Both the position numbers and the translations under genes were made by a program. DNA of 64,000 nucleotides. It comes from Comamonadaceae bacterium (GTDB lineage Bacteria > Pseudomonadota > Gammaproteobacteria > Burkholderiales > Burkholderiaceae_C). The notes beneath the pieces are model-generated. The model was given only the letters and a program-made list of their open reading frames with translations, was not told where the DNA came from and made no database searches. This document shows, one piece after another, positions 1 to 64,000 of this stretch. Every line of letters begins with the position of its first letter. The stretch's first letter is position 1. The stretch covers positions 1 through 64,000 of the forward strand of contig JAECRA010000010.1 in the NCBI GenBank assembly GCA_015999985.1, given 5' to 3'.

Positions 1-10
1 GGAAAGAGTC

Positions 11-1570
11 ATGCAACTCAATCCCGCAGAAATTTCTGAACTGATCAAGAGCCGCATCGAGGGCCTGGGTGTCAGCGCCGACGTGCGCAACCAGGGCACC
101 GTGGTGTCGGTGACCGACGGCATCGTTCGCATTCATGGCCTCTCTGATGCCATGCAAGGCGAGATGTTGGAATTCCCTCCCACAGCCGCTGGTGTTCCCA
201 CTTTCGGTCTCGCCCTGAACCTCGAGCGCGACTCTGTCGGCTCCGTGATCCTGGGTGAATACGAGCACATCTCTGAAGGCGACGTCGTCAAGTGCACGGG
301 CCGCATTCTGGAAGTGCCAGTTGGCCCTGAGCTGATTGGCCGCGTGGTGAACGCACTGGGTCAGCCTATAGACGGCAAAGGCCCCATCAACGCCAAGATG
401 ACCGACGTGATCGAGAAGGTCGCGCCTGGCGTTATTGCGCGTCAATCGGTGAGCCAGCCTGTGCAAACCGGCCTGAAGTCCATTGACTCCATGGTTCCCG
501 TCGGCCGTGGTCAGCGCGAGCTGATCATTGGTGACCGCCAAACTGGTAAGACGGCTGTCGCGATCGACGCCATCATCAACCAGAAGGGTCAGAACATGAC
601 CTGCGTGTACGTCGCCATCGGTCAGAAGGCGTCGTCCATCAAAAACGTGGTGCGCTCCCTGGAGCAAGCTGGCGCCATGGAATACACCATCGTCGTGGCA
701 GCATCCGCATCTGAATCGGCAGCCATGCAGTATGTGTCGGCCTATTCCGGCTGCACCATGGGTGAGTACTTCCGTGATCGCGGCGAAGATGCCTTGATCA
801 TTTATGACGATCTGTCCAAGCAAGCTGTGGCTTATCGTCAAGTGTCGCTGCTGCTGCGTCGTCCTCCAGGCCGTGAAGCCTACCCTGGCGACGTGTTCTA
901 TCTCCACTCGCGTCTGCTCGAGCGTGCTGCTCGCGTGAACGCCGACTATGTGGAAGCCTTCACCAAAGGTGAAGTCAAAGGCAAAACTGGTTCACTCACC
1001 GCACTGCCTATCATTGAAACGCAAGCGGGCGACGTGTCCGCATTCGTTCCAACCAACGTGATCTCGATCACCGACGGCCAGATCTTCCTGGAAACCAGCT
1101 TGTTCAACGCAGGTATCCGCCCCGCCATCAACGCCGGTATTTCGGTGTCCCGCGTGGGTGGTGCAGCTCAGACCGATCTGATCAAGAAGCTCTCCGGCGG
1201 TATCCGTACTGACTTGGCTCAGTACCGTGAACTGGCTGCTTTCGCGCAGTTCGCATCCGATCTCGACGCAGCGACCAAAAGGCAGCTCGACCGCGGTGCC
1301 CGCGTGACTGAATTGCTCAAGCAAGCCCAGTACAGCCCACTGCCTATCAGCTTGATGGGTGCGACGCTGTTCGCGGTGAACAAAGGCTTCATGGACGACG
1401 TGGAAGTTGCCAAGATTCTGTCTTTCGAGTCGGGTCTGCACAGCTACCTCAAGGACAAGCATGCTGATCTGCTCAGCAAGATGGATGCCGGCAAGGCCCT
1501 CGACAAGGACAAGGAGCTGGAAGCAGCTCTGACGGCCGCCATCGAAGCCTTCAAGAAAACCTTCGCTTGA
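11..1570 (+). CDS. atpA: F0F1 ATP synthase subunit alpha
   Basis: Full-length ORF with Walker [14 protein letters not shown] and alpha-subunit signatures; followed by atpG, atpD, atpC. Confidence 0.98.
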
Positions 1571-1594
1571 TCCTTCCTCGAAAGGACTAACGCA

Positions 1595-2461
1595 ATGGCA
1601 GTCGGTAAGGAAATTCGCGGCAAGATCAAATCGGTGGAAAACACCAAGAAGATCACCAAAGCCATGGAAATGGTGGCTGCATCCAAAATGCGCAAGGCGC
1701 AGGAAAGGATGCGGGCTGCCCGCCCTTACAGCGAGAAGATCCGCAACATTGCAGCCAATCTCGGTCACGCCAATCCGGAGTATGTGCATCCGTTCATGAA
1801 GGTGAACGATGCCAAGGTCGCTGGTGTGATCGTGGTCACGACCGACAAGGGCCTGTGCGGTGGCATGAACACCAACGTGCTGCGCGTCGTGACGTCCAAG
1901 CTGCGTGAGCTGCAGGGCGCTGGCGTGTCCACCGAGGCCGTGGCCATTGGCAACAAGGGCCTGGGTTTCCTCAATCGTGTGGGTGCCAAGGTGGTATCGC
2001 ACGTGACGGGCCTGGGTGACACGCCGCATCTGGACAAGCTGATCGGTCCGGTCAAGGTGCTGCTCGATGCTTATGCCGAAGGCAAGATCAACGCGGTGTA
2101 TCTGAGCTACACCAAGTTCATCAACACCATGAAGCAGGAGTCGGTGGTGGAGCAGTTGCTGCCCCTGTCCTCCGAGCAGATGCATGCCGAGAAGACGGAG
2201 CACGGCTGGGACTATATCTACGAGCCCGATGCGCAGAGCGTCATCGATGAGTTGCTGGTCCGCTATGTCGAGTCCCTGATTTACCAGGCGGTTGCGGAAA
2301 ACATGGCGTCAGAGCAGTCGGCACGCATGGTGGCCATGAAGGCTGCCACCGACAACGCCGGCAGCGTCATTGGCGAGTTGAAGCTGGTCTACAACAAGAC
2401 GCGCCAGGCAGCGATCACGAAAGAACTTTCGGAAATCGTCTCCGGCGCCGCTGCTGTGTAA
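1595..2461 (+). CDS. atpG: F0F1 ATP synthase subunit gamma
   Basis: [37 protein letters not shown]-terminus; position in atp operon. Confidence 0.98.
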
Positions 2462-3898
<1,437 letters not shown>

Positions 3899-3990
3899 TT
3901 TTTAATCAGCGTTCGGCATCGGGCGCCCGGCCCAATGGAGAGCATGTTTCTCTCCCTGGCCCGGGGCACTGTGTTTAACCAGGAGATAAC

Positions 3991-4410
3991 ATGGCCAACA
4001 CCATTCACGTCGACGTGGTCAGCGCCGAGGAGTCCATCTTCTCGGGCGAGGCCACGTTCGTTGCCCTGCCAGGCGAAGCTGGCGAACTGGGTATTTACCC
4101 ACGCCACACACCGCTTATTACGCGCATTAAGCCTGGCTCAGTGCGCATTAAGACGGTAGGCGGGGAAGAAGAGTTTGTATTCGTGGCTGGCGGGATCCTT
4201 GAGGTGCAGCCCAACCACGTCACCGTGCTGTCCGACACCGCTATCCGCGGCAAGGACCTGGACGATGAGAAGGCCAATGAGGCCAAGCTGGCTGCAGAAG
4301 AAGCGCTGAAGAACGCCAAGAGCGAGATTGACATGGCTCGCGCGTCGTCAGAGCTTGCTGTGCTGGCTGCGCAGATTGCGGCCTTGCGCAAGTACCGTCA
4401 AAAGCGTTGA
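3991..4410 (+). CDS. atpC: F0F1 ATP synthase subunit epsilon
   Basis: [44 protein letters not shown]; last gene of the atp operon. Confidence 0.97.
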
Positions 4411-4470
4411 GTCTAGTCAGGTCCAAGCCGTCAAAGCCGGCATGGGCGATCTGTCTAGCCAGCGGAAAGT

Positions 4471-4504
4471 AAAAAACCCTGCACTCGCCCTGCAGGGTTT
4501 TTTT
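4471..4504 (+). terminator. Rho-independent terminator of the atp operon
   Basis: aaaaaaccctgca-ctcgccc-tgcagggttttttt. Confidence 0.9.
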
Positions 4505-4537
4505 ACGTTCGTCTTAGTCCGAGGCTTGGTCGTTTGC

Positions 4538-5335
4538 CTATTTCTGCAAGGCGTGACTGGCGTCATTCATGGTCCTAGCGCTCCGCTTCCCTGAGGCTAT
4601 CGTTTCCGCAGGGGCGAGCACGTTCCACAGGAGATACACGAGCACCAAGCCCACCACCAGGAAGACCAACTGCGAAAGATACTGGCCGCCAATGCTCCAT
4701 ATGGGAGGAGACTTGCTTGCAATGCAGACGAATTCCGCGGCCTGCATTCCTGTGTAATGCATCGCACATACGGCCAACCCCATCGTCAGCGAGGCTAGAA
4801 CGCGATGCCAGGCCTTGCGCACGTGGAAAGCCAGCCAAAGGGCAGCGGCTGAGGCAGTGAAGGCAATCGCAAACGACACCAAAACTATGAGGGGATCCAA
4901 CGTCATATCGGCGCGGAGACTCATCGCATACATCCCCATGTAGTGCATCACGCACACGCCGACGCCAGCCAGCACGCTTCCCAGTAACCAGCCTCGTTTG
5001 CTGAATTGGCCGCCGCTGCCAGCGAGAAGCAGGGCGATTCCGGCGATGACAATGGCAGCAATCAGAGAGATGAGTGTCCAGAAACCGTCATACACCACCC
5101 GCAGGGGAAGCCGGTAGCCCATCATGCCGACAAAGTGCATGGACCAGATGCCGACACCGCCCAAAGCAACTGCCGCACCCGCAGCCATAGAACGATTGAT
5201 CGTGCCGTCGGGCCGGTACAGGCGTTTCGTATGCGCCAACGCGGCATAGGAGCCGAGTACGGAGATGATGTAGGAGAACACGACAAGCAGGATGTCGTAT
5301 CGGGGGGAAAGAACGTCGCCCACATTGAAGTTCAT
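4538..5335 (-). CDS. MHYT domain-containing integral membrane sensor protein
   Basis: Repeated MHFVGM / MHYMGM / MHYTGM motifs in a multi-TM protein; start chosen at MNFNVGDVLSPRYD. Confidence 0.88.
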   Translation of the reverse strand: MNFNVGDVLSPRYDILLVVFSYIISVLGSYAALAHTKRLYRPDGTINRSMAAGAAVALGGVGIWSMHFVGMMGYRLPLRVVYDGFWTLISLIAAIVIAGIALLLAGSGGQFSKRGWLLGSVLAGVGVCVMHYMGMYAMSLRADMTLDPLIVLVSFAIAFTASAAALWLAFHVRKAWHRVLASLTMGLAVCAMHYTGMQAAEFVCIASKSPPIWSIGGQYLSQLVFLVVGLVLVYLLWNVLAPAETIASGKRSARTMNDASHALQK

Positions 5336-5409
5336 TGAATTATCCTCGCGCCCCCGTTGCAAGCGTCTACGCGGGGCGGAGGCCTTGCCCAGCATGACGG
5401 CGGCGGAAT

Positions 5410-5494
5410 GGATGCTATTGCATCCAATTCCTGTATCTAAACGTTGCAAAAACAACATTCACACAGTGAATGTGCACCACTCGAGTGCACATTC
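5410..5494. promoter_or_regulatory. Cluster of palindromes upstream of the MHYT gene
   Basis: GGATGC-TATT-GCATCC (5410-5425); ACATTCAC-ACA-GTGAATGT (5455-5473); GAATGTGCAC-CACTCGA-GTGCACATTC (5468-5494). Confidence 0.55.
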
Positions 5495-5714
5495 GTCGCT
5501 CCTGTCGGTGACTGGAACATGGTCAACGCGGCCAATGTAACTAAGATTGACTTTGTTGCATGATGATTACACCTTAATTTCGCCTCTCCGAGGTGAACTT
5601 AAGTTGTCTGATGATTAGGATTTACCCGAATTGCCCGAAGCAGGCTTTGAAACGCGGACCTGGGTGCAAAGACGCGACTTCATCCACAGGTATGCACTGA
5701 ACTCGGCATTTCTT

Positions 5715-6245
5715 TCAGATCGAGGGGGTCTCGAGCAGGCGCCCCCGTCCGAGCAGCTTCCGACCGGACAGCAGGGTGAATTCCCTGGCAATATGAAGCT
5801 TGGGCAGGGCTAGTTCAGGGCGCAGGAACTCCATCTGAAGTTCCCGCGCCACCTCAGGTATGGGTTCGGCACCCGCGGGCACTTGCATGCGTGCACTGAA
5901 GGCCTCGTTTCCCAGCACGACTAAACAGGGGAATAAACCGGCTCGCACAGGCCGGCTTTCTGAGGGGGTGGCTGCCGCAAGCAAGGTGATTTCGACCAGC
6001 GCCGAAGGCACGAAGCCCGCATCGGGTGCAAAGCCGGGCGAGGTCACTTTTGGCGCGCGAGCGCGCCCCATAAGCCAGCCGATGATGTTGCCTACGATAG
6101 GCAACCATAGAACCAGCAGCAGCGTACCCAGGTCGCGCGCGAGAGAGGGCGGTGGAACCAGCCAGCGAACCAGCCCGCCACCAACGGCCAGTACCAGGAG
6201 GATGGCGGTGAAGATCTGACGGCGCGACGAGATATTGGGTTTCAT
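5715..6245 (-). CDS. Hypothetical membrane protein
   Basis: ORF with two N-terminal hydrophobic segments; same strand as the downstream TPM/LemA genes. Confidence 0.6.
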   Translation of the reverse strand: MKPNISSRRQIFTAILLVLAVGGGLVRWLVPPPSLARDLGTLLLVLWLPIVGNIIGWLMGRARAPKVTSPGFAPDAGFVPSALVEITLLAAATPSESRPVRAGLFPCLVVLGNEAFSARMQVPAGAEPIPEVARELQMEFLRPELALPKLHIAREFTLLSGRKLLGRGRLLETPSI

Positions 6246-6299
6246 GCACCTATTAGAACGCGTTATCTGACGAGAACGCGCTATTTTTCACCCTACGAT

Positions 6300-6854
6300 T
6301 TATCGCAAGACAGGCGCGTCTGGAAGTTGATTGATGCCCTCTGCCGCTGAAGGGAAATCGGCATCAGGCGTTTTGGGGAAGTGTTCGACCAACACGGCGG
6401 AGACTTCTTCAAGCGCCTGTGTCAAACCGTCTTCAAACCGCTTCTCGCGCATGGCCGTGCCCAGGCGGTCCACCATGGCTTTCCATTCGCTTGCCGGCAC
6501 AAGCCGGTTGACGCCGCGGTCTGCGACCAGCTCGATTGAATGCTCTGCCAGCAGAAGATAGATCAACACGCCGTTACTGTGCGCTGTGTCCCACATGCGC
6601 AGCTTGGAGAACATCATTACCGCGCGCTCCCGGACGATCTGCTCGATCGGCAATTTTTCCCGGAAATGGCGCCAAAGATAACTGAGGGGTAAAGAGCCCT
6701 CGACATAGATGCGCACTTCACCAGTGTGCCGCCGTTCGCTGGCAGAGACGCGGCGGTGCAATCTTTCCAGGAGGTCGGGCGGCAATGCACGGTGTGCGTC
6801 ACCCTCATCCATCCAGCGATGACGCAGCACGCGGTTAAAAGCAGAGATCTTCAT
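6300..6854 (-). CDS. TPM domain-containing protein (TLP18.3/Psb32/MOLO-1 family)
   Basis: EIRIYVEGSLP-like region, REKLPIEQIVRERAVMMFSKLRMWDTAHSNGVLIYLLLAEHSIELVADRGVN. Confidence 0.8.
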   Translation of the reverse strand: MKISAFNRVLRHRWMDEGDAHRALPPDLLERLHRRVSASERRHTGEVRIYVEGSLPLSYLWRHFREKLPIEQIVRERAVMMFSKLRMWDTAHSNGVLIYLLLAEHSIELVADRGVNRLVPASEWKAMVDRLGTAMREKRFEDGLTQALEEVSAVLVEHFPKTPDADFPSAAEGINQLPDAPVLR

Positions 6855-6863
6855 AGGCCGTTC

Positions 6864-7826
6864 CTACCAGCTGCCACTGGCGCCACCGCCACCGAAATTA
6901 CCACCGCCACCGGAGCTGAACCCGCCGCCCCCGCCGCCGAAGCCACCACCGCCCCTGCCGCCTCCCCAACCACCGCTGGGTGGAAGAAAAATGGGACCGC
7001 CGCCGCCGCGGCCACCTGAGCGAGGAAGGCCGGACAAGGCGCCGGCGAAGAAAGCGAGGAGAAGGGCGGTCACACCGGCCCCAATACCTATGACCAGGCT
7101 TGCCGTGATCACGAACGCCACGCCACCTACACCTGCCCCGGTGACCAAAGCGCCCAGCTTGCGGCCGAAAATCCCGCGCGTGAAGGCACTGATGATGGGG
7201 ACGGCGACAAATAAAAAGATGGCCCCTTCCACCCAGCTGAAGCCGCCTTGATCACCTCGCGCTGCAGGTTGCGCATCGATCACCACGGGCGGTAGCGCTT
7301 CTCCTCGGATGCGTGCCGACAACTGGTCTACCCCCGCATTCACACCGCCTGCATAGTCTCCCTGACGGAAGAACGGAGTGATAGCCTCATTGATGATGTG
7401 GCTGGCGGCAATGTCTGGCACGGCCCCTTCCAGGGTCTTGGCCACTTCAATGCGCACTCGCCGGTCTTTGACCGCCACCAGAAGAATAAGGCCGTCGCCC
7501 ACATCCTTGCGGCCGATCTTCCAGGTGTCGCCTACGCGATGGGCGTAGGCCGCAATGTCCTCCGGCGCCGTGGTGGGAACCAGCAGCACCACAACCTGAG
7601 ACCCCTTTTCCTCTTCCAGGCTCTTCAGCTTGGATTCCAGTGCGGCTTTCTGCGCATCGTCCAGTGTTCCGGAAGTGTCCACGACGCGTGCGGTCAGGGC
7701 CGGCACCGCTTGCAGCTGCTGTGCACTGGCAACGCCGCCCAGGCCCAGTACGAAGACCAGCGTGAGCAGAATTCGGAGCATCAAGGAAAAGGGCATATCC
7801 GGATCAGGGATTTGCGTATACGCCAA
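6864..7826 (-). CDS. YgcG/TPM domain membrane protein with Gly-rich C-terminus
   Basis: Signal peptide, VVDTSGTLDDAQKAALESKLKSLEEEKGSQVVVLLVPTT, C-terminal GGGGG/SGSW tail. Confidence 0.88.
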   Translation of the reverse strand: MAYTQIPDPDMPFSLMLRILLTLVFVLGLGGVASAQQLQAVPALTARVVDTSGTLDDAQKAALESKLKSLEEEKGSQVVVLLVPTTAPEDIAAYAHRVGDTWKIGRKDVGDGLILLVAVKDRRVRIEVAKTLEGAVPDIAASHIINEAITPFFRQGDYAGGVNAGVDQLSARIRGEALPPVVIDAQPAARGDQGGFSWVEGAIFLFVAVPIISAFTRGIFGRKLGALVTGAGVGGVAFVITASLVIGIGAGVTALLLAFFAGALSGLPRSGGRGGGGPIFLPPSGGWGGGRGGGGFGGGGGGFSSGGGGNFGGGGASGSW

Positions 7827-7828
7827 GC

Positions 7829-8470
7829 TTATCTGGATGCCGGCGCGGAGGGCGAGGTGCCGAAGTCAACTTTCGGCGCATTCGAAATCTGCGCTTCATT
7901 GGCGACGGTGAAATTTTCCTTGGGCTTGTAGCCAAAAATCATGCCCGTCAGATTGGTGGGGAAGCTGCGTGCCAGCACGTTGTACTCCTGCACCGCCTTG
8001 ATGTAGCGGTCACGGGCCACGGCAATGCGGTTTTCCGTACCCTCCAGGGCCACGCGCAGATCGGAAAAGGCTTTGTTGGCCTTCAGGTCCGGGTAGCGTT
8101 CCACCGAAACCAGCAGACGGCTGAGCGCACCAGACAACTCGCCTTGCGCAGCCTGGAATTGCTTGAATGCCTCGGGGTTGTTCAGCGTTTCAGGCGTGAC
8201 CTGAATGCTGGTGGCCTTGGCGCGCGCCTGAATCACTTGATTGAGCGTGTCTTGCTCGAACTTGGCTTCACCTTTGACGGTGTTGACCAGGTTGTCGATC
8301 AGATCCGCACGGCGCTGATACTGGTTCACCACTTCGCTCCAGGCGGACTTTGTGCCTTCGTCCAGGCGCTGAAAGTCGTTATAGCCGCAGCCGGTCAGGC
8401 TCAGCAGCAGGGTCAGGGCAGCAACGGCCTTGAAGAGCCAATTTCTCATGATGAAGTCCTCTCTCGCCAA
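7829..8470 (-). CDS. LemA family lipoprotein
   Basis: LTGCGYNDFQRLDEGTKSAWSEVVNQYQRRADLIDNLVNTVKGEAKFEQ. Confidence 0.93.
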   Translation of the reverse strand: MAREDFIMRNWLFKAVAALTLLLSLTGCGYNDFQRLDEGTKSAWSEVVNQYQRRADLIDNLVNTVKGEAKFEQDTLNQVIQARAKATSIQVTPETLNNPEAFKQFQAAQGELSGALSRLLVSVERYPDLKANKAFSDLRVALEGTENRIAVARDRYIKAVQEYNVLARSFPTNLTGMIFGYKPKENFTVANEAQISNAPKVDFGTSPSAPASR

Positions 8471-8616
8471 AAAAATGGAGCAGCGGAGAAGCTATCATAG
8501 GTTAAGGATTTAGTCTGTGGGACAACGCCGTCCCTGGGACAAATTCCACACATCTGGCCTGAATATGCGCAAGCCAAGCATTCACGGCACAATCGCAGCA
8601 CTTTTCCTTTCCTGCC

Positions 8617-9063
8617 ATGCCCAAGCCACGCTACCGGCCCGCCGAGATGGCGGCCTCTCCCGACGACGTTGAAGCGGCCTTCTACGAAGCCCTGCACGCG
8701 GGCGACATTGAGCAGCTGATGGCGTGCTGGGCAGATGAAGACGACATTGTCTGTGTGCACCCAGCGGGCTCGCGCCTGGTGGGAGCCGCCGCCATCCGCT
8801 CGTCTTTCGAATCCATGCTCACTGGCGGCAGAATCCGGGTCACGGTTGAACGCACGCGCAAAGTCGAGTCGCTCTCGGCCAGCGTTCACAGCGTGCTCGA
8901 GCGCGTTGACGTACAAACAGCGGAGGGGCCGCAGCACGCCTGGGTGGTCGCAACCAATGTCTTTCTGAAGACCGCTCAAGGCTGGCGTCTGGTAGCACAC
9001 CACGCCAGTCCGGGACGCGCCGACGTGGCAGAAGCCACGGTCCCAGGACAGTTGCTGCACTGA
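8617..9063 (+). CDS. NTF2/SnoaL-like (DUF4440-type) protein
   Basis: FYEALHAGDIEQLMACWADEDDIVCVHPAGSRLVGAAAI ... GWRLVAHHASP. Confidence 0.85.
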   Translation: MPKPRYRPAEMAASPDDVEAAFYEALHAGDIEQLMACWADEDDIVCVHPAGSRLVGAAAIRSSFESMLTGGRIRVTVERTRKVESLSASVHSVLERVDVQTAEGPQHAWVVATNVFLKTAQGWRLVAHHASPGRADVAEATVPGQLLH

Positions 9064-9088
9064 GAAGGTATGAACGCCCCCCTCATGC

Positions 9089-10123
9089 ATGTCTTGCCCG
9101 TCAAAATGCTTTGATCCAGATATCTTGATCAGCTACCGCGCACCGTTCTGGTTACCAGGCGGCCATCTGCAAACCATTTGGCCAGCACTCTATGGGCGCC
9201 GCGTGACCGGGCCACGCGTGGTGTATCAGCGAGCGCGCTGGGACACGCCAGATGGTGATTTTGTGGACGTTGACTTCCTTGAACATGCATCGTCCACCCT
9301 CGGCGCGCCGCTGCTCGTGCTGTTCCATGGCCTGGAAGGCTCCTCTCGAAGTCACTACGCGGAAGCTTTTGCTGATTGGGCCCGTCAACACGGGCTTGCA
9401 TTTGCTGTGCCGCATTTTCGGGGCTGCTCTGGCGAAATCAATCGGGCGCCCCGCGCCTACCATTCGGGCGATGTTGAAGAGATCGGATGGATCCTTGCTC
9501 GACTGCGCAATTGGCATACCGCGCGTGGCGGTGGGCCCATACTGGCGGTGGGCGTGTCCCTAGGCGGCAATGCACTGCTGCGCTGGGCGGGTGAGGTTGG
9601 CCTCTCGGCTGCCAGCAGTGTGAGCGCGGTCGCGGCCGTGTGCTCACCGCTGGACCTTGCCGCAGGTGGGCACGCCATAGGGCGAGGCTTCAACCGGCAG
9701 GTCTACACCCGCATGTTTTTGCGCACCATGAAGGCCAAGGCCTACGACAAACTGGCACAGCACCCGGGTTTGTTCGATTCCGCTCGCATGGGTTCGGCGC
9801 GTGACCTGTACGCCTTTGACGACCTGTTCACGGCACCACTGCATGGCTTTGCAGGGGTCGAGGATTACTGGAAGCGCGCGTCCGCCAAACCGCATCTGGC
9901 AGATATTCGGGTGCCGGCCCTTGCCCTGAATGCAAAGAATGATCCTTTCGTACCTGCATCCAGCTTGCCGGGGAAAGACGAAGCGGGCGCTTACGTGACG
10001 CTTTGGCAGCCGGATGAAGGCGGCCATGTCGGCTTTCCTGAGGGCACTGTGCCGCCTGGCAACGTGTTCTGGCTTCCCAAGGCAGTAGGCGGCTGGCTTC
10101 TGGCGCAATTGACAAGCGCATAA
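9089..10123 (+). CDS. YheT-type alpha/beta hydrolase
   Basis: APFWLPGGHLQTIWPALY, LVLFHGLEGSSRSHYA, GVSLGGNALLRW; true start may be slightly downstream of 9089. Confidence 0.88.
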   Translation: MSCPSKCFDPDILISYRAPFWLPGGHLQTIWPALYGRRVTGPRVVYQRARWDTPDGDFVDVDFLEHASSTLGAPLLVLFHGLEGSSRSHYAEAFADWARQHGLAFAVPHFRGCSGEINRAPRAYHSGDVEEIGWILARLRNWHTARGGGPILAVGVSLGGNALLRWAGEVGLSAASSVSAVAAVCSPLDLAAGGHAIGRGFNRQVYTRMFLRTMKAKAYDKLAQHPGLFDSARMGSARDLYAFDDLFTAPLHGFAGVEDYWKRASAKPHLADIRVPALALNAKNDPFVPASSLPGKDEAGAYVTLWQPDEGGHVGFPEGTVPPGNVFWLPKAVGGWLLAQLTSA

Positions 10124-10163
10124 GGACTACATCAGGCCATTTCGCTGCGGACTATGATGGACC

Positions 10164-10700
10164 ATGGACGACATTGTGAAACAGGCCATGGCCAAGTGGC
10201 CCAATGTGCCGAACTGTTTTGGCTGGTTGGGTTTGGATGCGCGCGGCAATTGGTACATGCGCGATGACCAAGCGCAGGCGCTTGGTAGCTTTACCAGCGG
10301 TATGGAAGGCGCCAAAGGATCTCTGTTGCAGCATGAGAAGCTGATCAGCTTTATTGAACGCAACTACGAGGTTGATGCAGATGGCCGATGGTTTTTCCAA
10401 AATGGTCCTCAGCGCGTCTATGTGGAGCTGGAGGCTGCGCCTTGGGTCTGGCGAGTGCAAGAAGACGGCTCGGTGCAATCTCACACTGGACAATCAGTGC
10501 AAGTCAAACAAGCCTTGACGGACGAGTCTGGCCGCGTATTTCTGGTGACCGACAGAGGCTTTGGCCTGGTCCATACACAAGATGTCTTGCATGCTGCTGA
10601 AGCTGTCGAGCGCGGCGACTGGATGCCTGAATCCGTGCAGGCAGAGGAGTTGCCCGCTCGCTACGGCTATGTGCTTAGCCCTGAGGCTGAGAGTCGCTGA
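10164..10700 (+). CDS. Conserved hypothetical cytosolic protein
   Basis: MDDIVKQAMAKWPNVPNCFGWLGLDARGNWYMRD...; intact ORF with RBS. Confidence 0.75.
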   Translation: MDDIVKQAMAKWPNVPNCFGWLGLDARGNWYMRDDQAQALGSFTSGMEGAKGSLLQHEKLISFIERNYEVDADGRWFFQNGPQRVYVELEAAPWVWRVQEDGSVQSHTGQSVQVKQALTDESGRVFLVTDRGFGLVHTQDVLHAAEAVERGDWMPESVQAEELPARYGYVLSPEAESR

Positions 10701-10712
10701 AACCTTCGGTTC

Positions 10713-10934
10713 TTACTGCTCTTCTGAGGCAGTGCGGGCGGGCACCATGGCCGCTTCTACAGCCTGGCGAAACTGTTGCTGAGCCTGTTGGCTTTGCAAA
10801 CGCACAGATTCACCTTGGGCAGATGAGGCCGGTTGGCCCAGCGTTTTGCTTACGCTGCCCATTTGCTTTTTGACGACGGTGACAACGATCGCTAGCGCGA
10901 TCAGCAAGCCCAAAAAACCAAATATTGCCTTCAT
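10713..10934 (-). CDS. Small single-TM hypothetical protein
   Basis: MKAIFGFLGLLIALAIVVTVVKKQMGSVSK; compact ORF convergent with the preceding gene. Confidence 0.55.
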   Translation of the reverse strand: MKAIFGFLGLLIALAIVVTVVKKQMGSVSKTLGQPASSAQGESVRLQSQQAQQQFRQAVEAAMVPARTASEEQ

Positions 10935-10999
10935 GTGGTGGATATCTCCATGGCTTATCTAACGGCCATCTCTAAGATTGTGCCGTAGATGTGGAGGTC

Positions 11000-11200
11000 G
11001 AAACTGGGGGCATGGACCCCCCCTGAGGCGCTACGCGCCATCCCCCCTGGGGGACGCAGCCAGCGGCCTGGCAAAGCCAGCTCCGCGGCTACTCACGTGG
11101 GGCCTGCTCCGCGGCCTTCTGAGTTTGTCGGCCCATCCGGTTTTGGGCTGGGACTGGCACTACGATCGCTCGGGGCCAGCTCCGCGGACTTCTGTGGCGC
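11000..11200. repeat. GC-rich dispersed-type repeat overlapping the 3' end of the MarR-like gene
   Basis: ggggcatggaccccccctgaggcgctacgcgccatcccccctgggggacgcagccagcggcctggcaaagccag, then three copies of GCC(A/T)GCTCCGCGG. Confidence 0.6.
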
Positions 11201-11698
11201 ATCTTCGGCGATCAAACGCAGGCATTTGACAAAAAGGCCCCTGTACTCTTGGGGCAGGCAGGTCAGCAGACGATCTTCTATGGACGCATCACGCGGCATG
11301 ATCCGGTTGAGCAATTCGATTCCATGGGGCGCTACATAGAGTTCATAGGCGCGTGCGTCGCTGGGTGATGCCTTGCGTTCAATCAGTTCACTGCTGCACA
11401 TGCGGCGTACCATATCCGCTACTGTGTTGCGGTCCATGGCCAAGCGCGCAGACAGTGCGTTCTGGCTCAGCCCCGGCTCTTGATGAAGAAGCACCAGCGT
11501 GGCCTTTTGGCGGGGCGTGACCTCTTCGCCCGAGAAAGTATTCGCGAAAATTTCTTCTGCCTTGAAATGGGCACGTCTCAGCAGATGAGATGGCACATCT
11601 TCGAGTCGGAAGCTGTCCAGGATTGATTGAACTTCTTTCGTCACGCCTTGCAGCGAGCGATTGGAAGGCGCTTTTTGAGAGGGGCGAGTGCGGGGCAT
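11093..11698 (-). CDS. MarR family transcriptional regulator
   Basis: VTPRQKATLVLLHQEPGLSQNALSARLAMDRNTVADMVRRMCSSELIERKASPSDARAYELYVAPHG; start assumed at MPRTRPSQK. Confidence 0.85.
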   Translation of the reverse strand: MPRTRPSQKAPSNRSLQGVTKEVQSILDSFRLEDVPSHLLRRAHFKAEEIFANTFSGEEVTPRQKATLVLLHQEPGLSQNALSARLAMDRNTVADMVRRMCSSELIERKASPSDARAYELYVAPHGIELLNRIMPRDASIEDRLLTCLPQEYRGLFVKCLRLIAEDAPQKSAELAPSDRSASPSPKPDGPTNSEGRGAGPT

Positions 11699-12050
11699 GC
11701 GGGCCAAAACAGGCTGGATGGACTGTTGGATTATTAGGTGGGGTCCTAGCATATGAGATGAGTTGCGTAGTGACTCATGTTTTCTGAAAACCCGATCCTG
11801 CCGCATGGATATAGCGCTCGAATAGGGGTTGATACCTATTTCGGCCGGGAGGCTGTGTCCCGCATAGTACGTGTTCGTCGTATTTGTGCTGACCGAACAC
11901 CCGCGGCTTTAGCGCTCCACCGCATGTCCTGCAACATCATCATCCCGGTGGTGGCTTTCGATCTGTGTGGTTCGCGCTGGCCAGACTGGTCAGATCAGCG
12001 GTGAACGGTTTATCGCGCCAGCTCAAGCTTTCAAAACGGAGGAGTGGTCC

Positions 12051-13028
12051 ATGTCTTTATCTCGCAGAGTCCTCATTCAAAGCATGGCCGGCTCGGCCGC
12101 GCTATCAGGCATTCCGGTGTGGGCCCAGCCTAGCCCAAGCCGCATCAATGTCGGCTTTGCCGCTGGCGGTACCCTGGACGTGATTGCCCGCCGGCTGGCC
12201 GATCAATTCAAGGGTCGCTATGCCGAGACCGTGATCGTCGAGTCCAAGGTGGGTGCGGGTGGACGCATTGCGAACGAAGCTGTGAAGAACGCTGCACCTG
12301 ACGGCGGAACGATGGTGCTGTCTCCATCTTCTCCCATCGTGATTTTTCCGCATGTCTACAGCAAGCTCTCTTACGATCCTCAGAAGGATCTGAAAGGCGT
12401 CACCCCGATCTGCTCCAACGCGCAGGTGTTCGTGGTGGGTCCCAGCGTGCCGGAATCAGTGCGAACCTTAAGCCAATTCATTGACTGGGCCAAGGCGAAT
12501 CCTTCTGCAGGCTCTTACGGAACCCCTGCCGCGGGGTCCATCATGCATTTCCAGGGCCTGGTGTTTCAGAAGCAGGCGGGGATTCAACTCACGCATGTGG
12601 CCTACAGAGGCATGGCCGCCGTTGTGCCGGATTTGATCAGCGGAAATTTACCGAGTTCGATGGCGGTGATGGGCGATGTCACCCAGTACATTGCCAATGG
12701 AAGACTGCGTGCGTTGGCTGTGACCAGCGAAAAGCGCTCGCGCTTTCTTCCCGCGGTACCTACTTTCGCAGAGCTGGGTTTCGGAGAAGTGACTGGCGTG
12801 GATTGGTATGGCCTTTTTGTTCCCGCCAAAACACCGCAGTCCATAGTCGACAAGCTTCATGCCAATGCGATCGCCGCCGTCAAGGAACCGGTGGTCGCAG
12901 AGTCACTGGAAAAAGCAGGCTTTGATCCCTACACGCTTGATCAGGCAGAGTTCGCCAAGCGGATACAAGCCGAAACGCTGCGATGGGGGCCTGTCGTCAA
13001 GGCGTCCGGATTCACCCCCGAAAGCTGA
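12051..13028 (+). CDS. Bug/TctC-family tripartite tricarboxylate transporter substrate-binding protein
   Basis: Signal peptide MSLSRRVLIQSMAGSAALSGIPVWAQ; AGGTLDVIARRLADQF...VVESKVGAGGRIANEAV. Confidence 0.9.
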   Translation: MSLSRRVLIQSMAGSAALSGIPVWAQPSPSRINVGFAAGGTLDVIARRLADQFKGRYAETVIVESKVGAGGRIANEAVKNAAPDGGTMVLSPSSPIVIFPHVYSKLSYDPQKDLKGVTPICSNAQVFVVGPSVPESVRTLSQFIDWAKANPSAGSYGTPAAGSIMHFQGLVFQKQAGIQLTHVAYRGMAAVVPDLISGNLPSSMAVMGDVTQYIANGRLRALAVTSEKRSRFLPAVPTFAELGFGEVTGVDWYGLFVPAKTPQSIVDKLHANAIAAVKEPVVAESLEKAGFDPYTLDQAEFAKRIQAETLRWGPVVKASGFTPES

Positions 13029-13088
13029 TCCCGCTGTCCCGGTCAGCGCTTCAAGTCGCACAGAGCGCTGAACCGAACAAGCCCACAG

Positions 13089-14794
13089 TCATGCGACGAC
13101 ATCGATCAACTGCATCATCCCCATGTCTTCGTGGTCGAGTGCATGACAGTGCCAGACGAATTTCCCCGTGAAGTCTGTGAATCGCATGCGGAACGTCACA
13201 TTGCCGTTGGGGGGCACTGGAATGGTATCTGCCCAAAACGGGGTGACAGGCAGGCCGTTGACCTTGACGATGTAGCTGTCGTTGATATGAATGTGAAACG
13301 GATGCGGATATCCATTGACGCTATGGATGGTCCATTCCTCGACGGCATCGAGAGCCACCGTCTGAGTGACCGTGAGTGAAGACTGAAACGGCACGAGCTT
13401 GACCCCCACGGCGCCGCCCACAAAGACCGTATTCGCCATGAAGCCTTCTTCGGGAGGAGCGAACCAATCCTCGCCCTCCGGGATGGGCTTGAAGATCCGG
13501 TCATCATCCCTGTTGAGCACTGCAAGTACCAGGTTGCGCTGCTTGCCTCCATGGGCTGCCAACTCCTGGTCAGTGATCGCCACGTGGTCTTTATATCTGG
13601 GCAGGTCCGATGCAGAAGGCATCGGCGTATTGATGGGGGAGCCCTCCACCACGATGCGCGCCACGATTTCTTCGTCAACCTCACTGGAGGGTGCCTTCAC
13701 GGCACGCAAGTAATAAGTCCCGGGTATGTCGCTGGCTTTCACCACAACGGAATGGCGGTTGCCAGGATAGAGTGCGTTGCCAGGCCAATTAGCGTCAGTA
13801 AACAGGTTTGCGTTTCCAGCGTTCATCGGTTTGAACAGACGATCGTAGACGTTTCCATCCTTGGCGTAGGCCCAGAGTGTGTGATCGTCCAGTACCGGGT
13901 TGAACGGGTAGAACGAAGACGAGTTGATCAGGTGCCAGTTTTGTATTTCGCCCGGTCGCATCACAATGGTCGGCTGATAGGCGCCATTGAGCAGGAAGGC
14001 GGACGTCGGGGCGTTGACCGAATCCTTGAACGAGTCTGTGCGCCCCGCCTCGTTCAAACTCACCTTGTGCACAAAGATGACCCGCTCCCGGATGTTTGGG
14101 GAGGTGATGAACCGATCTGACAGGTCGCGAATAATGATGGCACCGAACATGCCGCTGGAGACCTGCCCGTTGGACGAGCCATGCAAGTGCGGGTGATACC
14201 AGTAGATTCCGTTTTGGTGTTCCGAAGGAATGGCCAACTCATGTTGCCGGCTTTTTCCAGGAAATACGCCGCCGTCTGCGGTGTCTACGACATAGTCCCC
14301 AAACACGCCAGGGCGGAACTCGCGCGGGTCCACGTGCAGGCCATGGAAGTGAAGGTTCGTGCTGTTCTGGAAGTTGAGATATTCGACGCCCGTTTGCCGA
14401 GTGTTGGGAGGCAACTGGTTGTTGAGCAGAATTCTGAGCATGTCACCCGGGTTGACTACGAGTGTCGGGGCCGTGTATTGGCCATTGAAACTGCGCAAAT
14501 GTGTCTGGGTTGGCGTTGCCTTGCCGGGGTAGGCAGGAGGCTGAACTTGCGCAATGTCCAGAGTTTGCGTGGTGTATTGGGCGTTGAGCTCCAGTTCCAG
14601 CTTGCCGTTCACGGAGGTCAGAACTTGCGGTTCGGGCAAGGTGTCTTCGGTGCCGTCGTCGCCTGCACTGCCGCAGCCTGCAAGCGGCAACACCGTAGTG
14701 CCAGTCGCCAGAGCAACCATCCATTGAAGCGTTGCACGCCGGCTTGGTTGATCAGGCGCAGTGTGGGTGTTTTCGGGTGAACTTGATTCGATCA
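13089..14794 (-). CDS. Multicopper oxidase family protein (Tat/lipoprotein signal)
   Basis: SRRATLQWMVALATGTTVLPLAGC; copper motifs HFHGLH, YWYHPHLHG, HPFHIHIN, HCHALDHEDMGMM. Confidence 0.92.
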
Positions 14795-14806
14795 TGGTGA
14801 CGTCTT

Positions 14807-15901
14807 TCAAGCAAATGCCACGAGGTTGGGACGAGGCTGAACCTGTATCGAAGGAAAGTCGCCGCAAGCTGAGCAACGGTTGTTGCCCCATGCATGCACA
14901 CCTTGGTCGCTGAGCGCCAAAACATGCCCGACTCCAGCAGACAGCTGCGTGACGCGGCGCAGGCCGGCCAGGCGCACTGGGCGTGCAGAAGCCGAAGGCG
15001 CTTCGGGACCCAATTGCCCCAGCCCGTTCCAACCCCAGGCGAAAACATCGCCATGAACTGAGGTGGCTACCGTGTAGAACATCCCGCCGTTGATCTGGGC
15101 GACCGGAAACCGCGTTCCTACGCGGGTGGGGCGCGTGAGATGGCGTGCATTGACATCTCCGGCTTGCCCGTGGTGGTTGGAGCCCCATGCCCAGAGCCTA
15201 GCGGCTTCGTCGACCGCAAGGCTATGGGTGTCGCCAGCCGCAATGCGCCTTATGCGCGCGGGTAGGTCCAGTTTGCGAGGCAAGGCTTTTTCCAGCAGAT
15301 CCCCCTGGCCCAGCTGTCCCGCAGCGTTGGCACCCCAGGTCCATACGTTGCCCTTGCGATCCAGCGCCATGACATGGCTATGGCCAGCAGCCAGCAAGGC
15401 AATGGGAGGCAGCGCTTCAATCCGCGCGGGCAGAGCAACCAGCACTTCACTGACGCGCCCCAACTGTCCTTGCACACGCATCCCCCAAGACCAGACGGCA
15501 CCGTCCGCATACATCGCGATGGTTGCTGATTCAGTCTGCACGACCTGTGTGGGCGACGCAGGCACACCCGCGATGGGTGCGCGCTGTATACCGTTTTCAG
15601 GCGAGACCACCGGACGACAAGACAATACCTGTCCTTCCCGACGTACAGCGACCGTGTCGGCATGGCCGTCAGCTACCAGGGCGAATGGCAGGCTTGCGGG
15701 ATTCAAGCGCTGCGGCACAGGCTGCGCATACCGGTTATGACCGATCTCCGTGGGGTTGGATAGACACAAGTCACTGGGGTAGCCTGGAGGCAACTTGGCG
15801 CCCAGTACCTTGACGCTTCCCCAGCCCCACGCTTGCCCACTGCTGTCAAGTGCGACGGAGCGGTCTCGCCCGGCGCTGACCTGTTCGATCTTTATCGTCA
15901 T
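14807..15901 (-). CDS. RCC1-repeat protein
   Basis: Repeats such as HVMALDRKGNVWTWGANAAGQLGQGD, HSLAVDEAARLWAWGSNHHGQAGD, YTVATSVHGDVFAWGWNGLGQLG; start set at MTIKIEQVSAGRD. Confidence 0.88.
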   Translation of the reverse strand: MTIKIEQVSAGRDRSVALDSSGQAWGWGSVKVLGAKLPPGYPSDLCLSNPTEIGHNRYAQPVPQRLNPASLPFALVADGHADTVAVRREGQVLSCRPVVSPENGIQRAPIAGVPASPTQVVQTESATIAMYADGAVWSWGMRVQGQLGRVSEVLVALPARIEALPPIALLAAGHSHVMALDRKGNVWTWGANAAGQLGQGDLLEKALPRKLDLPARIRRIAAGDTHSLAVDEAARLWAWGSNHHGQAGDVNARHLTRPTRVGTRFPVAQINGGMFYTVATSVHGDVFAWGWNGLGQLGPEAPSASARPVRLAGLRRVTQLSAGVGHVLALSDQGVHAWGNNRCSACGDFPSIQVQPRPNLVAFA

Positions 15902-15923
15902 GATCTGCCATCCTTCTGTACGG

Positions 15924-15937
15924 GATGCAATTGCATC
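15924..15937. promoter_or_regulatory. Perfect 14-bp palindrome upstream of the RCC1 gene
   Basis: GATGCAATTGCATC; differs at one position from 5411-5424 GATGCTATTGCATC. Confidence 0.45.
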
Positions 15938-16371
15938 TCGATGTAACGGATTTTGACAGTAATAGCTCTTGTGATGTGAGGTTTGGTGGCGCGTTGAAAA
16001 CCAATTGCTTACAAATTTGTGCAAGAGTGCCTGAGCAAACAGACATGGTCTACAAAGCTGGCCTCTCCGGGAGCCGCGCCCTGACCGCCAAGGCGCGCGG
16101 CTTTCCACCCACAACGGGGACCGGCGTCCCGCTTGAGTGTATGCCGATGTCGCGTTCTTACGCAGCCTTGCTCAGAACTTTGCGGTCTGTGCCTTGCCCT
16201 GTTCACGAACGCCTTGATCTTACTTTGCTCAGGTATTTACGGGATAGCACACTAGGCCATGGTGCCGTCTTGCAGCGACGCCACGGCCCTGGGATATCTG
16301 AAATCCGAGTTAACGCGGTTCGTCTGAAAGCGCTGGTATGGTCCTGCGGGACTGCTGTTAGGCTAGCGGCA

Positions 16372-16692
16372 ATGTTCACATCCACGTTCACTTTCTCGCC
16401 GGGTGACTTCACGGAAGAGTTCCATCGGCTGGATCAGCGCATTGCCGAGGTCGCGAAGTCCATCCCTGGCTACCTGGGCGAAGAGGCATGGGAAAACCCG
16501 TCAACAGGCCTGGTCTCGAACGTCTATTACTGGGAGTCCATGGACGCCCTCATGCAGTTGGTGCACCACCCCTCTCATCAGATCGCGAAGGCTAGGCAGG
16601 ATGAATGGCTGAAGGGCTACCAGGTGGTGATTGCGGAGGTCCTGCGCACTTACGGAGACCATCGCATGGCTCATCCGTTGCAGGGCAAGTAA
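16372..16692 (+). CDS. Antibiotic biosynthesis monooxygenase (ABM)-like protein
   Basis: FTSTFTFSPGDFTEEFHRLDQRIAEVAKSIPGYLGEEAWENPSTGLVSNVYYWESMDALMQLVHHPSHQIAKAR. Confidence 0.8.
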   Translation: MFTSTFTFSPGDFTEEFHRLDQRIAEVAKSIPGYLGEEAWENPSTGLVSNVYYWESMDALMQLVHHPSHQIAKARQDEWLKGYQVVIAEVLRTYGDHRMAHPLQGK

Positions 16693-16823
16693 GAGCGCCT
16701 GGGGAATTTCTCCCACGCTCGGTCACACCGAGTGGTCGGTGTTGACCTCAAGTGGTATTTCCTGGGAGCGCTAAGCTCCAGCTTGGAAATTTGGTGGCTC
16801 TGCTGACGCTGCAATGCCAAGCT

Positions 16824-16928
16824 GGCGCTTGCCTCTTTGTGCCTCCCTACATCATCACCGAGTAGGAGCTGGGCACGCTGGTCGAGATCACGGCCGAATC
16901 TCTGAACGCGGCCCGGAAATCCCTTTAG
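16824..16928 (+). pseudogene. Possible C-terminal remnant of a class III aminotransferase
   Basis: Reads GACLFVPPYIITE*ELGTLVEITAESLNAARKSL* with an in-frame TAG; no upstream reading frame. Confidence 0.3.
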
Positions 16929-17133
16929 AAGTCACTGCACTATGCCAAAAACCTTCACCCCATGCGCTGTCACTGGAAACAGTGCCATGCTTGCGGAGAT
17001 TGAGTGCTTTGATTCCGGCGACACATTGTTTCCAAACTGGAGAAAGTCTTGTTCTAGTTTGGTGGTTTTAAACACCCTCGTGTCGGCGCAAACTACGTCT
17101 TACGGAGCCGGCCACTAGCCTTCCAAGCCAAAA

Positions 17134-17185
17134 GCCTCCTCCGCGATGAGTCCGAAAAGTAAAGCGGATTCATTGAAGAGGAGGC
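17134..17185 (+). ncRNA. Structured 5'UTR hairpin (copy 1)
   Basis: GCCTCCTC-cgcgatgag-TCCG-aaaagtaaag-CGGA-ttcattgaa-GAGGAGGC nested stems, 51 nt before the start codon. Confidence 0.5.
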
Positions 17186-17236
17186 CGCCTGTTGGGCAGT
17201 CTCGCTGGACCAAAGATTCACTCAAAGGAAAAGATC

Positions 17237-17539
17237 ATGCAAGTTAAAAAAATCGCCCTCGCTTCCCTGTTCGCCGTGGTTCTGTCTGGTAACGCTTTTG
17301 CAGCGCAACCTGCGTCTGGGGAAGGCCCTCTGTTTCTGAACGAAGCCTCGGGAGTGAGCACATTGACTCGCGAAGCCGTGCGTCAGCAAGCCATTGCCAC
17401 CCCGCCTGCTACAGATGCCTATAACGCATTCGCAGTCGATACCTCTGTGCATGGAGATGTCACCCGTGCCGAAGTGCGTGAGTCAACTCGTGATGCCATT
17501 GCCCATGGCTTCCAAGTGAAAAGCGGCGAATTTGCCTAA
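17237..17539 (+). CDS. Small secreted protein, DUF4148-like (copy 1)
   Basis: Signal peptide MQVKKIALASLFAVVLSGNAFAA; LTREAVR and VTRAEVR motifs. Confidence 0.8.
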   Translation: MQVKKIALASLFAVVLSGNAFAAQPASGEGPLFLNEASGVSTLTREAVRQQAIATPPATDAYNAFAVDTSVHGDVTRAEVRESTRDAIAHGFQVKSGEFA

Positions 17540-17576
17540 GGGCACCTGAAGCGGCCTGCAACGAAGCCGCGCAGAC

Positions 17577-17613
17577 CAAAAGAAACGAGATGCTTGTCAT
17601 CTCGTTTCTTTTT
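17577..17613 (+). terminator. Rho-independent terminator of small secreted protein copy 1
   Basis: aaaagaaacgagatg-cttgt-catctcgtttcttttt. Confidence 0.88.
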
Positions 17614-17777
17614 CTACATTTGGCAATCGGAACTGCAGATTCTAAATGCGCCCGATGAACCCCACCCGCTGGAGTCCGCGTCAGCGCGAGGAAGATTAAC
17701 CGGGTTCGCCAAGCTGAATCAGGGCGGTGAAACTTGAAAAACTAATCCGCCTGGAGTCTGAACTGTGTCGGAGAAAA

Positions 17778-18462
17778 TCAGTTGATTTTCTTGCTTCCGA
17801 TATAGGAGTAAACGGTTGAATCTGAAGATAGAATTATTTGAAGGTGATTTTTTAGAGGGCCCGCCGAGGTGCTGAATAAAACTCCATTAATTACAGTCCC
17901 GGCGGGCAAGGCGGCGCCGCTCATTCCGACAACCCCACCTGTATTGAAATAGCTCAAACTCCACACGGGAAGCACAGTGGTCAAATGGACAACAAATACA
18001 TTGGCTGTTGGTCCATGTGGGACCACGGTCCCTGTCATAACCGTACCCAAGTTCTTGTCCACCAGATGTAGGCTGGTTCCCGAGATTACTGGGTTCAATA
18101 CGACCGGGGGAAGTGGTGGTTTTTCTGGGTCACTAGGGACACCAGGGTTGCCAAAACCAATATCACCACAATCGAAAATCGCCTGACTGTACTTTCCGTT
18201 AATGGCAGAACTTGAAGGCGGCTCGTCATAAACGCTATCGTAGCGTATTACGTAATTTTTTCTCTCCCGCGATCCAAGTATTCCTGCATTCTCGAAGCTT
18301 AAGTTGAGTTTATCTTCGGTTGACGCGGTTCCGGAGTAAGTGCCAGCCTTGAAAGTAGAATTTTCAGCGTATGTGCCGGAAGCTTCGTTGTATGTGGCAG
18401 AGGACGCATTTCCGGTGATATGGGCTTTGCCGTATAAGACGCTCGTCGATAAATCCGTCTAA
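17778..18462 (-). pseudogene. Open frame encoding an apparent secreted/surface-protein C-terminal part with no usable start codon
   Basis: Frame of ORF 17778..18098 stays open upstream to an in-frame TAG: TDLSTSVLYGKAHITGNASSATYNEASGTYAENSTFKAGTYSGTASTEDKLNLSFENAGILGS...PEKPPLPPVVLNPVISGT... Confidence 0.5.
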
Positions 18463-18938
18463 GGCGTGAACAGCTTTGAAAACAGTTTAAGGATGGACTC
18501 AAACGCATGGAGATGGACCTCTCGCTTTCGCCGTTGATCCCTTGAATAGCGATGCCTGAAGCGCACCGGTACGTCGGGTACCTCCTTTTTCCTTAATCCG
18601 AGGAAGTCGCTTAGTTCTAAAGCTTGCGATGATGACATTTGCGAACTGAATCGCATAATTTCTTACAAAATATGCGGTCCTATTGTGTATGGACGGTTGC
18701 TTTAAATAACATAGCAAACATTCGTTTGCGGTGGACGTTCTGAAGCATTATTTAAGCCCTAGATAATCGAATCGGTTTCGCTCTAGTCCTAGCTCGCTTC
18801 ACTATGGAGCAAGCCAGATGCATTGAACTTCCGTATCCTGGATTTGGCCTTGTCGCAACCGTAGTTGAGCAGGCAGGCCGGGTGTGCAGCAAGCGCACCG
18901 ATCACGCTATACAGCAGAACAACACCAGGGAGTTCGAG

Positions 18939-20291
18939 ATGTCATACCTTTCAATAAGCGGAGTGAGTCACCCTGTGAAACGCGTGCGCGCCACTTTCAC
19001 CAGCTTGGCCGTGGCGATGGGTGCCATGTGCCTTGCGTTGCCAGCGCACGCGGCCGTGCCAGCCGCGGAGCGCCAGGTGCTGATTGACCTCTACAACGGC
19101 ACGGCGGGTGATGGCTGGAGCACCAGCACAGGCTGGAAGACAGCTGGCAATTTCAGCGCACCTGGCACCGAGTGCACGTGGTATGGCGTGACCTGTGATG
19201 CCGCCGGCAACCGGGTCACGCGGATTATGATGAGTTCCAACGAACTGACGGGCTCGCTTCCTGCGACTCTGAACACGCTAACGGCACTGGAAATCATCTC
19301 GATTCAGGACAACCAGATCAATGGCTCCATTCCGAGTCTCACCGGACTGACCGAGCTGACTATATTCAGTGCCGGCCTCAATCAACTGACAGGCGTCATT
19401 CCCAGCTTCACCGGATTGACTGCGCTCGAGTATTTTTCCGTTTCCGTCAATCAGCTGAGTGGGCCCATCCCCAGCGTGAGTGGCCTGTCGATGCTGCGGT
19501 CCCTCTACATCGACAACAACCAACTCAGTGGGCCCATTCCCAGTCTAGGCGGGCTGCCGGCGTTGGAATCCTTGCGCGTCGAAAACAACCAATTGAGTGG
19601 CACGCCGCCGGCTGCACCCGCCTCGTTGCTGCCAGGTGGCACCGTCCTGTGCCCCAACTTCCTCCACACCCCGTCCCCAACCGACGCGGCCTGGAACACC
19701 GCACGAAACGGCACATGGTCCAGCGGCTGTACGCCAGGTTACCTGGTCAGCACCGCGACAGGCTCGGGCGGGCGCATAGGGCCGCCCCAAGGTGTGCAAG
19801 CCGGGCTGACGTCCGCCGTCGTGGTCACACCGAACCCCAATTACATCGTTGACGTCGTCTTCAGCACCTGCGGCGGTTCGCTCGCCGGCAACACCTTCAC
19901 TACCGGCCCCGTCAACGCCGACTGCACTGTCAGCGCCTATTTCAAGATTGCACCGGGGGCCATCATGCCGACGGTGTTCGGCACCCCGCCCAATGCAGGT
20001 GATGCGAGTTGCACGCCGGAAATGCCGGGGGCTAGTTCAACCTGCACGGCCACGCCTGCACCCGGGTTCCGGCTGCTGCGCATCGAAGGCTGCGGGGGCA
20101 CGCCCGGTTCCACCAGCCCGTACACCACGGCCCCCATGACCGGTGCGTGCACGGTGTCCGTGACCTTCCAAGCTGTAACCGCAGCGGTTGAACCCACACC
20201 CGTGCCCACGCTGAGTGAATGGGCGTTGATCGCGTTGGGCCTCCTTCTGGGCGGTTTAGGTGTGCGACGGGCTCAACGACAAGCGGCCTGA
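18939..20291 (+). CDS. Leucine-rich-repeat surface protein with IPTL-CTERM sorting domain
   Basis: Signal peptide; CTWYGVTCD, then LRRs NQLSGPIPSVSGLSMLRSLYIDNNQLSGPIPSLGGLPALESL; C-term VPTLSEWALIALGLLLGGLGVRRAQRQ. Confidence 0.9.
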   Translation: MSYLSISGVSHPVKRVRATFTSLAVAMGAMCLALPAHAAVPAAERQVLIDLYNGTAGDGWSTSTGWKTAGNFSAPGTECTWYGVTCDAAGNRVTRIMMSSNELTGSLPATLNTLTALEIISIQDNQINGSIPSLTGLTELTIFSAGLNQLTGVIPSFTGLTALEYFSVSVNQLSGPIPSVSGLSMLRSLYIDNNQLSGPIPSLGGLPALESLRVENNQLSGTPPAAPASLLPGGTVLCPNFLHTPSPTDAAWNTARNGTWSSGCTPGYLVSTATGSGGRIGPPQGVQAGLTSAVVVTPNPNYIVDVVFSTCGGSLAGNTFTTGPVNADCTVSAYFKIAPGAIMPTVFGTPPNAGDASCTPEMPGASSTCTATPAPGFRLLRIEGCGGTPGSTSPYTTAPMTGACTVSVTFQAVTAAVEPTPVPTLSEWALIALGLLLGGLGVRRAQRQAA

Positions 20292-20314
20292 GAAGGTGTG
20301 AATGAACTCGGCGT

Positions 20315-20345
20315 GACTAAGCGGATCCTCAAAAGCCGCTTAGTC
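20315..20345. terminator. Stem-loop 3' of the LRR gene, without a T-tract
   Basis: GACTAAGCGG-atcctcaaaag-CCGCTTAGTC. Confidence 0.45.
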
Positions 20346-20888
20346 CGAGCGTGATGAGCAGCGGCCCGCCAACCGGCCCGCATATCTCTCAGAGGTGGCA
20401 GAAGGGAGTCGAGCTTGCTCATCCATTCTCCATACAGCGCCATAAAACCCAAGGTAAGAGACCGGAAAGTGCGGGCCTCGAAATTTTTATCTTCGGATAC
20501 ATAAAAATCATGAAAAATTAGGGTGCTTCCTTGTTTTTTCGGTGTCCAAAGAATGAGTTAAATAGGTGGTAGGAAAAATTTGAGGAGGCTCATCGAGTGC
20601 GGCGCGGACCGGCTTTTGGCCTCCCATTCATTTGGTTAATTGAATATTTCTTTGGTTAATTCAATGAACCCTGCTGTTCTTTCACTCAATGCTGTGAGAA
20701 ATAATTTTTTGAGCGGCACTGGGCGCATAAAACTTAGTGGTACTGAATTGCTGTCGCTGAATTGTTGGTCAGCAAAGAACAAGCTTGGCCTGTGTAGTTC
20801 TTTTCAGTATCTATAGCCGTGGGAAAGGATTGCGTAATCGCTATTCATTATTTACACTTCGGGGTCTTGGTAATCCTTTTGTCTCACC

Positions 20889-22112
20889 ATGAACTCTTCT
20901 TTTGATCGCTCACTGCCAACTTCGCTTCGCATTCGGCGCCCTTTGGTGAGTTCCTTGGTGCTGGTAGGGCTCTTGAGCGCCCATGGTGCGTGGGCCGCCA
21001 CATGGAATATTAACTTTGCCCCCAAGCAAACGACAGGCACGCCCGCCGAGCCGGTGTTCAGCTGGACGGCGCCAGATGCCAACACCATGTTTGGCACCGT
21101 CATTGATTGCGTTGGCGGCGTTATCTCAGCTCCACCAGGTCCCGGCATGGCTGTCTACGGGTTGGACGGTCCTCCCATCCATCGAGCTTTTGTTCAGTTT
21201 GCAAACGTTTATTCGGCGCCATCCAATGTCGCTGTAACGGTAACACCTGATACCCCCGGCGGCGCGGTCAATTGCACGCTCGATACTGTTCCGACGAGCT
21301 ACAGCCCAGGCTCAGGCAGCGCTCCTCAGTACAACATTCATGCCAGCATCCGCGATGGCTGGGTGCACGGCATCTTCGCCAACGAGGATCCATCAGGCTG
21401 GCAGTTGGCGTTCTCGCCGACCAACACGGGAACAACAAGCAACACCCTATTTTTAGACCCAACCGTTGGCGGTCCTGCAATCGGCTCCCAGATAAGCTCC
21501 GGCCCTATAACTGATGGCGGGCCCGTCACAACGAATCTGTTCATGAATGGCAAGACATCGTCTGCCACGGTCGAGTATGAGTTGACCCAACCACAACCGA
21601 CCGACACCACCATTACATTCACTGTAGAAGCCGATCTGCAAGCCTACGGCACACAATATGACCCTGCCACGGGCGGCTATCAGCAGCCCGAATATACAAG
21701 CCCGAAGACGGTGACCGTCACAATTCCTGCAGGATCTACCACCGTACAGGTGTCTATCCCGGATATCGTGCCCGGCTCGCAGGTCACCATTGCGCCAGTG
21801 AGTCACAATGGCTTCAACATTGTAAACAGCCCCATTCTCATCAAAACCACGCCACTCCCGGTGGCCACAACGACAGAACCCACATCTCTCACTAATTTGG
21901 TGCCGCCGGGCGAATCAGGGGTGTTTACTCAGACCAGTCCCACCAACGTCATTGACTTCAAGGTGATACTGGACAAACCCGTTGTCCAGCCCCCAGAACC
22001 CAAGCCGCCGACTGCTGTCCCTACCGTCAATGAGTGGGGCCTGGGTCTGCTGGGCGCTTTGCTGGCTGGTTTCGCAGTTCTGAGGCGGCGCTCGTTTACG
22101 CGCCGGGGCTAA
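20889..22112 (+). CDS. Secreted protein with IPTL-CTERM sorting domain
   Basis: Signal peptide LLSAHGAWA; C-term VPTVNEWGLGLLGALLAGFAVLRRRSFTRRG. Confidence 0.85.
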   Translation: MNSSFDRSLPTSLRIRRPLVSSLVLVGLLSAHGAWAATWNINFAPKQTTGTPAEPVFSWTAPDANTMFGTVIDCVGGVISAPPGPGMAVYGLDGPPIHRAFVQFANVYSAPSNVAVTVTPDTPGGAVNCTLDTVPTSYSPGSGSAPQYNIHASIRDGWVHGIFANEDPSGWQLAFSPTNTGTTSNTLFLDPTVGGPAIGSQISSGPITDGGPVTTNLFMNGKTSSATVEYELTQPQPTDTTITFTVEADLQAYGTQYDPATGGYQQPEYTSPKTVTVTIPAGSTTVQVSIPDIVPGSQVTIAPVSHNGFNIVNSPILIKTTPLPVATTTEPTSLTNLVPPGESGVFTQTSPTNVIDFKVILDKPVVQPPEPKPPTAVPTVNEWGLGLLGALLAGFAVLRRRSFTRRG

Positions 22113-22174
22113 AGGCCCTATTCCCGGCGCCGCTTGCATGTACATAGGCGCCGGAGTATTGCTGTTTCTTCCCT

Positions 22175-22429
22175 TTGATCATGACCACCAGCCTGCTGCG
22201 CGCCAAGACTCTGCTCTCCCATTGCTTGCTGATTCCAGTCGAGCACATTGACGACGATGCGGACGTGGGCGATCTGCGCGATGTGGACAGTCTGATGTTT
22301 GAGGGCATCGTGATCGAGATTGAGAATGCCACCGGAACTCCAGTGGATGTGATGGATTTACTGCAACTCAGAACCGTCCGTGACGTGGCCAAGATTCTGG
22401 ATGGCCAGTCCTTGAACATAACGAACTGA
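22175..22429 (+). CDS. Acyl carrier protein-like protein
   Basis: 84 aa, DSL phosphopantetheine motif in RDVDSLMFEGIVIEIENATGTPVDVMDLLQLRTVRDVAKIL. Confidence 0.8.
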   Translation: MIMTTSLLRAKTLLSHCLLIPVEHIDDDADVGDLRDVDSLMFEGIVIEIENATGTPVDVMDLLQLRTVRDVAKILDGQSLNITN

Positions 22430-22446
22430 CATCGTCACCTTCGTGG

Positions 22447-23703
22447 ATGGATCCGTCCGATATCTGCAATGAACTGTATCGCCTCGCCCGTACTCGGCCA
22501 GGCGAGACTCTGCTGGATCATCACAGCGGCCGCAGGATCTGGGTGGTGCAGAACCCGCAAGACGCCCATTTGATCCTTAAGGCCAATGCGGGCAACTGGC
22601 CCAAGCATATGGCCTGGATGCGCCAGACCCTCGGACCTTCGCGCATGTCCGAGAACCATGACGCATGGACTTCCCGCAGGCAGTTGACGCAGCCGCACCT
22701 CAATCACTATGACGTGGACAAAACGGTTGATGCCTCACGCAGGGCCTTGCGCGAAGCGCTCCCCCAATTGATCGCGCAGACGGCCATCAGCACGCTGCCC
22801 GATCACCTGCTGCGCACCATGACTCTGCAGGTCCTCTCGGAAGTGCTTTTCGATATCGACTTTCGACAGACAGGCATTGACCCGCAACATCTGTTTCGCC
22901 TGTTGGAGCTTAGCGCGCAGTACGCTTTTGTGCCTGCCGGCGGTCTGACTGGTGATACGCGGCGGCAACACCTGAGTCTGTTGAATGCGGCGAAGGCCCA
23001 GCTCATGCAGGACCTGCGCGTGTTTCGTAGCGCGGAATATGCCTCCAAGCCTGTCATCCAGGAGATGTTGGCTGCCGAGGCTTCCAGCCGCCATCAAACC
23101 GACCGGTTTATTCTGGAGCAGGAGCTGATCACCCTGTTGGCAACCGGCTCAGAGACCAGCGCCAGCACCTTTGGCTGGGCCTGCCACCTGCTGGCACAGC
23201 ATCTTGACGTGCAGGACCAGCTACGCGATGAAGCACGTACTGCAGGCGCTGTATCCACGTTGATGGATGATTTCCTCGGCGAAACCATGCGGCTGTTTCC
23301 CGCCAATCCCATCCTTGCCCGTTACGCGCTGACCAGTGACCGCTTGAGTGCGGGGCAGGTGTTGCCTGGCGACGTGGCCCTCGTATCGCTGGTGGGCTTG
23401 CAAACACAGGAATCTTCACGGGAGCATCCATGGCAGCTCGATCTGTCCACGTCCCGAGCTCTGCCCAGTCGCGCGGAGCGCGGCTTCGGGACCGCCTTTG
23501 GGATGGGAGAGAGGGTGTGCGGAGGAAGGCTTTTCGCTATCACTGAAATGCGCACGTTGTTGCAGGAATTGCTGTTGCAAGCTCGGGTTCTCCCCACTGC
23601 CAACGAACCTCTGGAGCAACCGTTGGACATGCAGTGGTGCTCGCTCATGGTCAGGCTCGGCGGTCATCGCGTTCACATTCAACCGCTGCTGCCTCATTCA
23701 TGA
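22447..23703 (+). CDS. Cytochrome P450
   Basis: I-helix ATGSETSAS, ExxR GETMRLFP, heme loop FGMGERVCGGR. Confidence 0.94.
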   Translation: MDPSDICNELYRLARTRPGETLLDHHSGRRIWVVQNPQDAHLILKANAGNWPKHMAWMRQTLGPSRMSENHDAWTSRRQLTQPHLNHYDVDKTVDASRRALREALPQLIAQTAISTLPDHLLRTMTLQVLSEVLFDIDFRQTGIDPQHLFRLLELSAQYAFVPAGGLTGDTRRQHLSLLNAAKAQLMQDLRVFRSAEYASKPVIQEMLAAEASSRHQTDRFILEQELITLLATGSETSASTFGWACHLLAQHLDVQDQLRDEARTAGAVSTLMDDFLGETMRLFPANPILARYALTSDRLSAGQVLPGDVALVSLVGLQTQESSREHPWQLDLSTSRALPSRAERGFGTAFGMGERVCGGRLFAITEMRTLLQELLLQARVLPTANEPLEQPLDMQWCSLMVRLGGHRVHIQPLLPHS

Positions 23704-24452
23704 CTTCGCACCTCCAGCCTCTTTCCGCCGATCAGCATCTGGGCCTTGGGCTGCGTCCCGCCAGCAATTGGGCTTTTTGCAAGACGCGGGATGCCGTTCC
23801 CATTGCCTTGTCTGAATTCGCGGACATGGCAGGGTGGCTCCCCATCGTATTTTCCGCCGGACCGGCGCCACTGCCGCTGGCCGTGCTGGGCACTCAGCAC
23901 GGCAAAAATGATTTCCTGGATACTTCCTGCCAATGGCCTGCGCACCATGAGCCTCCCACCGCACTGAAGCTCCATCCATTCTCCTTGGGTGTTGACGCTG
24001 CAGATGCCAAGAGGACTATCGTGATGGTGGATTTGGCGGACACTCGCCTGGTTCCCCTGGAAGAAGATGAAGCCGCGAAGCCGCTCTTTACTTTTGATGG
24101 CAAGCCATCACCAACTCTGTCCTCGATTACCCAGCGACTGGGAGCACATGAATTTGCGCTGAAAGAGGCTTCCGCCCTGGGTCTGGCCCTGCAGCAAAGC
24201 GGCCTGCTGGAAGATATGCATGCAGATATCCGTACACCCGATGGCACCACCCATAGAACTCGCACGTTCCGGAGCGTGAGCGGGTCGAAGTTTCGAAATT
24301 TACCGACCTCTGAACTGGAACGCTGGTTCCGCCAAGGCTGGACAGATGCCATCGCGCTGCACCTGGCCAGTCTCAGGCGCTGGGTCCAGCTGTTTGAAAG
24401 GCATCAGCTCAATATCACGGTCTCAGCCTCTGCTTCGAATGCAAATGACTGA
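23700..24452 (+). CDS. SapC-like family protein
   Basis: VPIALSEFADMAGWLPIVFSAGPAPLPLAVLGTQHGKNDFLDTSCQWPAHHEP...HPFSLG; start overlaps the P450 stop (ATGA). Confidence 0.75.
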   Translation: MTSHLQPLSADQHLGLGLRPASNWAFCKTRDAVPIALSEFADMAGWLPIVFSAGPAPLPLAVLGTQHGKNDFLDTSCQWPAHHEPPTALKLHPFSLGVDAADAKRTIVMVDLADTRLVPLEEDEAAKPLFTFDGKPSPTLSSITQRLGAHEFALKEASALGLALQQSGLLEDMHADIRTPDGTTHRTRTFRSVSGSKFRNLPTSELERWFRQGWTDAIALHLASLRRWVQLFERHQLNITVSASASNAND

Positions 24453-26067
24453 AGCGGGCTCAGTGCGCCCGCTGATTCTCAGCCTGGCTGAGGCCCTGGA
24501 GCACGCTGCGGCCAGTCGGACGGGTTTACGCATCTTCGACGGCAAGGGCGCATTGGCAGCGCAGGCAAGCTACTTGGAGCTGTTTGTGCAGGCGCGGGCA
24601 CGGGCAACGCAATTGCGTTGCCTCCCCCGGACAGGACTGATGCCGCCAGTGGTCGGCCTGATAGCCCACACGCACCTGTCGTTCATAGTCAACTTCATGG
24701 CCTGCCAGTGCGCTGGCCTTCTCCCGTGTCCAATACCGCCGCCCACCGTGGCTCTGGGCATCGAGACTTATGTACAACGCGTCAGGCGCATGTTGTCAGC
24801 CGTGCAGGCTAAGGCACTGCTGCTCGATGACACCCATGCTCCATTACAAAGCCATTTCGAGCGTTCCGCAGAGCCGGAAATCAAGGGCCTGTCTTTGATG
24901 ACAACGCGCTCTTTGCCAACTGCCGATGAGACTGTGGATTTGCGGCCACTTCAAGGCAATGAGGGCGCCTACATTCAGTTTTCGTCCGGCACCACAAGCG
25001 CTCCCAAGGGCATAGAAATATCGCAACGTGCGATATGCCACAACCTGAACGGCATTCTGCATGCGGGCCTCTGCATCCAACCTGGTGATCGCGCGTTTTC
25101 ATGGCTGCCGCTCTACCACGACATGGGCTTGGTGGGTTTTCTGCTCGCGCCAATCATGGGCGCCGTGCCGCTGGACTTGCTCCCTCCGCAGGTCTTTGCG
25201 CGCAGGCCTCAACTTTGGCCCAAGCTTATGGCGGAACTGCAAAGCACTATCTGTTTTGCTCCCAGTTTTGCCTGGAGACTTGCCGCAGACAAAACGCCAC
25301 CTGAAGAGGCTGAGGGTATTCGCTTGAATCTGCGCGTGGCAGGCGTCGGGGGCGACGTTGTACGCATGCACGACCTGGATCGGTTTGCGGAGCGGTTTGG
25401 AGCCAGTGGCTTCTCGGTCAGGCAGTTTCAGCCTTGCTATGGCCTGGCCGAAGCCACGCTTGCCGTCAGTATGGGACCGGTCCGTACGGACGAGGAGGGC
25501 AAGCTTGCAAGCGGAGAACCCTTACCCGGATGGGAGGTTCGAATTGTTGATGAAACCGGTGCGGTGCTGTCCACACGGCAGGCCGGCCGCATCCAGATTC
25601 GAGGCCTCGCATTGATGACTGGATACTGGCAAGGCGGTCACCTCTCGCCCGTGCAGCCAGACGAATGGTTCCTGACCGAAGATCTGGGCTACCTTACGCC
25701 CACAGGCGAACTGGTGGTGACCGGTCGGCTGCAATCGCTGCTGGTCTTGCGTGGGAGTAATGTCCACGCAGAGGCCATAGAGGACGCTGTGTGCGCCGCT
25801 TTGCACCTGTCCCATGGCACGGTGCTGGCCTACCAAGAAATTCCAGAGCAGCCCTTATCCACCGGACTGGTTGTCTTGGTCGAGTGCTCATTGCAGGACG
25901 CAGAGCAGCGCGAGCAATGGATGGTGACCGCACGAAAAGCTGCATTCCACGTGAGCAGGGACGCTGCCGAAATCCGGCTGGTCCCGCCGCGCACGGTGAA
26001 ACTGACCACCTCCGGAAAGATTGCGCGGCAGACTACCTTAGACCATGTCCGTAAAGTCCATGACTGA
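24445..26067 (+). CDS. Fatty-acyl-AMP ligase (FAAL-type adenylating enzyme)
   Basis: QFSSGTTSAPKGIEIS, SWLPLYHDMGLVGFLLAP, YGLAEATLAVS, TEDLGYLTPTGELVVTGR; overlaps the SapC-like stop. Confidence 0.92.
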   Translation: MTEAGSVRPLILSLAEALEHAAASRTGLRIFDGKGALAAQASYLELFVQARARATQLRCLPRTGLMPPVVGLIAHTHLSFIVNFMACQCAGLLPCPIPPPTVALGIETYVQRVRRMLSAVQAKALLLDDTHAPLQSHFERSAEPEIKGLSLMTTRSLPTADETVDLRPLQGNEGAYIQFSSGTTSAPKGIEISQRAICHNLNGILHAGLCIQPGDRAFSWLPLYHDMGLVGFLLAPIMGAVPLDLLPPQVFARRPQLWPKLMAELQSTICFAPSFAWRLAADKTPPEEAEGIRLNLRVAGVGGDVVRMHDLDRFAERFGASGFSVRQFQPCYGLAEATLAVSMGPVRTDEEGKLASGEPLPGWEVRIVDETGAVLSTRQAGRIQIRGLALMTGYWQGGHLSPVQPDEWFLTEDLGYLTPTGELVVTGRLQSLLVLRGSNVHAEAIEDAVCAALHLSHGTVLAYQEIPEQPLSTGLVVLVECSLQDAEQREQWMVTARKAAFHVSRDAAEIRLVPPRTVKLTTSGKIARQTTLDHVRKVHD

Positions 26068-27280
26068 TCCCGTTACATCCACAGGACCGGGGGGCCCAGC
26101 CTTGCCGCAACTCGTCCGTCTGCTGGCCCAGGACGCGCCAACCGACTGGTCATGGATAGGTCCTGACGCCCGGGCCAGCCTGAACACCGCTGTGCCTATG
26201 GCAGAGGCTGATCAAGTACCCGCACTTCTGACACGTCCAGGCGTACAGATGTGGGGCGTCTATGTGGCCGATCGGTTGCAGGGCGTCTACCTCTGCAGTG
26301 ATCATGCTCAGCATCATGTGACACGTGTTTCATACGCGCCTGCCCCACAGGCATCTGGCCTCTGGCTGCTTGAGCACACCTTTGGGCAGCTGACGGAAAC
26401 TCTGTTGTCTGCTGGTGCGCAAAAAGTATCGGTTCATCTGTTTGCAGGAATGATCCGGCGGCTGTGGCCCTTGTTCCGCCTGAACAAGCGGTTCTTTCTC
26501 GAAGGCCGACTGCGCCAGGAGTGGCAGCCTGCTCTGCAACGCAACGAAGACGTGTTCATCATCTCCGCTCTGGCACAGGAAAGTATGCGGCCGGAACCCG
26601 GAACATTGTGGTTGAACACCCATGCAAGAACTTCAGGTCAGCGCTTCTTCAGCAGTTGGGCCACTTCTCAAGCTAGCGCCCCGTTGCCCGAAACCAATGC
26701 GCGGGGCTCTACGCTTGTCGACACCGCAGAATATCAATTGCGCACACTTGCCGCCAAGGACGTTAACGAGACCCTGGTTGGCTTGCTGAACTCCCCCCAG
26801 TTGGTGGGAAGTATGAATCTGCCGCGCTTTACATTCAACTTACCCAGTTCACGGGCGCTGCTGGCCAGCTTCGACCGGAACTTCAATCAGTTCATCGGCA
26901 TATTCAAACGAACGGATGGCGAACTTATCGGTTTCTACACCGTCCTGGTCAACGAGCGTGCGCGACAGGCCCATCTAGCCCTGGGCATCCATTCCAGTGA
27001 AGCTGCAGCGTCGCGCGTCATGGTGGACACCATCACGCCGTTGACGGACAGTTATTTCGAGCGCTTTGCAATTCAGAAGATCATTGGCAATGTGCTTGTT
27101 TCGAACCGCCGGATGCTGCTTAGTCTTTCGCACAACTACACGTTCCTGTTCGAAGCCGTGTTGCGTCAAGAATGCGTCAGTGACCAAGGCCGACTGGATG
27201 TGGTGGTGTTCTCCACATTCCGAGACTTAGCTCTACGTCCCAGGTTAGGGAGACTTACACCCGTGCGAGGCGAGGCGTAA
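26045..27280 (+). CDS. Putative double-GNAT-like acyltransferase
   Basis: Two halves with similar motifs: FFLEGRLRQEW...EDVFIISALAQE and FLFEAVLRQEC...LDVVVFSTFRD; true start may be 26060. Confidence 0.6.
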   Translation: MSVKSMTDPVTSTGPGGPALPQLVRLLAQDAPTDWSWIGPDARASLNTAVPMAEADQVPALLTRPGVQMWGVYVADRLQGVYLCSDHAQHHVTRVSYAPAPQASGLWLLEHTFGQLTETLLSAGAQKVSVHLFAGMIRRLWPLFRLNKRFFLEGRLRQEWQPALQRNEDVFIISALAQESMRPEPGTLWLNTHARTSGQRFFSSWATSQASAPLPETNARGSTLVDTAEYQLRTLAAKDVNETLVGLLNSPQLVGSMNLPRFTFNLPSSRALLASFDRNFNQFIGIFKRTDGELIGFYTVLVNERARQAHLALGIHSSEAAASRVMVDTITPLTDSYFERFAIQKIIGNVLVSNRRMLLSLSHNYTFLFEAVLRQECVSDQGRLDVVVFSTFRDLALRPRLGRLTPVRGEA

Positions 27281-27453
27281 ATCAAAAAAATCGAACGACT
27301 GCTAAGAGATGTTTGAGGCGAACTTGATCCGGCATCACGAAAAGATTGTTTCCAATCTGGAGAAAGACTTGTTCTGAGTTGGTGGTTTTAAACACCCCCT
27401 TGTAGGCGCAAACTACGTCTTACGGAGCCGGCCACTAGCCTTCCAAGCCAAAA

Positions 27454-27505
27454 GCCTCCTCCGCGATGAGTCCGAAAAGTAAAGCGGATTCATTGAAGAG
27501 GAGGC
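27454..27505 (+). ncRNA. Structured 5'UTR hairpin (copy 2)
   Basis: Same sequence as 17134-17185. Confidence 0.5.
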
Positions 27506-27556
27506 CGCCTGTTGGGCAGTCTCGCTGGACCAAAGATTCACTCAAAGGAAAAGATC

Positions 27557-27859
27557 ATGCAAGTTAAAAAAATCGCCCTCGCTTCCCTGTTCGCCGTGGT
27601 TCTGTCTGGTAACGCTTTTGCAGCGCAACCTGCGTCTGGGGAAGGCCCTCTGTTTCTGAACGAAGCCTCGGGAGTGAGCACATTGACTCGCGAAGCCGTG
27701 CGTCAGCAAGCCATTGCCACCCCGCCTGCTACAGATGCCTATAACGCATTCGCAGTCGATACCTCTGTGCATGGAGATGTCACCCGTGCCGAAGTGCGTG
27801 AGTCAACTCGTGATGCCATTGCCCATGGCTTCCAAGTGAAAAGCGGCGAATTTGCCTAA
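27557..27859 (+). CDS. Small secreted protein, DUF4148-like (copy 2)
   Basis: Identical to 17237..17539. Confidence 0.8.
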   Translation: MQVKKIALASLFAVVLSGNAFAAQPASGEGPLFLNEASGVSTLTREAVRQQAIATPPATDAYNAFAVDTSVHGDVTRAEVRESTRDAIAHGFQVKSGEFA

Positions 27860-27896
27860 GGGCACCTGAAGCGGCCTGCAACGAAGCCGCGCAGAC

Positions 27897-27931
27897 CAAA
27901 AGAAACGAGATGCTTGTCATCTCGTTTTTTC
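27897..27931 (+). terminator. Terminator of small secreted protein copy 2
   Basis: gaaacgagatg-cttgt-catctcgttttttc; diverges from copy 1 in the descending arm. Confidence 0.75.
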
Positions 27932-27968
27932 TTGCTCCGCAGATCGTGCTCGGACCTGCAGGACTTCA

Positions 27969-28066
27969 AGTGTGAGCGGCACGCCGGCGGCCGCTCCCGC
28001 CACGTTGTTGCCAGCTGGCACCGCCCTGCAGCCCAACTTTCTTCAGTCCACCTCGCCAACCGAGCA
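27969..28066 (+). pseudogene. Fragment of an LRR/IPTL-CTERM gene homologous to 19.60-19.69 kb
   Basis: SVSGTPAAAPATLLPAGTALQPNFLQSTSPTE vs QLSGTPPAAPASLLPGGTVLCPNFLHTPSPTD. Confidence 0.8.
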
Positions 28067-28190
28067 ACGTGGTCGATTGGTGTGAGCTACCTGGCGCATA
28101 GCGCATGGTTGGGAGGGCGAGGCGAGAGTCAGGCGGAGCATATGCAGCATATGCAGCGTTCCGACTCCTGTTCACTGGCTAGCAAAGAAA

Positions 28191-29645
28191 TCAGGAGTCA
28201 TCGGGTCTGGGCCACCCTCCGGCCAGTGCCTTGTAGAGAGCAATGCTCGATCGCACCGCATTGATCTGGCTCTGCGCTTTGGCATCTTGTGCGGCCAGTT
28301 GCTCCCGTTGAGCGTCCAGCACTTCATACAGGCTCAGAGTGCCGCCCCTGTACATGCGCTGTGCCAACGCTTGCGCCTCGTCCCGCTGCATCGAAGTAGC
28401 GTCCAACAGGACCCATTCCTCCCTGGCTCTATGGGTTTGAACCAGTGCGTTCTCGGTTTCCTCCAGGGCGAGCAGAACACCTTGCTGATATTGGGCAAGG
28501 GCCTGGGCTGCGCCGGCTTCGCTTGCAGCGATGCGAGCTCGGACGCGGCCGACGTCGAGAAACGACCAGTCAATGCCTAGAAAGGCGCTGTGGTTGGCGG
28601 ATCTACCAGTGAATAAGTCACCACCTGCCAGCGTAAAGCTCCCAAGCACTCCGCCAAGAGATATGCGGGGGAACAAATCTGCCGTCGCTACGCCAATTCG
28701 CGCAGTGGCTGCGTGCAGCCGCGCTTCGGCTGCTGCCAAGTCCGGGCGCCTGCGTAAGAGTTCAGCGGGTGTGCCTGGCGTCAGGCTGGGGGGCATTGTC
28801 GGCAAAGATCCGGTGCTATCCAGCTGAGCGATCAGGTCTCCGGGCGAGAGGCCTAGCAGCACTGCAAGGCGATGTTCAAGCGTGGCGACCTGCAGATGCA
28901 ATGAGGGAAGGCGCGCCTGCGTGCTCATCAGTTGCGCTCGAGCGCGCGTCACGTCCAGTGCGGTGCCGCTGCCAGCAGCCCATCGGCGCTCGACCAGCCG
29001 AGAGGTATCGCGCTGATTCTGTTCGGCCGCTTGCGCGATGCGAAGACGCCATTGCGCGCCGCGCAGCTGGGTATAGGTGTCGGCCACCTGCGCTGCAATC
29101 AGGACCTGCAAGGCAGCGACGTCTGCGTGAGAGGCTTGAACCTCAGCGCGCTGAATTTCGATGGCTCGCTTCAAGCGCCCTACCCAATCGATTTCCCAGG
29201 TGGCGGCGATGCCTGCACTGTAAGCGCGGGTAGATTGCGCCTGACCCGGACTGACCTGGTCTATGCTGAGCTTTTGCTGCGTAGCATCTCCACTCATCTT
29301 CACCGTGGGCAGACGATCCACTTGCGAATGCACCAGCAGAGCTTGCGCAGATTCAAGTCTTGCCATGGCCGCACCTACATCGTGATTGCCCTGCAACGCT
29401 TGCTGTACCAAACGCGTAAGTTGCGCATCGCCAAACTGACGCCAGAAATCCGCTTCGCGAACGTCCGTGGACGTCAATGTCGAGCGGTCTTGCCCGAGTC
29501 CTTCCTCCTGTCGCGCAAATTGCGCGGGCACTGTGCTGTCAGCCGGGGGACGCTGGAAATCTGGTCCAACGGACGCGCACCCGGAAATCAAGAGGGTGCA
29601 GGCGAGCGCTGCGACGCTAAGGGATGAGGTCTTAAACATGGGCAT
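28191..29645 (-). CDS. RND efflux outer membrane lipoprotein (NodT/OprM family)
   Basis: LLISGCASVGPDFQRPPA; ELLRRRPDLAAAEARLHAATARIGVATADLFPRISLGG. Confidence 0.93.
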   Translation of the reverse strand: MPMFKTSSLSVAALACTLLISGCASVGPDFQRPPADSTVPAQFARQEEGLGQDRSTLTSTDVREADFWRQFGDAQLTRLVQQALQGNHDVGAAMARLESAQALLVHSQVDRLPTVKMSGDATQQKLSIDQVSPGQAQSTRAYSAGIAATWEIDWVGRLKRAIEIQRAEVQASHADVAALQVLIAAQVADTYTQLRGAQWRLRIAQAAEQNQRDTSRLVERRWAAGSGTALDVTRARAQLMSTQARLPSLHLQVATLEHRLAVLLGLSPGDLIAQLDSTGSLPTMPPSLTPGTPAELLRRRPDLAAAEARLHAATARIGVATADLFPRISLGGVLGSFTLAGGDLFTGRSANHSAFLGIDWSFLDVGRVRARIAASEAGAAQALAQYQQGVLLALEETENALVQTHRAREEWVLLDATSMQRDEAQALAQRMYRGGTLSLYEVLDAQREQLAAQDAKAQSQINAVRSSIALYKALAGGWPRPDDS

Positions 29646-32600
29646 GCTCGTTTGAAAGGCCAGGTTGCGGTGCCCTTGGCGTTGGGGTATTCGAGGAATG
29701 CACCCGAAGTTGCGTGCCGCTCAGCTTGCGCAGGGTTACGTAAAACACAGGGGTGAGAAACAGGCCGAAAAGCGTGACACCCAACATGCCGGAGAAAACC
29801 GTGACGCCGGTGGCCGCGCGCACTTCCGAACCAGCGCCCGTCCCTATGAGCAAGGGCAGGGCGCCCGCGATGAAAGCGATCGATGTCATCACGATAGGAC
29901 GCAGCCGCAGTCGGCAAGCCTCGCGCGCGGCGTCTTGAATGCTCGCTCCCTTCATCTCGAGTTCGCGGGCGAACTCCACGATCAGAATGGCGTTCTTGCA
30001 CGCAAGACCCATCAGTACCACTAGCCCAACCTGTACGAAGACGTTGTTGTCGCCACCTGAGAGCCAGACGCCGAACAGTGCGGCACAGATGCACACCGGA
30101 ACGATCAGGATCACCGCGAGCGGCATGGTCCAGCTCTCATACAGTGCCGCGAGCACCAGAAATGCCAGCATCACCGCCAGTGCAAACATCACGACTGCTG
30201 CGTTGCTCTGCTCGACTTGCTGGTAACTCATGTCTGTCCATGCCAACTCGATTCCCGCAGGCAGGGTCTTGTCTGCGATTTTGCGCAGTTGAGCGAGGGT
30301 CTCTGATGAAGACATGACGCGCGGATCTGCATCACCGATCAAATCTGCCGCCGGAAAGCCGTTGAAGCGCAATACGGGGTCCGGGCCGTAGCTGGGAGTG
30401 ACCGTCACCATGGAGGCGAGCGGAACCATCTCACCGCGATGATTGCGCGTCTGCAGTTTGCCTATGTCCTCTGCCGACTGGCGGTAGTCGGCATCGGCCT
30501 GCAGCATGACCCGGTACACGCGACCAAAGGCGTTGAAGTCATTCACGTAGATGGAGCCCAGATAGCCCTGCAAAGTCTGAAATAAATCGTTGAGCGCAAC
30601 CCCTTGCGCCTTGGCCTTGGTGCGGTCGACTTTCACTTCCAGTTGCGGAATATTGGACTGGTAGGAGCTGACTGGATAGTGCATACCCGGCGTCTTGGCT
30701 ATCTCTGCCTGAAACGCATTGAGTGCCTGTTGCAAGGCCGCATAGCCCAAGCCCGCGCGGTCTTCCAGAAACAGTGAATAGCCAGAGCCATTTCCCAAGC
30801 CTTCAATGGGTGGCGGCATCAGCGCGTAGCCAAACCCTCCGTCCATGCCAGCCAGTTTGGCGTTAAGTTCGGCATTGATTTCTGTCGCACTGCGTTGGCG
30901 TTCCGAAAATGGCTTGAGGATGACGTACGCGCTGGTCAGATTGGGCGTGTTGGTGCCTTGCAAGGCATTCAGACCAGCAAATGCGGGGACGGAGTCCACG
31001 TCTTCGATAGACAGCGCATGGCGCGTGAGTTCCTGGGTGACTTCGTCGGTGCGGCCGAGCGAGGACCCTTCAGGCAGCTTGGCGCCTGCAAATAGGTAAA
31101 GCTTGTCTTGCATGGGAATGAATCCGCCCGGCACGTTGTTGAAAAGAAGTGCGGTGCCCCCCAGCAGCGCTACGTACACCAGGAACACGAGACCACGCAG
31201 CTTGAACGAACGACCGACGGCGCGCTCATATCGATTCGCGCTCCTATCGAATGCTCGATTGAATCGTTTGAAGAACCAGCCGAACCCTGCATGCATGGCT
31301 CTGGTCAGCCCATCCGGCCGCGCCCCATGCCCCTGGAGAAGTTTCGCCGCGAGCGCTGGTGACAAGGTCAGAGAGTTGATGGCGGAAATGACCGTGGAGA
31401 TCGCAATCGTCACGGCAAACTGCTTGTAGAACTGGCCGGTGATGCCGTCCAGGAATGCCATGGGCACAAACACCGCGCACAACACCAATGCGATGGCAAT
31501 GATGGGACCGGACACCTCCTTCATGGCCAGGTGAGCCGCATCGCGCGGGGTGTGGCCTTTCTCAATGAAGCGCTCCACGTTCTCCACGACGACGATGGCA
31601 TCGTCCACCACGATGCCGATCGCAAGCACCAGCCCAAAAAGCGTTAGCGTGTTGATGGAGTATCCCAGCAGATAGAGCCACGCGAACGTGCCAACAATGG
31701 ACACGGGCACTGCCAGCAGCGGAATGATGGATGCGCGCCAGGTCTGCAAGAACACAAGCACGACCAATACCACGAGCACGACCGCCTCAATGAGGGTGGT
31801 TTGCACGGCCTTGATGGAATCGCGCACGAAGACGGTGGGGTCCCAGAGGTACTTGAATTGCGTGGCCTGAGGCAGATTCTGGCTCAGGCGATTGAGGGTG
31901 TCGTAGACCTTGTCGGCCACGCCCAAGGCGTTCGCACCTGGTGATAGAAAGATTCCAATGGCAGCCATGTTCTTGTTGTCGAACGAGGCACGCAGTGTGT
32001 AGTCGCTGGCACCCAGCTCAAGCCGCGCGACGTCAGACAGCCGAACCAACTGACCGTCGGCGCCTGCCTTGAGCACGATGTCGCCGAATTCCTCGGAGTT
32101 TTTCAGTCGGCCTTGTACATTGATCGATAGTAGTTTGTCCGTGCCCTTGGTGCTGGGCTCCGCGCCCAGTTGGCCGGCGGAGACCTGCACGTTCTGTTCA
32201 CGAATGGCTGCAATGATCTGATTGACTGTCAGTTGACGGGCTGCAGCCTTGTCCGGATCGAGCCATATACGCATGGCATAGTCACCGGAGCCGTATACAA
32301 CGACATCCCCGATCCCTGGTATGCGCGCCAGTGCATCCTTGACCTTCAAGCTGACGTAGTTGCGCAGGTACAGCGTGTCCAGCTTGTCATCGGAAGAAGC
32401 CAGGCCTACATACATCAGTGGTGTTGCTGACTGTTTCTGGGTTGTGATTCCGTACTGCCGCACTTCTTCAGGCAACCTGCTTTGGGCCTGGCTCACCCGG
32501 TTCTGCACGCGGACTGCGGCGGCATCGGGATCGGTGCCGTGACGAAAGGTTGCCACCACTTGCAGGCTTCCGTCCGATGCGGCAACGGACTTCATGTACA

Positions 32601-32832
32601 TCAGTCCTTCCACACCGTTGATGGATTCTTCCAGTGGGACAGCGACGGACTCTGCGATCTCCTTGGGGTTGGCCCCGGGATAGGTAGCGCGCACCACCAC
32701 GCTGGGCGGCACCACTTCCGGATATTCCCCCGTGGGCAGTTGGGGAATGGCGATCAGGCCGACGGAAAAAATGATGACCGACAGCACGATGGCGAAGATT
32801 GGCCGGTCTATGAAGAACTTGGAAAAACCCAT
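29632..32832 (-). CDS. RND efflux permease (HAE1 family)
   Basis: MGFSKFFIDRPIFAIVLSVIIFSVGLIAIPQLPTGEYPEVVPPSV; GIVVDDAIVVVENVER. Confidence 0.96.
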   Translation of the reverse strand: MGFSKFFIDRPIFAIVLSVIIFSVGLIAIPQLPTGEYPEVVPPSVVVRATYPGANPKEIAESVAVPLEESINGVEGLMYMKSVAASDGSLQVVATFRHGTDPDAAAVRVQNRVSQAQSRLPEEVRQYGITTQKQSATPLMYVGLASSDDKLDTLYLRNYVSLKVKDALARIPGIGDVVVYGSGDYAMRIWLDPDKAAARQLTVNQIIAAIREQNVQVSAGQLGAEPSTKGTDKLLSINVQGRLKNSEEFGDIVLKAGADGQLVRLSDVARLELGASDYTLRASFDNKNMAAIGIFLSPGANALGVADKVYDTLNRLSQNLPQATQFKYLWDPTVFVRDSIKAVQTTLIEAVVLVVLVVLVFLQTWRASIIPLLAVPVSIVGTFAWLYLLGYSINTLTLFGLVLAIGIVVDDAIVVVENVERFIEKGHTPRDAAHLAMKEVSGPIIAIALVLCAVFVPMAFLDGITGQFYKQFAVTIAISTVISAINSLTLSPALAAKLLQGHGARPDGLTRAMHAGFGWFFKRFNRAFDRSANRYERAVGRSFKLRGLVFLVYVALLGGTALLFNNVPGGFIPMQDKLYLFAGAKLPEGSSLGRTDEVTQELTRHALSIEDVDSVPAFAGLNALQGTNTPNLTSAYVILKPFSERQRSATEINAELNAKLAGMDGGFGYALMPPPIEGLGNGSGYSLFLEDRAGLGYAALQQALNAFQAEIAKTPGMHYPVSSYQSNIPQLEVKVDRTKAKAQGVALNDLFQTLQGYLGSIYVNDFNAFGRVYRVMLQADADYRQSAEDIGKLQTRNHRGEMVPLASMVTVTPSYGPDPVLRFNGFPAADLIGDADPRVMSSSETLAQLRKIADKTLPAGIELAWTDMSYQQVEQSNAAVVMFALAVMLAFLVLAALYESWTMPLAVILIVPVCICAALFGVWLSGGDNNVFVQVGLVVLMGLACKNAILIVEFARELEMKGASIQDAAREACRLRLRPIVMTSIAFIAGALPLLIGTGAGSEVRAATGVTVFSGMLGVTLFGLFLTPVFYVTLRKLSGTQLRVHSSNTPTPRAPQPGLSNEHAHV

Positions 32833-32841
32833 GACGACGTC

Positions 32842-34062
32842 CTACCGCTTGCCCGACAGGGCAACTTTTTCTTGTGCTTTTGGAGGCGCTGGTGCCGTTT
32901 CATCAGCGATGACTTTGGGCGCTATGGGCATGCCAGGGTAGTAAATGCGATGCATGCCAGTCACCACCAGTTGGTCACCGGCTTCGAGCCCTGATTCCAC
33001 AACACGCCGGCCTTCGAACATCCGCCCCAGTTTGAGCTCCCGCCGCTCTGCCCGGTTGTTCTCACCCACCACGTAGACGTAATTGCGATCCTGATCCGTG
33101 AGCACCGCCTTGTCGTCAATCAGCACCGCTTCAAATTCCGTTCGGCCCTGCATCTGCACACGCGCGAACATGCCCGGCGTGAAGAGTCCGTGATCATTTT
33201 TCATCGTAGCCCGCACACTGATGGTGCCGGTCTGCGGATCCAGACGGTTGTCGGTGAATCCCACCTGGCCGGTATGGGGGAATCCTTCGTCGTTGGCCAA
33301 CCCGACGCGAACCGCCATGGCTGCTCCGGTGCCGCTAGTGGAGCGCATGGCCTGCCTGTTGCGCAGCAAGCTTTGCTCGTCGGCATCGAAATAGACGTGG
33401 ACCGGATTTTGGGACACCACGGTGGACAACACGCTTTGATTGGCCTGTGCCAGGTTGCCGGTGGTCAGCAGGGCACGCCCTGCCAAGCCTGTGATGGGAG
33501 AACGGACTTCGGTAAAGCCCAGCTCGAGTTGAGCGCTTGTCACGGCCGCTTCTGCAGCGCTCACGTTGGCCACGGCCTGCGCCAGGCCACCGGAGCGGTT
33601 ATCTGCTTCCTCCGCGGAAATAGCGCGATCTGCCAGCAACTCGCGAGCCCGCAGATCCTGAGTCCTGGCCAAATTTGCAACGGCATTGGCGCGTTGCAAC
33701 TGAGATTGAGCGCTGGCCAAGGCGGCTTTGTAGGCGCGTGCGTCGATGGTGAACAGCAGTTGACCCTTGCGCACCACCTGGCCTTCGCGGAAATTCACGC
33801 TCTCTATGTATCCGTTCACGCGTGGGCGAATCTCCACTGATTCCTGCGCGGCAATGCGGCCATTGAAAGTGTCCCACTGCTGCACCTTACTCACTTGCAC
33901 AGGAGAAACATTGACCGGAGCCGGGGGCGACTCAGCTGATGAAGATCCCTCTTGTTTGCCGCCCTGGGCTTGTCCGCAGGCGGTTAACGTGAGCGGTAGC
34001 AGGGCGGCAGCGGTCAAAGCTGCCGCCCGCGTCCTCCAGCGCGAGTTGATGGTTGAACTCAT
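32842..34062 (-). CDS. RND efflux periplasmic adaptor
   Basis: LTACGQ lipobox; EIRPRVNGYIESVNFREGQVVRKGQLLFTIDARAYKAAL. Confidence 0.93.
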   Translation of the reverse strand: MSSTINSRWRTRAAALTAAALLPLTLTACGQAQGGKQEGSSSAESPPAPVNVSPVQVSKVQQWDTFNGRIAAQESVEIRPRVNGYIESVNFREGQVVRKGQLLFTIDARAYKAALASAQSQLQRANAVANLARTQDLRARELLADRAISAEEADNRSGGLAQAVANVSAAEAAVTSAQLELGFTEVRSPITGLAGRALLTTGNLAQANQSVLSTVVSQNPVHVYFDADEQSLLRNRQAMRSTSGTGAAMAVRVGLANDEGFPHTGQVGFTDNRLDPQTGTISVRATMKNDHGLFTPGMFARVQMQGRTEFEAVLIDDKAVLTDQDRNYVYVVGENNRAERRELKLGRMFEGRRVVESGLEAGDQLVVTGMHRIYYPGMPIAPKVIADETAPAPPKAQEKVALSGKR

Positions 34063-34191
34063 TTTGAAATTCCTTGTTGCGAAGGCGCGTGCTTGCTCGG
34101 CGCCGGTAGAAAAAACTCGCAACGAGGGTGATTTCAGCCATCGCGACAGACAGGCCTTCGCTTTACTCGTTGCCAAAGATGATTGTTCAAG

Positions 34192-34207
34192 TTAAAGTGA
34201 ACTTTAA
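34192..34207. promoter_or_regulatory. Palindrome between the RND operon and soxR; candidate SoxR/MerR-type operator
   Basis: TTAAAGT-GA-ACTTTAA in the divergent intergenic region. Confidence 0.6.
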
Positions 34208-34233
34208 GTCAAGCAGCAACGAGGAATGGCAAC

Positions 34234-34710
34234 ATGAACGCTAGGGATGATGAGCTGATGCTGATCGGAGCCATCGCGCAGCGCAGCGGCGTAAACGCCT
34301 CGGCCTTGCGGTATTACGAGTCACTTGGATTGATCGAATCTGTTCGCAGCACCGCAGGACATCGCCGCTATAGACGCTCCACCCTGCGCAGGGTGGCCTA
34401 CATCGTTTTCGCGCAACGCCTGGGCTTTCAACTCGAAGAAATCGCATCGCAACTGGATGGCTTATCGAAGCACCACGCACCTACCGGCGATGAGTGGAGC
34501 AGCCTGTCGCAGATCTGGACCAAGCGGGTTGATGAGCGGATTCAGGAACTTGTCCACCTGCGCAATAGCCTGGACAACTGCATCGGTTGCGGTTGCCTTT
34601 CCATGAAGGTATGCAAGGTTTTCAACCGGGAAGACCGCCTTGCCGAAAAAGGCGCCGGACCGAGGCTTTGGCTAGGTGACACGCCGACAGCTGGCGACGA
34701 CTGTCAATGA
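34234..34710 (+). CDS. soxR: Redox-sensitive MerR-family regulator SoxR
   Basis: MerR HTH RSGVNASALRYYESLGLIESVRSTAGHRRY; 2Fe-2S motif CIGCGCLSMKVC. Confidence 0.93.
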   Translation: MNARDDELMLIGAIAQRSGVNASALRYYESLGLIESVRSTAGHRRYRRSTLRRVAYIVFAQRLGFQLEEIASQLDGLSKHHAPTGDEWSSLSQIWTKRVDERIQELVHLRNSLDNCIGCGCLSMKVCKVFNREDRLAEKGAGPRLWLGDTPTAGDDCQ

Positions 34711-34764
34711 ATTGGCGTCACAGATGGCCCCTGAAAGTGGCCTGCCGGCGATGCAAGTAAAAGA

Positions 34765-34796
34765 AAAGCCCGCATGCAGCACTGCATGCGGGCTTT
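34765..34796. terminator. Stem-loop terminator between soxR and tRNA-Arg
   Basis: aaagcccgcatgca-gcac-tgcatgcgggcttt. Confidence 0.8.
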
Positions 34797-34826
34797 GAAA
34801 TCCTGTGGGATTTTCTGGATAATTCT

Positions 34827-34902
34827 TGGTGCGGCTGGCGGGGATCGAACCCACGACCCTTGGCTTCGGAGGCCAATACTCTATCCACTGAGCTACAGCC
34901 GC
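34827..34902 (-). tRNA. tRNA-Arg (anticodon CCG)
   Basis: Reverse complement GCGGCTGTAGCTCAGTGGATAGAGTATTGGCCTCCGAAGCCAAGGGTCGTGGGTTCGATCCCCGCCAGCCGCACCA; loop CTCCGAA. Confidence 0.95.
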
Positions 34903-34921
34903 TTTTGAAGTTAGCCTTGTA

Positions 34922-35554
34922 TTATCCCTGATTGTCGGTGTCTATTTGAGAGGACAGGCCGATCCCTCTCAAAAAAGCATCCAGAGAGCTCAATCCTGCG
35001 GCTTCGAGGTCGAATGAGGGTTCGAGCAGCCAGCTGAAGATGAGGCCGTGCACCATGGCGTGCATGCCTTGAGCCAATTGGCCCAGGGGAGCCGGAAAGG
35101 TAATGCCATGCTGCCGGCTGGCGCTCTCAAGCGCGGTTTGTACGCATTGCATGTGTTCGCGCTGAGACTGCAGCAGACGGTCGCGTACGGCACCCAACTC
35201 TTCTGTATGCTCCACCATCAAAGTAGCGATTTCCAGCACGCGCCGCGTCTGCTCGTCATTGGCGATCTGGCGGAGCGCCTGCCTAAGCCCCTGACGCAGC
35301 GCCGCAACGGGGTTTGCTCCGCTCACGTCTGGTAGCGTGCTTTGCAGCGGCAAGGTGACACGCTCCATCATCGCGTTGTACAGATCGGCCTTGTCCTTGA
35401 AATGCCAGTACAGCGCGCCACGCGTGACACCTGCGGCTTGTGCAATGTCGTTCAGCGAGGTGCGAGAGACGCCCCGCTTCTGAAATACGCACTCAGCCGC
35501 GTCAAGCAACGCGGTGCGCGTGGCTTGGGCGTCTTCCTTGGTACGGCGGGCCAT
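34922..35554 (-). CDS. TetR/AcrR-family repressor of RND efflux
   Basis: RTALLDAAECVFQKRGVSRTSLNDIAQAAGVTRGALYWHFKDKADLYNAM; divergent from the efflux operon. Confidence 0.93.
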   Translation of the reverse strand: MARRTKEDAQATRTALLDAAECVFQKRGVSRTSLNDIAQAAGVTRGALYWHFKDKADLYNAMMERVTLPLQSTLPDVSGANPVAALRQGLRQALRQIANDEQTRRVLEIATLMVEHTEELGAVRDRLLQSQREHMQCVQTALESASRQHGITFPAPLGQLAQGMHAMVHGLIFSWLLEPSFDLEAAGLSSLDAFLRGIGLSSQIDTDNQG

Positions 35555-35620
35555 GTAATAAAGGGGTTAGAAAGGGGTGAGAAGATGGGAAATAGATGAA
35601 ACTTGCTTCGATATTAGCAT

Positions 35621-35638
35621 ATACATTCTTGAATGTAT
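35621..35638. promoter_or_regulatory. AcrR/TtgR-like operator palindrome
   Basis: ATACATTC-TT-GAATGTAT; resembles the E. coli AcrR site TACATACATTTGTGAATGTATGTA. Confidence 0.75.
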
Positions 35639-35787
35639 GTATAATTCCGAACGTTTTCACTCGGCTATTGCTCGGGTTGCTGCTAGATTTACGTGGCAGA
35701 CCTGAAGTCATCCGCAATGTCTACCTAGTGCTTGCTCCATCGCGGGGCAGCACTCCCCTTTTTTCCAGAAAAGCAAGAGAAATCAAC

Positions 35788-37074
35788 ATGTCCGATACGC
35801 GTGCCGTCCGCTACTCGTTGCCCCCACGCCTGCTGCCTGTGGGCGCTGCCGTGTTGCTGGCCCTGACTTTAGCCGCCTGTGGCAAGAAAGATGCTGCGCC
35901 TGCAGCAGGTGCGCCTGGCGGCGGTATGCCACCACCTCAGGTGGGGGTGGTGACTGTTCAGTTGGGCACAGTGGGCTTGGTGACCGAGCTGCCTGGCAGG
36001 CTCGAAGCATCGCGTGTGGCTCAAGTGCGTGCGCGTGCAGCAGGTATCTTGCAGAAAAGGCTCTTTCAGGAAGGCAGTGATGTCAAGGCAGGGCAGGCAT
36101 TATTTGCCATTGACCCCGCGCCCTACAACGCTGCACTTATGAGCTCGCAAGCCACAACGGCCCGCGCTCAAGCCAATCTGCAGCAAGCTGCTGCTCTGGC
36201 AGACCGCTATAAACCCCTGGTTGAGGCCAATGCGGTCAGCAAGCAGGAATATGCCAATGCAGTGGCAGCCCGTGCCCAGGCCGAAGCAGATGTGCAGGTG
36301 GGCCGCGCCGCGGTGGAAACTGCGCGCATCAACCTCAGTTATGCAAGGGTCACCGCGCCAATCAGTGGCCGCATTGGCCGCGCATTGGTCACTGAGGGTG
36401 CGCTGGTGGGGCAGGGTGAGGCGACTCAACTGGCGGTCATCCAGCAAATCAACCCGCTCTATGTGAACGTCACGCAGTCTGCCGGCGAAGTGATGAAGTT
36501 GCGTCAGGCGCTGCAAAGCGGACAGCTCTCGCGTGCCGGCGGTGGCGAAGCGGCCAAAGTGCAGGTGATCCTGGAAGACGGCAGCGTCTACGGCAGTCCC
36601 GGCAAGTTGTTGTTCTCCGATTTGTCGGTAGATCCTGCCACAGGTCAGATCAGCTTGCGTGCTGAAGTGCCCAATGCCCAGGGCTTGTTGCTGCCAGGCA
36701 TGTATGTTCGCGCTCGCATTGAGCAGGCCCAAGTCAACAATGCCATCTTGCTGCCCCAGCAAGCGGTCACGCGCGGCAGCAAGGGCGACTCAGTCCTGGT
36801 GGTCGCAGCCGATGGGTCGTTTGCGCCGCGCCCGGTCAAAGTGGGTGAAGCGCAAGGCAAGTCCTGGGTCATCCTGGACGGGCTCAAGGCTGGCGAACAA
36901 GTCATCGTAGATGGCGTGATGAAGCTGATGCCAGGTGTGAAAACCGTGAAGGCAGTGCCGTGGCAGGAAGGCAAGCCTGCCGCAGCTGCTCCAGCCCAGC
37001 CCGCCTCAGCCCCTCAGAATCCAGCTTCCGGCGCCCCCGCCGCGCAAGCATCAGCTTCTGCAGCTTCCAAGTAA
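35788..37074 (+). CDS. RND efflux periplasmic adaptor (AcrA/MexA family)
   Basis: LTLAACGKKDA lipobox; VRARAAGILQKRLFQEGSDVKAGQALFAIDPAPY; start set at MSDTRAV. Confidence 0.94.
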   Translation: MSDTRAVRYSLPPRLLPVGAAVLLALTLAACGKKDAAPAAGAPGGGMPPPQVGVVTVQLGTVGLVTELPGRLEASRVAQVRARAAGILQKRLFQEGSDVKAGQALFAIDPAPYNAALMSSQATTARAQANLQQAAALADRYKPLVEANAVSKQEYANAVAARAQAEADVQVGRAAVETARINLSYARVTAPISGRIGRALVTEGALVGQGEATQLAVIQQINPLYVNVTQSAGEVMKLRQALQSGQLSRAGGGEAAKVQVILEDGSVYGSPGKLLFSDLSVDPATGQISLRAEVPNAQGLLLPGMYVRARIEQAQVNNAILLPQQAVTRGSKGDSVLVVAADGSFAPRPVKVGEAQGKSWVILDGLKAGEQVIVDGVMKLMPGVKTVKAVPWQEGKPAAAAPAQPASAPQNPASGAPAAQASASAASK

Positions 37075-37092
37075 GCAGCGAGGACACAAGGC

Positions 37093-40000
37093 ATGGCCAA
37101 GTTTTTTATTGATCGCCCCATCTTCGCGTGGGTGATCGCTCTCTTCATCATGGTGATTGGGGTAACCGCAATCACTCAACTGCCCATCGCGCAGTATCCA
37201 CAGGTGGCCCCACCCACCATCGTGCTGAACGCCGTCTACCCTGGCGCTTCGGCAAAAACGATGGAAGACGCGGTGCTGTCGGTGATCGAGCGCGAAATGA
37301 ACGGCTCGCCCGGTCTGGCTTACATGGAGTCAGTGGCGCAAGCTGACGGCTCTGGCAGCATTACGCTGTCGTTCGAGCCTGGCACAGACGACGATCTGGC
37401 CCAGGTCGACGTGCAGAACCGACTCTCACGCGCAACGCCTCGCCTACCCACCTCGGTGGTTCAGCAGGGTGTGCGCGTAGACAAATCGCGTTCCAACTTC
37501 CTGCTGTTCGTGATGCTGTCCTCGTCCAGTCCGGATCTGGACGTGGCTCAATTGACAGACTACGCCTCTCGCAACGTGATGCCTGAGCTGCAGCGGGTAT
37601 CCGGCATTGGTCAGGTCCAGCTGTTCGGTGCAGAGCGCGCCATGCGGATCTGGATCGACCCTGCCAAGCTGCAAAGCTTCAACCTCTCCGCCTCTGATGT
37701 GAGCAGCGCTATTCAGGCGCAGAACGCGCAAGTGTCTGCGGGCTCGATTGGTGATTTGCCTTTGATTGCGGGACAAACCGTCGCAGCGACAGTGGTGGTG
37801 CCTGGGCAGATCAGCAGCACAGAAGAATTTGGCAATATCGTTTTGCGCGGCCTGTCTGACGGTAGTTCCGTGCGTCTGAAAGATGTGGCGCGTATCGAAT
37901 TAGGTGCGCAAAGCTATGCAACCAGTGCTCGCCTGAATGGCGAGCCAGGCGCAGGTCTGGGCGTCATGCTGTCGCCTTCGGGCAATGCCCTGGCTGCCGC
38001 TGAAGGCATCAAACAGCGCATGAAGGAGCTTGAGCCCTACTTCCCGGCAGGGATGCACTGGACGGTTCCCTACGACAGCTCCGAGTTCGTGAAGATTTCG
38101 ATCGAAGAAGTGGTCAAGACCCTGATCGAAGCCATCGTGCTGGTGTTTCTGGTGATGTTCCTGTTCCTCCAGAACTGGCGTTACACCGTGATCCCGACCA
38201 TTGTGGTGCCGGTGGCGCTGTTGGGTACCTTCGCTGCGCTACTGACGTTCGGCATGTCCATCAACGTGCTGACCATGTTCGGCATGGTGCTGGTGATCGG
38301 TATCGTGGTGGATGATGCCATCGTGGTGGTCGAGAACGTGGAGCGGATCATGACTGAGGAAGGGTTGTCTCCCTTGCTCGCCACGCGAAAAGCCATGAGC
38401 CAGATTTCTGGCGCCATCATCGGCGTGACGGTCGTGCTGATTGCCGTGTTCGTGCCGCTGGCATTCTTCGCCGGCTCGGTGGGTAATATTTACCGTCAGT
38501 TCTCTGCGGTCATGGCCGTGTCGATCTTCTTCTCGGCATTCATGGCGCTTTCACTCACACCAGCGCTCTGCGCAACCTTGCTCAAGCCAGTTGAGGCCGG
38601 GCATCACCATGAAAAGCGTGGATTCTTCGGTTGGTTCAACCGGGGCTTCAGCCGTACTGCCAAGGGCTACGAAGGCATAGTGGCCAAACTCCTGCGTCGC
38701 TCCGGGCGATTGATGCTGGTCTATCTGGCGCTGGGTGCGGTGGTTGCCATCATGTACACGCGGCTGCCCACGTCCTTCCTGCCTTCGGAAGACCAAGGCT
38801 ACATTATTGTGAACATGCAACTGCCTCCTGGCGCCACCATGGAACGCACTCAGAGCGTCGTGGAGCAAATGGAAGAGTTCATGAAAAAGCAGCCAGAGGT
38901 GGCCAACATTGTGTCCGTGCTGGGCTTCTCCTTTTCCGGCCAAGGCCAGAATGCGGCGTTGGCATTTGTCCCACTGAAACCCTGGGATGAGCGAAAAGGC
39001 GCGGAACACAGTGCTGACGCCCTTGCGGGCCGTGCGATGGGGGCGCTCTCGGGCGTTCGAGATGCCTTTATCTTCGCACTCAATCCGCCTCCCATCCCTG
39101 ACTTGGGCAATAGCTCGGGCTTTACCTTCCGTCTGCAAGACCGGGGTGGCCATGGGCATGATGCCCTGGTCGGCGCCCGCAATCAGATGCTGGGTATGGC
39201 TATGCAGAGCAAAGTGCTGGCAGGCGTGCGTCCAGACGGTCTTGAAGATGCACCTCAATTGCAGGTCGACATTGACCGGGACAAGGCTGCTGCGCAAGGC
39301 GTGAGCTTTGCGGCGATCAATAACGCGATTTCCGCGTCGCTTGGTTCGGCTTACGTGAACGATTTCCCAAATGCTGGTCGTATGCAGCGCGTGGTGGTGC
39401 AAGCGGATGCCCAGGCCCGCATGGAGCCAGATGACATCCTCCGGCTGACCGCGCTCAACAGCAAAGGCCAAGCAGTTCCGCTGTCAGCATTTGCGACCAC
39501 CCGCTGGATCACTGGCCCTATGCAGACCATCCGCTACAACGGCTACCCCGCCATGCGCATCGCAGGCGGACCCGGGCAAGGTTTCAGTACGGGCGAAGCC
39601 ATGAAAGAGATGGAGACGTTGGCAGCTAAATTGCCCGCGGGCTTCGGTTTTGAATGGACTGGCCAGTCACGAGAAGAAAAGCTCGCAGGCAACCAAGCGT
39701 TGATTCTGTACGCCTTCGCCATCCTGGCCGTGCTGCTGGCGCTTGCTGCGCTGTATGAGAGCTGGTCGATCCCGCTGGCCGTGATCTTGGTGGTTCCGCT
39801 GGGTGTACTCGGTGTGCTGCTGGCCATTACCGGGCGAGGTCTCTTGAATGACGTGTACTTCCAGGTGGGTCTGATCACGATCATCGGGCTATCAGCCAAG
39901 AACGCCATTCTGATCATCGAGTTCGCCAAGGATCTGCAGGCGCAAGGCATGAGCGCGATTGAATCGGCGCTGGCAGCTGCGCACCTGCGGTTCCGCCCGA

Positions 40001-40359
40001 TCATCATGACTTCGCTCGCGTTTATTCTGGGCGTGTTGCCGTTGGCGATCGCCACCGGAGCGAGCTCCGCCAGCCAACGTGCCATTGGTACCGGCGTGAT
40101 CGGCGGCATGATTGTGGGCACCACACTGGCAGTGTTCTTCGTGCCTATCTTCTTCGTGGTGGTGCGGAAAATCTTCAAGAGCAGCCAGCGCGAACGCGAG
40201 CGTTATGCCGAGCATGCAGCGCAAGCGGGGATTACTCCTGAGGCGGCGCACGCCTATGTCGAGGCGGCAGAGGAAGGCCTCTCCGCAGAAGAGCGGCGCG
40301 CCATGCATGAAGGTGCCGAGCCACCTGCCTCAGGCGCCAAAAAGGATTCACATGACTAA
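37093..40359 (+). CDS. RND efflux permease (AcrB/MexB family)
   Basis: [43 protein letters not shown]. Confidence 0.97.
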   Translation: [1088 protein letters not shown]

Positions 40360-41875
40360 GCACCGTAATTCACGCGCTAGCGGAGCAATCCGGCCGTTCA
40401 CGGCACTGGCACTGGCCAGTGTGTTGGCGGGCTGCTCTTTCATTCCTGCATATGAACGGCCTGCCGCGCCAGTCTCCGTGCAATGGCCGGATACGGCTGG
40501 TGCTCAGATGGTTGGCGGCACAGCCGCTGCTGATCTGCCTTGGCAAGAGTTCGTGCATGACGTTCGCCTGCGTGAAGTGATCGAGTTGGCGCTGGCCAAT
40601 AACCGCGACCTGCGCGTCTCTATCCTGAATATCGAACAAGCGCGAGCCCAGTATCAGATACGCCGTGCCGATCAGGTGCCGACCCTGGCCGGGTCTCTCA
40701 CCGGTACCCGCCAGGCGCCCAACGCTTCCGGCGGCGAAAACTCCTCCAACGTCAGCTCTGTCTACACACTGGGCGTAGGGATTTCCGCCTGGGAGCTGGA
40801 TTTCTTTGGCCGCGTCTCTGCGTTGAAAGACGCGGCGTTGGCGCAGTACCTGGCTACGGAAGAGGCGCGCAAGTCGGCGCAGATCAGCCTGGTCAGCTCT
40901 GTGAGTACAGCATGGCTGTCACTTCAGGCCGATACCGAGTTGCTTTTGCTGGCAGAGCGCACCCTGGCCACCAGAGATCAATCACTGCGGCTGACCAAGC
41001 TGCGCTTTGATAACGGTGCGTCGTCTGCGCTTGACTTCCGACAGGCTGAGTCGCTCAGTGCTTCGGCGCAGGCCGCCCGGGCTCAGCAACTGCGTTTGCG
41101 TGCGCAGGACATCAACCTGCTCACTTTGCTGGTGGGCCAGGCCATCCCAGAGAGGCTGTTGCCGCCATTGCCAGTGGTGTCCGTGGCGCCGCCTTCCAAT
41201 GATCTGACTCAGCCCACACCCGCTGTCGCTCCGACAGGAGAGTTGTCCACCTTCACTGAGGTGCCAGCCGGACTGCCTTCTGACCTGTTGCTGCGTCGCC
41301 CGGACATCCGCGCGGCCGAGCAGCAGTTGATCGCCGCCAACGCCAACATTGGCGCGGCGCGGGCAGCCTTTTTCCCGCGTTTTTCCCTGACTGCAAGTGC
41401 AGGACGGGCGAGCACCACGCTTGACGGCCTGGTGGGTTCAGGTGGCGTGGGCGCTTGGTCCCTGGCGCCCAGCATCACGGTACCGATCTTCGACATGGGG
41501 CGCAACCAGGCTAATCTGGACGTCGCCAAGGCCAGTCAGCAGATTACTGTGGCGCAGTACGAAAAAGCCATTCAGACGGCCTTCAGGGAGGCGGCCGATG
41601 CGTTGGCGGGCCGTGCCACGCTTGGCGAACAGCTGAAGGCGCTGGAGGCCCAGGCCGCCGCTGAACGCGATCGCTTCCGTCTGGCGGATTTGCGTTATCG
41701 CAACGGTATTGCCAACTACCTGGATTTGCTGGATGCCCAGCGTTCCTTGTTCGCTACCGAACAAGCGCTTGCGCAGACGCGGCTTGCTCAACGAACCAAC
41801 GAAGTGCAGCTGTACAAGGCCCTTGGTGGTGGCTGGAGTGAGCCCGCTGGCGAGGCTCCGCGCCCCGCAAGTTAA
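40352..41875 (+). CDS. RND efflux outer membrane lipoprotein (OprM/NodT family)
   Basis: [56 protein letters not shown]; overlaps the permease stop. Confidence 0.95.
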   Translation: [507 protein letters not shown]

Positions 41876-42003
41876 GGTGATCTTATGCCCGCGCTGAGGT
41901 GCGGGCGTCAGCCGCCCTATAATCATAGGCTTGCAGCGCGGCCGTGCATGACGACGCGCGTGCTCCGCAACAGAAAATCACCACGATCCCCCCCGAGGAC
42001 GCC

Positions 42004-42882
42004 ATGAGCGACAACATGCACGAGGAAGCACATACAGGCCCGGTCAAGACGCCTAAGCAGTTATTCTGGATTAGTTTCGCGGCATTCGTGATTCCGGTGT
42101 TCATCATCATCGGCCTCGTTTACTACGTTACCTCGGCGAACAAGTTGTCGCCTGGAGCCACGGATACTGAACGCGCGGTCGCCCAACGTATTCAGAAAGT
42201 CGGCACCGTGGAAATCCGCGATGCCAACCGACCACTGGCTGGCGGCGAAGAGGTGTACAAGGCTCAGTGCGCGGCTTGCCACGCTGCTGGCCTGGCAGGC
42301 GCGCCCAAGTTCCAGGACGTCGGGCAGTGGGCTTCCCGTATTGCCACTGGCTTTGACAAGCTCTTGCACTCTGCCCTTGCTGGCAAAGGCGGCATGGCTC
42401 CACAGGGCGGCGGCAACTTCACTGATGTGGAAATTGGTCGTGCCGTGGCTTACATGGCCAACGCGGCTGGCGCCAAGTTTGCTGAGCCAGCAGCTCCCGC
42501 TGCTGCTGCCAGTGCAGCGGCTTCTGAAGCTGCTCCTCAAGCCGCCGCAGCAGCACCCGCACCCACCCCTGCACCTGCGGCCGAAACCGTGGCAGCAGCG
42601 GCTCCAGCTGCAGCAGCACCCGCTCCTGCGGCAGCGTCAGCTGGCGCAGGCAAGGCTTTGTATGACAGCGCTTGCGTGGTTTGCCACGCAGCGGGTGTGG
42701 CCGGTGCCCCCAAGTTTGGTGACAAAGCGGCCTGGGCTCCCCGCCTGACGGTCGGCTTTGAAGAAGTTCTGAAGATCGCCACCACGGGCAAAGGCGCCAT
42801 GCCTCCCAAAGGCGGTGCGATGGCTGCTTCGGACGCTGACTTCCGGGCCGCAGTTCAGTACATGGTGGATTCAGTCAAGTAA
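42004..42882 (+). CDS. Di-heme class c5-type cytochrome
   Basis: Two CxxCH motifs (CAACHAAGLAGAP, CVVCHAAGVAGAP), N-terminal TM, Ala/Pro-rich linker. Confidence 0.92.
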   Translation: MSDNMHEEAHTGPVKTPKQLFWISFAAFVIPVFIIIGLVYYVTSANKLSPGATDTERAVAQRIQKVGTVEIRDANRPLAGGEEVYKAQCAACHAAGLAGAPKFQDVGQWASRIATGFDKLLHSALAGKGGMAPQGGGNFTDVEIGRAVAYMANAAGAKFAEPAAPAAAASAAASEAAPQAAAAAPAPTPAPAAETVAAAAPAAAAPAPAAASAGAGKALYDSACVVCHAAGVAGAPKFGDKAAWAPRLTVGFEEVLKIATTGKGAMPPKGGAMAASDADFRAAVQYMVDSVK

Positions 42883-42912
42883 GCCGCGGCTTCCACACTC
42901 GACACCCTTCAA

Positions 42913-42944
42913 GCAAAAAGCCGGTTCTCTGACCGGCTTTTTGC
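42913..42944 (+). terminator. Rho-independent terminator after the cytochrome gene
   Basis: gcaaaaagccggt-tctctg-accggctttttgc. Confidence 0.9.
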
Positions 42945-43059
42945 ATTTTCAAATTCCTTTCGTTACCTAGGGTGCAGCAGGTATAGCTGACGCAAGCGGG
43001 AGCGACGATCACGCTCCTGCGCGGGATCGAGCGAGTGGAGTCCTGCATTGGACGAGGGC

Positions 43060-43806
43060 TTACAAGCATTCGGAGCAGCTAACCTCCAACGCAAGGGAGA
43101 GTTTGTCTTCAGGGAGCCGGTGAATTCCCAGTTCTGTTGCCAGACCGGTCCAGCCCATCTCGGTGACGTGAATGACGCGCGAACCGTCGACACGACACAA
43201 CCAACGCTTGGCGCAAAGCAGTCCAAGGAACTCGACACCGAGCGGTCCTGCGAGATGGTGCTTGCGCTCGGTCCAATCCAAACACTGTCGTGCGATTCCA
43301 AGCCTTGTCGGGGTCACTCGCGCGAGGTCTAGGCCCATGCGGGAGAACCAGTCGGCACCATCGGGAGAAACTTCGTATTTCTTGTCGCCCTTGCGGGTGA
43401 TCACCGCATGTCGCTCAAGAGCCTCAGCCAACACGACGCCCAAGTGCCCGGCCAGATGGTCGTAGCAGCATCTGGCGAACTTCAGGGATTGTTCGTCTCG
43501 GCCGATTCGCCGCAAGCGTGGCGGACTGGTCGCAGCGATCGTCGCCAAGCTCTCAAGTGCAAGCGCTACTTGAGCGTTGGCCAATCGATAGTAGCGGTGG
43601 CGGCCTTGAACTTCGACTGCAATCAAGCCGCCGCTCAGCAGCTTCGCCAGGTGCGAGCTGGCTGTTTGTGGCATCACTCCACCGGCAAACGCCAGCTCGC
43701 CAGCGGGCAGTGCGCGGCCATCGATGAGCGCCATCAGCATGGCTGCACGGGCGGGATCCGCGATGAGAAACGCGGCCGATGCTAGCTTGGGCTGGTTGTC
43801 CGACAA
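43060..43806 (-). CDS. ArsR-family helix-turn-helix regulator
   Basis: DPARAAMLMALIDGRALPAGELAFAGGVMPQTASSHLAKLLSGGLIAVEVQGRHRYYRLA. Confidence 0.9.
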   Translation of the reverse strand: MSDNQPKLASAAFLIADPARAAMLMALIDGRALPAGELAFAGGVMPQTASSHLAKLLSGGLIAVEVQGRHRYYRLANAQVALALESLATIAATSPPRLRRIGRDEQSLKFARCCYDHLAGHLGVVLAEALERHAVITRKGDKKYEVSPDGADWFSRMGLDLARVTPTRLGIARQCLDWTERKHHLAGPLGVEFLGLLCAKRWLCRVDGSRVIHVTEMGWTGLATELGIHRLPEDKLSLALEVSCSECL

Positions 43807-43859
43807 AGCATGTACTCCTGAAGGTTCCTCCCATCATAGGCTTGGGTGGGATCAAATCA

Positions 43860-43877
43860 ATTCGATACGCATCGAAT
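43860..43877. promoter_or_regulatory. Candidate ArsR-type operator
   Basis: ATTCGAT-acgc-ATCGAAT between the ArsR gene and the divergent NTF2-like gene. Confidence 0.55.
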
Positions 43878-43935
43878 CAAATATGCGGTGAAGGGTCTAG
43901 ACTGAAAAGACAATGGTTAAAGGCGGAGTTTTCGT

Positions 43936-44388
43936 ATGAGCGGTATTAATGGGCAACCCAAGGTGCCGGGGGGCGAGGCAAAATTTATCTTCGAGCAGTG
44001 GCATCAAACTGTGATTGAGCGAGACCTGGATGCCCTCATGAATCTCTATGCGCAAAACGCTGTGCTGGAAACGCCGTTGGCGTATATGAACTCCGGAGCG
44101 CGGGCCGATGGAACGATTCAGGGATGGGAAGCGATCCGATCATTTTTTGAGGCGTCTTTCGCGCAGCCGGAGAACGGCCTGGGTCGCTGGTACCGAACTG
44201 GCCGACACCATGCTTCCGATCGCCAGGTTGTCTGGGAATATCCGCGAGTCACCCCTCAGGGCGATCAGGTCGACCTGGTGGAAGTGATGGACATTGATGA
44301 TCTCGGATTGATCATTTGTCATCGCGTGTATTGGGGCTGGAAGGGCTTTCAAACACTGCTTACGGCGCTAGACCGCAAACCGCAGTAG
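43936..44388 (+). CDS. NTF2/SnoaL-like protein
   Basis: FEQWHQTVIERDLDALMNLYAQNAVLETPLAYMNSG. Confidence 0.8.
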   Translation: MSGINGQPKVPGGEAKFIFEQWHQTVIERDLDALMNLYAQNAVLETPLAYMNSGARADGTIQGWEAIRSFFEASFAQPENGLGRWYRTGRHHASDRQVVWEYPRVTPQGDQVDLVEVMDIDDLGLIICHRVYWGWKGFQTLLTALDRKPQ

Positions 44389-44432
44389 TCTTTCAAGGCA
44401 GCGAGACCACTCAAAATCGGTCCCATTCCATC

Positions 44433-45419
44433 ATGCAAGTGCGCCGCATTCCGATGGATCACCTGGGTGAAATGCAGTCAACCCTGCCTTCGCGGTTGCG
44501 GCCTTTCTACGCGGCAGATGTCTCTGGTTTCTCGGCCATTCTCGCGGGACTGATCTGCCCCGGTTCGCTGAAGTCGCAGGGGCTGCAGCCCTCGCTGACG
44601 GTGCAAGCGTGTGGGCTTCTATGTGGTGGCACAGCCGTTCGGATTTCCGGTCGCGACATGAGTGTCCGCCACGACCTCGAAGAGCTTGAAAACCGTCCAT
44701 TCGAGGTGCTGGCCGTGGTGATTCTGGAGGGCACCGGCTACGTCGAGCAAAGCGGAAAAAGGCTTGTTTTCAAGAGCGACGACATCGTCTACCGCGCTAC
44801 AAATCTGCCCTCAGCCATCCATGTCGTTGGCGATTTCGATATCTTCATTCTCCGTGTGTCCTCGACGCGCTTCTTTGGCCCGTACGAGAGCGAGCGCCTC
44901 AACTTCGCACCAACATTGGTCCTCAGCGACTCCTCGACCGCCAAGCTATTGCGAACGCATCTGCAGAACACATTGACCGTCCTCGGCAGTTCTGACTCAG
45001 CGAGGGTCTACTACGCAGAGCAAGCGCTCCTGGCCATGTTGTCAGAGACTTACTTCAGCAATCTGCATTCAAGTTTGGACACGCCTTCTGGCAAGCGCTG
45101 GAACAAGATCTTGCTGTGTATCGAAGCGAACTATAGAAACCCCGATTTTTCCGTGGAGCACGTGGCCGAGATGCTGGGCCTTTCCAAGCGATCTGTCCAC
45201 GATGTTCTCAAGGCGCATGACACCAAGTACAGCCATTTGCTTCGAGCCAAGAGACTGTCCAGCGCTGCACTCGACCTGCAGGACGAGAAGCTTTCGCACC
45301 TCGCAGTGTCCGAGATTGCATACCGCAACGGATTTGTCGACGCCAGCCATTTCAGCCGCGCGTTCCGTGCGCAGCATGGTTATCCGCCCGGCGCTGCAAG
45401 AGCAAAAGCCTCCGCATAG
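44433..45419 (+). CDS. AraC-family transcriptional regulator
   Basis: C-terminal double HTH: FSVEHVAEMLGLSKRSVHDVLKAHD...VSEIAYRNGFVDASHFSRAFRAQHGYPPGAARA. Confidence 0.9.
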   Translation: MQVRRIPMDHLGEMQSTLPSRLRPFYAADVSGFSAILAGLICPGSLKSQGLQPSLTVQACGLLCGGTAVRISGRDMSVRHDLEELENRPFEVLAVVILEGTGYVEQSGKRLVFKSDDIVYRATNLPSAIHVVGDFDIFILRVSSTRFFGPYESERLNFAPTLVLSDSSTAKLLRTHLQNTLTVLGSSDSARVYYAEQALLAMLSETYFSNLHSSLDTPSGKRWNKILLCIEANYRNPDFSVEHVAEMLGLSKRSVHDVLKAHDTKYSHLLRAKRLSSAALDLQDEKLSHLAVSEIAYRNGFVDASHFSRAFRAQHGYPPGAARAKASA

Positions 45420-45528
45420 ACCCGCTTAGATCAGGCGCTTATGGCCGCGCATCAGCTCTGCGCTCCCAGTCAAGGCCATTGCGCTCTGTGGCAATGAAAT
45501 ATTGCCGACATGGACCTACGCTAGGCAC

Positions 45529-46320
45529 ATGAAATCGAGCACCACCGAAACACCTGCTGAACTGACCGCCAAATCTCTGGCTGCAATTGAGCAGATCCAG
45601 GGTAAATTGGATTACGGCACCTGGACCCAGAATGAGCGCATCGCTCTGAGTTGCCGACTGCTTGCCGCCAATGGTCACGCAGAGACCCTTGCCGGCCAAC
45701 TGACTGTGCGCCAGGATGATGGCACCTTCATGACAGTGCCCCTCGGGCGCGGGTTCTTTGAAGTCCGCGCATCCAACCTTATTCGCATTGACAAGTCGAT
45801 GCAGGTTATCGAGGGCTCAGGCGCAGCCAACCCTGCGATTCGCTTCCATCTCTGGGTGTACAACGCCCGACCCGACGTTCGGTGCATCGTGCACACCCAC
45901 CCTCCGTATGTCGCTGCGCTCTCGATGACCGGCCAACCTCTCAAGGTCGCCCACATGGACGCTACCCCGTTTTTTGACGACTGCGCTTTCCTGCCGACCT
46001 GGCCAGGCCTGCCAATGGCAGAAGAGGAGGGGGAGATCATCTCGAGAGCACTGGGACCCAAGCGCAGCATCCTGCTTGCCAATCATGGTTTTCTCACAGC
46101 TACGCCCTCCATTGAGGAGTCGCTGTACCTGGCGATCTTGCTCGAGCGGTGCGCCCGCAATCAACTTCGAGCCGCCGCGTGCGGGTCGATTGCGGAGCTC
46201 GATGCAGATCTTGCCCGTGAATCGCATGACTTCCTGTTGCGTCCGGAGATCGTGAAAACCACCTTCGCAACGATGTCACGGGAATACCTGGCCGGCAAGG
46301 ATGTCTGCGTCATCAGTTAA
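45529..46320 (+). CDS. Class II aldolase/adducin family protein
   Basis: HAETLAGQLTVR; VRCIVHTHPPYVAALSM; ANHGFLTATPSIEESLYLAI. Confidence 0.9.
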   Translation: MKSSTTETPAELTAKSLAAIEQIQGKLDYGTWTQNERIALSCRLLAANGHAETLAGQLTVRQDDGTFMTVPLGRGFFEVRASNLIRIDKSMQVIEGSGAANPAIRFHLWVYNARPDVRCIVHTHPPYVAALSMTGQPLKVAHMDATPFFDDCAFLPTWPGLPMAEEEGEIISRALGPKRSILLANHGFLTATPSIEESLYLAILLERCARNQLRAAACGSIAELDADLARESHDFLLRPEIVKTTFATMSREYLAGKDVCVIS

Positions 46321-46332
46321 GGAATCAAAGCC

Positions 46333-46875
46333 ATGAATCACACGAGCGAACTTGACATTGGATCAAATGCGGGGGCCATTGCGCCGGTTGTTGTGCAGAC
46401 CGGAGCCGTAGTCTCCTTGCATTCAGCGCCCCGCGCGATGCTGCCCATGAGGGAGTTTCCGTTTCTGGAGCTTGTAGAAGGCCACGGCGTCAAAGGTGAT
46501 CGCTACGCCAGTGGCCTCGGATTCCTGTCGGACAAGCTGGAGAGCTTCGACATTCTGGATTACCGGCAGGTCTCGTTCTTCGAGCAAGAGGCACTTGACA
46601 TGTTATGGGACGTTCACGGCGTTCGGCTGAGCGCCAATGAGCATCGGCGCAACGTCACCACCCGTGGGATTGACCTCAACGCCTTTATCGGCAAACGTTT
46701 CCAGATCGGATCTTGCATCTGCGTGGGCTCTGAAACGCCGCCTTGCAAGCACCTGGAGGAAGTGACCGGCAAGCCGATCGCGCCCATGCTCATCCGCCGC
46801 GGTGGCTTGAACGCCATGATCGTGCGGGGCGGCGTTATCAAGCCTGGCGATGTCATTCAATCGCTGCCGGAGTGA
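46333..46875 (+). CDS. MOSC domain-containing protein
   Basis: EGHGVKGDRYASGLGFLS...NEHRRNVTTRGIDLNAFIGKRFQIGSCICVGSETPPCKHLEEVTG. Confidence 0.88.
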   Translation: MNHTSELDIGSNAGAIAPVVVQTGAVVSLHSAPRAMLPMREFPFLELVEGHGVKGDRYASGLGFLSDKLESFDILDYRQVSFFEQEALDMLWDVHGVRLSANEHRRNVTTRGIDLNAFIGKRFQIGSCICVGSETPPCKHLEEVTGKPIAPMLIRRGGLNAMIVRGGVIKPGDVIQSLPE

Positions 46876-46877
46876 TC

Positions 46878-47819
46878 ATGACCAATCGAAATCAGTACAT
46901 CACGTCTGTCGTCAGCCAAGTGCATGACGAAACCGAGAGGGTGCGCCGATACAGCTTGAAGTGTGTCGACGGTTGGGAGCTGCCGCCGTTCACCGCGGGC
47001 GCCCACATTGATGTGGTTCTTGAATCGGGGGATACGCGTCAGTATTCCCTGTGCAGCGACCCGCGCGAGAGAAATGAATACCAGTTCGCCGTACTGCGCG
47101 AGGATGTGGGCCGCGGTGGATCCCTGGAGATTCACCAGAATTTCAAGGTGGGCACGCCCGTCTCGCTCTGGTTGCCCAGGAATCTGTTTCCCCTCGCGGA
47201 GAGCTCAGGCAATCACATCCTGATTGCTGGTGGGGTTGGAATCACGCCTTTCATTTCGATGATCTTCGAACTCGAACGACGATCTGCAAGCTATGAGCTT
47301 CACTATTGCGCGCGCACTGCGAGTGACTTCGCGTTCCGCGAGTTCCTTCTGTCGAGCCGGCGGACCGGTCAGATCCATTTGTATGCGGATGGCAAACGGC
47401 TCGAGATGGAGAAAGTGCTGGGCAGATCGAGTGATGGTCAGCATGCCTATTGTTGCGGCCCGACGCGCATGGCGGAAGCGTTCGCCCATGCACTGCGCGA
47501 TTGGCCTGAGCATCAGGTGCACCAGGAGGCCTTCGGAAAGTTGCCAGTTCCGCAAGGTCCCACGTATGAGGTGGTTCTGCGGCGGTCGAACCTCACGTTG
47601 ACCGTCGTTCCTGGAAAAAGCCTGCTGCACACCCTGAAGGACGCCGGCCTGCCGATGAAGGTGGGGTGCGAGTCAGGCATCTGCACGCTCTGCAAAGTGC
47701 CATGGGTAGCTGGCGCCCCGATTCACCGCGACCATGTGCTGACATCCACCGAACGAGAAACGGTATTGCTCAGCTGCGTTTGCGGCAGCGACGGTGACGC
47801 GATCGAACTCGACCTGTGA
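46878..47819 (+). CDS. PDR/VanB-type oxidoreductase (FMN/NAD reductase with 2Fe-2S ferredoxin domain)
   Basis: RQYSLCSDPRERNEYQFAVLRE; ILIAGGVGITPFISMI; CESGICTLCKV...C ferredoxin motif. Confidence 0.92.
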   Translation: MTNRNQYITSVVSQVHDETERVRRYSLKCVDGWELPPFTAGAHIDVVLESGDTRQYSLCSDPRERNEYQFAVLREDVGRGGSLEIHQNFKVGTPVSLWLPRNLFPLAESSGNHILIAGGVGITPFISMIFELERRSASYELHYCARTASDFAFREFLLSSRRTGQIHLYADGKRLEMEKVLGRSSDGQHAYCCGPTRMAEAFAHALRDWPEHQVHQEAFGKLPVPQGPTYEVVLRRSNLTLTVVPGKSLLHTLKDAGLPMKVGCESGICTLCKVPWVAGAPIHRDHVLTSTERETVLLSCVCGSDGDAIELDL

Positions 47820-47832
47820 TGTAGGAACGCGT

Positions 47833-48013
47833 CTAAGAGACTGTTCAAAGTCTCCTCGCGGTCCCATTGCGCCCGTTGCAAGGCGCCCAAAAAGCCGCGT
47901 CTGCAGCGCTAAAAATACTCGCGATACCCCGAGGTATCCCTGCCTTTTTCGCCTCGCATCCACAGATTTTTGAACACAACGGCCCTCGCGCAGAGACTTT
48001 GAACAGGCTCTAA
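47833..48013. mobile_element. MITE-like element, about 180 bp with near-perfect 22-bp terminal inverted repeats
   Basis: CTAAGAGACTGTTCAAAGTCTC ... GAGACTTTGAACAGGCTCTAAG. Confidence 0.65.
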
Positions 48014-48038
48014 GAACCCACTGACCGAAAGGCATTCC

Positions 48039-48992
48039 ATGAGGTTTTCAATTCTGGGCGCAGGGGCCATGGGCTCCCTGTTCGGCGGCCTGCTGGCGGA
48101 GGCCGGACACGCAGTTCAACTCATCGACACGAATTCGGCACATGTCTCCGCGGTTCAGCGGCAAGGCTTGTCGTTGACCACTTCGGACCACGGGACACGC
48201 CAGATCTCATCGGTTGACGCATGTCTTCCCGAAGAGGCGGTCGCCGCGCGAACCTTTGCGGAATGCCTGATCGTCTTCACCAAGACCGTTGACAGCCGCG
48301 CCGCGCTTGCAGCGGTGCGCCCGATCATTGGTCCGGATACCTTTGGTCTCAGTCTGCAGAACGGGCTTGGGAATCTGGAGACTCTGCACAGTTTTTTTAC
48401 GCAAGACCGATGCCTGATTGGCGTGACGAGCTGGCCCGCCGAATTGATAGAGCCTGGCAGCGTCCGGTCGCAAGGGACTGGCTCGATCGAGTTGCAAGTG
48501 GCTACTCATGGCCACACACATTCCAGCGTTGCGGAGTCGGTCGCTTCGTCTTTTAACGACGCTGGATTGAGGTGTGCCCCCGTCGATGATCTGTGGACAA
48601 CTCTCTGGGAAAAATTGGCGTTCAACGCCGCCTTGAATAGCGTCTGCGCCGCGACTGGTAGCCCCGTAGGTCGCCTGGGCCTGGTGCCCAACGCTATCGC
48701 GCTCACGCATCACATCGTCAAGGAGGTCTGTTCCGTGGCAGCGGCCTCTGGCGTCGCGGTCAACGAGATGCGGTGCTTGAGCAAGATCTCGGCCGCGATC
48801 GCAGACCACCCCACCGTCATACCGTCAACACTGCAGGATCTGCTCGCGCATCGACCGACCGAGATCGGATCGATCAACGGTGCGGTGGTCGCGGAAGCGG
48901 AAAAGTATGGCGTTCCGGTGCCCTGCACAAAGACAGTCCTGACCATGGTTCAACTCATCGAACAGAGGCAACAGGCGGTCGCCACGCCTTAG
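48039..48992 (+). CDS. Ketopantoate reductase-family protein (2-dehydropantoate 2-reductase-like)
   Basis: MRFSILGAGAMGSLFGGLLAEAGHAVQLID; KLAFNAALNSVCAATGSPVG. Confidence 0.88.
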   Translation: MRFSILGAGAMGSLFGGLLAEAGHAVQLIDTNSAHVSAVQRQGLSLTTSDHGTRQISSVDACLPEEAVAARTFAECLIVFTKTVDSRAALAAVRPIIGPDTFGLSLQNGLGNLETLHSFFTQDRCLIGVTSWPAELIEPGSVRSQGTGSIELQVATHGHTHSSVAESVASSFNDAGLRCAPVDDLWTTLWEKLAFNAALNSVCAATGSPVGRLGLVPNAIALTHHIVKEVCSVAAASGVAVNEMRCLSKISAAIADHPTVIPSTLQDLLAHRPTEIGSINGAVVAEAEKYGVPVPCTKTVLTMVQLIEQRQQAVATP

Positions 48993-49058
48993 TTGCCAAA
49001 GGTCCTCAACTCATCCTTCCCAGTCCCCGTCGTTCCTCAAATCAATCCGGAGTCTTTA

Positions 49059-50384
49059 ATGTCCTCAAAAACCAGCGCGCGCCCGAACCAGAAGTGGGTG
49101 GTCTTTCTATCGACCTCTGTGGGGACTGCGATCGAGCAGTACGACTTCCTCCTTTTCGGGGTGCTTGCAGCATCGATTTTCAGTAAGCTCTACTTTCCTT
49201 CCTTTGATCCGCTGATGGGCACTTTGGCTTCCATGGGGGCCTTTGCGGTGGGAGTGGCAGGCCGTCCGATCGGCGCGGTGATCGCTGGTCACTTCGGCGA
49301 TCGGGTGGGACGGAAGTCAATGTTGCTGGTGTCCCTGATTACGATGGGCGCCGCTTCAACGGCTATTGGCCTGCTGCCCACGTATGAGTCATGGGGCATT
49401 TGGGCCCCGATCCTGCTGATCACCTTGCGATTGGCTCAGGGCCTTGCCCTTGGCGCCGAGCAAGCGGGCGCCAGTATTCTCGCGGTGGAGCATGCACCGA
49501 AGGAATTGCGCGGTCTCTACGGAAGTTTTCCCATCATTGGCAGCTATCTGGGTGCTCTCATGGCATTCGCAACGCTGGCGATCATGGCACTCATATCGGG
49601 TGACTCTTTCACAACCTGGGGATGGAGAGTTCCCTTTCTCGCGAGTTCCGTCTTGCTCGTGCTGGGATTTGCCATCCGATCGCGGCTCGATGAAACCCCG
49701 GCTTTTGAAGCCCTTCAAGACAACAAAGCGAAGAACCCATTGATGGAAGTGATTCGCTCGAGCCCAAAGCAACTTATCGTCGCCTCGTTCATTCGATTTG
49801 GCAATTTTGGCTTCTCGACCATCATCATGGTGATCACGCTGTCCTACGCGACCACGGTCCTGGCGCTTCCCCGATCCGTGATTTTGAATGCGATATCCAT
49901 TGCAGCCTTCCTGGCACTCTTTACTGTGCCGCTCATCGGCTACCTGTCTGACAAGTTCGGACGCAGGCCTCTGATCATGTGTGCGGCCCTATGTACGATA
50001 TTTTTCTCGTGGCCCTATTTCCTGATTCTGCAAACTAAAGACACTGTCTGGATTACTTGCGCCATTGTCTTTGGCTTTGCCATCATCACTCCTTTGTGTT
50101 TTTCTGTGGAGGCGGCCTTCTTTTCCGAAATGTTCGCTGCCCGCACACGATTCAGTGGCGTTGCGATCGGCCAGCAAATCGGTAGTCTTGTCGCAGGGAC
50201 TTTCATTCCCATGTTTGCGCCGCTCGCTCTTGCCCAGACAGGCGGAGATCCGTGGCCGATTGCGCTCTTCTCAACCGCCATGGGTTGCGCCATGGCCCTT
50301 GCGGTCTATCTGGCACGAGAAACGCGAGGGGATGCTCTTGACCCTGGAGCGAAACTTCTGTCAAAACGTGCCATGGTCAGCTGA
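49059..50384 (+). CDS. MFS transporter, metabolite:H+ symporter (MHS) type
   Basis: SVGTAIEQYDFLLFGVLAAS; GRPIGAVIAGHFGDRVGRKSMLLVSL. Confidence 0.93.
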   Translation: MSSKTSARPNQKWVVFLSTSVGTAIEQYDFLLFGVLAASIFSKLYFPSFDPLMGTLASMGAFAVGVAGRPIGAVIAGHFGDRVGRKSMLLVSLITMGAASTAIGLLPTYESWGIWAPILLITLRLAQGLALGAEQAGASILAVEHAPKELRGLYGSFPIIGSYLGALMAFATLAIMALISGDSFTTWGWRVPFLASSVLLVLGFAIRSRLDETPAFEALQDNKAKNPLMEVIRSSPKQLIVASFIRFGNFGFSTIIMVITLSYATTVLALPRSVILNAISIAAFLALFTVPLIGYLSDKFGRRPLIMCAALCTIFFSWPYFLILQTKDTVWITCAIVFGFAIITPLCFSVEAAFFSEMFAARTRFSGVAIGQQIGSLVAGTFIPMFAPLALAQTGGDPWPIALFSTAMGCAMALAVYLARETRGDALDPGAKLLSKRAMVS

Positions 50385-50396
50385 GCACTTAGCAAA

Positions 50397-50424
50397 GAAC
50401 CGGTCATTGACTGGTTTTTTTCTG
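50397..50424. terminator. Terminator between convergent MFS and DUF2501 genes
   Basis: gaaccggtcattgactggttttttt. Confidence 0.65.
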
Positions 50425-50455
50425 CTTTCAGAGCTTCATGCTGGCTATGCGCACA

Positions 50456-50920
50456 CTAGATCAGTGATTTGGCATTGGCCAGCACGTAATCGCAGGCCTT
50501 GGTCTTGATCTGGCTGCCCACCTTGTCGAAACTTAGAGATTTGCCGTCGCTGCCCTGCAGCAGGCCTTTGACCCCGGTGTCATAGCCGGTTTTCTGGGGC
50601 TGCTGGCCCGTGACCATGCCCAGCAGCTTGTCTTTGACGCCACTGGCAGCATCAGCGCTCAAATAATTATTCTTGATGCAGTACTGCAGGACCCCGGCCG
50701 CGTTGCCCATGGTGCTGCTGCCAATACTGGGCATGGACAGGCCCAATCCGCTCGCCAGGGCTGCTGCGCCACCTGCTTTGGCGCCGTCGCCACCGGTGCC
50801 AGATGTGGCATTGGACTGGTTCAGCCTGTCCTTGAGCGCATCCAGCATCTGGCTTTGAGCCAACGGAGAGACCGTTGCACCTATCAAGGCCAACGTCGCG
50901 AAGACGACACGTTTTTTCAT
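50456..50920 (-). CDS. DUF2501 (YjjA-like) secreted protein
   Basis: Signal peptide; LGLSMPSIGSSTMGNAAGVLQYCIKNNYLSADAASGVKDKLLG. Confidence 0.85.
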   Translation of the reverse strand: MKKRVVFATLALIGATVSPLAQSQMLDALKDRLNQSNATSGTGGDGAKAGGAAALASGLGLSMPSIGSSTMGNAAGVLQYCIKNNYLSADAASGVKDKLLGMVTGQQPQKTGYDTGVKGLLQGSDGKSLSFDKVGSQIKTKACDYVLANAKSLI

Positions 50921-51058
50921 AAGAGGCTTCCTGAAAAATATACGGATGCAAGCAGTCTAAGCTGAAAGCTGCAAAAGTCAGGGCGCGCTTCCTTTGGGCA
51001 TATGTCGGCAGGCCAGCTACCAGCAGCGGCAGCGCAAACTATCTCGCGCGGCAGTGCC

Positions 51059-51934
51059 TCAAGCGTCGAGGCCGAATGCGCCTTCTGCCAATCGCGTGTT
51101 GATTTCCCGAGCTACTGAAACAATCAAGGGACTCCAGTCCTTCACAATGGACTCCACGGTCATGGCTTCGCTCGAGTAAGAGACGCCCAGCGCCGCAACG
51201 TCATCGGTAAGTGGATCTCGAATCGAGCAAGCGACTGTGATGTCACTTGCAAAGTCTTCTTCGACGCCCAGGGCATAACCGTCTTCCCTGGTTTTCGCGA
51301 TCCGTTCAAGGATCTTTCCCATCTGCCAGATGCTCTTGGGCATCAAGGGCTTGAGCTCGGACTTGTTGAGCACCTCCTGAACCTTTTCGTCCGGCATGGC
51401 AGCGAGGATGGCGATACCCGTCGCCGTGCAGTACGCCGGGAGTCGGGGGCGTTCGCCCAGATCATTGCCCAGCATTTCCAGGCTCGTGTAGCGGACGGGG
51501 AACACGGTGTCGGTACCGTCCAGCATGGCCAGATTCACCGAGGCGTTTGTTTTACGGCGCAGGAATTTGAGAAAGGGGCTTGCTGAGGCAATGAGCCGGT
51601 TGGCTTCGAGATACCGCTGGCCCATGTCAAGGCAACGGCGCGACAGCCTGTATTCACCATCTCGCCCCACCTTGTCCAAATACCCTAGCCGCCACAACGT
51701 ATGGGCCGCGCGTTGGGCCGCGCTTTTTTCCATTCCCAGTTCTCGAGCGGCTTGCGAGAAGCTGGCGGACGGCCGGGACTTGTCGAAAATCTCCAGCAAC
51801 TGAAAGGCCTTGGCGACGCTGTTGACGAAAAGGGGATCTCTGTCCGCATCAGGGTTCGTCTTCTTTGTCATACGTACAGATCTCCGAATATGTGAGGCGA
51901 TTTCTTTTGGTTCATTGTGGGCGTTGTGGTGCAC
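51059..51934 (-). CDS. IclR-family transcriptional regulator
   Basis: FVNSVAKAFQLLEIFDKSRPSASFSQAARELGMEKSAAQRAAHTLWRLGYL. Confidence 0.93.
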   Translation of the reverse strand: MHHNAHNEPKEIASHIRRSVRMTKKTNPDADRDPLFVNSVAKAFQLLEIFDKSRPSASFSQAARELGMEKSAAQRAAHTLWRLGYLDKVGRDGEYRLSRRCLDMGQRYLEANRLIASASPFLKFLRRKTNASVNLAMLDGTDTVFPVRYTSLEMLGNDLGERPRLPAYCTATGIAILAAMPDEKVQEVLNKSELKPLMPKSIWQMGKILERIAKTREDGYALGVEEDFASDITVACSIRDPLTDDVAALGVSYSSEAMTVESIVKDWSPLIVSVAREINTRLAEGAFGLDA

Positions 51935-51946
51935 CGATCGTGGTTG

Positions 51947-53179
51947 TTATGCACTCGTGGTGACCACCGGCATGCAGTTGCTGACCAAGCTGACCCAGTA
52001 GGCCGCACCGACAGGTGCAACTTCATCGTTGAAGTCGTAGGCAGGGTTGTGTAGCCCGCAGACTGTCTTGGCATCGCCTGCCTGCCCGAGGCCATTGCCC
52101 AGCATCAAATAGCAGCCAGGAACAGCTTGAAGCATAAATGCAAAATCCTCAGCTCCCATCGTCGGCGTGAAATCGTCGATCAACCACTTCGGGCCCAACC
52201 ATCCCAGGATCGTATCTCGGCAAAGCGATGTTGCATGCGTGTCGTTGATCGTCGCCGGGACGGTATGCTCAATCTCTACCTGCGCGGTGCATGAGAACGC
52301 AGCGGCAATACCTTGAGCCAGTTCTTGAATTCGGGCGCAAGTCCTCTCGAGCACTTGGGCAGAGAGTGTGCGCAACGAGCCGCCAAGCCAAGCCTGCTCG
52401 GGTATGACGCAATGATTGTCACTTCCCTGAAGTTGGGTGATGGACAGCACAACGCTGTCTTGCGCAGCCGTGTTCCTGCTAACCACCGTCTGCAACGCCT
52501 GATAGAGGGCAGCGACCGCAGCGACTGGATCAGACGTTTGTTCAGGCAGGGCCGCATGCCCCCCCCTGCCCTTGTAGGTCACCTTGACCCGTGAAGACGA
52601 CGCCATGATAGGCCCTGACGTCAAGGCGAACTGACCGGCAGCCAGGCCCGGCCAGTTGTGCATGCCGAACACGGCTTGCATCGGGTGGTCGCGAAACAGC
52701 CCGGCTTCGATCGCGGCGCGGGCGCCGCGGCCATTCTCTTCCGCTGGTTGGAAGATGAGATAGACGGTGCCGTCGAAATCCCGGTGCTGGCTAAGATATC
52801 GAGCAGCACCCAGAAGCATGGTTGTATGGCCGTCATGCCCGCAGGCATGCATGCGTCCTGGATGGCGTGACGCATGCTCGAACGTGTTGGTCTCCAGGAT
52901 GGGCAATGCATCCATGTCAGCCCGGAGCCCGATCGCTGCCTTGCCAGTTCCAGATCGCAGGACACCTACCACCAGGGTGTCGCCCAAGCCGCTCAGCATC
53001 GGAATTCTCCAGGCGCTCAGTAGTTCGCGGACTTTCGCCGCAGTGCGGTGTTCTTCGAAGCTCAGTTCCGGATGGGCGTGCAAGTCGTGGCGTACGGTCC
53101 GCATCAAATCGCCGGCTTCACGGCGCACTGCCTCAACCAAGGGATTTGAGGTCCATTCCAGTGGATTCGTATTCATCAT
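51947..53179 (-). CDS. M20-family amidohydrolase (hippurate hydrolase-like)
   Basis: RHDLHAHPELSFEEHRTAAKV; HACGHDGHTTMLLGAARYL; FQPAEENGRGA; MGAEDFAFML. Confidence 0.93.
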   Translation of the reverse strand: MMNTNPLEWTSNPLVEAVRREAGDLMRTVRHDLHAHPELSFEEHRTAAKVRELLSAWRIPMLSGLGDTLVVGVLRSGTGKAAIGLRADMDALPILETNTFEHASRHPGRMHACGHDGHTTMLLGAARYLSQHRDFDGTVYLIFQPAEENGRGARAAIEAGLFRDHPMQAVFGMHNWPGLAAGQFALTSGPIMASSSRVKVTYKGRGGHAALPEQTSDPVAAVAALYQALQTVVSRNTAAQDSVVLSITQLQGSDNHCVIPEQAWLGGSLRTLSAQVLERTCARIQELAQGIAAAFSCTAQVEIEHTVPATINDTHATSLCRDTILGWLGPKWLIDDFTPTMGAEDFAFMLQAVPGCYLMLGNGLGQAGDAKTVCGLHNPAYDFNDEVAPVGAAYWVSLVSNCMPVVTTSA

Positions 53180-53955
53180 TCGACCCGCCTGAGAAACTGC
53201 CGGATGCGATCGTTCGACGGCTGGTTGAAAAAGGCCTCGGACGATGCATCTTCGACCACGACGCCACCTTCCATGAAAATCACGCGATCAGCGACCTCAC
53301 GGGCAAACCGAACTTCATGCGTGACGATGATCATAGTCATCCCGCCTTTGGCGAGATTGCGCATCACAGTCAGCACTTCGTCCCGAAGTTCGGGGTCCAG
53401 TGCCGAGGTCGGTTCGTCAAACAGGATGACTTCTGGATTCATGGCCAAGGCGCGTGCGATGGCCACCCGTTGCTTCTGGCCGCCTGAAAGTCGACTCGGA
53501 TACTCGTTCTCTTTTTCAGCCAGGCCTACCTGACTCAATAAGGCGCGCGCTTGTACGATGGCGTCTTCCCTGCGCACTCCCTTGATCTGGACGGGACCCT
53601 CGATGATGTTTTTCAGGGCCGTCATGTGGGCAAACAAGTTGAATGACTGGAACACCATGGCCGTCTTTCGCCGTATGTCCCTCACCTGCTTATGTTGAGC
53701 ACGTTTAAGTCCCGCTGCGCCGTTCTGGACTGACACATGAGTGCCGCAGATGGTGATGTCGCCTTTGTCTGGAATTTCAAGGAAGTTGAGACTGCGCACA
53801 AATGTCGTTTTTCCGGAACCGGAAGGACCCATGACAACGACCACTTCACCACGTCCAATGGTGACAGTCACCCCCTTCAAAACCGCATTCGCTCCAAAGG
53901 ACTTGTAGAGCCCCTCAACCTGAACCACAGCTTGACCCGCTTCTTGCTGACTCAT
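53176..53955 (-). CDS. Polar amino acid ABC transporter ATP-binding protein
   Basis: GPSGSGKTTFVRSLN; LSGGQKQRVAIARALAMNPEVILFDEPTSALDPE. Confidence 0.95.
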   Translation of the reverse strand: MSQQEAGQAVVQVEGLYKSFGANAVLKGVTVTIGRGEVVVVMGPSGSGKTTFVRSLNFLEIPDKGDITICGTHVSVQNGAAGLKRAQHKQVRDIRRKTAMVFQSFNLFAHMTALKNIIEGPVQIKGVRREDAIVQARALLSQVGLAEKENEYPSRLSGGQKQRVAIARALAMNPEVILFDEPTSALDPELRDEVLTVMRNLAKGGMTMIIVTHEVRFAREVADRVIFMEGGVVVEDASSEAFFNQPSNDRIRQFLRRVE

Positions 53956-54602
53956 TTGATTCCCTTGCTCAAGCGACTTTCAACCCAGAGCTGGAAGAAG
54001 GTCAGAACCTGATTGATCAACCAATACAGAACGCCGGCGATGATGAACATCTCCATATATCTGAAAGTATTGGAGCCAATTTGCTCAGCCACTTTGGTAA
54101 GTTCCACAACGGTGATGGTCGATGCCAAAGACGTGTCTTTCATCAGTGCGATGTAGCGCGTTCCCAAGCTAGGGGCGGCTATCCGAACCGCCTGGGGCAG
54201 CACAATGCGAAACAGCGTGCGGACCGGTCCCATGCCCATGGACTGCGCCGCTTCAATCTGTCCCTTGTCAACTCCGAGAATGCCCGAACGGAAATTCTCT
54301 GAGATGTAGGCGCCCGCGCACAGGGAGAGGGCCAGGATGGCTGTGGGCACGGGGGCAAGATCAATACCGTAGTGAGGAAGCCCGAAGTAAATCAGCAGCA
54401 GTTGCAGCAGTAACGGCGTTCCGCAGAAGATCGATACAAAAGAGAACGCCACCCATCTCAGCAGCCTGATGGAGGACAGACGGCACAGCGCGATGACCAG
54501 CCCCAGTCCGGTCCCAATGACCGCTGAGCTGAGGCCGAGAAACACCGTCATCACCAAGGCCCCTTGAATCAGCGGGCCTGCCTTGACCACCAGGTCGATC
54601 AT
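53952..54602 (-). CDS. Polar amino acid ABC transporter permease
   Basis: GAYISENFRSGILGVDKGQIEAAQSMGMGPVRTLFRIVLPQAVRIAAPSLG. Confidence 0.95.
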   Translation of the reverse strand: MIDLVVKAGPLIQGALVMTVFLGLSSAVIGTGLGLVIALCRLSSIRLLRWVAFSFVSIFCGTPLLLQLLLIYFGLPHYGIDLAPVPTAILALSLCAGAYISENFRSGILGVDKGQIEAAQSMGMGPVRTLFRIVLPQAVRIAAPSLGTRYIALMKDTSLASTITVVELTKVAEQIGSNTFRYMEMFIIAGVLYWLINQVLTFFQLWVESRLSKGIK

Positions 54603-55429
54603 TTGGCGTCCTTGGGCATCTTCTTGATTTCGTCTCCCATATCAATGCCGGGGAGCCATTTGCGTGAGATGCGGTTCAGGGTCCCGTCGTCAATCATTTC
54701 CTGAACCACCTTGTTCACAGCCAAAGCCATGTCCGCTTCACCTTTTTTCCAGCCAATGGTGCCGATCTCATAGTCAAGATTCGGCCCGGCAATCTTGACC
54801 GGAAAGCGCCCTTCTCTGGCCGCTGTCATGCCTGTGATGCGGTCAGTGAGGCGGGCGTCAACACGTTTGAGTGCGAGGTCCTGAAAGGCGAGAATGAAGT
54901 TGTCGTAGACGCGGATGTTCGAGTCCGCCAGGTTCTTGCGCGCCCAGGCTTCATCCGAGGTGCCTCCAGCGACTGCCAGTCGCTTGCCTTTCATGTCCTC
55001 GGGCCCGCGAATAGTGTCGTTGTCGGCATGCACGAAAAGATTCTTGGAGGTGACCATGTACGGAATCGAGAAGTCAGCGGACTTGCGGCGTTCTTCCGTC
55101 GGTGTAAGGATGGCTACAACGATGTCGTATCGGTCCGAGTTCAGACCGGAGATGAAGTTTTTGTAGGTGTCGGCGACAAACGTGATTTTGGGAATGTTCA
55201 GGCGCTTGGCCAATTCGCGTGATACGTCTACGTTGTATCCGGTGGGCTGGTTGGCCTCGTCCATAAACCCCCACGGTTTGAGAGTGTCCGTCGTTGCAAT
55301 CCGGATCTCATTTTTTGTGCGCGTCTTCTGCAGCACGGTCTGTCCGTGGGCAAAAACTGTCCCGGCCGTGAAGGCAAGAACGGTAGTCCATTTGAAAAGC
55401 ACAGACATTTTTTGAATCACTTGGCTCAT
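54599..55429 (-). CDS. Amino acid ABC transporter substrate-binding protein
   Basis: Signal peptide; IRIATTDTLKPWGFMDEANQPTGYNVDVSRELAKRL. Confidence 0.93.
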   Translation of the reverse strand: MSQVIQKMSVLFKWTTVLAFTAGTVFAHGQTVLQKTRTKNEIRIATTDTLKPWGFMDEANQPTGYNVDVSRELAKRLNIPKITFVADTYKNFISGLNSDRYDIVVAILTPTEERRKSADFSIPYMVTSKNLFVHADNDTIRGPEDMKGKRLAVAGGTSDEAWARKNLADSNIRVYDNFILAFQDLALKRVDARLTDRITGMTAAREGRFPVKIAGPNLDYEIGTIGWKKGEADMALAVNKVVQEMIDDGTLNRISRKWLPGIDMGDEIKKMPKDAK

Positions 55430-55502
55430 TTCTATCTCCTAAGAAAAATTTCAGGCCTGATGGCCAGAGTTGAGTTGCACGAACACCAGCACAAGAATCT
55501 TG

Positions 55503-56729
55503 TTAGCTCTGCACGGCTGCGGTAAGAAGCCGGCTCAGGCCTTGCTCGATCGTCTTTTCGTCGGTGGCAAATGAAATCCTTACCCATCCAGGCGCGCCAA
55601 AGACGGACCCCGGAACCGCGGCCACGTGTTTCGTTGCCAGTAGCCATTCACAGAAAGCCATGTCCGGTTCTGCGATCTTGCGAAAGCGCGTTCCGCCCGC
55701 GAAGGCTTCATTCAAATCCAGCATGGCGTAGAACGCACCATCGGGTCGCGGGATCTTCACGCCCGGATGGCTGTTCGCGATTTGCATCACCAGATCGCGG
55801 CGCCGATGGTATGCAGTGACCATGTTGTCGATGGATTCCCGAGGGCCGTTGAGGGCTGCCACCGTGGCCGCCTGGCTGATGGAGCTTGGGCCGAGGGTCG
55901 TTTGAGCCTGAAGATTGGCCATGGCCTCGATGATGTCGGCCGGGCCTGCTGCAAAACCAAGCCTCCATCCTGTCATGGCAAACGCTTTGGAGACGCCGTT
56001 GGCAACAAGAACGCGTCCCGCAAGATCTGGACAGAGTTTCAGTAGTGACTCTGGGCGTTCGGGTGTGTAGTGCAGATGCTCGTAGATCTCATCGGAGAGG
56101 ATCAGGACGTCAGGCCGTTCGCGGAGGGCTTCGCCCAGAGCCAGGAGTTCCTCTTTTGTGTAGACCAGGCCCGAAGGATTGCTGGGCGTGTTCAATATGA
56201 ACCAGCGCGTACGCGGTCCCATGGCGGCGCGCAACTCTTGCGCGGTCAATCGGTCGCCGCTGGGGCGCACAAATGCAGGCACCCCGCCTGCCGCGTAAAC
56301 CATCCCCGTGTACGCAGCCCAGTATGGAACGGGCAAAAGTACTTCATCACCCGGCTCCAAAGTGACTGCGAGGGCGTTGGAGATGACTTGCTTGGAGCCA
56401 TTTCCAACCATGACTTCGTCATCGCTGAAAGACAGGCCGTTTTCCCTCAGGAACTTCTGCCTCACGGCGTCGCGCACCGCCAAGGTGCCCCGCACCGGCG
56501 TGTAGTGGGTTTCCCCTTCGCGCATGGCCTTGAGTGCTGCGTCGATGACATGTGCCGGGGTATCAAAATCTGGCTCACCGGCGGTTAATGAATCGACCTT
56601 GATCCCCTGCGCCTGCATATCGGCGACTTTGGCAATCGCTTCGTAGATCTTGGATGTGGTGACCATGGCCATGCGGTCGGCGACGCGTTTATGCGGGCTG
56701 AGCGCTTTGATGTCGGAGATCATGTTCAT
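55503..56729 (-). CDS. PLP-dependent class I/II aminotransferase
   Basis: LNTPSNPSGLVYTKEEL; LVANGVSKAFAMTGWRLGFAAGP. Confidence 0.94.
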   Translation of the reverse strand: MNMISDIKALSPHKRVADRMAMVTTSKIYEAIAKVADMQAQGIKVDSLTAGEPDFDTPAHVIDAALKAMREGETHYTPVRGTLAVRDAVRQKFLRENGLSFSDDEVMVGNGSKQVISNALAVTLEPGDEVLLPVPYWAAYTGMVYAAGGVPAFVRPSGDRLTAQELRAAMGPRTRWFILNTPSNPSGLVYTKEELLALGEALRERPDVLILSDEIYEHLHYTPERPESLLKLCPDLAGRVLVANGVSKAFAMTGWRLGFAAGPADIIEAMANLQAQTTLGPSSISQAATVAALNGPRESIDNMVTAYHRRRDLVMQIANSHPGVKIPRPDGAFYAMLDLNEAFAGGTRFRKIAEPDMAFCEWLLATKHVAAVPGSVFGAPGWVRISFATDEKTIEQGLSRLLTAAVQS

Positions 56730-56731
56730 TT

Positions 56732-57622
56732 TTATTCACCCAATTGTTCAAATGCCAGCTGCAAGCGGGACATGGTTTGCGGGCGCGCCGGCAGAAGGGG
56801 AAGGCGCGGATGGCCGAAGTCAAATCCCTTCATCTGCAGAGCGGCTTTCAGGCCAGAAGGATTCATCTCGGAATAGACGGCGTCAGCCAGGTTGGCGTAG
56901 CGCTGGTGGATCCTCATGGCGCCTTGCATGTCGCCGGCCTGCACGAGCGCCTGCATCTGGTTCCACGGAGCGGGGTCTAGATTGGAGAGAGCCAGGACAC
57001 CTCCCACGGCACCCAAGGCAATCTGTGCTGGGAACAAGGGCTCTTCGCCAGACAGCACGGCAAGCTTGTTGCCGGCCAGTTGCACAAGACGGGTCAGTTT
57101 CGCAAAGTCGGACCCGCTGTATTTGATTCCGATGATCGTCCCATCTTCCGCCATTTGGGCGATGGTCTCGGCGCGCAATTCGATCTGAGTCCGGCGCGGA
57201 ATCTCATACAGGACGATAGGGAGCTGCAGAGCCGCCTTGTAGTTTGAAAAGTAGGCGCGCACACCTTCGTCGGTGCCTAAGGCGTAGTAGGGCGTGACCA
57301 CCATCAACCCATCTGCTCCGGCGTCCCTGGCGGCCAGTCCGGATTGGACCGCGTCTTCGTAGCCGGTTGCCAGGACGCCCGCAATGACAGGAATACGGCC
57401 ACCCGCCGCTTCCACGGTCCAGCGCACCACATTCCGTCGCTCCTCGGGGGATAGGGCAGGGTACTCGCCCGTGCCGCCAAGAGGAGCTAGACCCGCAGCA
57501 CCCCGTTCAATGAGAAATTGAACGTGTGCATAGATGGCATCCCGATTGACTTTGCCTTGCAAGTCAAAGGGTGTCGCCGTAGCGCAAATGATGCCTCGCA
57601 AACTCTCCGTGTTGATAGACAT
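56732..57622 (-). CDS. Dihydrodipicolinate synthase (DapA)/N-acetylneuraminate lyase family protein
   Basis: GLAPLGGTGEYPALSPEERRNVVRWTVEAAGGRIPVIAGV; IGIKYSGSDFAKLTRL. Confidence 0.92.
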   Translation of the reverse strand: MSINTESLRGIICATATPFDLQGKVNRDAIYAHVQFLIERGAAGLAPLGGTGEYPALSPEERRNVVRWTVEAAGGRIPVIAGVLATGYEDAVQSGLAARDAGADGLMVVTPYYALGTDEGVRAYFSNYKAALQLPIVLYEIPRRTQIELRAETIAQMAEDGTIIGIKYSGSDFAKLTRLVQLAGNKLAVLSGEEPLFPAQIALGAVGGVLALSNLDPAPWNQMQALVQAGDMQGAMRIHQRYANLADAVYSEMNPSGLKAALQMKGFDFGHPRLPLLPARPQTMSRLQLAFEQLGE

Positions 57623-57904
57623 AAGCTTTCTTAAAATTGCATTGCAATTCGATTGAATTGCAAAGTAATTTTAAAGTCATGAAACTTGCTTCAACAATGC
57701 GGGTTTTATCTAATATGAAAAGTGAGAAATGTCCGTAGAGGAAACTGAAAATAAGAGAAAACACGCCGATAAGCGTCGACCTGCAGGGGTGAAAGCCGGT
57801 GGAGGCGAGCCAGGCCCAGCTGTTCCACTTTCTTCAAGTGTTGAGCAGGTCTGCCCGCCATCTGAGGCAGCACTAAAGAGTGGCAGAACGCGCGGGCACA
57901 GGCC

Positions 57905-57931
57905 CACCCGATTGAGAATTGCAATCGGGTG
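57905..57931. repeat. Perfect inverted repeat
   Basis: CACCCGATTG-agaattg-CAATCGGGTG. Confidence 0.6.
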
Positions 57932-58055
57932 AGGCAGTGTCAGTCCATGGAGTTAAGAATGGCCGACCAGGTTCATCGGGCGCCTCTGACCGGCATGAAT
58001 GCGCGGGATAGGGGCCTTGGAGGATGTCAACTTAGTCCAGGACGTTTCAAGCTCG

Positions 58056-58877
58056 TCAACGAGTAGGTCCCCGCGCATGATCGAGCACGGCCTGTAGCAT
58101 GCGCTCAAGGTGCGGCTGCACTTGGGCTGCCACTTCTGGCATGTAAGCGAATGGCAGCGTTTCCTGCATGTAGCTGCACTGCGTCATCTCCAGTTGAACC
58201 GCATGCTGCCCCTCTTGCGGCCGGCCATGGTGACGCGTGATGTAGCCGCCGGTGAAGCGCCCATTGAGCACACTGGTGTAGCCGGGGGCTTCTTTGGCGA
58301 TCGCCAGCAGCCGATCGGCGAGAGCAGGGTCGCAACTGGCGCCTTTGGAAGTGCCCAGGTTCAGATCGGTCAGCTTGCCTTCGAAGAAACGCGGCAGTAC
58401 AGAGCGGATCGAATGCGCGTCCCACAGCATGGCGATGCCGTGTTGGGCCTTGATGCGTGTCAACTCACTGGCCAGCTTGGCGTGATAGGGGTGCCAGATG
58501 GCTTCGCGGCGCTCGGCCACTTCGGCGCTGTCCGGATGGTCAGATGGGTTGGCGTAGATGGGGGTGTCGTCGAAGGTATCGATGGGGCACAGACCTGTGA
58601 CGCTTTGGCCAGGGTAGAGGCTGGCTCCATCTGGAGGGCGGTTCAGATCGATCACATAACGCGAATGCGTGGCCACGAGAATGGAAGCCCCCATGGCGTC
58701 TGCAAAATCGTACAAACGTTCCAGGTGCCAGTCTGTATCAGGCACATGGCGGGCTTCAGGCGTCAAGCGTGCTGCCAGTCCAGGTGGCACGTGGGTCCCC
58801 GCGTGCGGCATGGACACCAGCAAAGGGCTGCTTCCTTGTCGGAAGCGATAGGGGGGCTCGTTGGTGGAGAATTTCAT
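58056..58877 (-). CDS. hutG: N-formylglutamate deformylase
   Basis: SPLLVSMPHAGTHVPPGLAARLTPEARHVPDTDWHLERLYDFA; hut context. Confidence 0.94.
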   Translation of the reverse strand: MKFSTNEPPYRFRQGSSPLLVSMPHAGTHVPPGLAARLTPEARHVPDTDWHLERLYDFADAMGASILVATHSRYVIDLNRPPDGASLYPGQSVTGLCPIDTFDDTPIYANPSDHPDSAEVAERREAIWHPYHAKLASELTRIKAQHGIAMLWDAHSIRSVLPRFFEGKLTDLNLGTSKGASCDPALADRLLAIAKEAPGYTSVLNGRFTGGYITRHHGRPQEGQHAVQLEMTQCSYMQETLPFAYMPEVAAQVQPHLERMLQAVLDHARGPTR

Positions 58878-60259
58878 GGATTGTCCTTGAGTAGCTCGGA
58901 GCGGGCGGCCACAAGGCCTTGGGCGGCGGCGGCATGCGCCTCATGGCGTGTGCCCCGTACTCGGGCCTGGCCTGCCACGTAGACGCTGCCAACGGCACTG
59001 GTGCGGTGGCTGGCAAACACGTGCGCCGACAGCATCTCAGGCGCTTGCAAGCCTGCCAAGGCCGGGTGCTGTGCGTCCAGAATGACGAGGTCGGCCTGCT
59101 GACCTTGGACTATGCCTGTCACCGGCCGGCCTGCCGCCTGCGCGCCACCGGCCACGGCAGCCAGCAGCATGGCGGAAGCGACGTGAGGCTGCTCGGGCGT
59201 CGCCATGACATTGCGGCGGCGTGTGGCAAGTCGTTGTCCGTATTCCAGCAGCATCAATTCTTCAGCGGCATTGACGCATGCATGGCTGTCTGAACCTATG
59301 CCCCACGCACCGCCCGCGGCTTGCCACGCAGGCCAGTCGAACAGGCCGTCGCCCAGGTTGGCTTCCGTGCTGGGGCACAAACCGGCCACAGCGCCGCTGG
59401 CGGCGGCGCGGCAGTACTCGCCGGCGTCCATGTGCGTAGCGTGTACCAGGCACCAGCGTGCATCCACTGGCGCATGGTCGAGCAGCCAGGCAACCGGGCG
59501 CTGGCCGCTCCATGCAAGGCAGTCTTCAACTTCCTGCGTCTGCTCGGCTATGTGAATGTGTACGGGCGCCGTTGCATCGAGCGCGTGCAGGCCTGCAACA
59601 GCCTCGCGCAACGCATCGGGTGGTACAGCCCGCAGTGAATGCGGAGCCAGGCCCACGCGTACACCTTGTGCGGAACTGAATGGCTGCAAGCGTTCCAACA
59701 GCCTGAGCATGTTGTCGGTGGAGCGGATAAAGCGGCGCTGCCCCTCATTGGGAGGCTTGCCGCCAAAGCCGCTGGCCTGATAGAGCACCGGTAACAGTGT
59801 GAGGCCTATGCCTGCGCGTTGTGCTGCCCGGATAAGGGCCCATGCCAGTTCTGCATCGTCTGCATAGGGCGTACCGCCCTGGTCGTGGTGCAGATAGTGG
59901 AATTCACAGACGCTGGTGTAGCCTGCCTCCAGCATCTCCACGTACAGGCCGAAGGCAATGCTCTCGAGCAAGGCGGGATCGAGCCGACTCGCGAAGCGGT
60001 ACATCAGCGTGCGCCAACTCCAGAAGCTGTCTTGCGCGGCACCACGGTATTCAGTGAGGCCTGCCATGCCGCGCTGGAATGCGTGAGAGTGCAGGTTGGG
60101 CAGGCCAGGGAGCACAGGTCCTTCGGCTTGCGCTGTGCCATCAGGGCGCGTCGTGTCAGTCTGAACCTCCACCAGCTTGCCCAGCGCATCCCAACGGAGC
60201 AGAACGTGGCGAGCCCAGCCGGTGGGAAGCAAGGCGTCAGCTGCAAACAAACTGCTCAT
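58874..60259 (-). CDS. hutF: Formimidoylglutamate deiminase
   Basis: [53 protein letters not shown]. Confidence 0.94.
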
Positions 60260-61473
60260 ACGCCGCCTTCTTCAATGCGCCCGTGGCGCACCACACAGCG
60301 CACCGGTTTTTGGCCGAACCAATAAGCCAGCTCGGCAGCGTCCTTCAAGTTCCACAGTACGAAGTTGGCCGGCCGGCCTGGGGCGAGCTCCCCGTGGGTA
60401 TGCTGCAACCCGAGCGCGCGTGCTGCATGCGTGGTGATACCGGCTATCGCCTCAGGAACGGTCAGCCTGAAAAGCGTGCACGCCATATTCGCCATCAGCA
60501 GCAGGCTCAGCGTTGGCGAGGTGCCGGGGTTGTGGTCGGTCGAAACGGCCATGGGCACACCGGCGGCGCGCAGGGCTGCAATCGGGGGCAGGTGGGTGTC
60601 CCGGAGCGTGTAATAGGCGCCTGGTAAAAGAACGGCCACTGTGCCCGCTGCTGCCATGGCGTCGATGCCATCTTGAGACAAGTGTTCAATGTGGTCACAA
60701 GAAAGCGCCCCATAGCGGGCTGCCAGCGTTGAGCCCCCCATGTCGGACAACTGCTCTGCGTGCAGCTTCACCGGAATACCCAAGGATTGCGCCGCCAGAA
60801 AGACCTGCTCCGTCTCCGCCAGGGAGAAGGCGATGTTTTCACAGAATACGTCCACCGCATCGACTAGGCCTTCGGCATGAAGCGCGGGCATCATTTCATT
60901 GCAAACAAGGTCGATGTACGCCTGACTGCGTCCGGCGTACTCGGGTGGCAAAGCGTGCGCGCCCAGGAACGTCGTGCGCACGGTCACGTTGTGCGCGGTG
61001 GGCAGGCGTCGGGCCACACGCAGTTGCTTGCGCTCGTGTTCCAACGACAAGCCATAGCCTGACTTGATCTCTATCGCGCAAACGCCCTCAGCCAACAGCT
61101 GCTGCAATCGTGCCGACGCGCTTGTGAAGAGCTCGTCTTCGCTGGCTTCCCGCGTGGCGCGGACGCTGGAAACAATGCCCCCGCCCGCCCTGGCGATCTC
61201 TTCGTAGGTGGCGCCGCCCAGGCGCATGGCAAATTCGTTGGCTCGCTGGCCGCCATAGACCAGGTGTGTGTGGCAGTCCACCAGCCCGGGCGTGACCAGC
61301 GCGCCGCGGCCCTCGTGCGACTTAATTGAAGCATATTCATCCGGCACCTTAGTGCCCGAGCCGATCCAGGCAATGAGGCCCTTCTCGACCACGAGGGCGC
61401 AGGGCTTGCCATCCAGGCCTTGCAAGTCGGTCCACAGGCCATCGGCCGAAAAAGGTGCGGCTGAGGAAAGCAT
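60256..61473 (-). CDS. hutI: Imidazolonepropionase
   Basis: [53 protein letters not shown]. Confidence 0.96.
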
Positions 61474-61481
61474 GGTGATCT

Positions 61482-62039
61482 CTAGGGGGCGGGGCGCCAT
61501 TGCACGGCCAACATGACGGCGGTCGGGTCGGAGGTTTGCAGGCTCCATCGGGCGGGGGTCGAGGCCCACCACAAGCCCTGTCCGGAGGTGAGTAACTGGT
61601 CGCCCGCTTGCCAAGTCCCGTGTTGCGCAACCAGAAGGCCGTGCGGCGAGGCGGGCAGTTCTGTGGGTCCGCGTAGAACCTGTAGATCGGCTTTCAACCT
61701 GCTTCGCCGCGTCATGACATTGAAGTCGCGAGACGAACGGCCCTTCAATGAACAGTCAATGGGGACGTTGCCGCTGAATTCAAACGGCACAAGCGCCGCA
61801 GTGAGGGCGTGGTCAATGCCGGGGCCACTCAAATGCACGCCGTCGCCATTCAACAAGGTGATGATGCGGTCCACGTCTTCAAATACTGAAAACGGACCAT
61901 CTGACTCAATGCTGGCGATGGACACACGCCAGTCGAAATGATCCATGCTGGCGCCCTGCGGCCATGTGGCGATTTCCCGCGTTTGCCCACCTTTGTTCTT
62001 CCAGGGCGTGTCGGGTATTTGCGCCACATCGAAGCGCAT
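61482..62039 (-). CDS. hutD: HutD family protein
   Basis: [55 protein letters not shown]. Confidence 0.92.
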
Positions 62040-62075
62040 GAAGGCGGGAACGGGCGGCACGATGGCGACGGATTC

Positions 62076-62125
62076 AGAAGGTGTGAATGAATCCGGCGAG
62101 CATGAGGGATTCGTTCGCACCTTCT
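62076..62125. repeat. Palindromic repeat with 19-bp arms
   Basis: AGAAGGTGTGAATGAATCC-ggcgagcatgag-GGATTCGTTCGCACCTTCT. Confidence 0.6.
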
Positions 62126-62931
62126 TAAACACTGCCCAGGACAGGAACGGCTGCCACCAGACGCTGGGTGTAGGCATGTTGAGGGTTGGTAAGCACCTCT
62201 TGCGCAGAGCCCATTTCCACGATCTCTCCCTTCATCATGACCGCCACTCGGTCCGCAAACGCACGTGCGATGGAAATGTCGTGGGTGATCATGAGGTAGG
62301 CGACCTGGCGGGCGCGCTGGATGTCCAGCATAAGGTTCAGAACCTGGCCGCGGATAGAGACGTCAGCACCCGACAGCGGCTCGTCTGCAATGATCAACCG
62401 CGGCTCCATGGCCAGCGAACGCGCGATGGACACGCGCTGGCGTTGCCCGCCGCTGAGCTCGTGAGAATAGCGGTCAATGAAGCGGGTGGCTGGGCGAAGG
62501 CCCACGTCTTCCAGCAGGCGCAAGCATCGTGCTTCACCCTCTCCGGGTTGTTTCCAGAGCGCTTGCATCAGCAGTTCTCGAACTGATTTGCGCGGATTTA
62601 AAGCAGCCGTGGAGTCCTGGAAGATGGGCTGCATCCGGGTGCGCACGTCGCGAAAGACTTCAGGCGGCATACCCGTCAGGCGCTGGTGGTCAAATGAGAC
62701 ACTGCCCACGTCAGGCTGCAGCAAACCGAGGGCGATGCGTCCCAGTGTAGATTTGCCGGATCCGCTTTCGCCCACCAGGGCGACGATTTCTCCGGAGTGA
62801 ACCGTGAGGCTCACCGATTTGACCGCATGGAAGAGGCCGCCGCCGGGTGACTTGAAGCTCTTGCTGACGTTGTCGAGCACCAACAGCGGGTCGGCTGCGT
62901 CCGCCAGATGGGAAGGGTTGGTATTTGGCAT
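62125..62931 (-). CDS. Oligopeptide-type ABC transporter ATP-binding protein
   Basis: [52 protein letters not shown]. Confidence 0.93.
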   Translation of the reverse strand: MPNTNPSHLADAADPLLVLDNVSKSFKSPGGGLFHAVKSVSLTVHSGEIVALVGESGSGKSTLGRIALGLLQPDVGSVSFDHQRLTGMPPEVFRDVRTRMQPIFQDSTAALNPRKSVRELLMQALWKQPGEGEARCLRLLEDVGLRPATRFIDRYSHELSGGQRQRVSIARSLAMEPRLIIADEPLSGADVSIRGQVLNLMLDIQRARQVAYLMITHDISIARAFADRVAVMMKGEIVEMGSAQEVLTNPQHAYTQRLVAAVPVLGSV

Positions 62932-62940
62932 GGCAGTCTT

Positions 62941-63822
62941 TTAGTCCTGGGCGGTGGAGTATTCGCCTTCGATGGTCGCAAAACGGCCATCGGCGCTGCG
63001 AGCGGCCTGGGCGGCCTGTATCAGTCCCCGGGTGTACGGGTGTTCCGGAGTAGCCAAGACCTGCTGCGTCGCGCCAGATTCGACGATGCGGCTGCGGAAC
63101 ATCACATAGACGCGCTCGCACTCTTCCCACACCACTCCGAGGTCGTGGCTGATGAGCAGCATGGCCATCCCCAGGCGTTGGCGCAAATCGCGCAGCAGTG
63201 CCAGGATTTCAGCTTGCGTAGTGACATCCAGCGCAGTGGTCGGCTCGTCTGCAATCAACAGCCGTGGACGGCAACCGAGCGCGATGGCCAGCAGCACCCG
63301 CTGACGCATGCCGCCTGAAAGCTCGTGGGGGTAGGAGCGCGCCACTGTGCTCGGGAGCCGCACCAGTTCCAGCAGTTCTGCCACCCGCGCCTGTACGTCC
63401 TTGGTGGCTTTGTCGTGGCGTTCAACGCTTTCAGCGATCTGCCGCCCGACACGCATGACGGGGTTCAGGTAGCTCAAGGGGTCCTGAAACACCATGGCCA
63501 CGGGATGCCCGCGCATGTCTTCCCATTGGCGATTGGAATAACGGGTCACGTCGTGGCCGTCAATGGTGATGCGTCCGGACTCTATGCGAGCGATACGTTC
63601 CGGAAGCAGACCCAGCATGGCGCGGGCCACGGTGGACTTGCCGGAACCGGATTCACCCACCAGGGCGACGGATTCACCTTCGCGCACGACGATGGAGACG
63701 TTCTGTACGGCCGTCACGCTGTCGTTGCGCGAGCGGTACTCCACGCGAAGCCCTTCCGTTTGCAGCAAAGGCTTGGCGCCGTTCTTGGCTACGCCATGGT
63801 CAGGTTGATGATCATTGGACAT
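62941..63822 (-). CDS. Oligopeptide-type ABC transporter ATP-binding protein
   Basis: [52 protein letters not shown]. Confidence 0.93.
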
Positions 63823-63826
63823 GGTC

Positions 63827-64000
63827 TTACCTCGCATTGCGTGGATTGAGCACGGCGGCCACGGCGTCGCCGAGCAGGTTGAACGCAAGCACAGTGATGA
63901 AGATCGCCATGCCGGGGAAGAAGGACAGCCACCAGGCATTGAACAGGAAGCGCTGGCCGCTGTTGAGCATGCGGCCCCAGCTCACCAGTTCGGCGCTGGA
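63827..64000 (-). CDS. DppC-type ABC transporter permease (C-terminal part, continues beyond the window)
   Basis: Minus-strand translation SSAELVSWGRMLNSGQRFLFNAWWLSFFPGMAIFITVLAFNLLGDAVAAVLNPRNAR*. Confidence 0.88.
   Translation of the reverse strand, partial: SSAELVSWGRMLNSGQRFLFNAWWLSFFPGMAIFITVLAFNLLGDAVAAVLNPRNAR

Follow-up and report, generated by a model that had tools for sequence, protein, structure and literature searches.

Acyltransferase genes of the CdiC, HlyC, ApxC and CyaC systems lie beside the gene for a secreted surface or effector protein. Enzymes of the CdiC/HlyC type move an acyl group, often a hydroxyacyl group, from ACP to lysine: the RTX toxin acyltransferases use acyl-ACP, and CdiC acylates a lysine of the type V-secreted CdiA with 3-hydroxydecanoate (PMC8510554). 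The module described here resembles these systems in that a proposed acyltransferase is encoded next to a surface protein, but its GNAT-fold protein is not matched by the HlyC family (nearest SpeG and RimL) and, where CdiC and HlyC use housekeeping acyl-ACP, the module brings its own ligase, ACP and cytochrome P450. With the FAAL-ACP pairs of natural-product clusters (JamA, CylA, olefin synthase and others) it shares a stand-alone FAAL-type ligase and a small ACP, and the ligase has the SWLPxYHDMGL motif and the pocket prolines in common with them. Unlike the natural-product clusters, the module has no PKS or NRPS seen nearby and its partner is a surface protein; unlike the natural-product FAALs, the ligase of the window has lost the FAAL-specific insertion. 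FeeM-type and LuxI-type synthases have a GNAT-related fold and use acyl-ACP donors, but the GNAT-fold protein of the module has no sequence match to them, neither is among the listed Foldseek matches and no small-molecule acceptor is indicated. The genes for the heptosyltransferases Aah and TibC are found beside that of an autotransporter, whose passenger is modified before export; these enzymes attach a sugar, not a lipid, and are unrelated to those of the module. In the exosortase A system, a polysaccharide locus with XrtA, an acyl-AMP ligase and an ACP occur near a C-terminal sorting system, whereas the module contains no exosortase and one group of its carriers (group III, below) is without detectable XrtH.

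The module was found in the window, the whole stretch of 64,000 nucleotides that was analysed from a Comamonadaceae bacterium, where all of its genes are on the + strand. The sequence-only reading of this DNA had described five co-directional genes with minimal gaps, which were confirmed, and no PKS or NRPS. The genes encode a dedicated ACP (22181..22429, 82 aa; PF00550, E 5e-8), a cytochrome P450 (22447..23703, 418 aa; PF00067, E 8e-22), a SapC family protein (23700..24452, 250 aa; PF07277, E 7e-43), a FAAL-type fatty acyl-AMP ligase (24445..26067, 540 aa, alternative start 24439; PF00501, E 1e-47) and a tandem GNAT-fold protein (26060..27280, 406 aa, alternative start 26045). The ORF listed for the ACP starts at a TTG at 22175; its relatives use an ATG, which is here at 22181. 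The ACP stop is followed after 17 nt by the P450 gene and then by three short overlaps, including an ATGA overlap at the P450-SapC junction and a stop/start overlap that couples the ligase and GNAT genes. No PKS or NRPS was seen among the listed ORFs near the module. The five-gene extent was nevertheless too short: the gene for an IPTL-CTERM surface protein (20889..22112, 407 aa), which ends 68 nt upstream of the ACP ATG, is counted into the unit, and was overlooked because the stretch then noted starts 63 bp downstream of it. This protein, the proposed partner or substrate, has an N-terminal signal peptide and a C-terminal AVPTVNEWGLGLLGALLAGFAVLRRR tail, and matches PF18203 (E 5e-8, 33.1 bits against a cut-off of 20.8) and TIGR04174 (32.8 bits against a cut-off of 20.5).

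Further upstream is a neighbouring gene for a second IPTL-CTERM protein with leucine-rich repeats (18936..20291, + strand; PF18203, E 6e-11; LRR_4, E 7e-14), which has a counterpart in O. thiooxydans for its C-terminal part only. The possibility that the two IPTL-CTERM neighbours are there by chance was considered and dropped, because 33 such tails are spread over the 4.3 Mb of the window genome and because the protein encoded directly upstream of the ACP is conserved in position in three other genomes. Downstream, a 589-nt direct repeat (27345..27933, + strand) carries a DUF4148-like exported small protein (27557-27859) and is 98.3% identical to a copy at 17024-17613; O. thiooxydans has a single copy, 3' of the module. 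The repeat is regarded as a neighbour and is given no part in the proposed mechanism. A promoter and terminator scan gave no signal exceeding that of shuffled sequences. A role in anti-phage defence was also dropped, as a PADLOC search matched none of six proteins.

The core of FAAL-type ligase, ACP, P450 and GNAT-fold protein is present at 10 loci in 9 genomes, seven of them from the Comamonadaceae and two from another gammaproteobacterial family. The gene order of the window is retained in three other genomes, at 59-95% protein identity, and the five-gene arrangement is therefore not due to chance nor unique to this genome. A search for co-occurrence across the Comamonadaceae had been proposed as a check; synteny is conserved, but the module is not a Comamonadaceae trait, as its occurrences are few and extend beyond one family. 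Outside the module there is little synteny between the window and O. thiooxydans. Pairwise identities separate the core enzymes into the same three groups, the GNAT comparison covering the first seven loci only: group I (the window, O. thiooxydans, Comamonas sp. JUb58 and genome G107), group II (two loci in G174 and one in G046) and group III (G154, G975 and G1254). The identities of the ligase, P450, ACP and GNAT-fold protein rank alike between loci, while gene order and orientation vary between the groups. None of the open-licence papers searched was found to describe the cluster, in keeping with its having been called a candidate undescribed pathway, and IPTL-CTERM proteins were not mentioned among the top-ranked papers of the literature search.

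A surface-protein gene adjoins the module in all 10 loci, with three architectures that match the three enzyme clades. In group I the neighbour is an IPTL-CTERM protein; the same-position orthologues of the window protein are 77-78% (O. thiooxydans), 39% (JUb58) and 47-52% (the two copies of G107, which has an IPTL-CTERM gene on both sides of the ACP) identical to it, and full-length homologues were found in 2/111 relatives, both carriers of the module. In group II it is a passenger with an autochaperone domain (AC_1, E 1e-15 to 7e-12) and, instead of a barrel, a C-terminal hydrophobic-RRR tail that scores under the IPTL-CTERM cut-off. In group III it is an autotransporter: that of G975 (PF03797, E 3e-62) is flanked by two GNAT genes, that of G1254 has a barrel-type C-terminus as read by eye, and that of G154, which is divergently transcribed and runs off the end of its contig, is an EprS-like partial sequence. 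There is no homology between the group I surface proteins and those of groups II and III, nor do the two sets have a recognisable acceptor motif in common. In G174 the enzymes of the two module copies are near-identical and the surface proteins just 62% identical. The occurrence of XrtH matches that of the sorting-type tails, with XrtH present in G028, G107, G174 and G046 and not found in G154, G975 and G1254. The window assembly (79% complete) had no XrtH match.

The ligase has both FAAL motifs previously noted (SSGTTSAPKG and SWLPLYHDMGL). Its best NCBIfam model is the fatty acyl-AMP ligase PRK09192 (E 3e-122), at 409 bits, which is below the model cut-off of 600 bits, and its best solved match is 3pbk (E 1e-78), with the FAAL motifs aligned and conserved in the aligned set (A3). 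Prolines that align with P107 and P226 of the alternative pantetheine pocket of EcFAAL, with the EcFAAL numbering read by offset, are present in the window ligase, and P98 and P222 of the pantetheine pocket are invariant in A3. The FAAL-specific insertion is absent: the window ligase has 11 residues against 37 in the stretch of 3pbk taken as this insertion. The insertion is lost in group I and is longer in G174, G154, G975 and G1254. Deletion of the insertion in known FAALs relaxes the rejection of CoA only weakly (PMC8460268). As the insertion is missing, CoA is still a possible acceptor, and a specificity of the window ligase for ACP over CoA is no more than likely.

The DSL site of the ACP (D36-S37-L38) is invariant in 9 homologues. 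The P450 has the heme motif FGMGERVCGGR, an ExxR pair (E279/R282) and an acid-alcohol pair within GSET in the I-helix; Cys358, ExxR and the I-helix residues are retained across 9 homologues. The SapC family protein scores well above the PF07277 cut-off (147 bits against 28.9), but its gene is present in 6/10 loci and absent from G046, G154, G975 and G1254, so that it is an accessory member of the cluster and not part of the core. Its AlphaFold model is too poor (pLDDT 46) for a fold search, and no solved relative was found by sequence search.

The full-length GNAT-like protein has no Pfam or NCBIfam match. Its single-domain relatives match Acetyltransf_3 (E 3e-8), and its N-terminal half (residues 32-179) aligns alone with the single GNAT domain of a relative (26%, E 3e-4). 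The AlphaFold model (pLDDT 68) has two consecutive GNAT-like folds and its Foldseek matches are SpeG, RimL and the tandem GNAT 2wpx, and on this basis the description as a dual GNAT stands. By contrast, the suggested kinship with FeeM or LuxI does not, as there was no match in any search run and the nearest folds are acetyltransferases of the SpeG/RimL type; membership of the HlyC family (Pfam, NCBIfam) or of FeeM was likewise rejected. The acyl-CoA pyrophosphate loop (Q/R-x-x-G-x-G/A) is degenerate in the relatives as well as in the window protein, whose C-terminal domain has A-x-x-R-x-M where the acetyl-CoA-using SpeG has Q-x-x-G-x-A; one of three GNAT copies in G154 retains GxG in the loop. 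Searches with the GNAT-fold protein gave two named loci only among the genome contigs and no match in the plasmid collection. Weak matches in G160, G280, G709, G559, G854, G1007 and G1709 were dismissed as ordinary GNATs, because no FAAL, ACP or P450 was found by tblastn within ~19-20 kb around them.

A single lysine is invariant across the five group I surface proteins and, in one of those from G107, is the sole lysine downstream of the signal peptide; in the window protein the candidate acceptor is thus Lys222 (codon 21552-21554). In the cluster passengers an L-x-G-G-K-type motif was found at 15/116 pattern sites, compared with 0/123 in the other autotransporters of G154, G975 and G1254. Both lysine signals may be structural, since the invariant group I lysine sits inside a generally conserved block and the group II and III passengers share descent.

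The protein families, gene packing, co-inheritance, surface-protein adjacency and candidate lysines are established, and from them we infer every chemical step, substrate and acceptor of the following scheme. The gene set probably serves to activate a fatty acid, to oxidise it and to pass it on. The ligase would adenylate a free fatty acid and load it onto the module's own ACP, and oxidation of the ACP-bound chain would fall to the P450, joined in some relatives by a short-chain dehydrogenase. The GNAT-fold protein, as the proposed acyltransferase, would then acylate the neighbouring surface protein with the oxidised group, most likely in the cytoplasm ahead of Sec export, and probably on the epsilon-amino group of one specific lysine. 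Display would follow the protein's own route, either XrtH-type sorting of the IPTL-CTERM tail or the autotransporter barrel. An amine and a surface protein had earlier both been proposed as acceptors; with a surface-protein gene at every locus, the surface protein becomes the favoured candidate. That this is a dedicated protein-acylation module acting on the adjacent surface protein is the reading we favour, tentatively and with slightly less than even confidence.

The main rival is a small-molecule pathway, in which the GNAT-fold protein would couple an amino acid or amine to the oxidised acyl group from the ACP; the product, a secreted lipoamino acid or signal, would be bound or carried by the surface protein or would elicit a response from it. 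Acyl-ACP is the donor for the GNAT-fold N-acyl amino acid and homoserine-lactone synthases, the nearest GNAT folds include small-amine enzymes (SpeG), and natural-product pathways usually start with FAAL-ACP pairs (PMC11837247). Such a pathway predicts neither a surface-protein gene in all loci and three architectures nor the diversification of the G174 surface proteins alongside constant enzymes, and the module was not seen to keep a transporter, regulator or receptor with it; we consider it unlikely. The sorting-type tails of groups I and II, and XrtH in four genomes, would fit a lipid anchor pathway in which the module makes an amine-bearing lipid and XrtH joins it to the IPTL-CTERM protein at its cleaved C-terminus, much as in archaeosortase products. 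ACP and acyl-AMP ligase genes also occur beside exosortase A, as in the TIGR030xx family names. XrtH is, however, not the general acceptor route, because the group III modules adjoin autotransporters in genomes without detectable XrtH, and nearly all IPTL-CTERM tails of the window genome are far from the module, making this pathway improbable.

Since the GNAT-fold protein resembles SpeG and RimL rather than HlyC/CdiC or FeeM in sequence and fold, its donor could be acetyl-CoA instead of acyl-ACP. It would then be an acetyltransferase acting on, for example, the N-terminus or a lysine of the surface protein, with an unrelated lipid made by ligase, ACP and P450 and a neighbourhood explained by shared regulation. 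The GxG of one G154 copy agrees with this, but the loop is otherwise degenerate, the four core genes occur together in all loci with identities that rank alike, and the ligase and GNAT genes overlap in the window; we regard it as distinctly improbable. Least probable is that a lipid operon merely adjoins a surface-protein gene by common descent of one transferred block, with no functional link. The patchy distribution, the occurrence in distant families, the flanking 589-nt repeats and the scant synteny with O. thiooxydans beyond the block all favour such mobility, but the surface protein persists between groups where it is not homologous and where gene order and orientation differ.

The module suggests an undescribed route for placing a custom lipid on surface proteins, which could anchor the protein or render it adhesive. 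More tentatively still, it may represent a new class of lipidation, in which a GNAT-fold enzyme with no recognisable sequence relationship to HlyC takes an oxidised acyl group, built on the carrier protein of the pathway itself, and attaches it to surface-protein lysines, with exosortase-type or autotransporter display. The analysis names a candidate substrate and a candidate lysine, with O. thiooxydans DSM 14619 as a type strain in culture, and offers a functional context for the SapC-family proteins. If the protein-acylation reading is true, protein acylation would extend from housekeeping acyl-ACP, as used by HlyC and CdiC, to a purpose-built lipid, and would be linked to the IPTL-CTERM proteins.

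Five plus-strand genes, proposed by the sequence-only reading, were borne out in the window, with both coordinates and packing observed and with Pfam backing four of them. These encode an ACP (22181–22429), a P450 (22447–23703), SapC (23700–24452), a FAAL-type ligase (24445–26067; Pfam adenylate-forming ligase) and a GNAT-like protein (26060–27280), and are spaced by one 17-nt gap followed by three short overlaps. The catalytic motifs of the P450 and the ACP serine are conserved. The ligase retains the FAAL motifs and pocket prolines and lacks the FAAL-specific insertion, the weaker of the CoA-rejection devices in known FAALs (PMC8460268).

The GNAT-like protein itself matched no family in Pfam or NCBIfam. 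Single-domain relatives of it do hit Acetyltransf_3 (E 3e-8), the N-terminal half can be aligned to the single GNAT domain of a relative, the AlphaFold model contains two GNAT-like folds and Foldseek matched it to SpeG, RimL and the tandem GNAT 2wpx. These findings support a tandem GNAT, as the earlier designation 'dual GNAT' had it, with the C-terminal half best backed.

Searches with the GNAT picked up the module in Ottowia thiooxydans (84%), in Comamonas sp. JUb58 (61%) and in a further genome, G107 (63%), all with nearly the gene order of the window; within the same family they extended to G174 (two copies), G046 and G154. A profile of the C-terminal GNAT domain reached G975 and G1254, from another family of the class. 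The module is rare across the genomes searched (401 of the family, 399 of the order, 369 of the class and 398 of the phylum). The neighbourhood put forward by the sequence-only reading held in part: the module recurs, at 10 loci in 9 genomes, and 6 of these loci include SapC. The G154 locus also encodes a short-chain dehydrogenase (PF00106), as does, judged from sequence only, that of G046. Weak GNAT matches elsewhere had no FAAL, ACP or P450 nearby.

At every one of the 10 loci a surface-protein gene adjoins the enzymes, and three kinds of surface protein coincide with three enzyme groups. In the window the gene encodes an IPTL-CTERM protein (20889–22112) and stops 68 nt short of the ACP; in O. 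thiooxydans, JUb58 and G107 (group I) orthologues occupy the same position, G107 having two copies, one on each side of the ACP. Among 111 relatives searched, full-length homologues were found only in the two module-positive genomes, and two further genomes gave a weak match to the C-terminal 150 residues only. G174 and G046 (group II) have an autotransporter-type passenger that contains an autochaperone domain and ends in a hydrophobic segment and RRR, with no barrel. Such passengers, with a sorting-type tail in place of the barrel, lie at 11145–13799 and 11326–14016 in the two G174 loci (L016 and L017) and at 6598–9123 in locus L018, a replacement which possibly represents a switch of display system. 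The two copies of the module in G174 are ~240 kb apart and have near-identical enzymes, but each has its own surface protein; these two passengers share only 62% identity, with the greatest similarity near the C-terminal end. In group III, G975 has a complete autotransporter between two GNAT genes, G1254 a passenger whose C-terminus is of barrel type and whose gene is split between two frames and truncated at the contig end, and G154 a divergent, incomplete autotransporter. The association of the module with surface proteins is well supported, and a functional link between them is likely.

Candidate acceptors were also apparent. A single lysine is invariant across the five IPTL-CTERM proteins, Lys222 of the protein from the window, within N-x-K-T or S-x-K-T; one of the G107 proteins has no other lysine past the signal peptide. 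The group II and III passengers have L-x-G-G-K-type motifs at repeat ends, a position at which TIGR04393 repeats of other G154 and G975 autotransporters never have K and usually show T, S, V, Q or A. By a loose pattern, lysine occupies 15 of 116 sites in cluster passengers versus 0 of 123 in controls (Fisher p 1e-5; the sequences are not independent). This conservation and these counts are suggestive of acceptor lysines, rather than proof.

The module and both IPTL-CTERM genes lie in a 10.3 kb block enclosed by a 589-nt direct repeat (17024–17613 and 27345–27933; 98.3% identical), each copy encoding a DUF4148-like small protein that is exported. The block would be lost if the two copies recombined. 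O. thiooxydans has one copy in the 20 kb that were read, downstream of the module; contigs C106 and C80 carry more distant copies. The other IPTL-CTERM protein (18936–20291) has plant-like leucine-rich repeats, and its C-terminal part only has a counterpart in O. thiooxydans. Just downstream of the module is an RND efflux-type operon (outer membrane factor, inner membrane pump and membrane fusion protein; 28191–34176, minus strand, read from ORF sequences), followed by a MerR regulator (34234–34710), tRNA-Arg (34827–34902) and a TetR regulator (34922–35554). An RCC1-repeat protein (14807–16114) lies beside a multicopper oxidase (13089–15188), both on the minus strand; because the listed frames overlap, the extent of one is uncertain.

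In the proposed mechanism, the FAAL would pass an acyl group to the ACP, the P450 would then oxidise it and the GNAT would transfer it to the surface protein before export. This specific chemistry is tentative, and we place it slightly short of an even chance. The nearest known parallel is CdiC, an enzyme that acylates a lysine of the type V-secreted CdiA with 3-hydroxydecanoate; the RTX toxin acyltransferases, to which it is related, take acyl-ACP as their donor (PMC8510554). The likeness claimed is in the way of working, whereas by the searches run the GNAT falls outside the CdiC/RTX toxin acyltransferase family.

Several rival explanations were considered. The GNAT may instead be an acetyltransferase; the acyl-CoA pyrophosphate loop of SpeG is absent from its C-terminal domain, which is consistent with, though not proof of, a carrier-protein donor. 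Another rival is an XrtH lipid acceptor. XrtH is the sorting enzyme for IPTL-CTERM proteins; it was detected in complete genomes with sorting-type tails and was not found in genomes whose module passengers have barrels. The assembly containing the window (79% complete) has 33 IPTL-CTERM tails and no XrtH match, so its XrtH is probably in the missing part. The enzymes might also form a lipoamino-acid or signal pathway, or the whole a neutral mobile block. No description of the module was found in the open-licence literature. Acyl-ACP-dependent acylation of exported proteins is known; what would be new here is the proposed purpose-built donor pathway.
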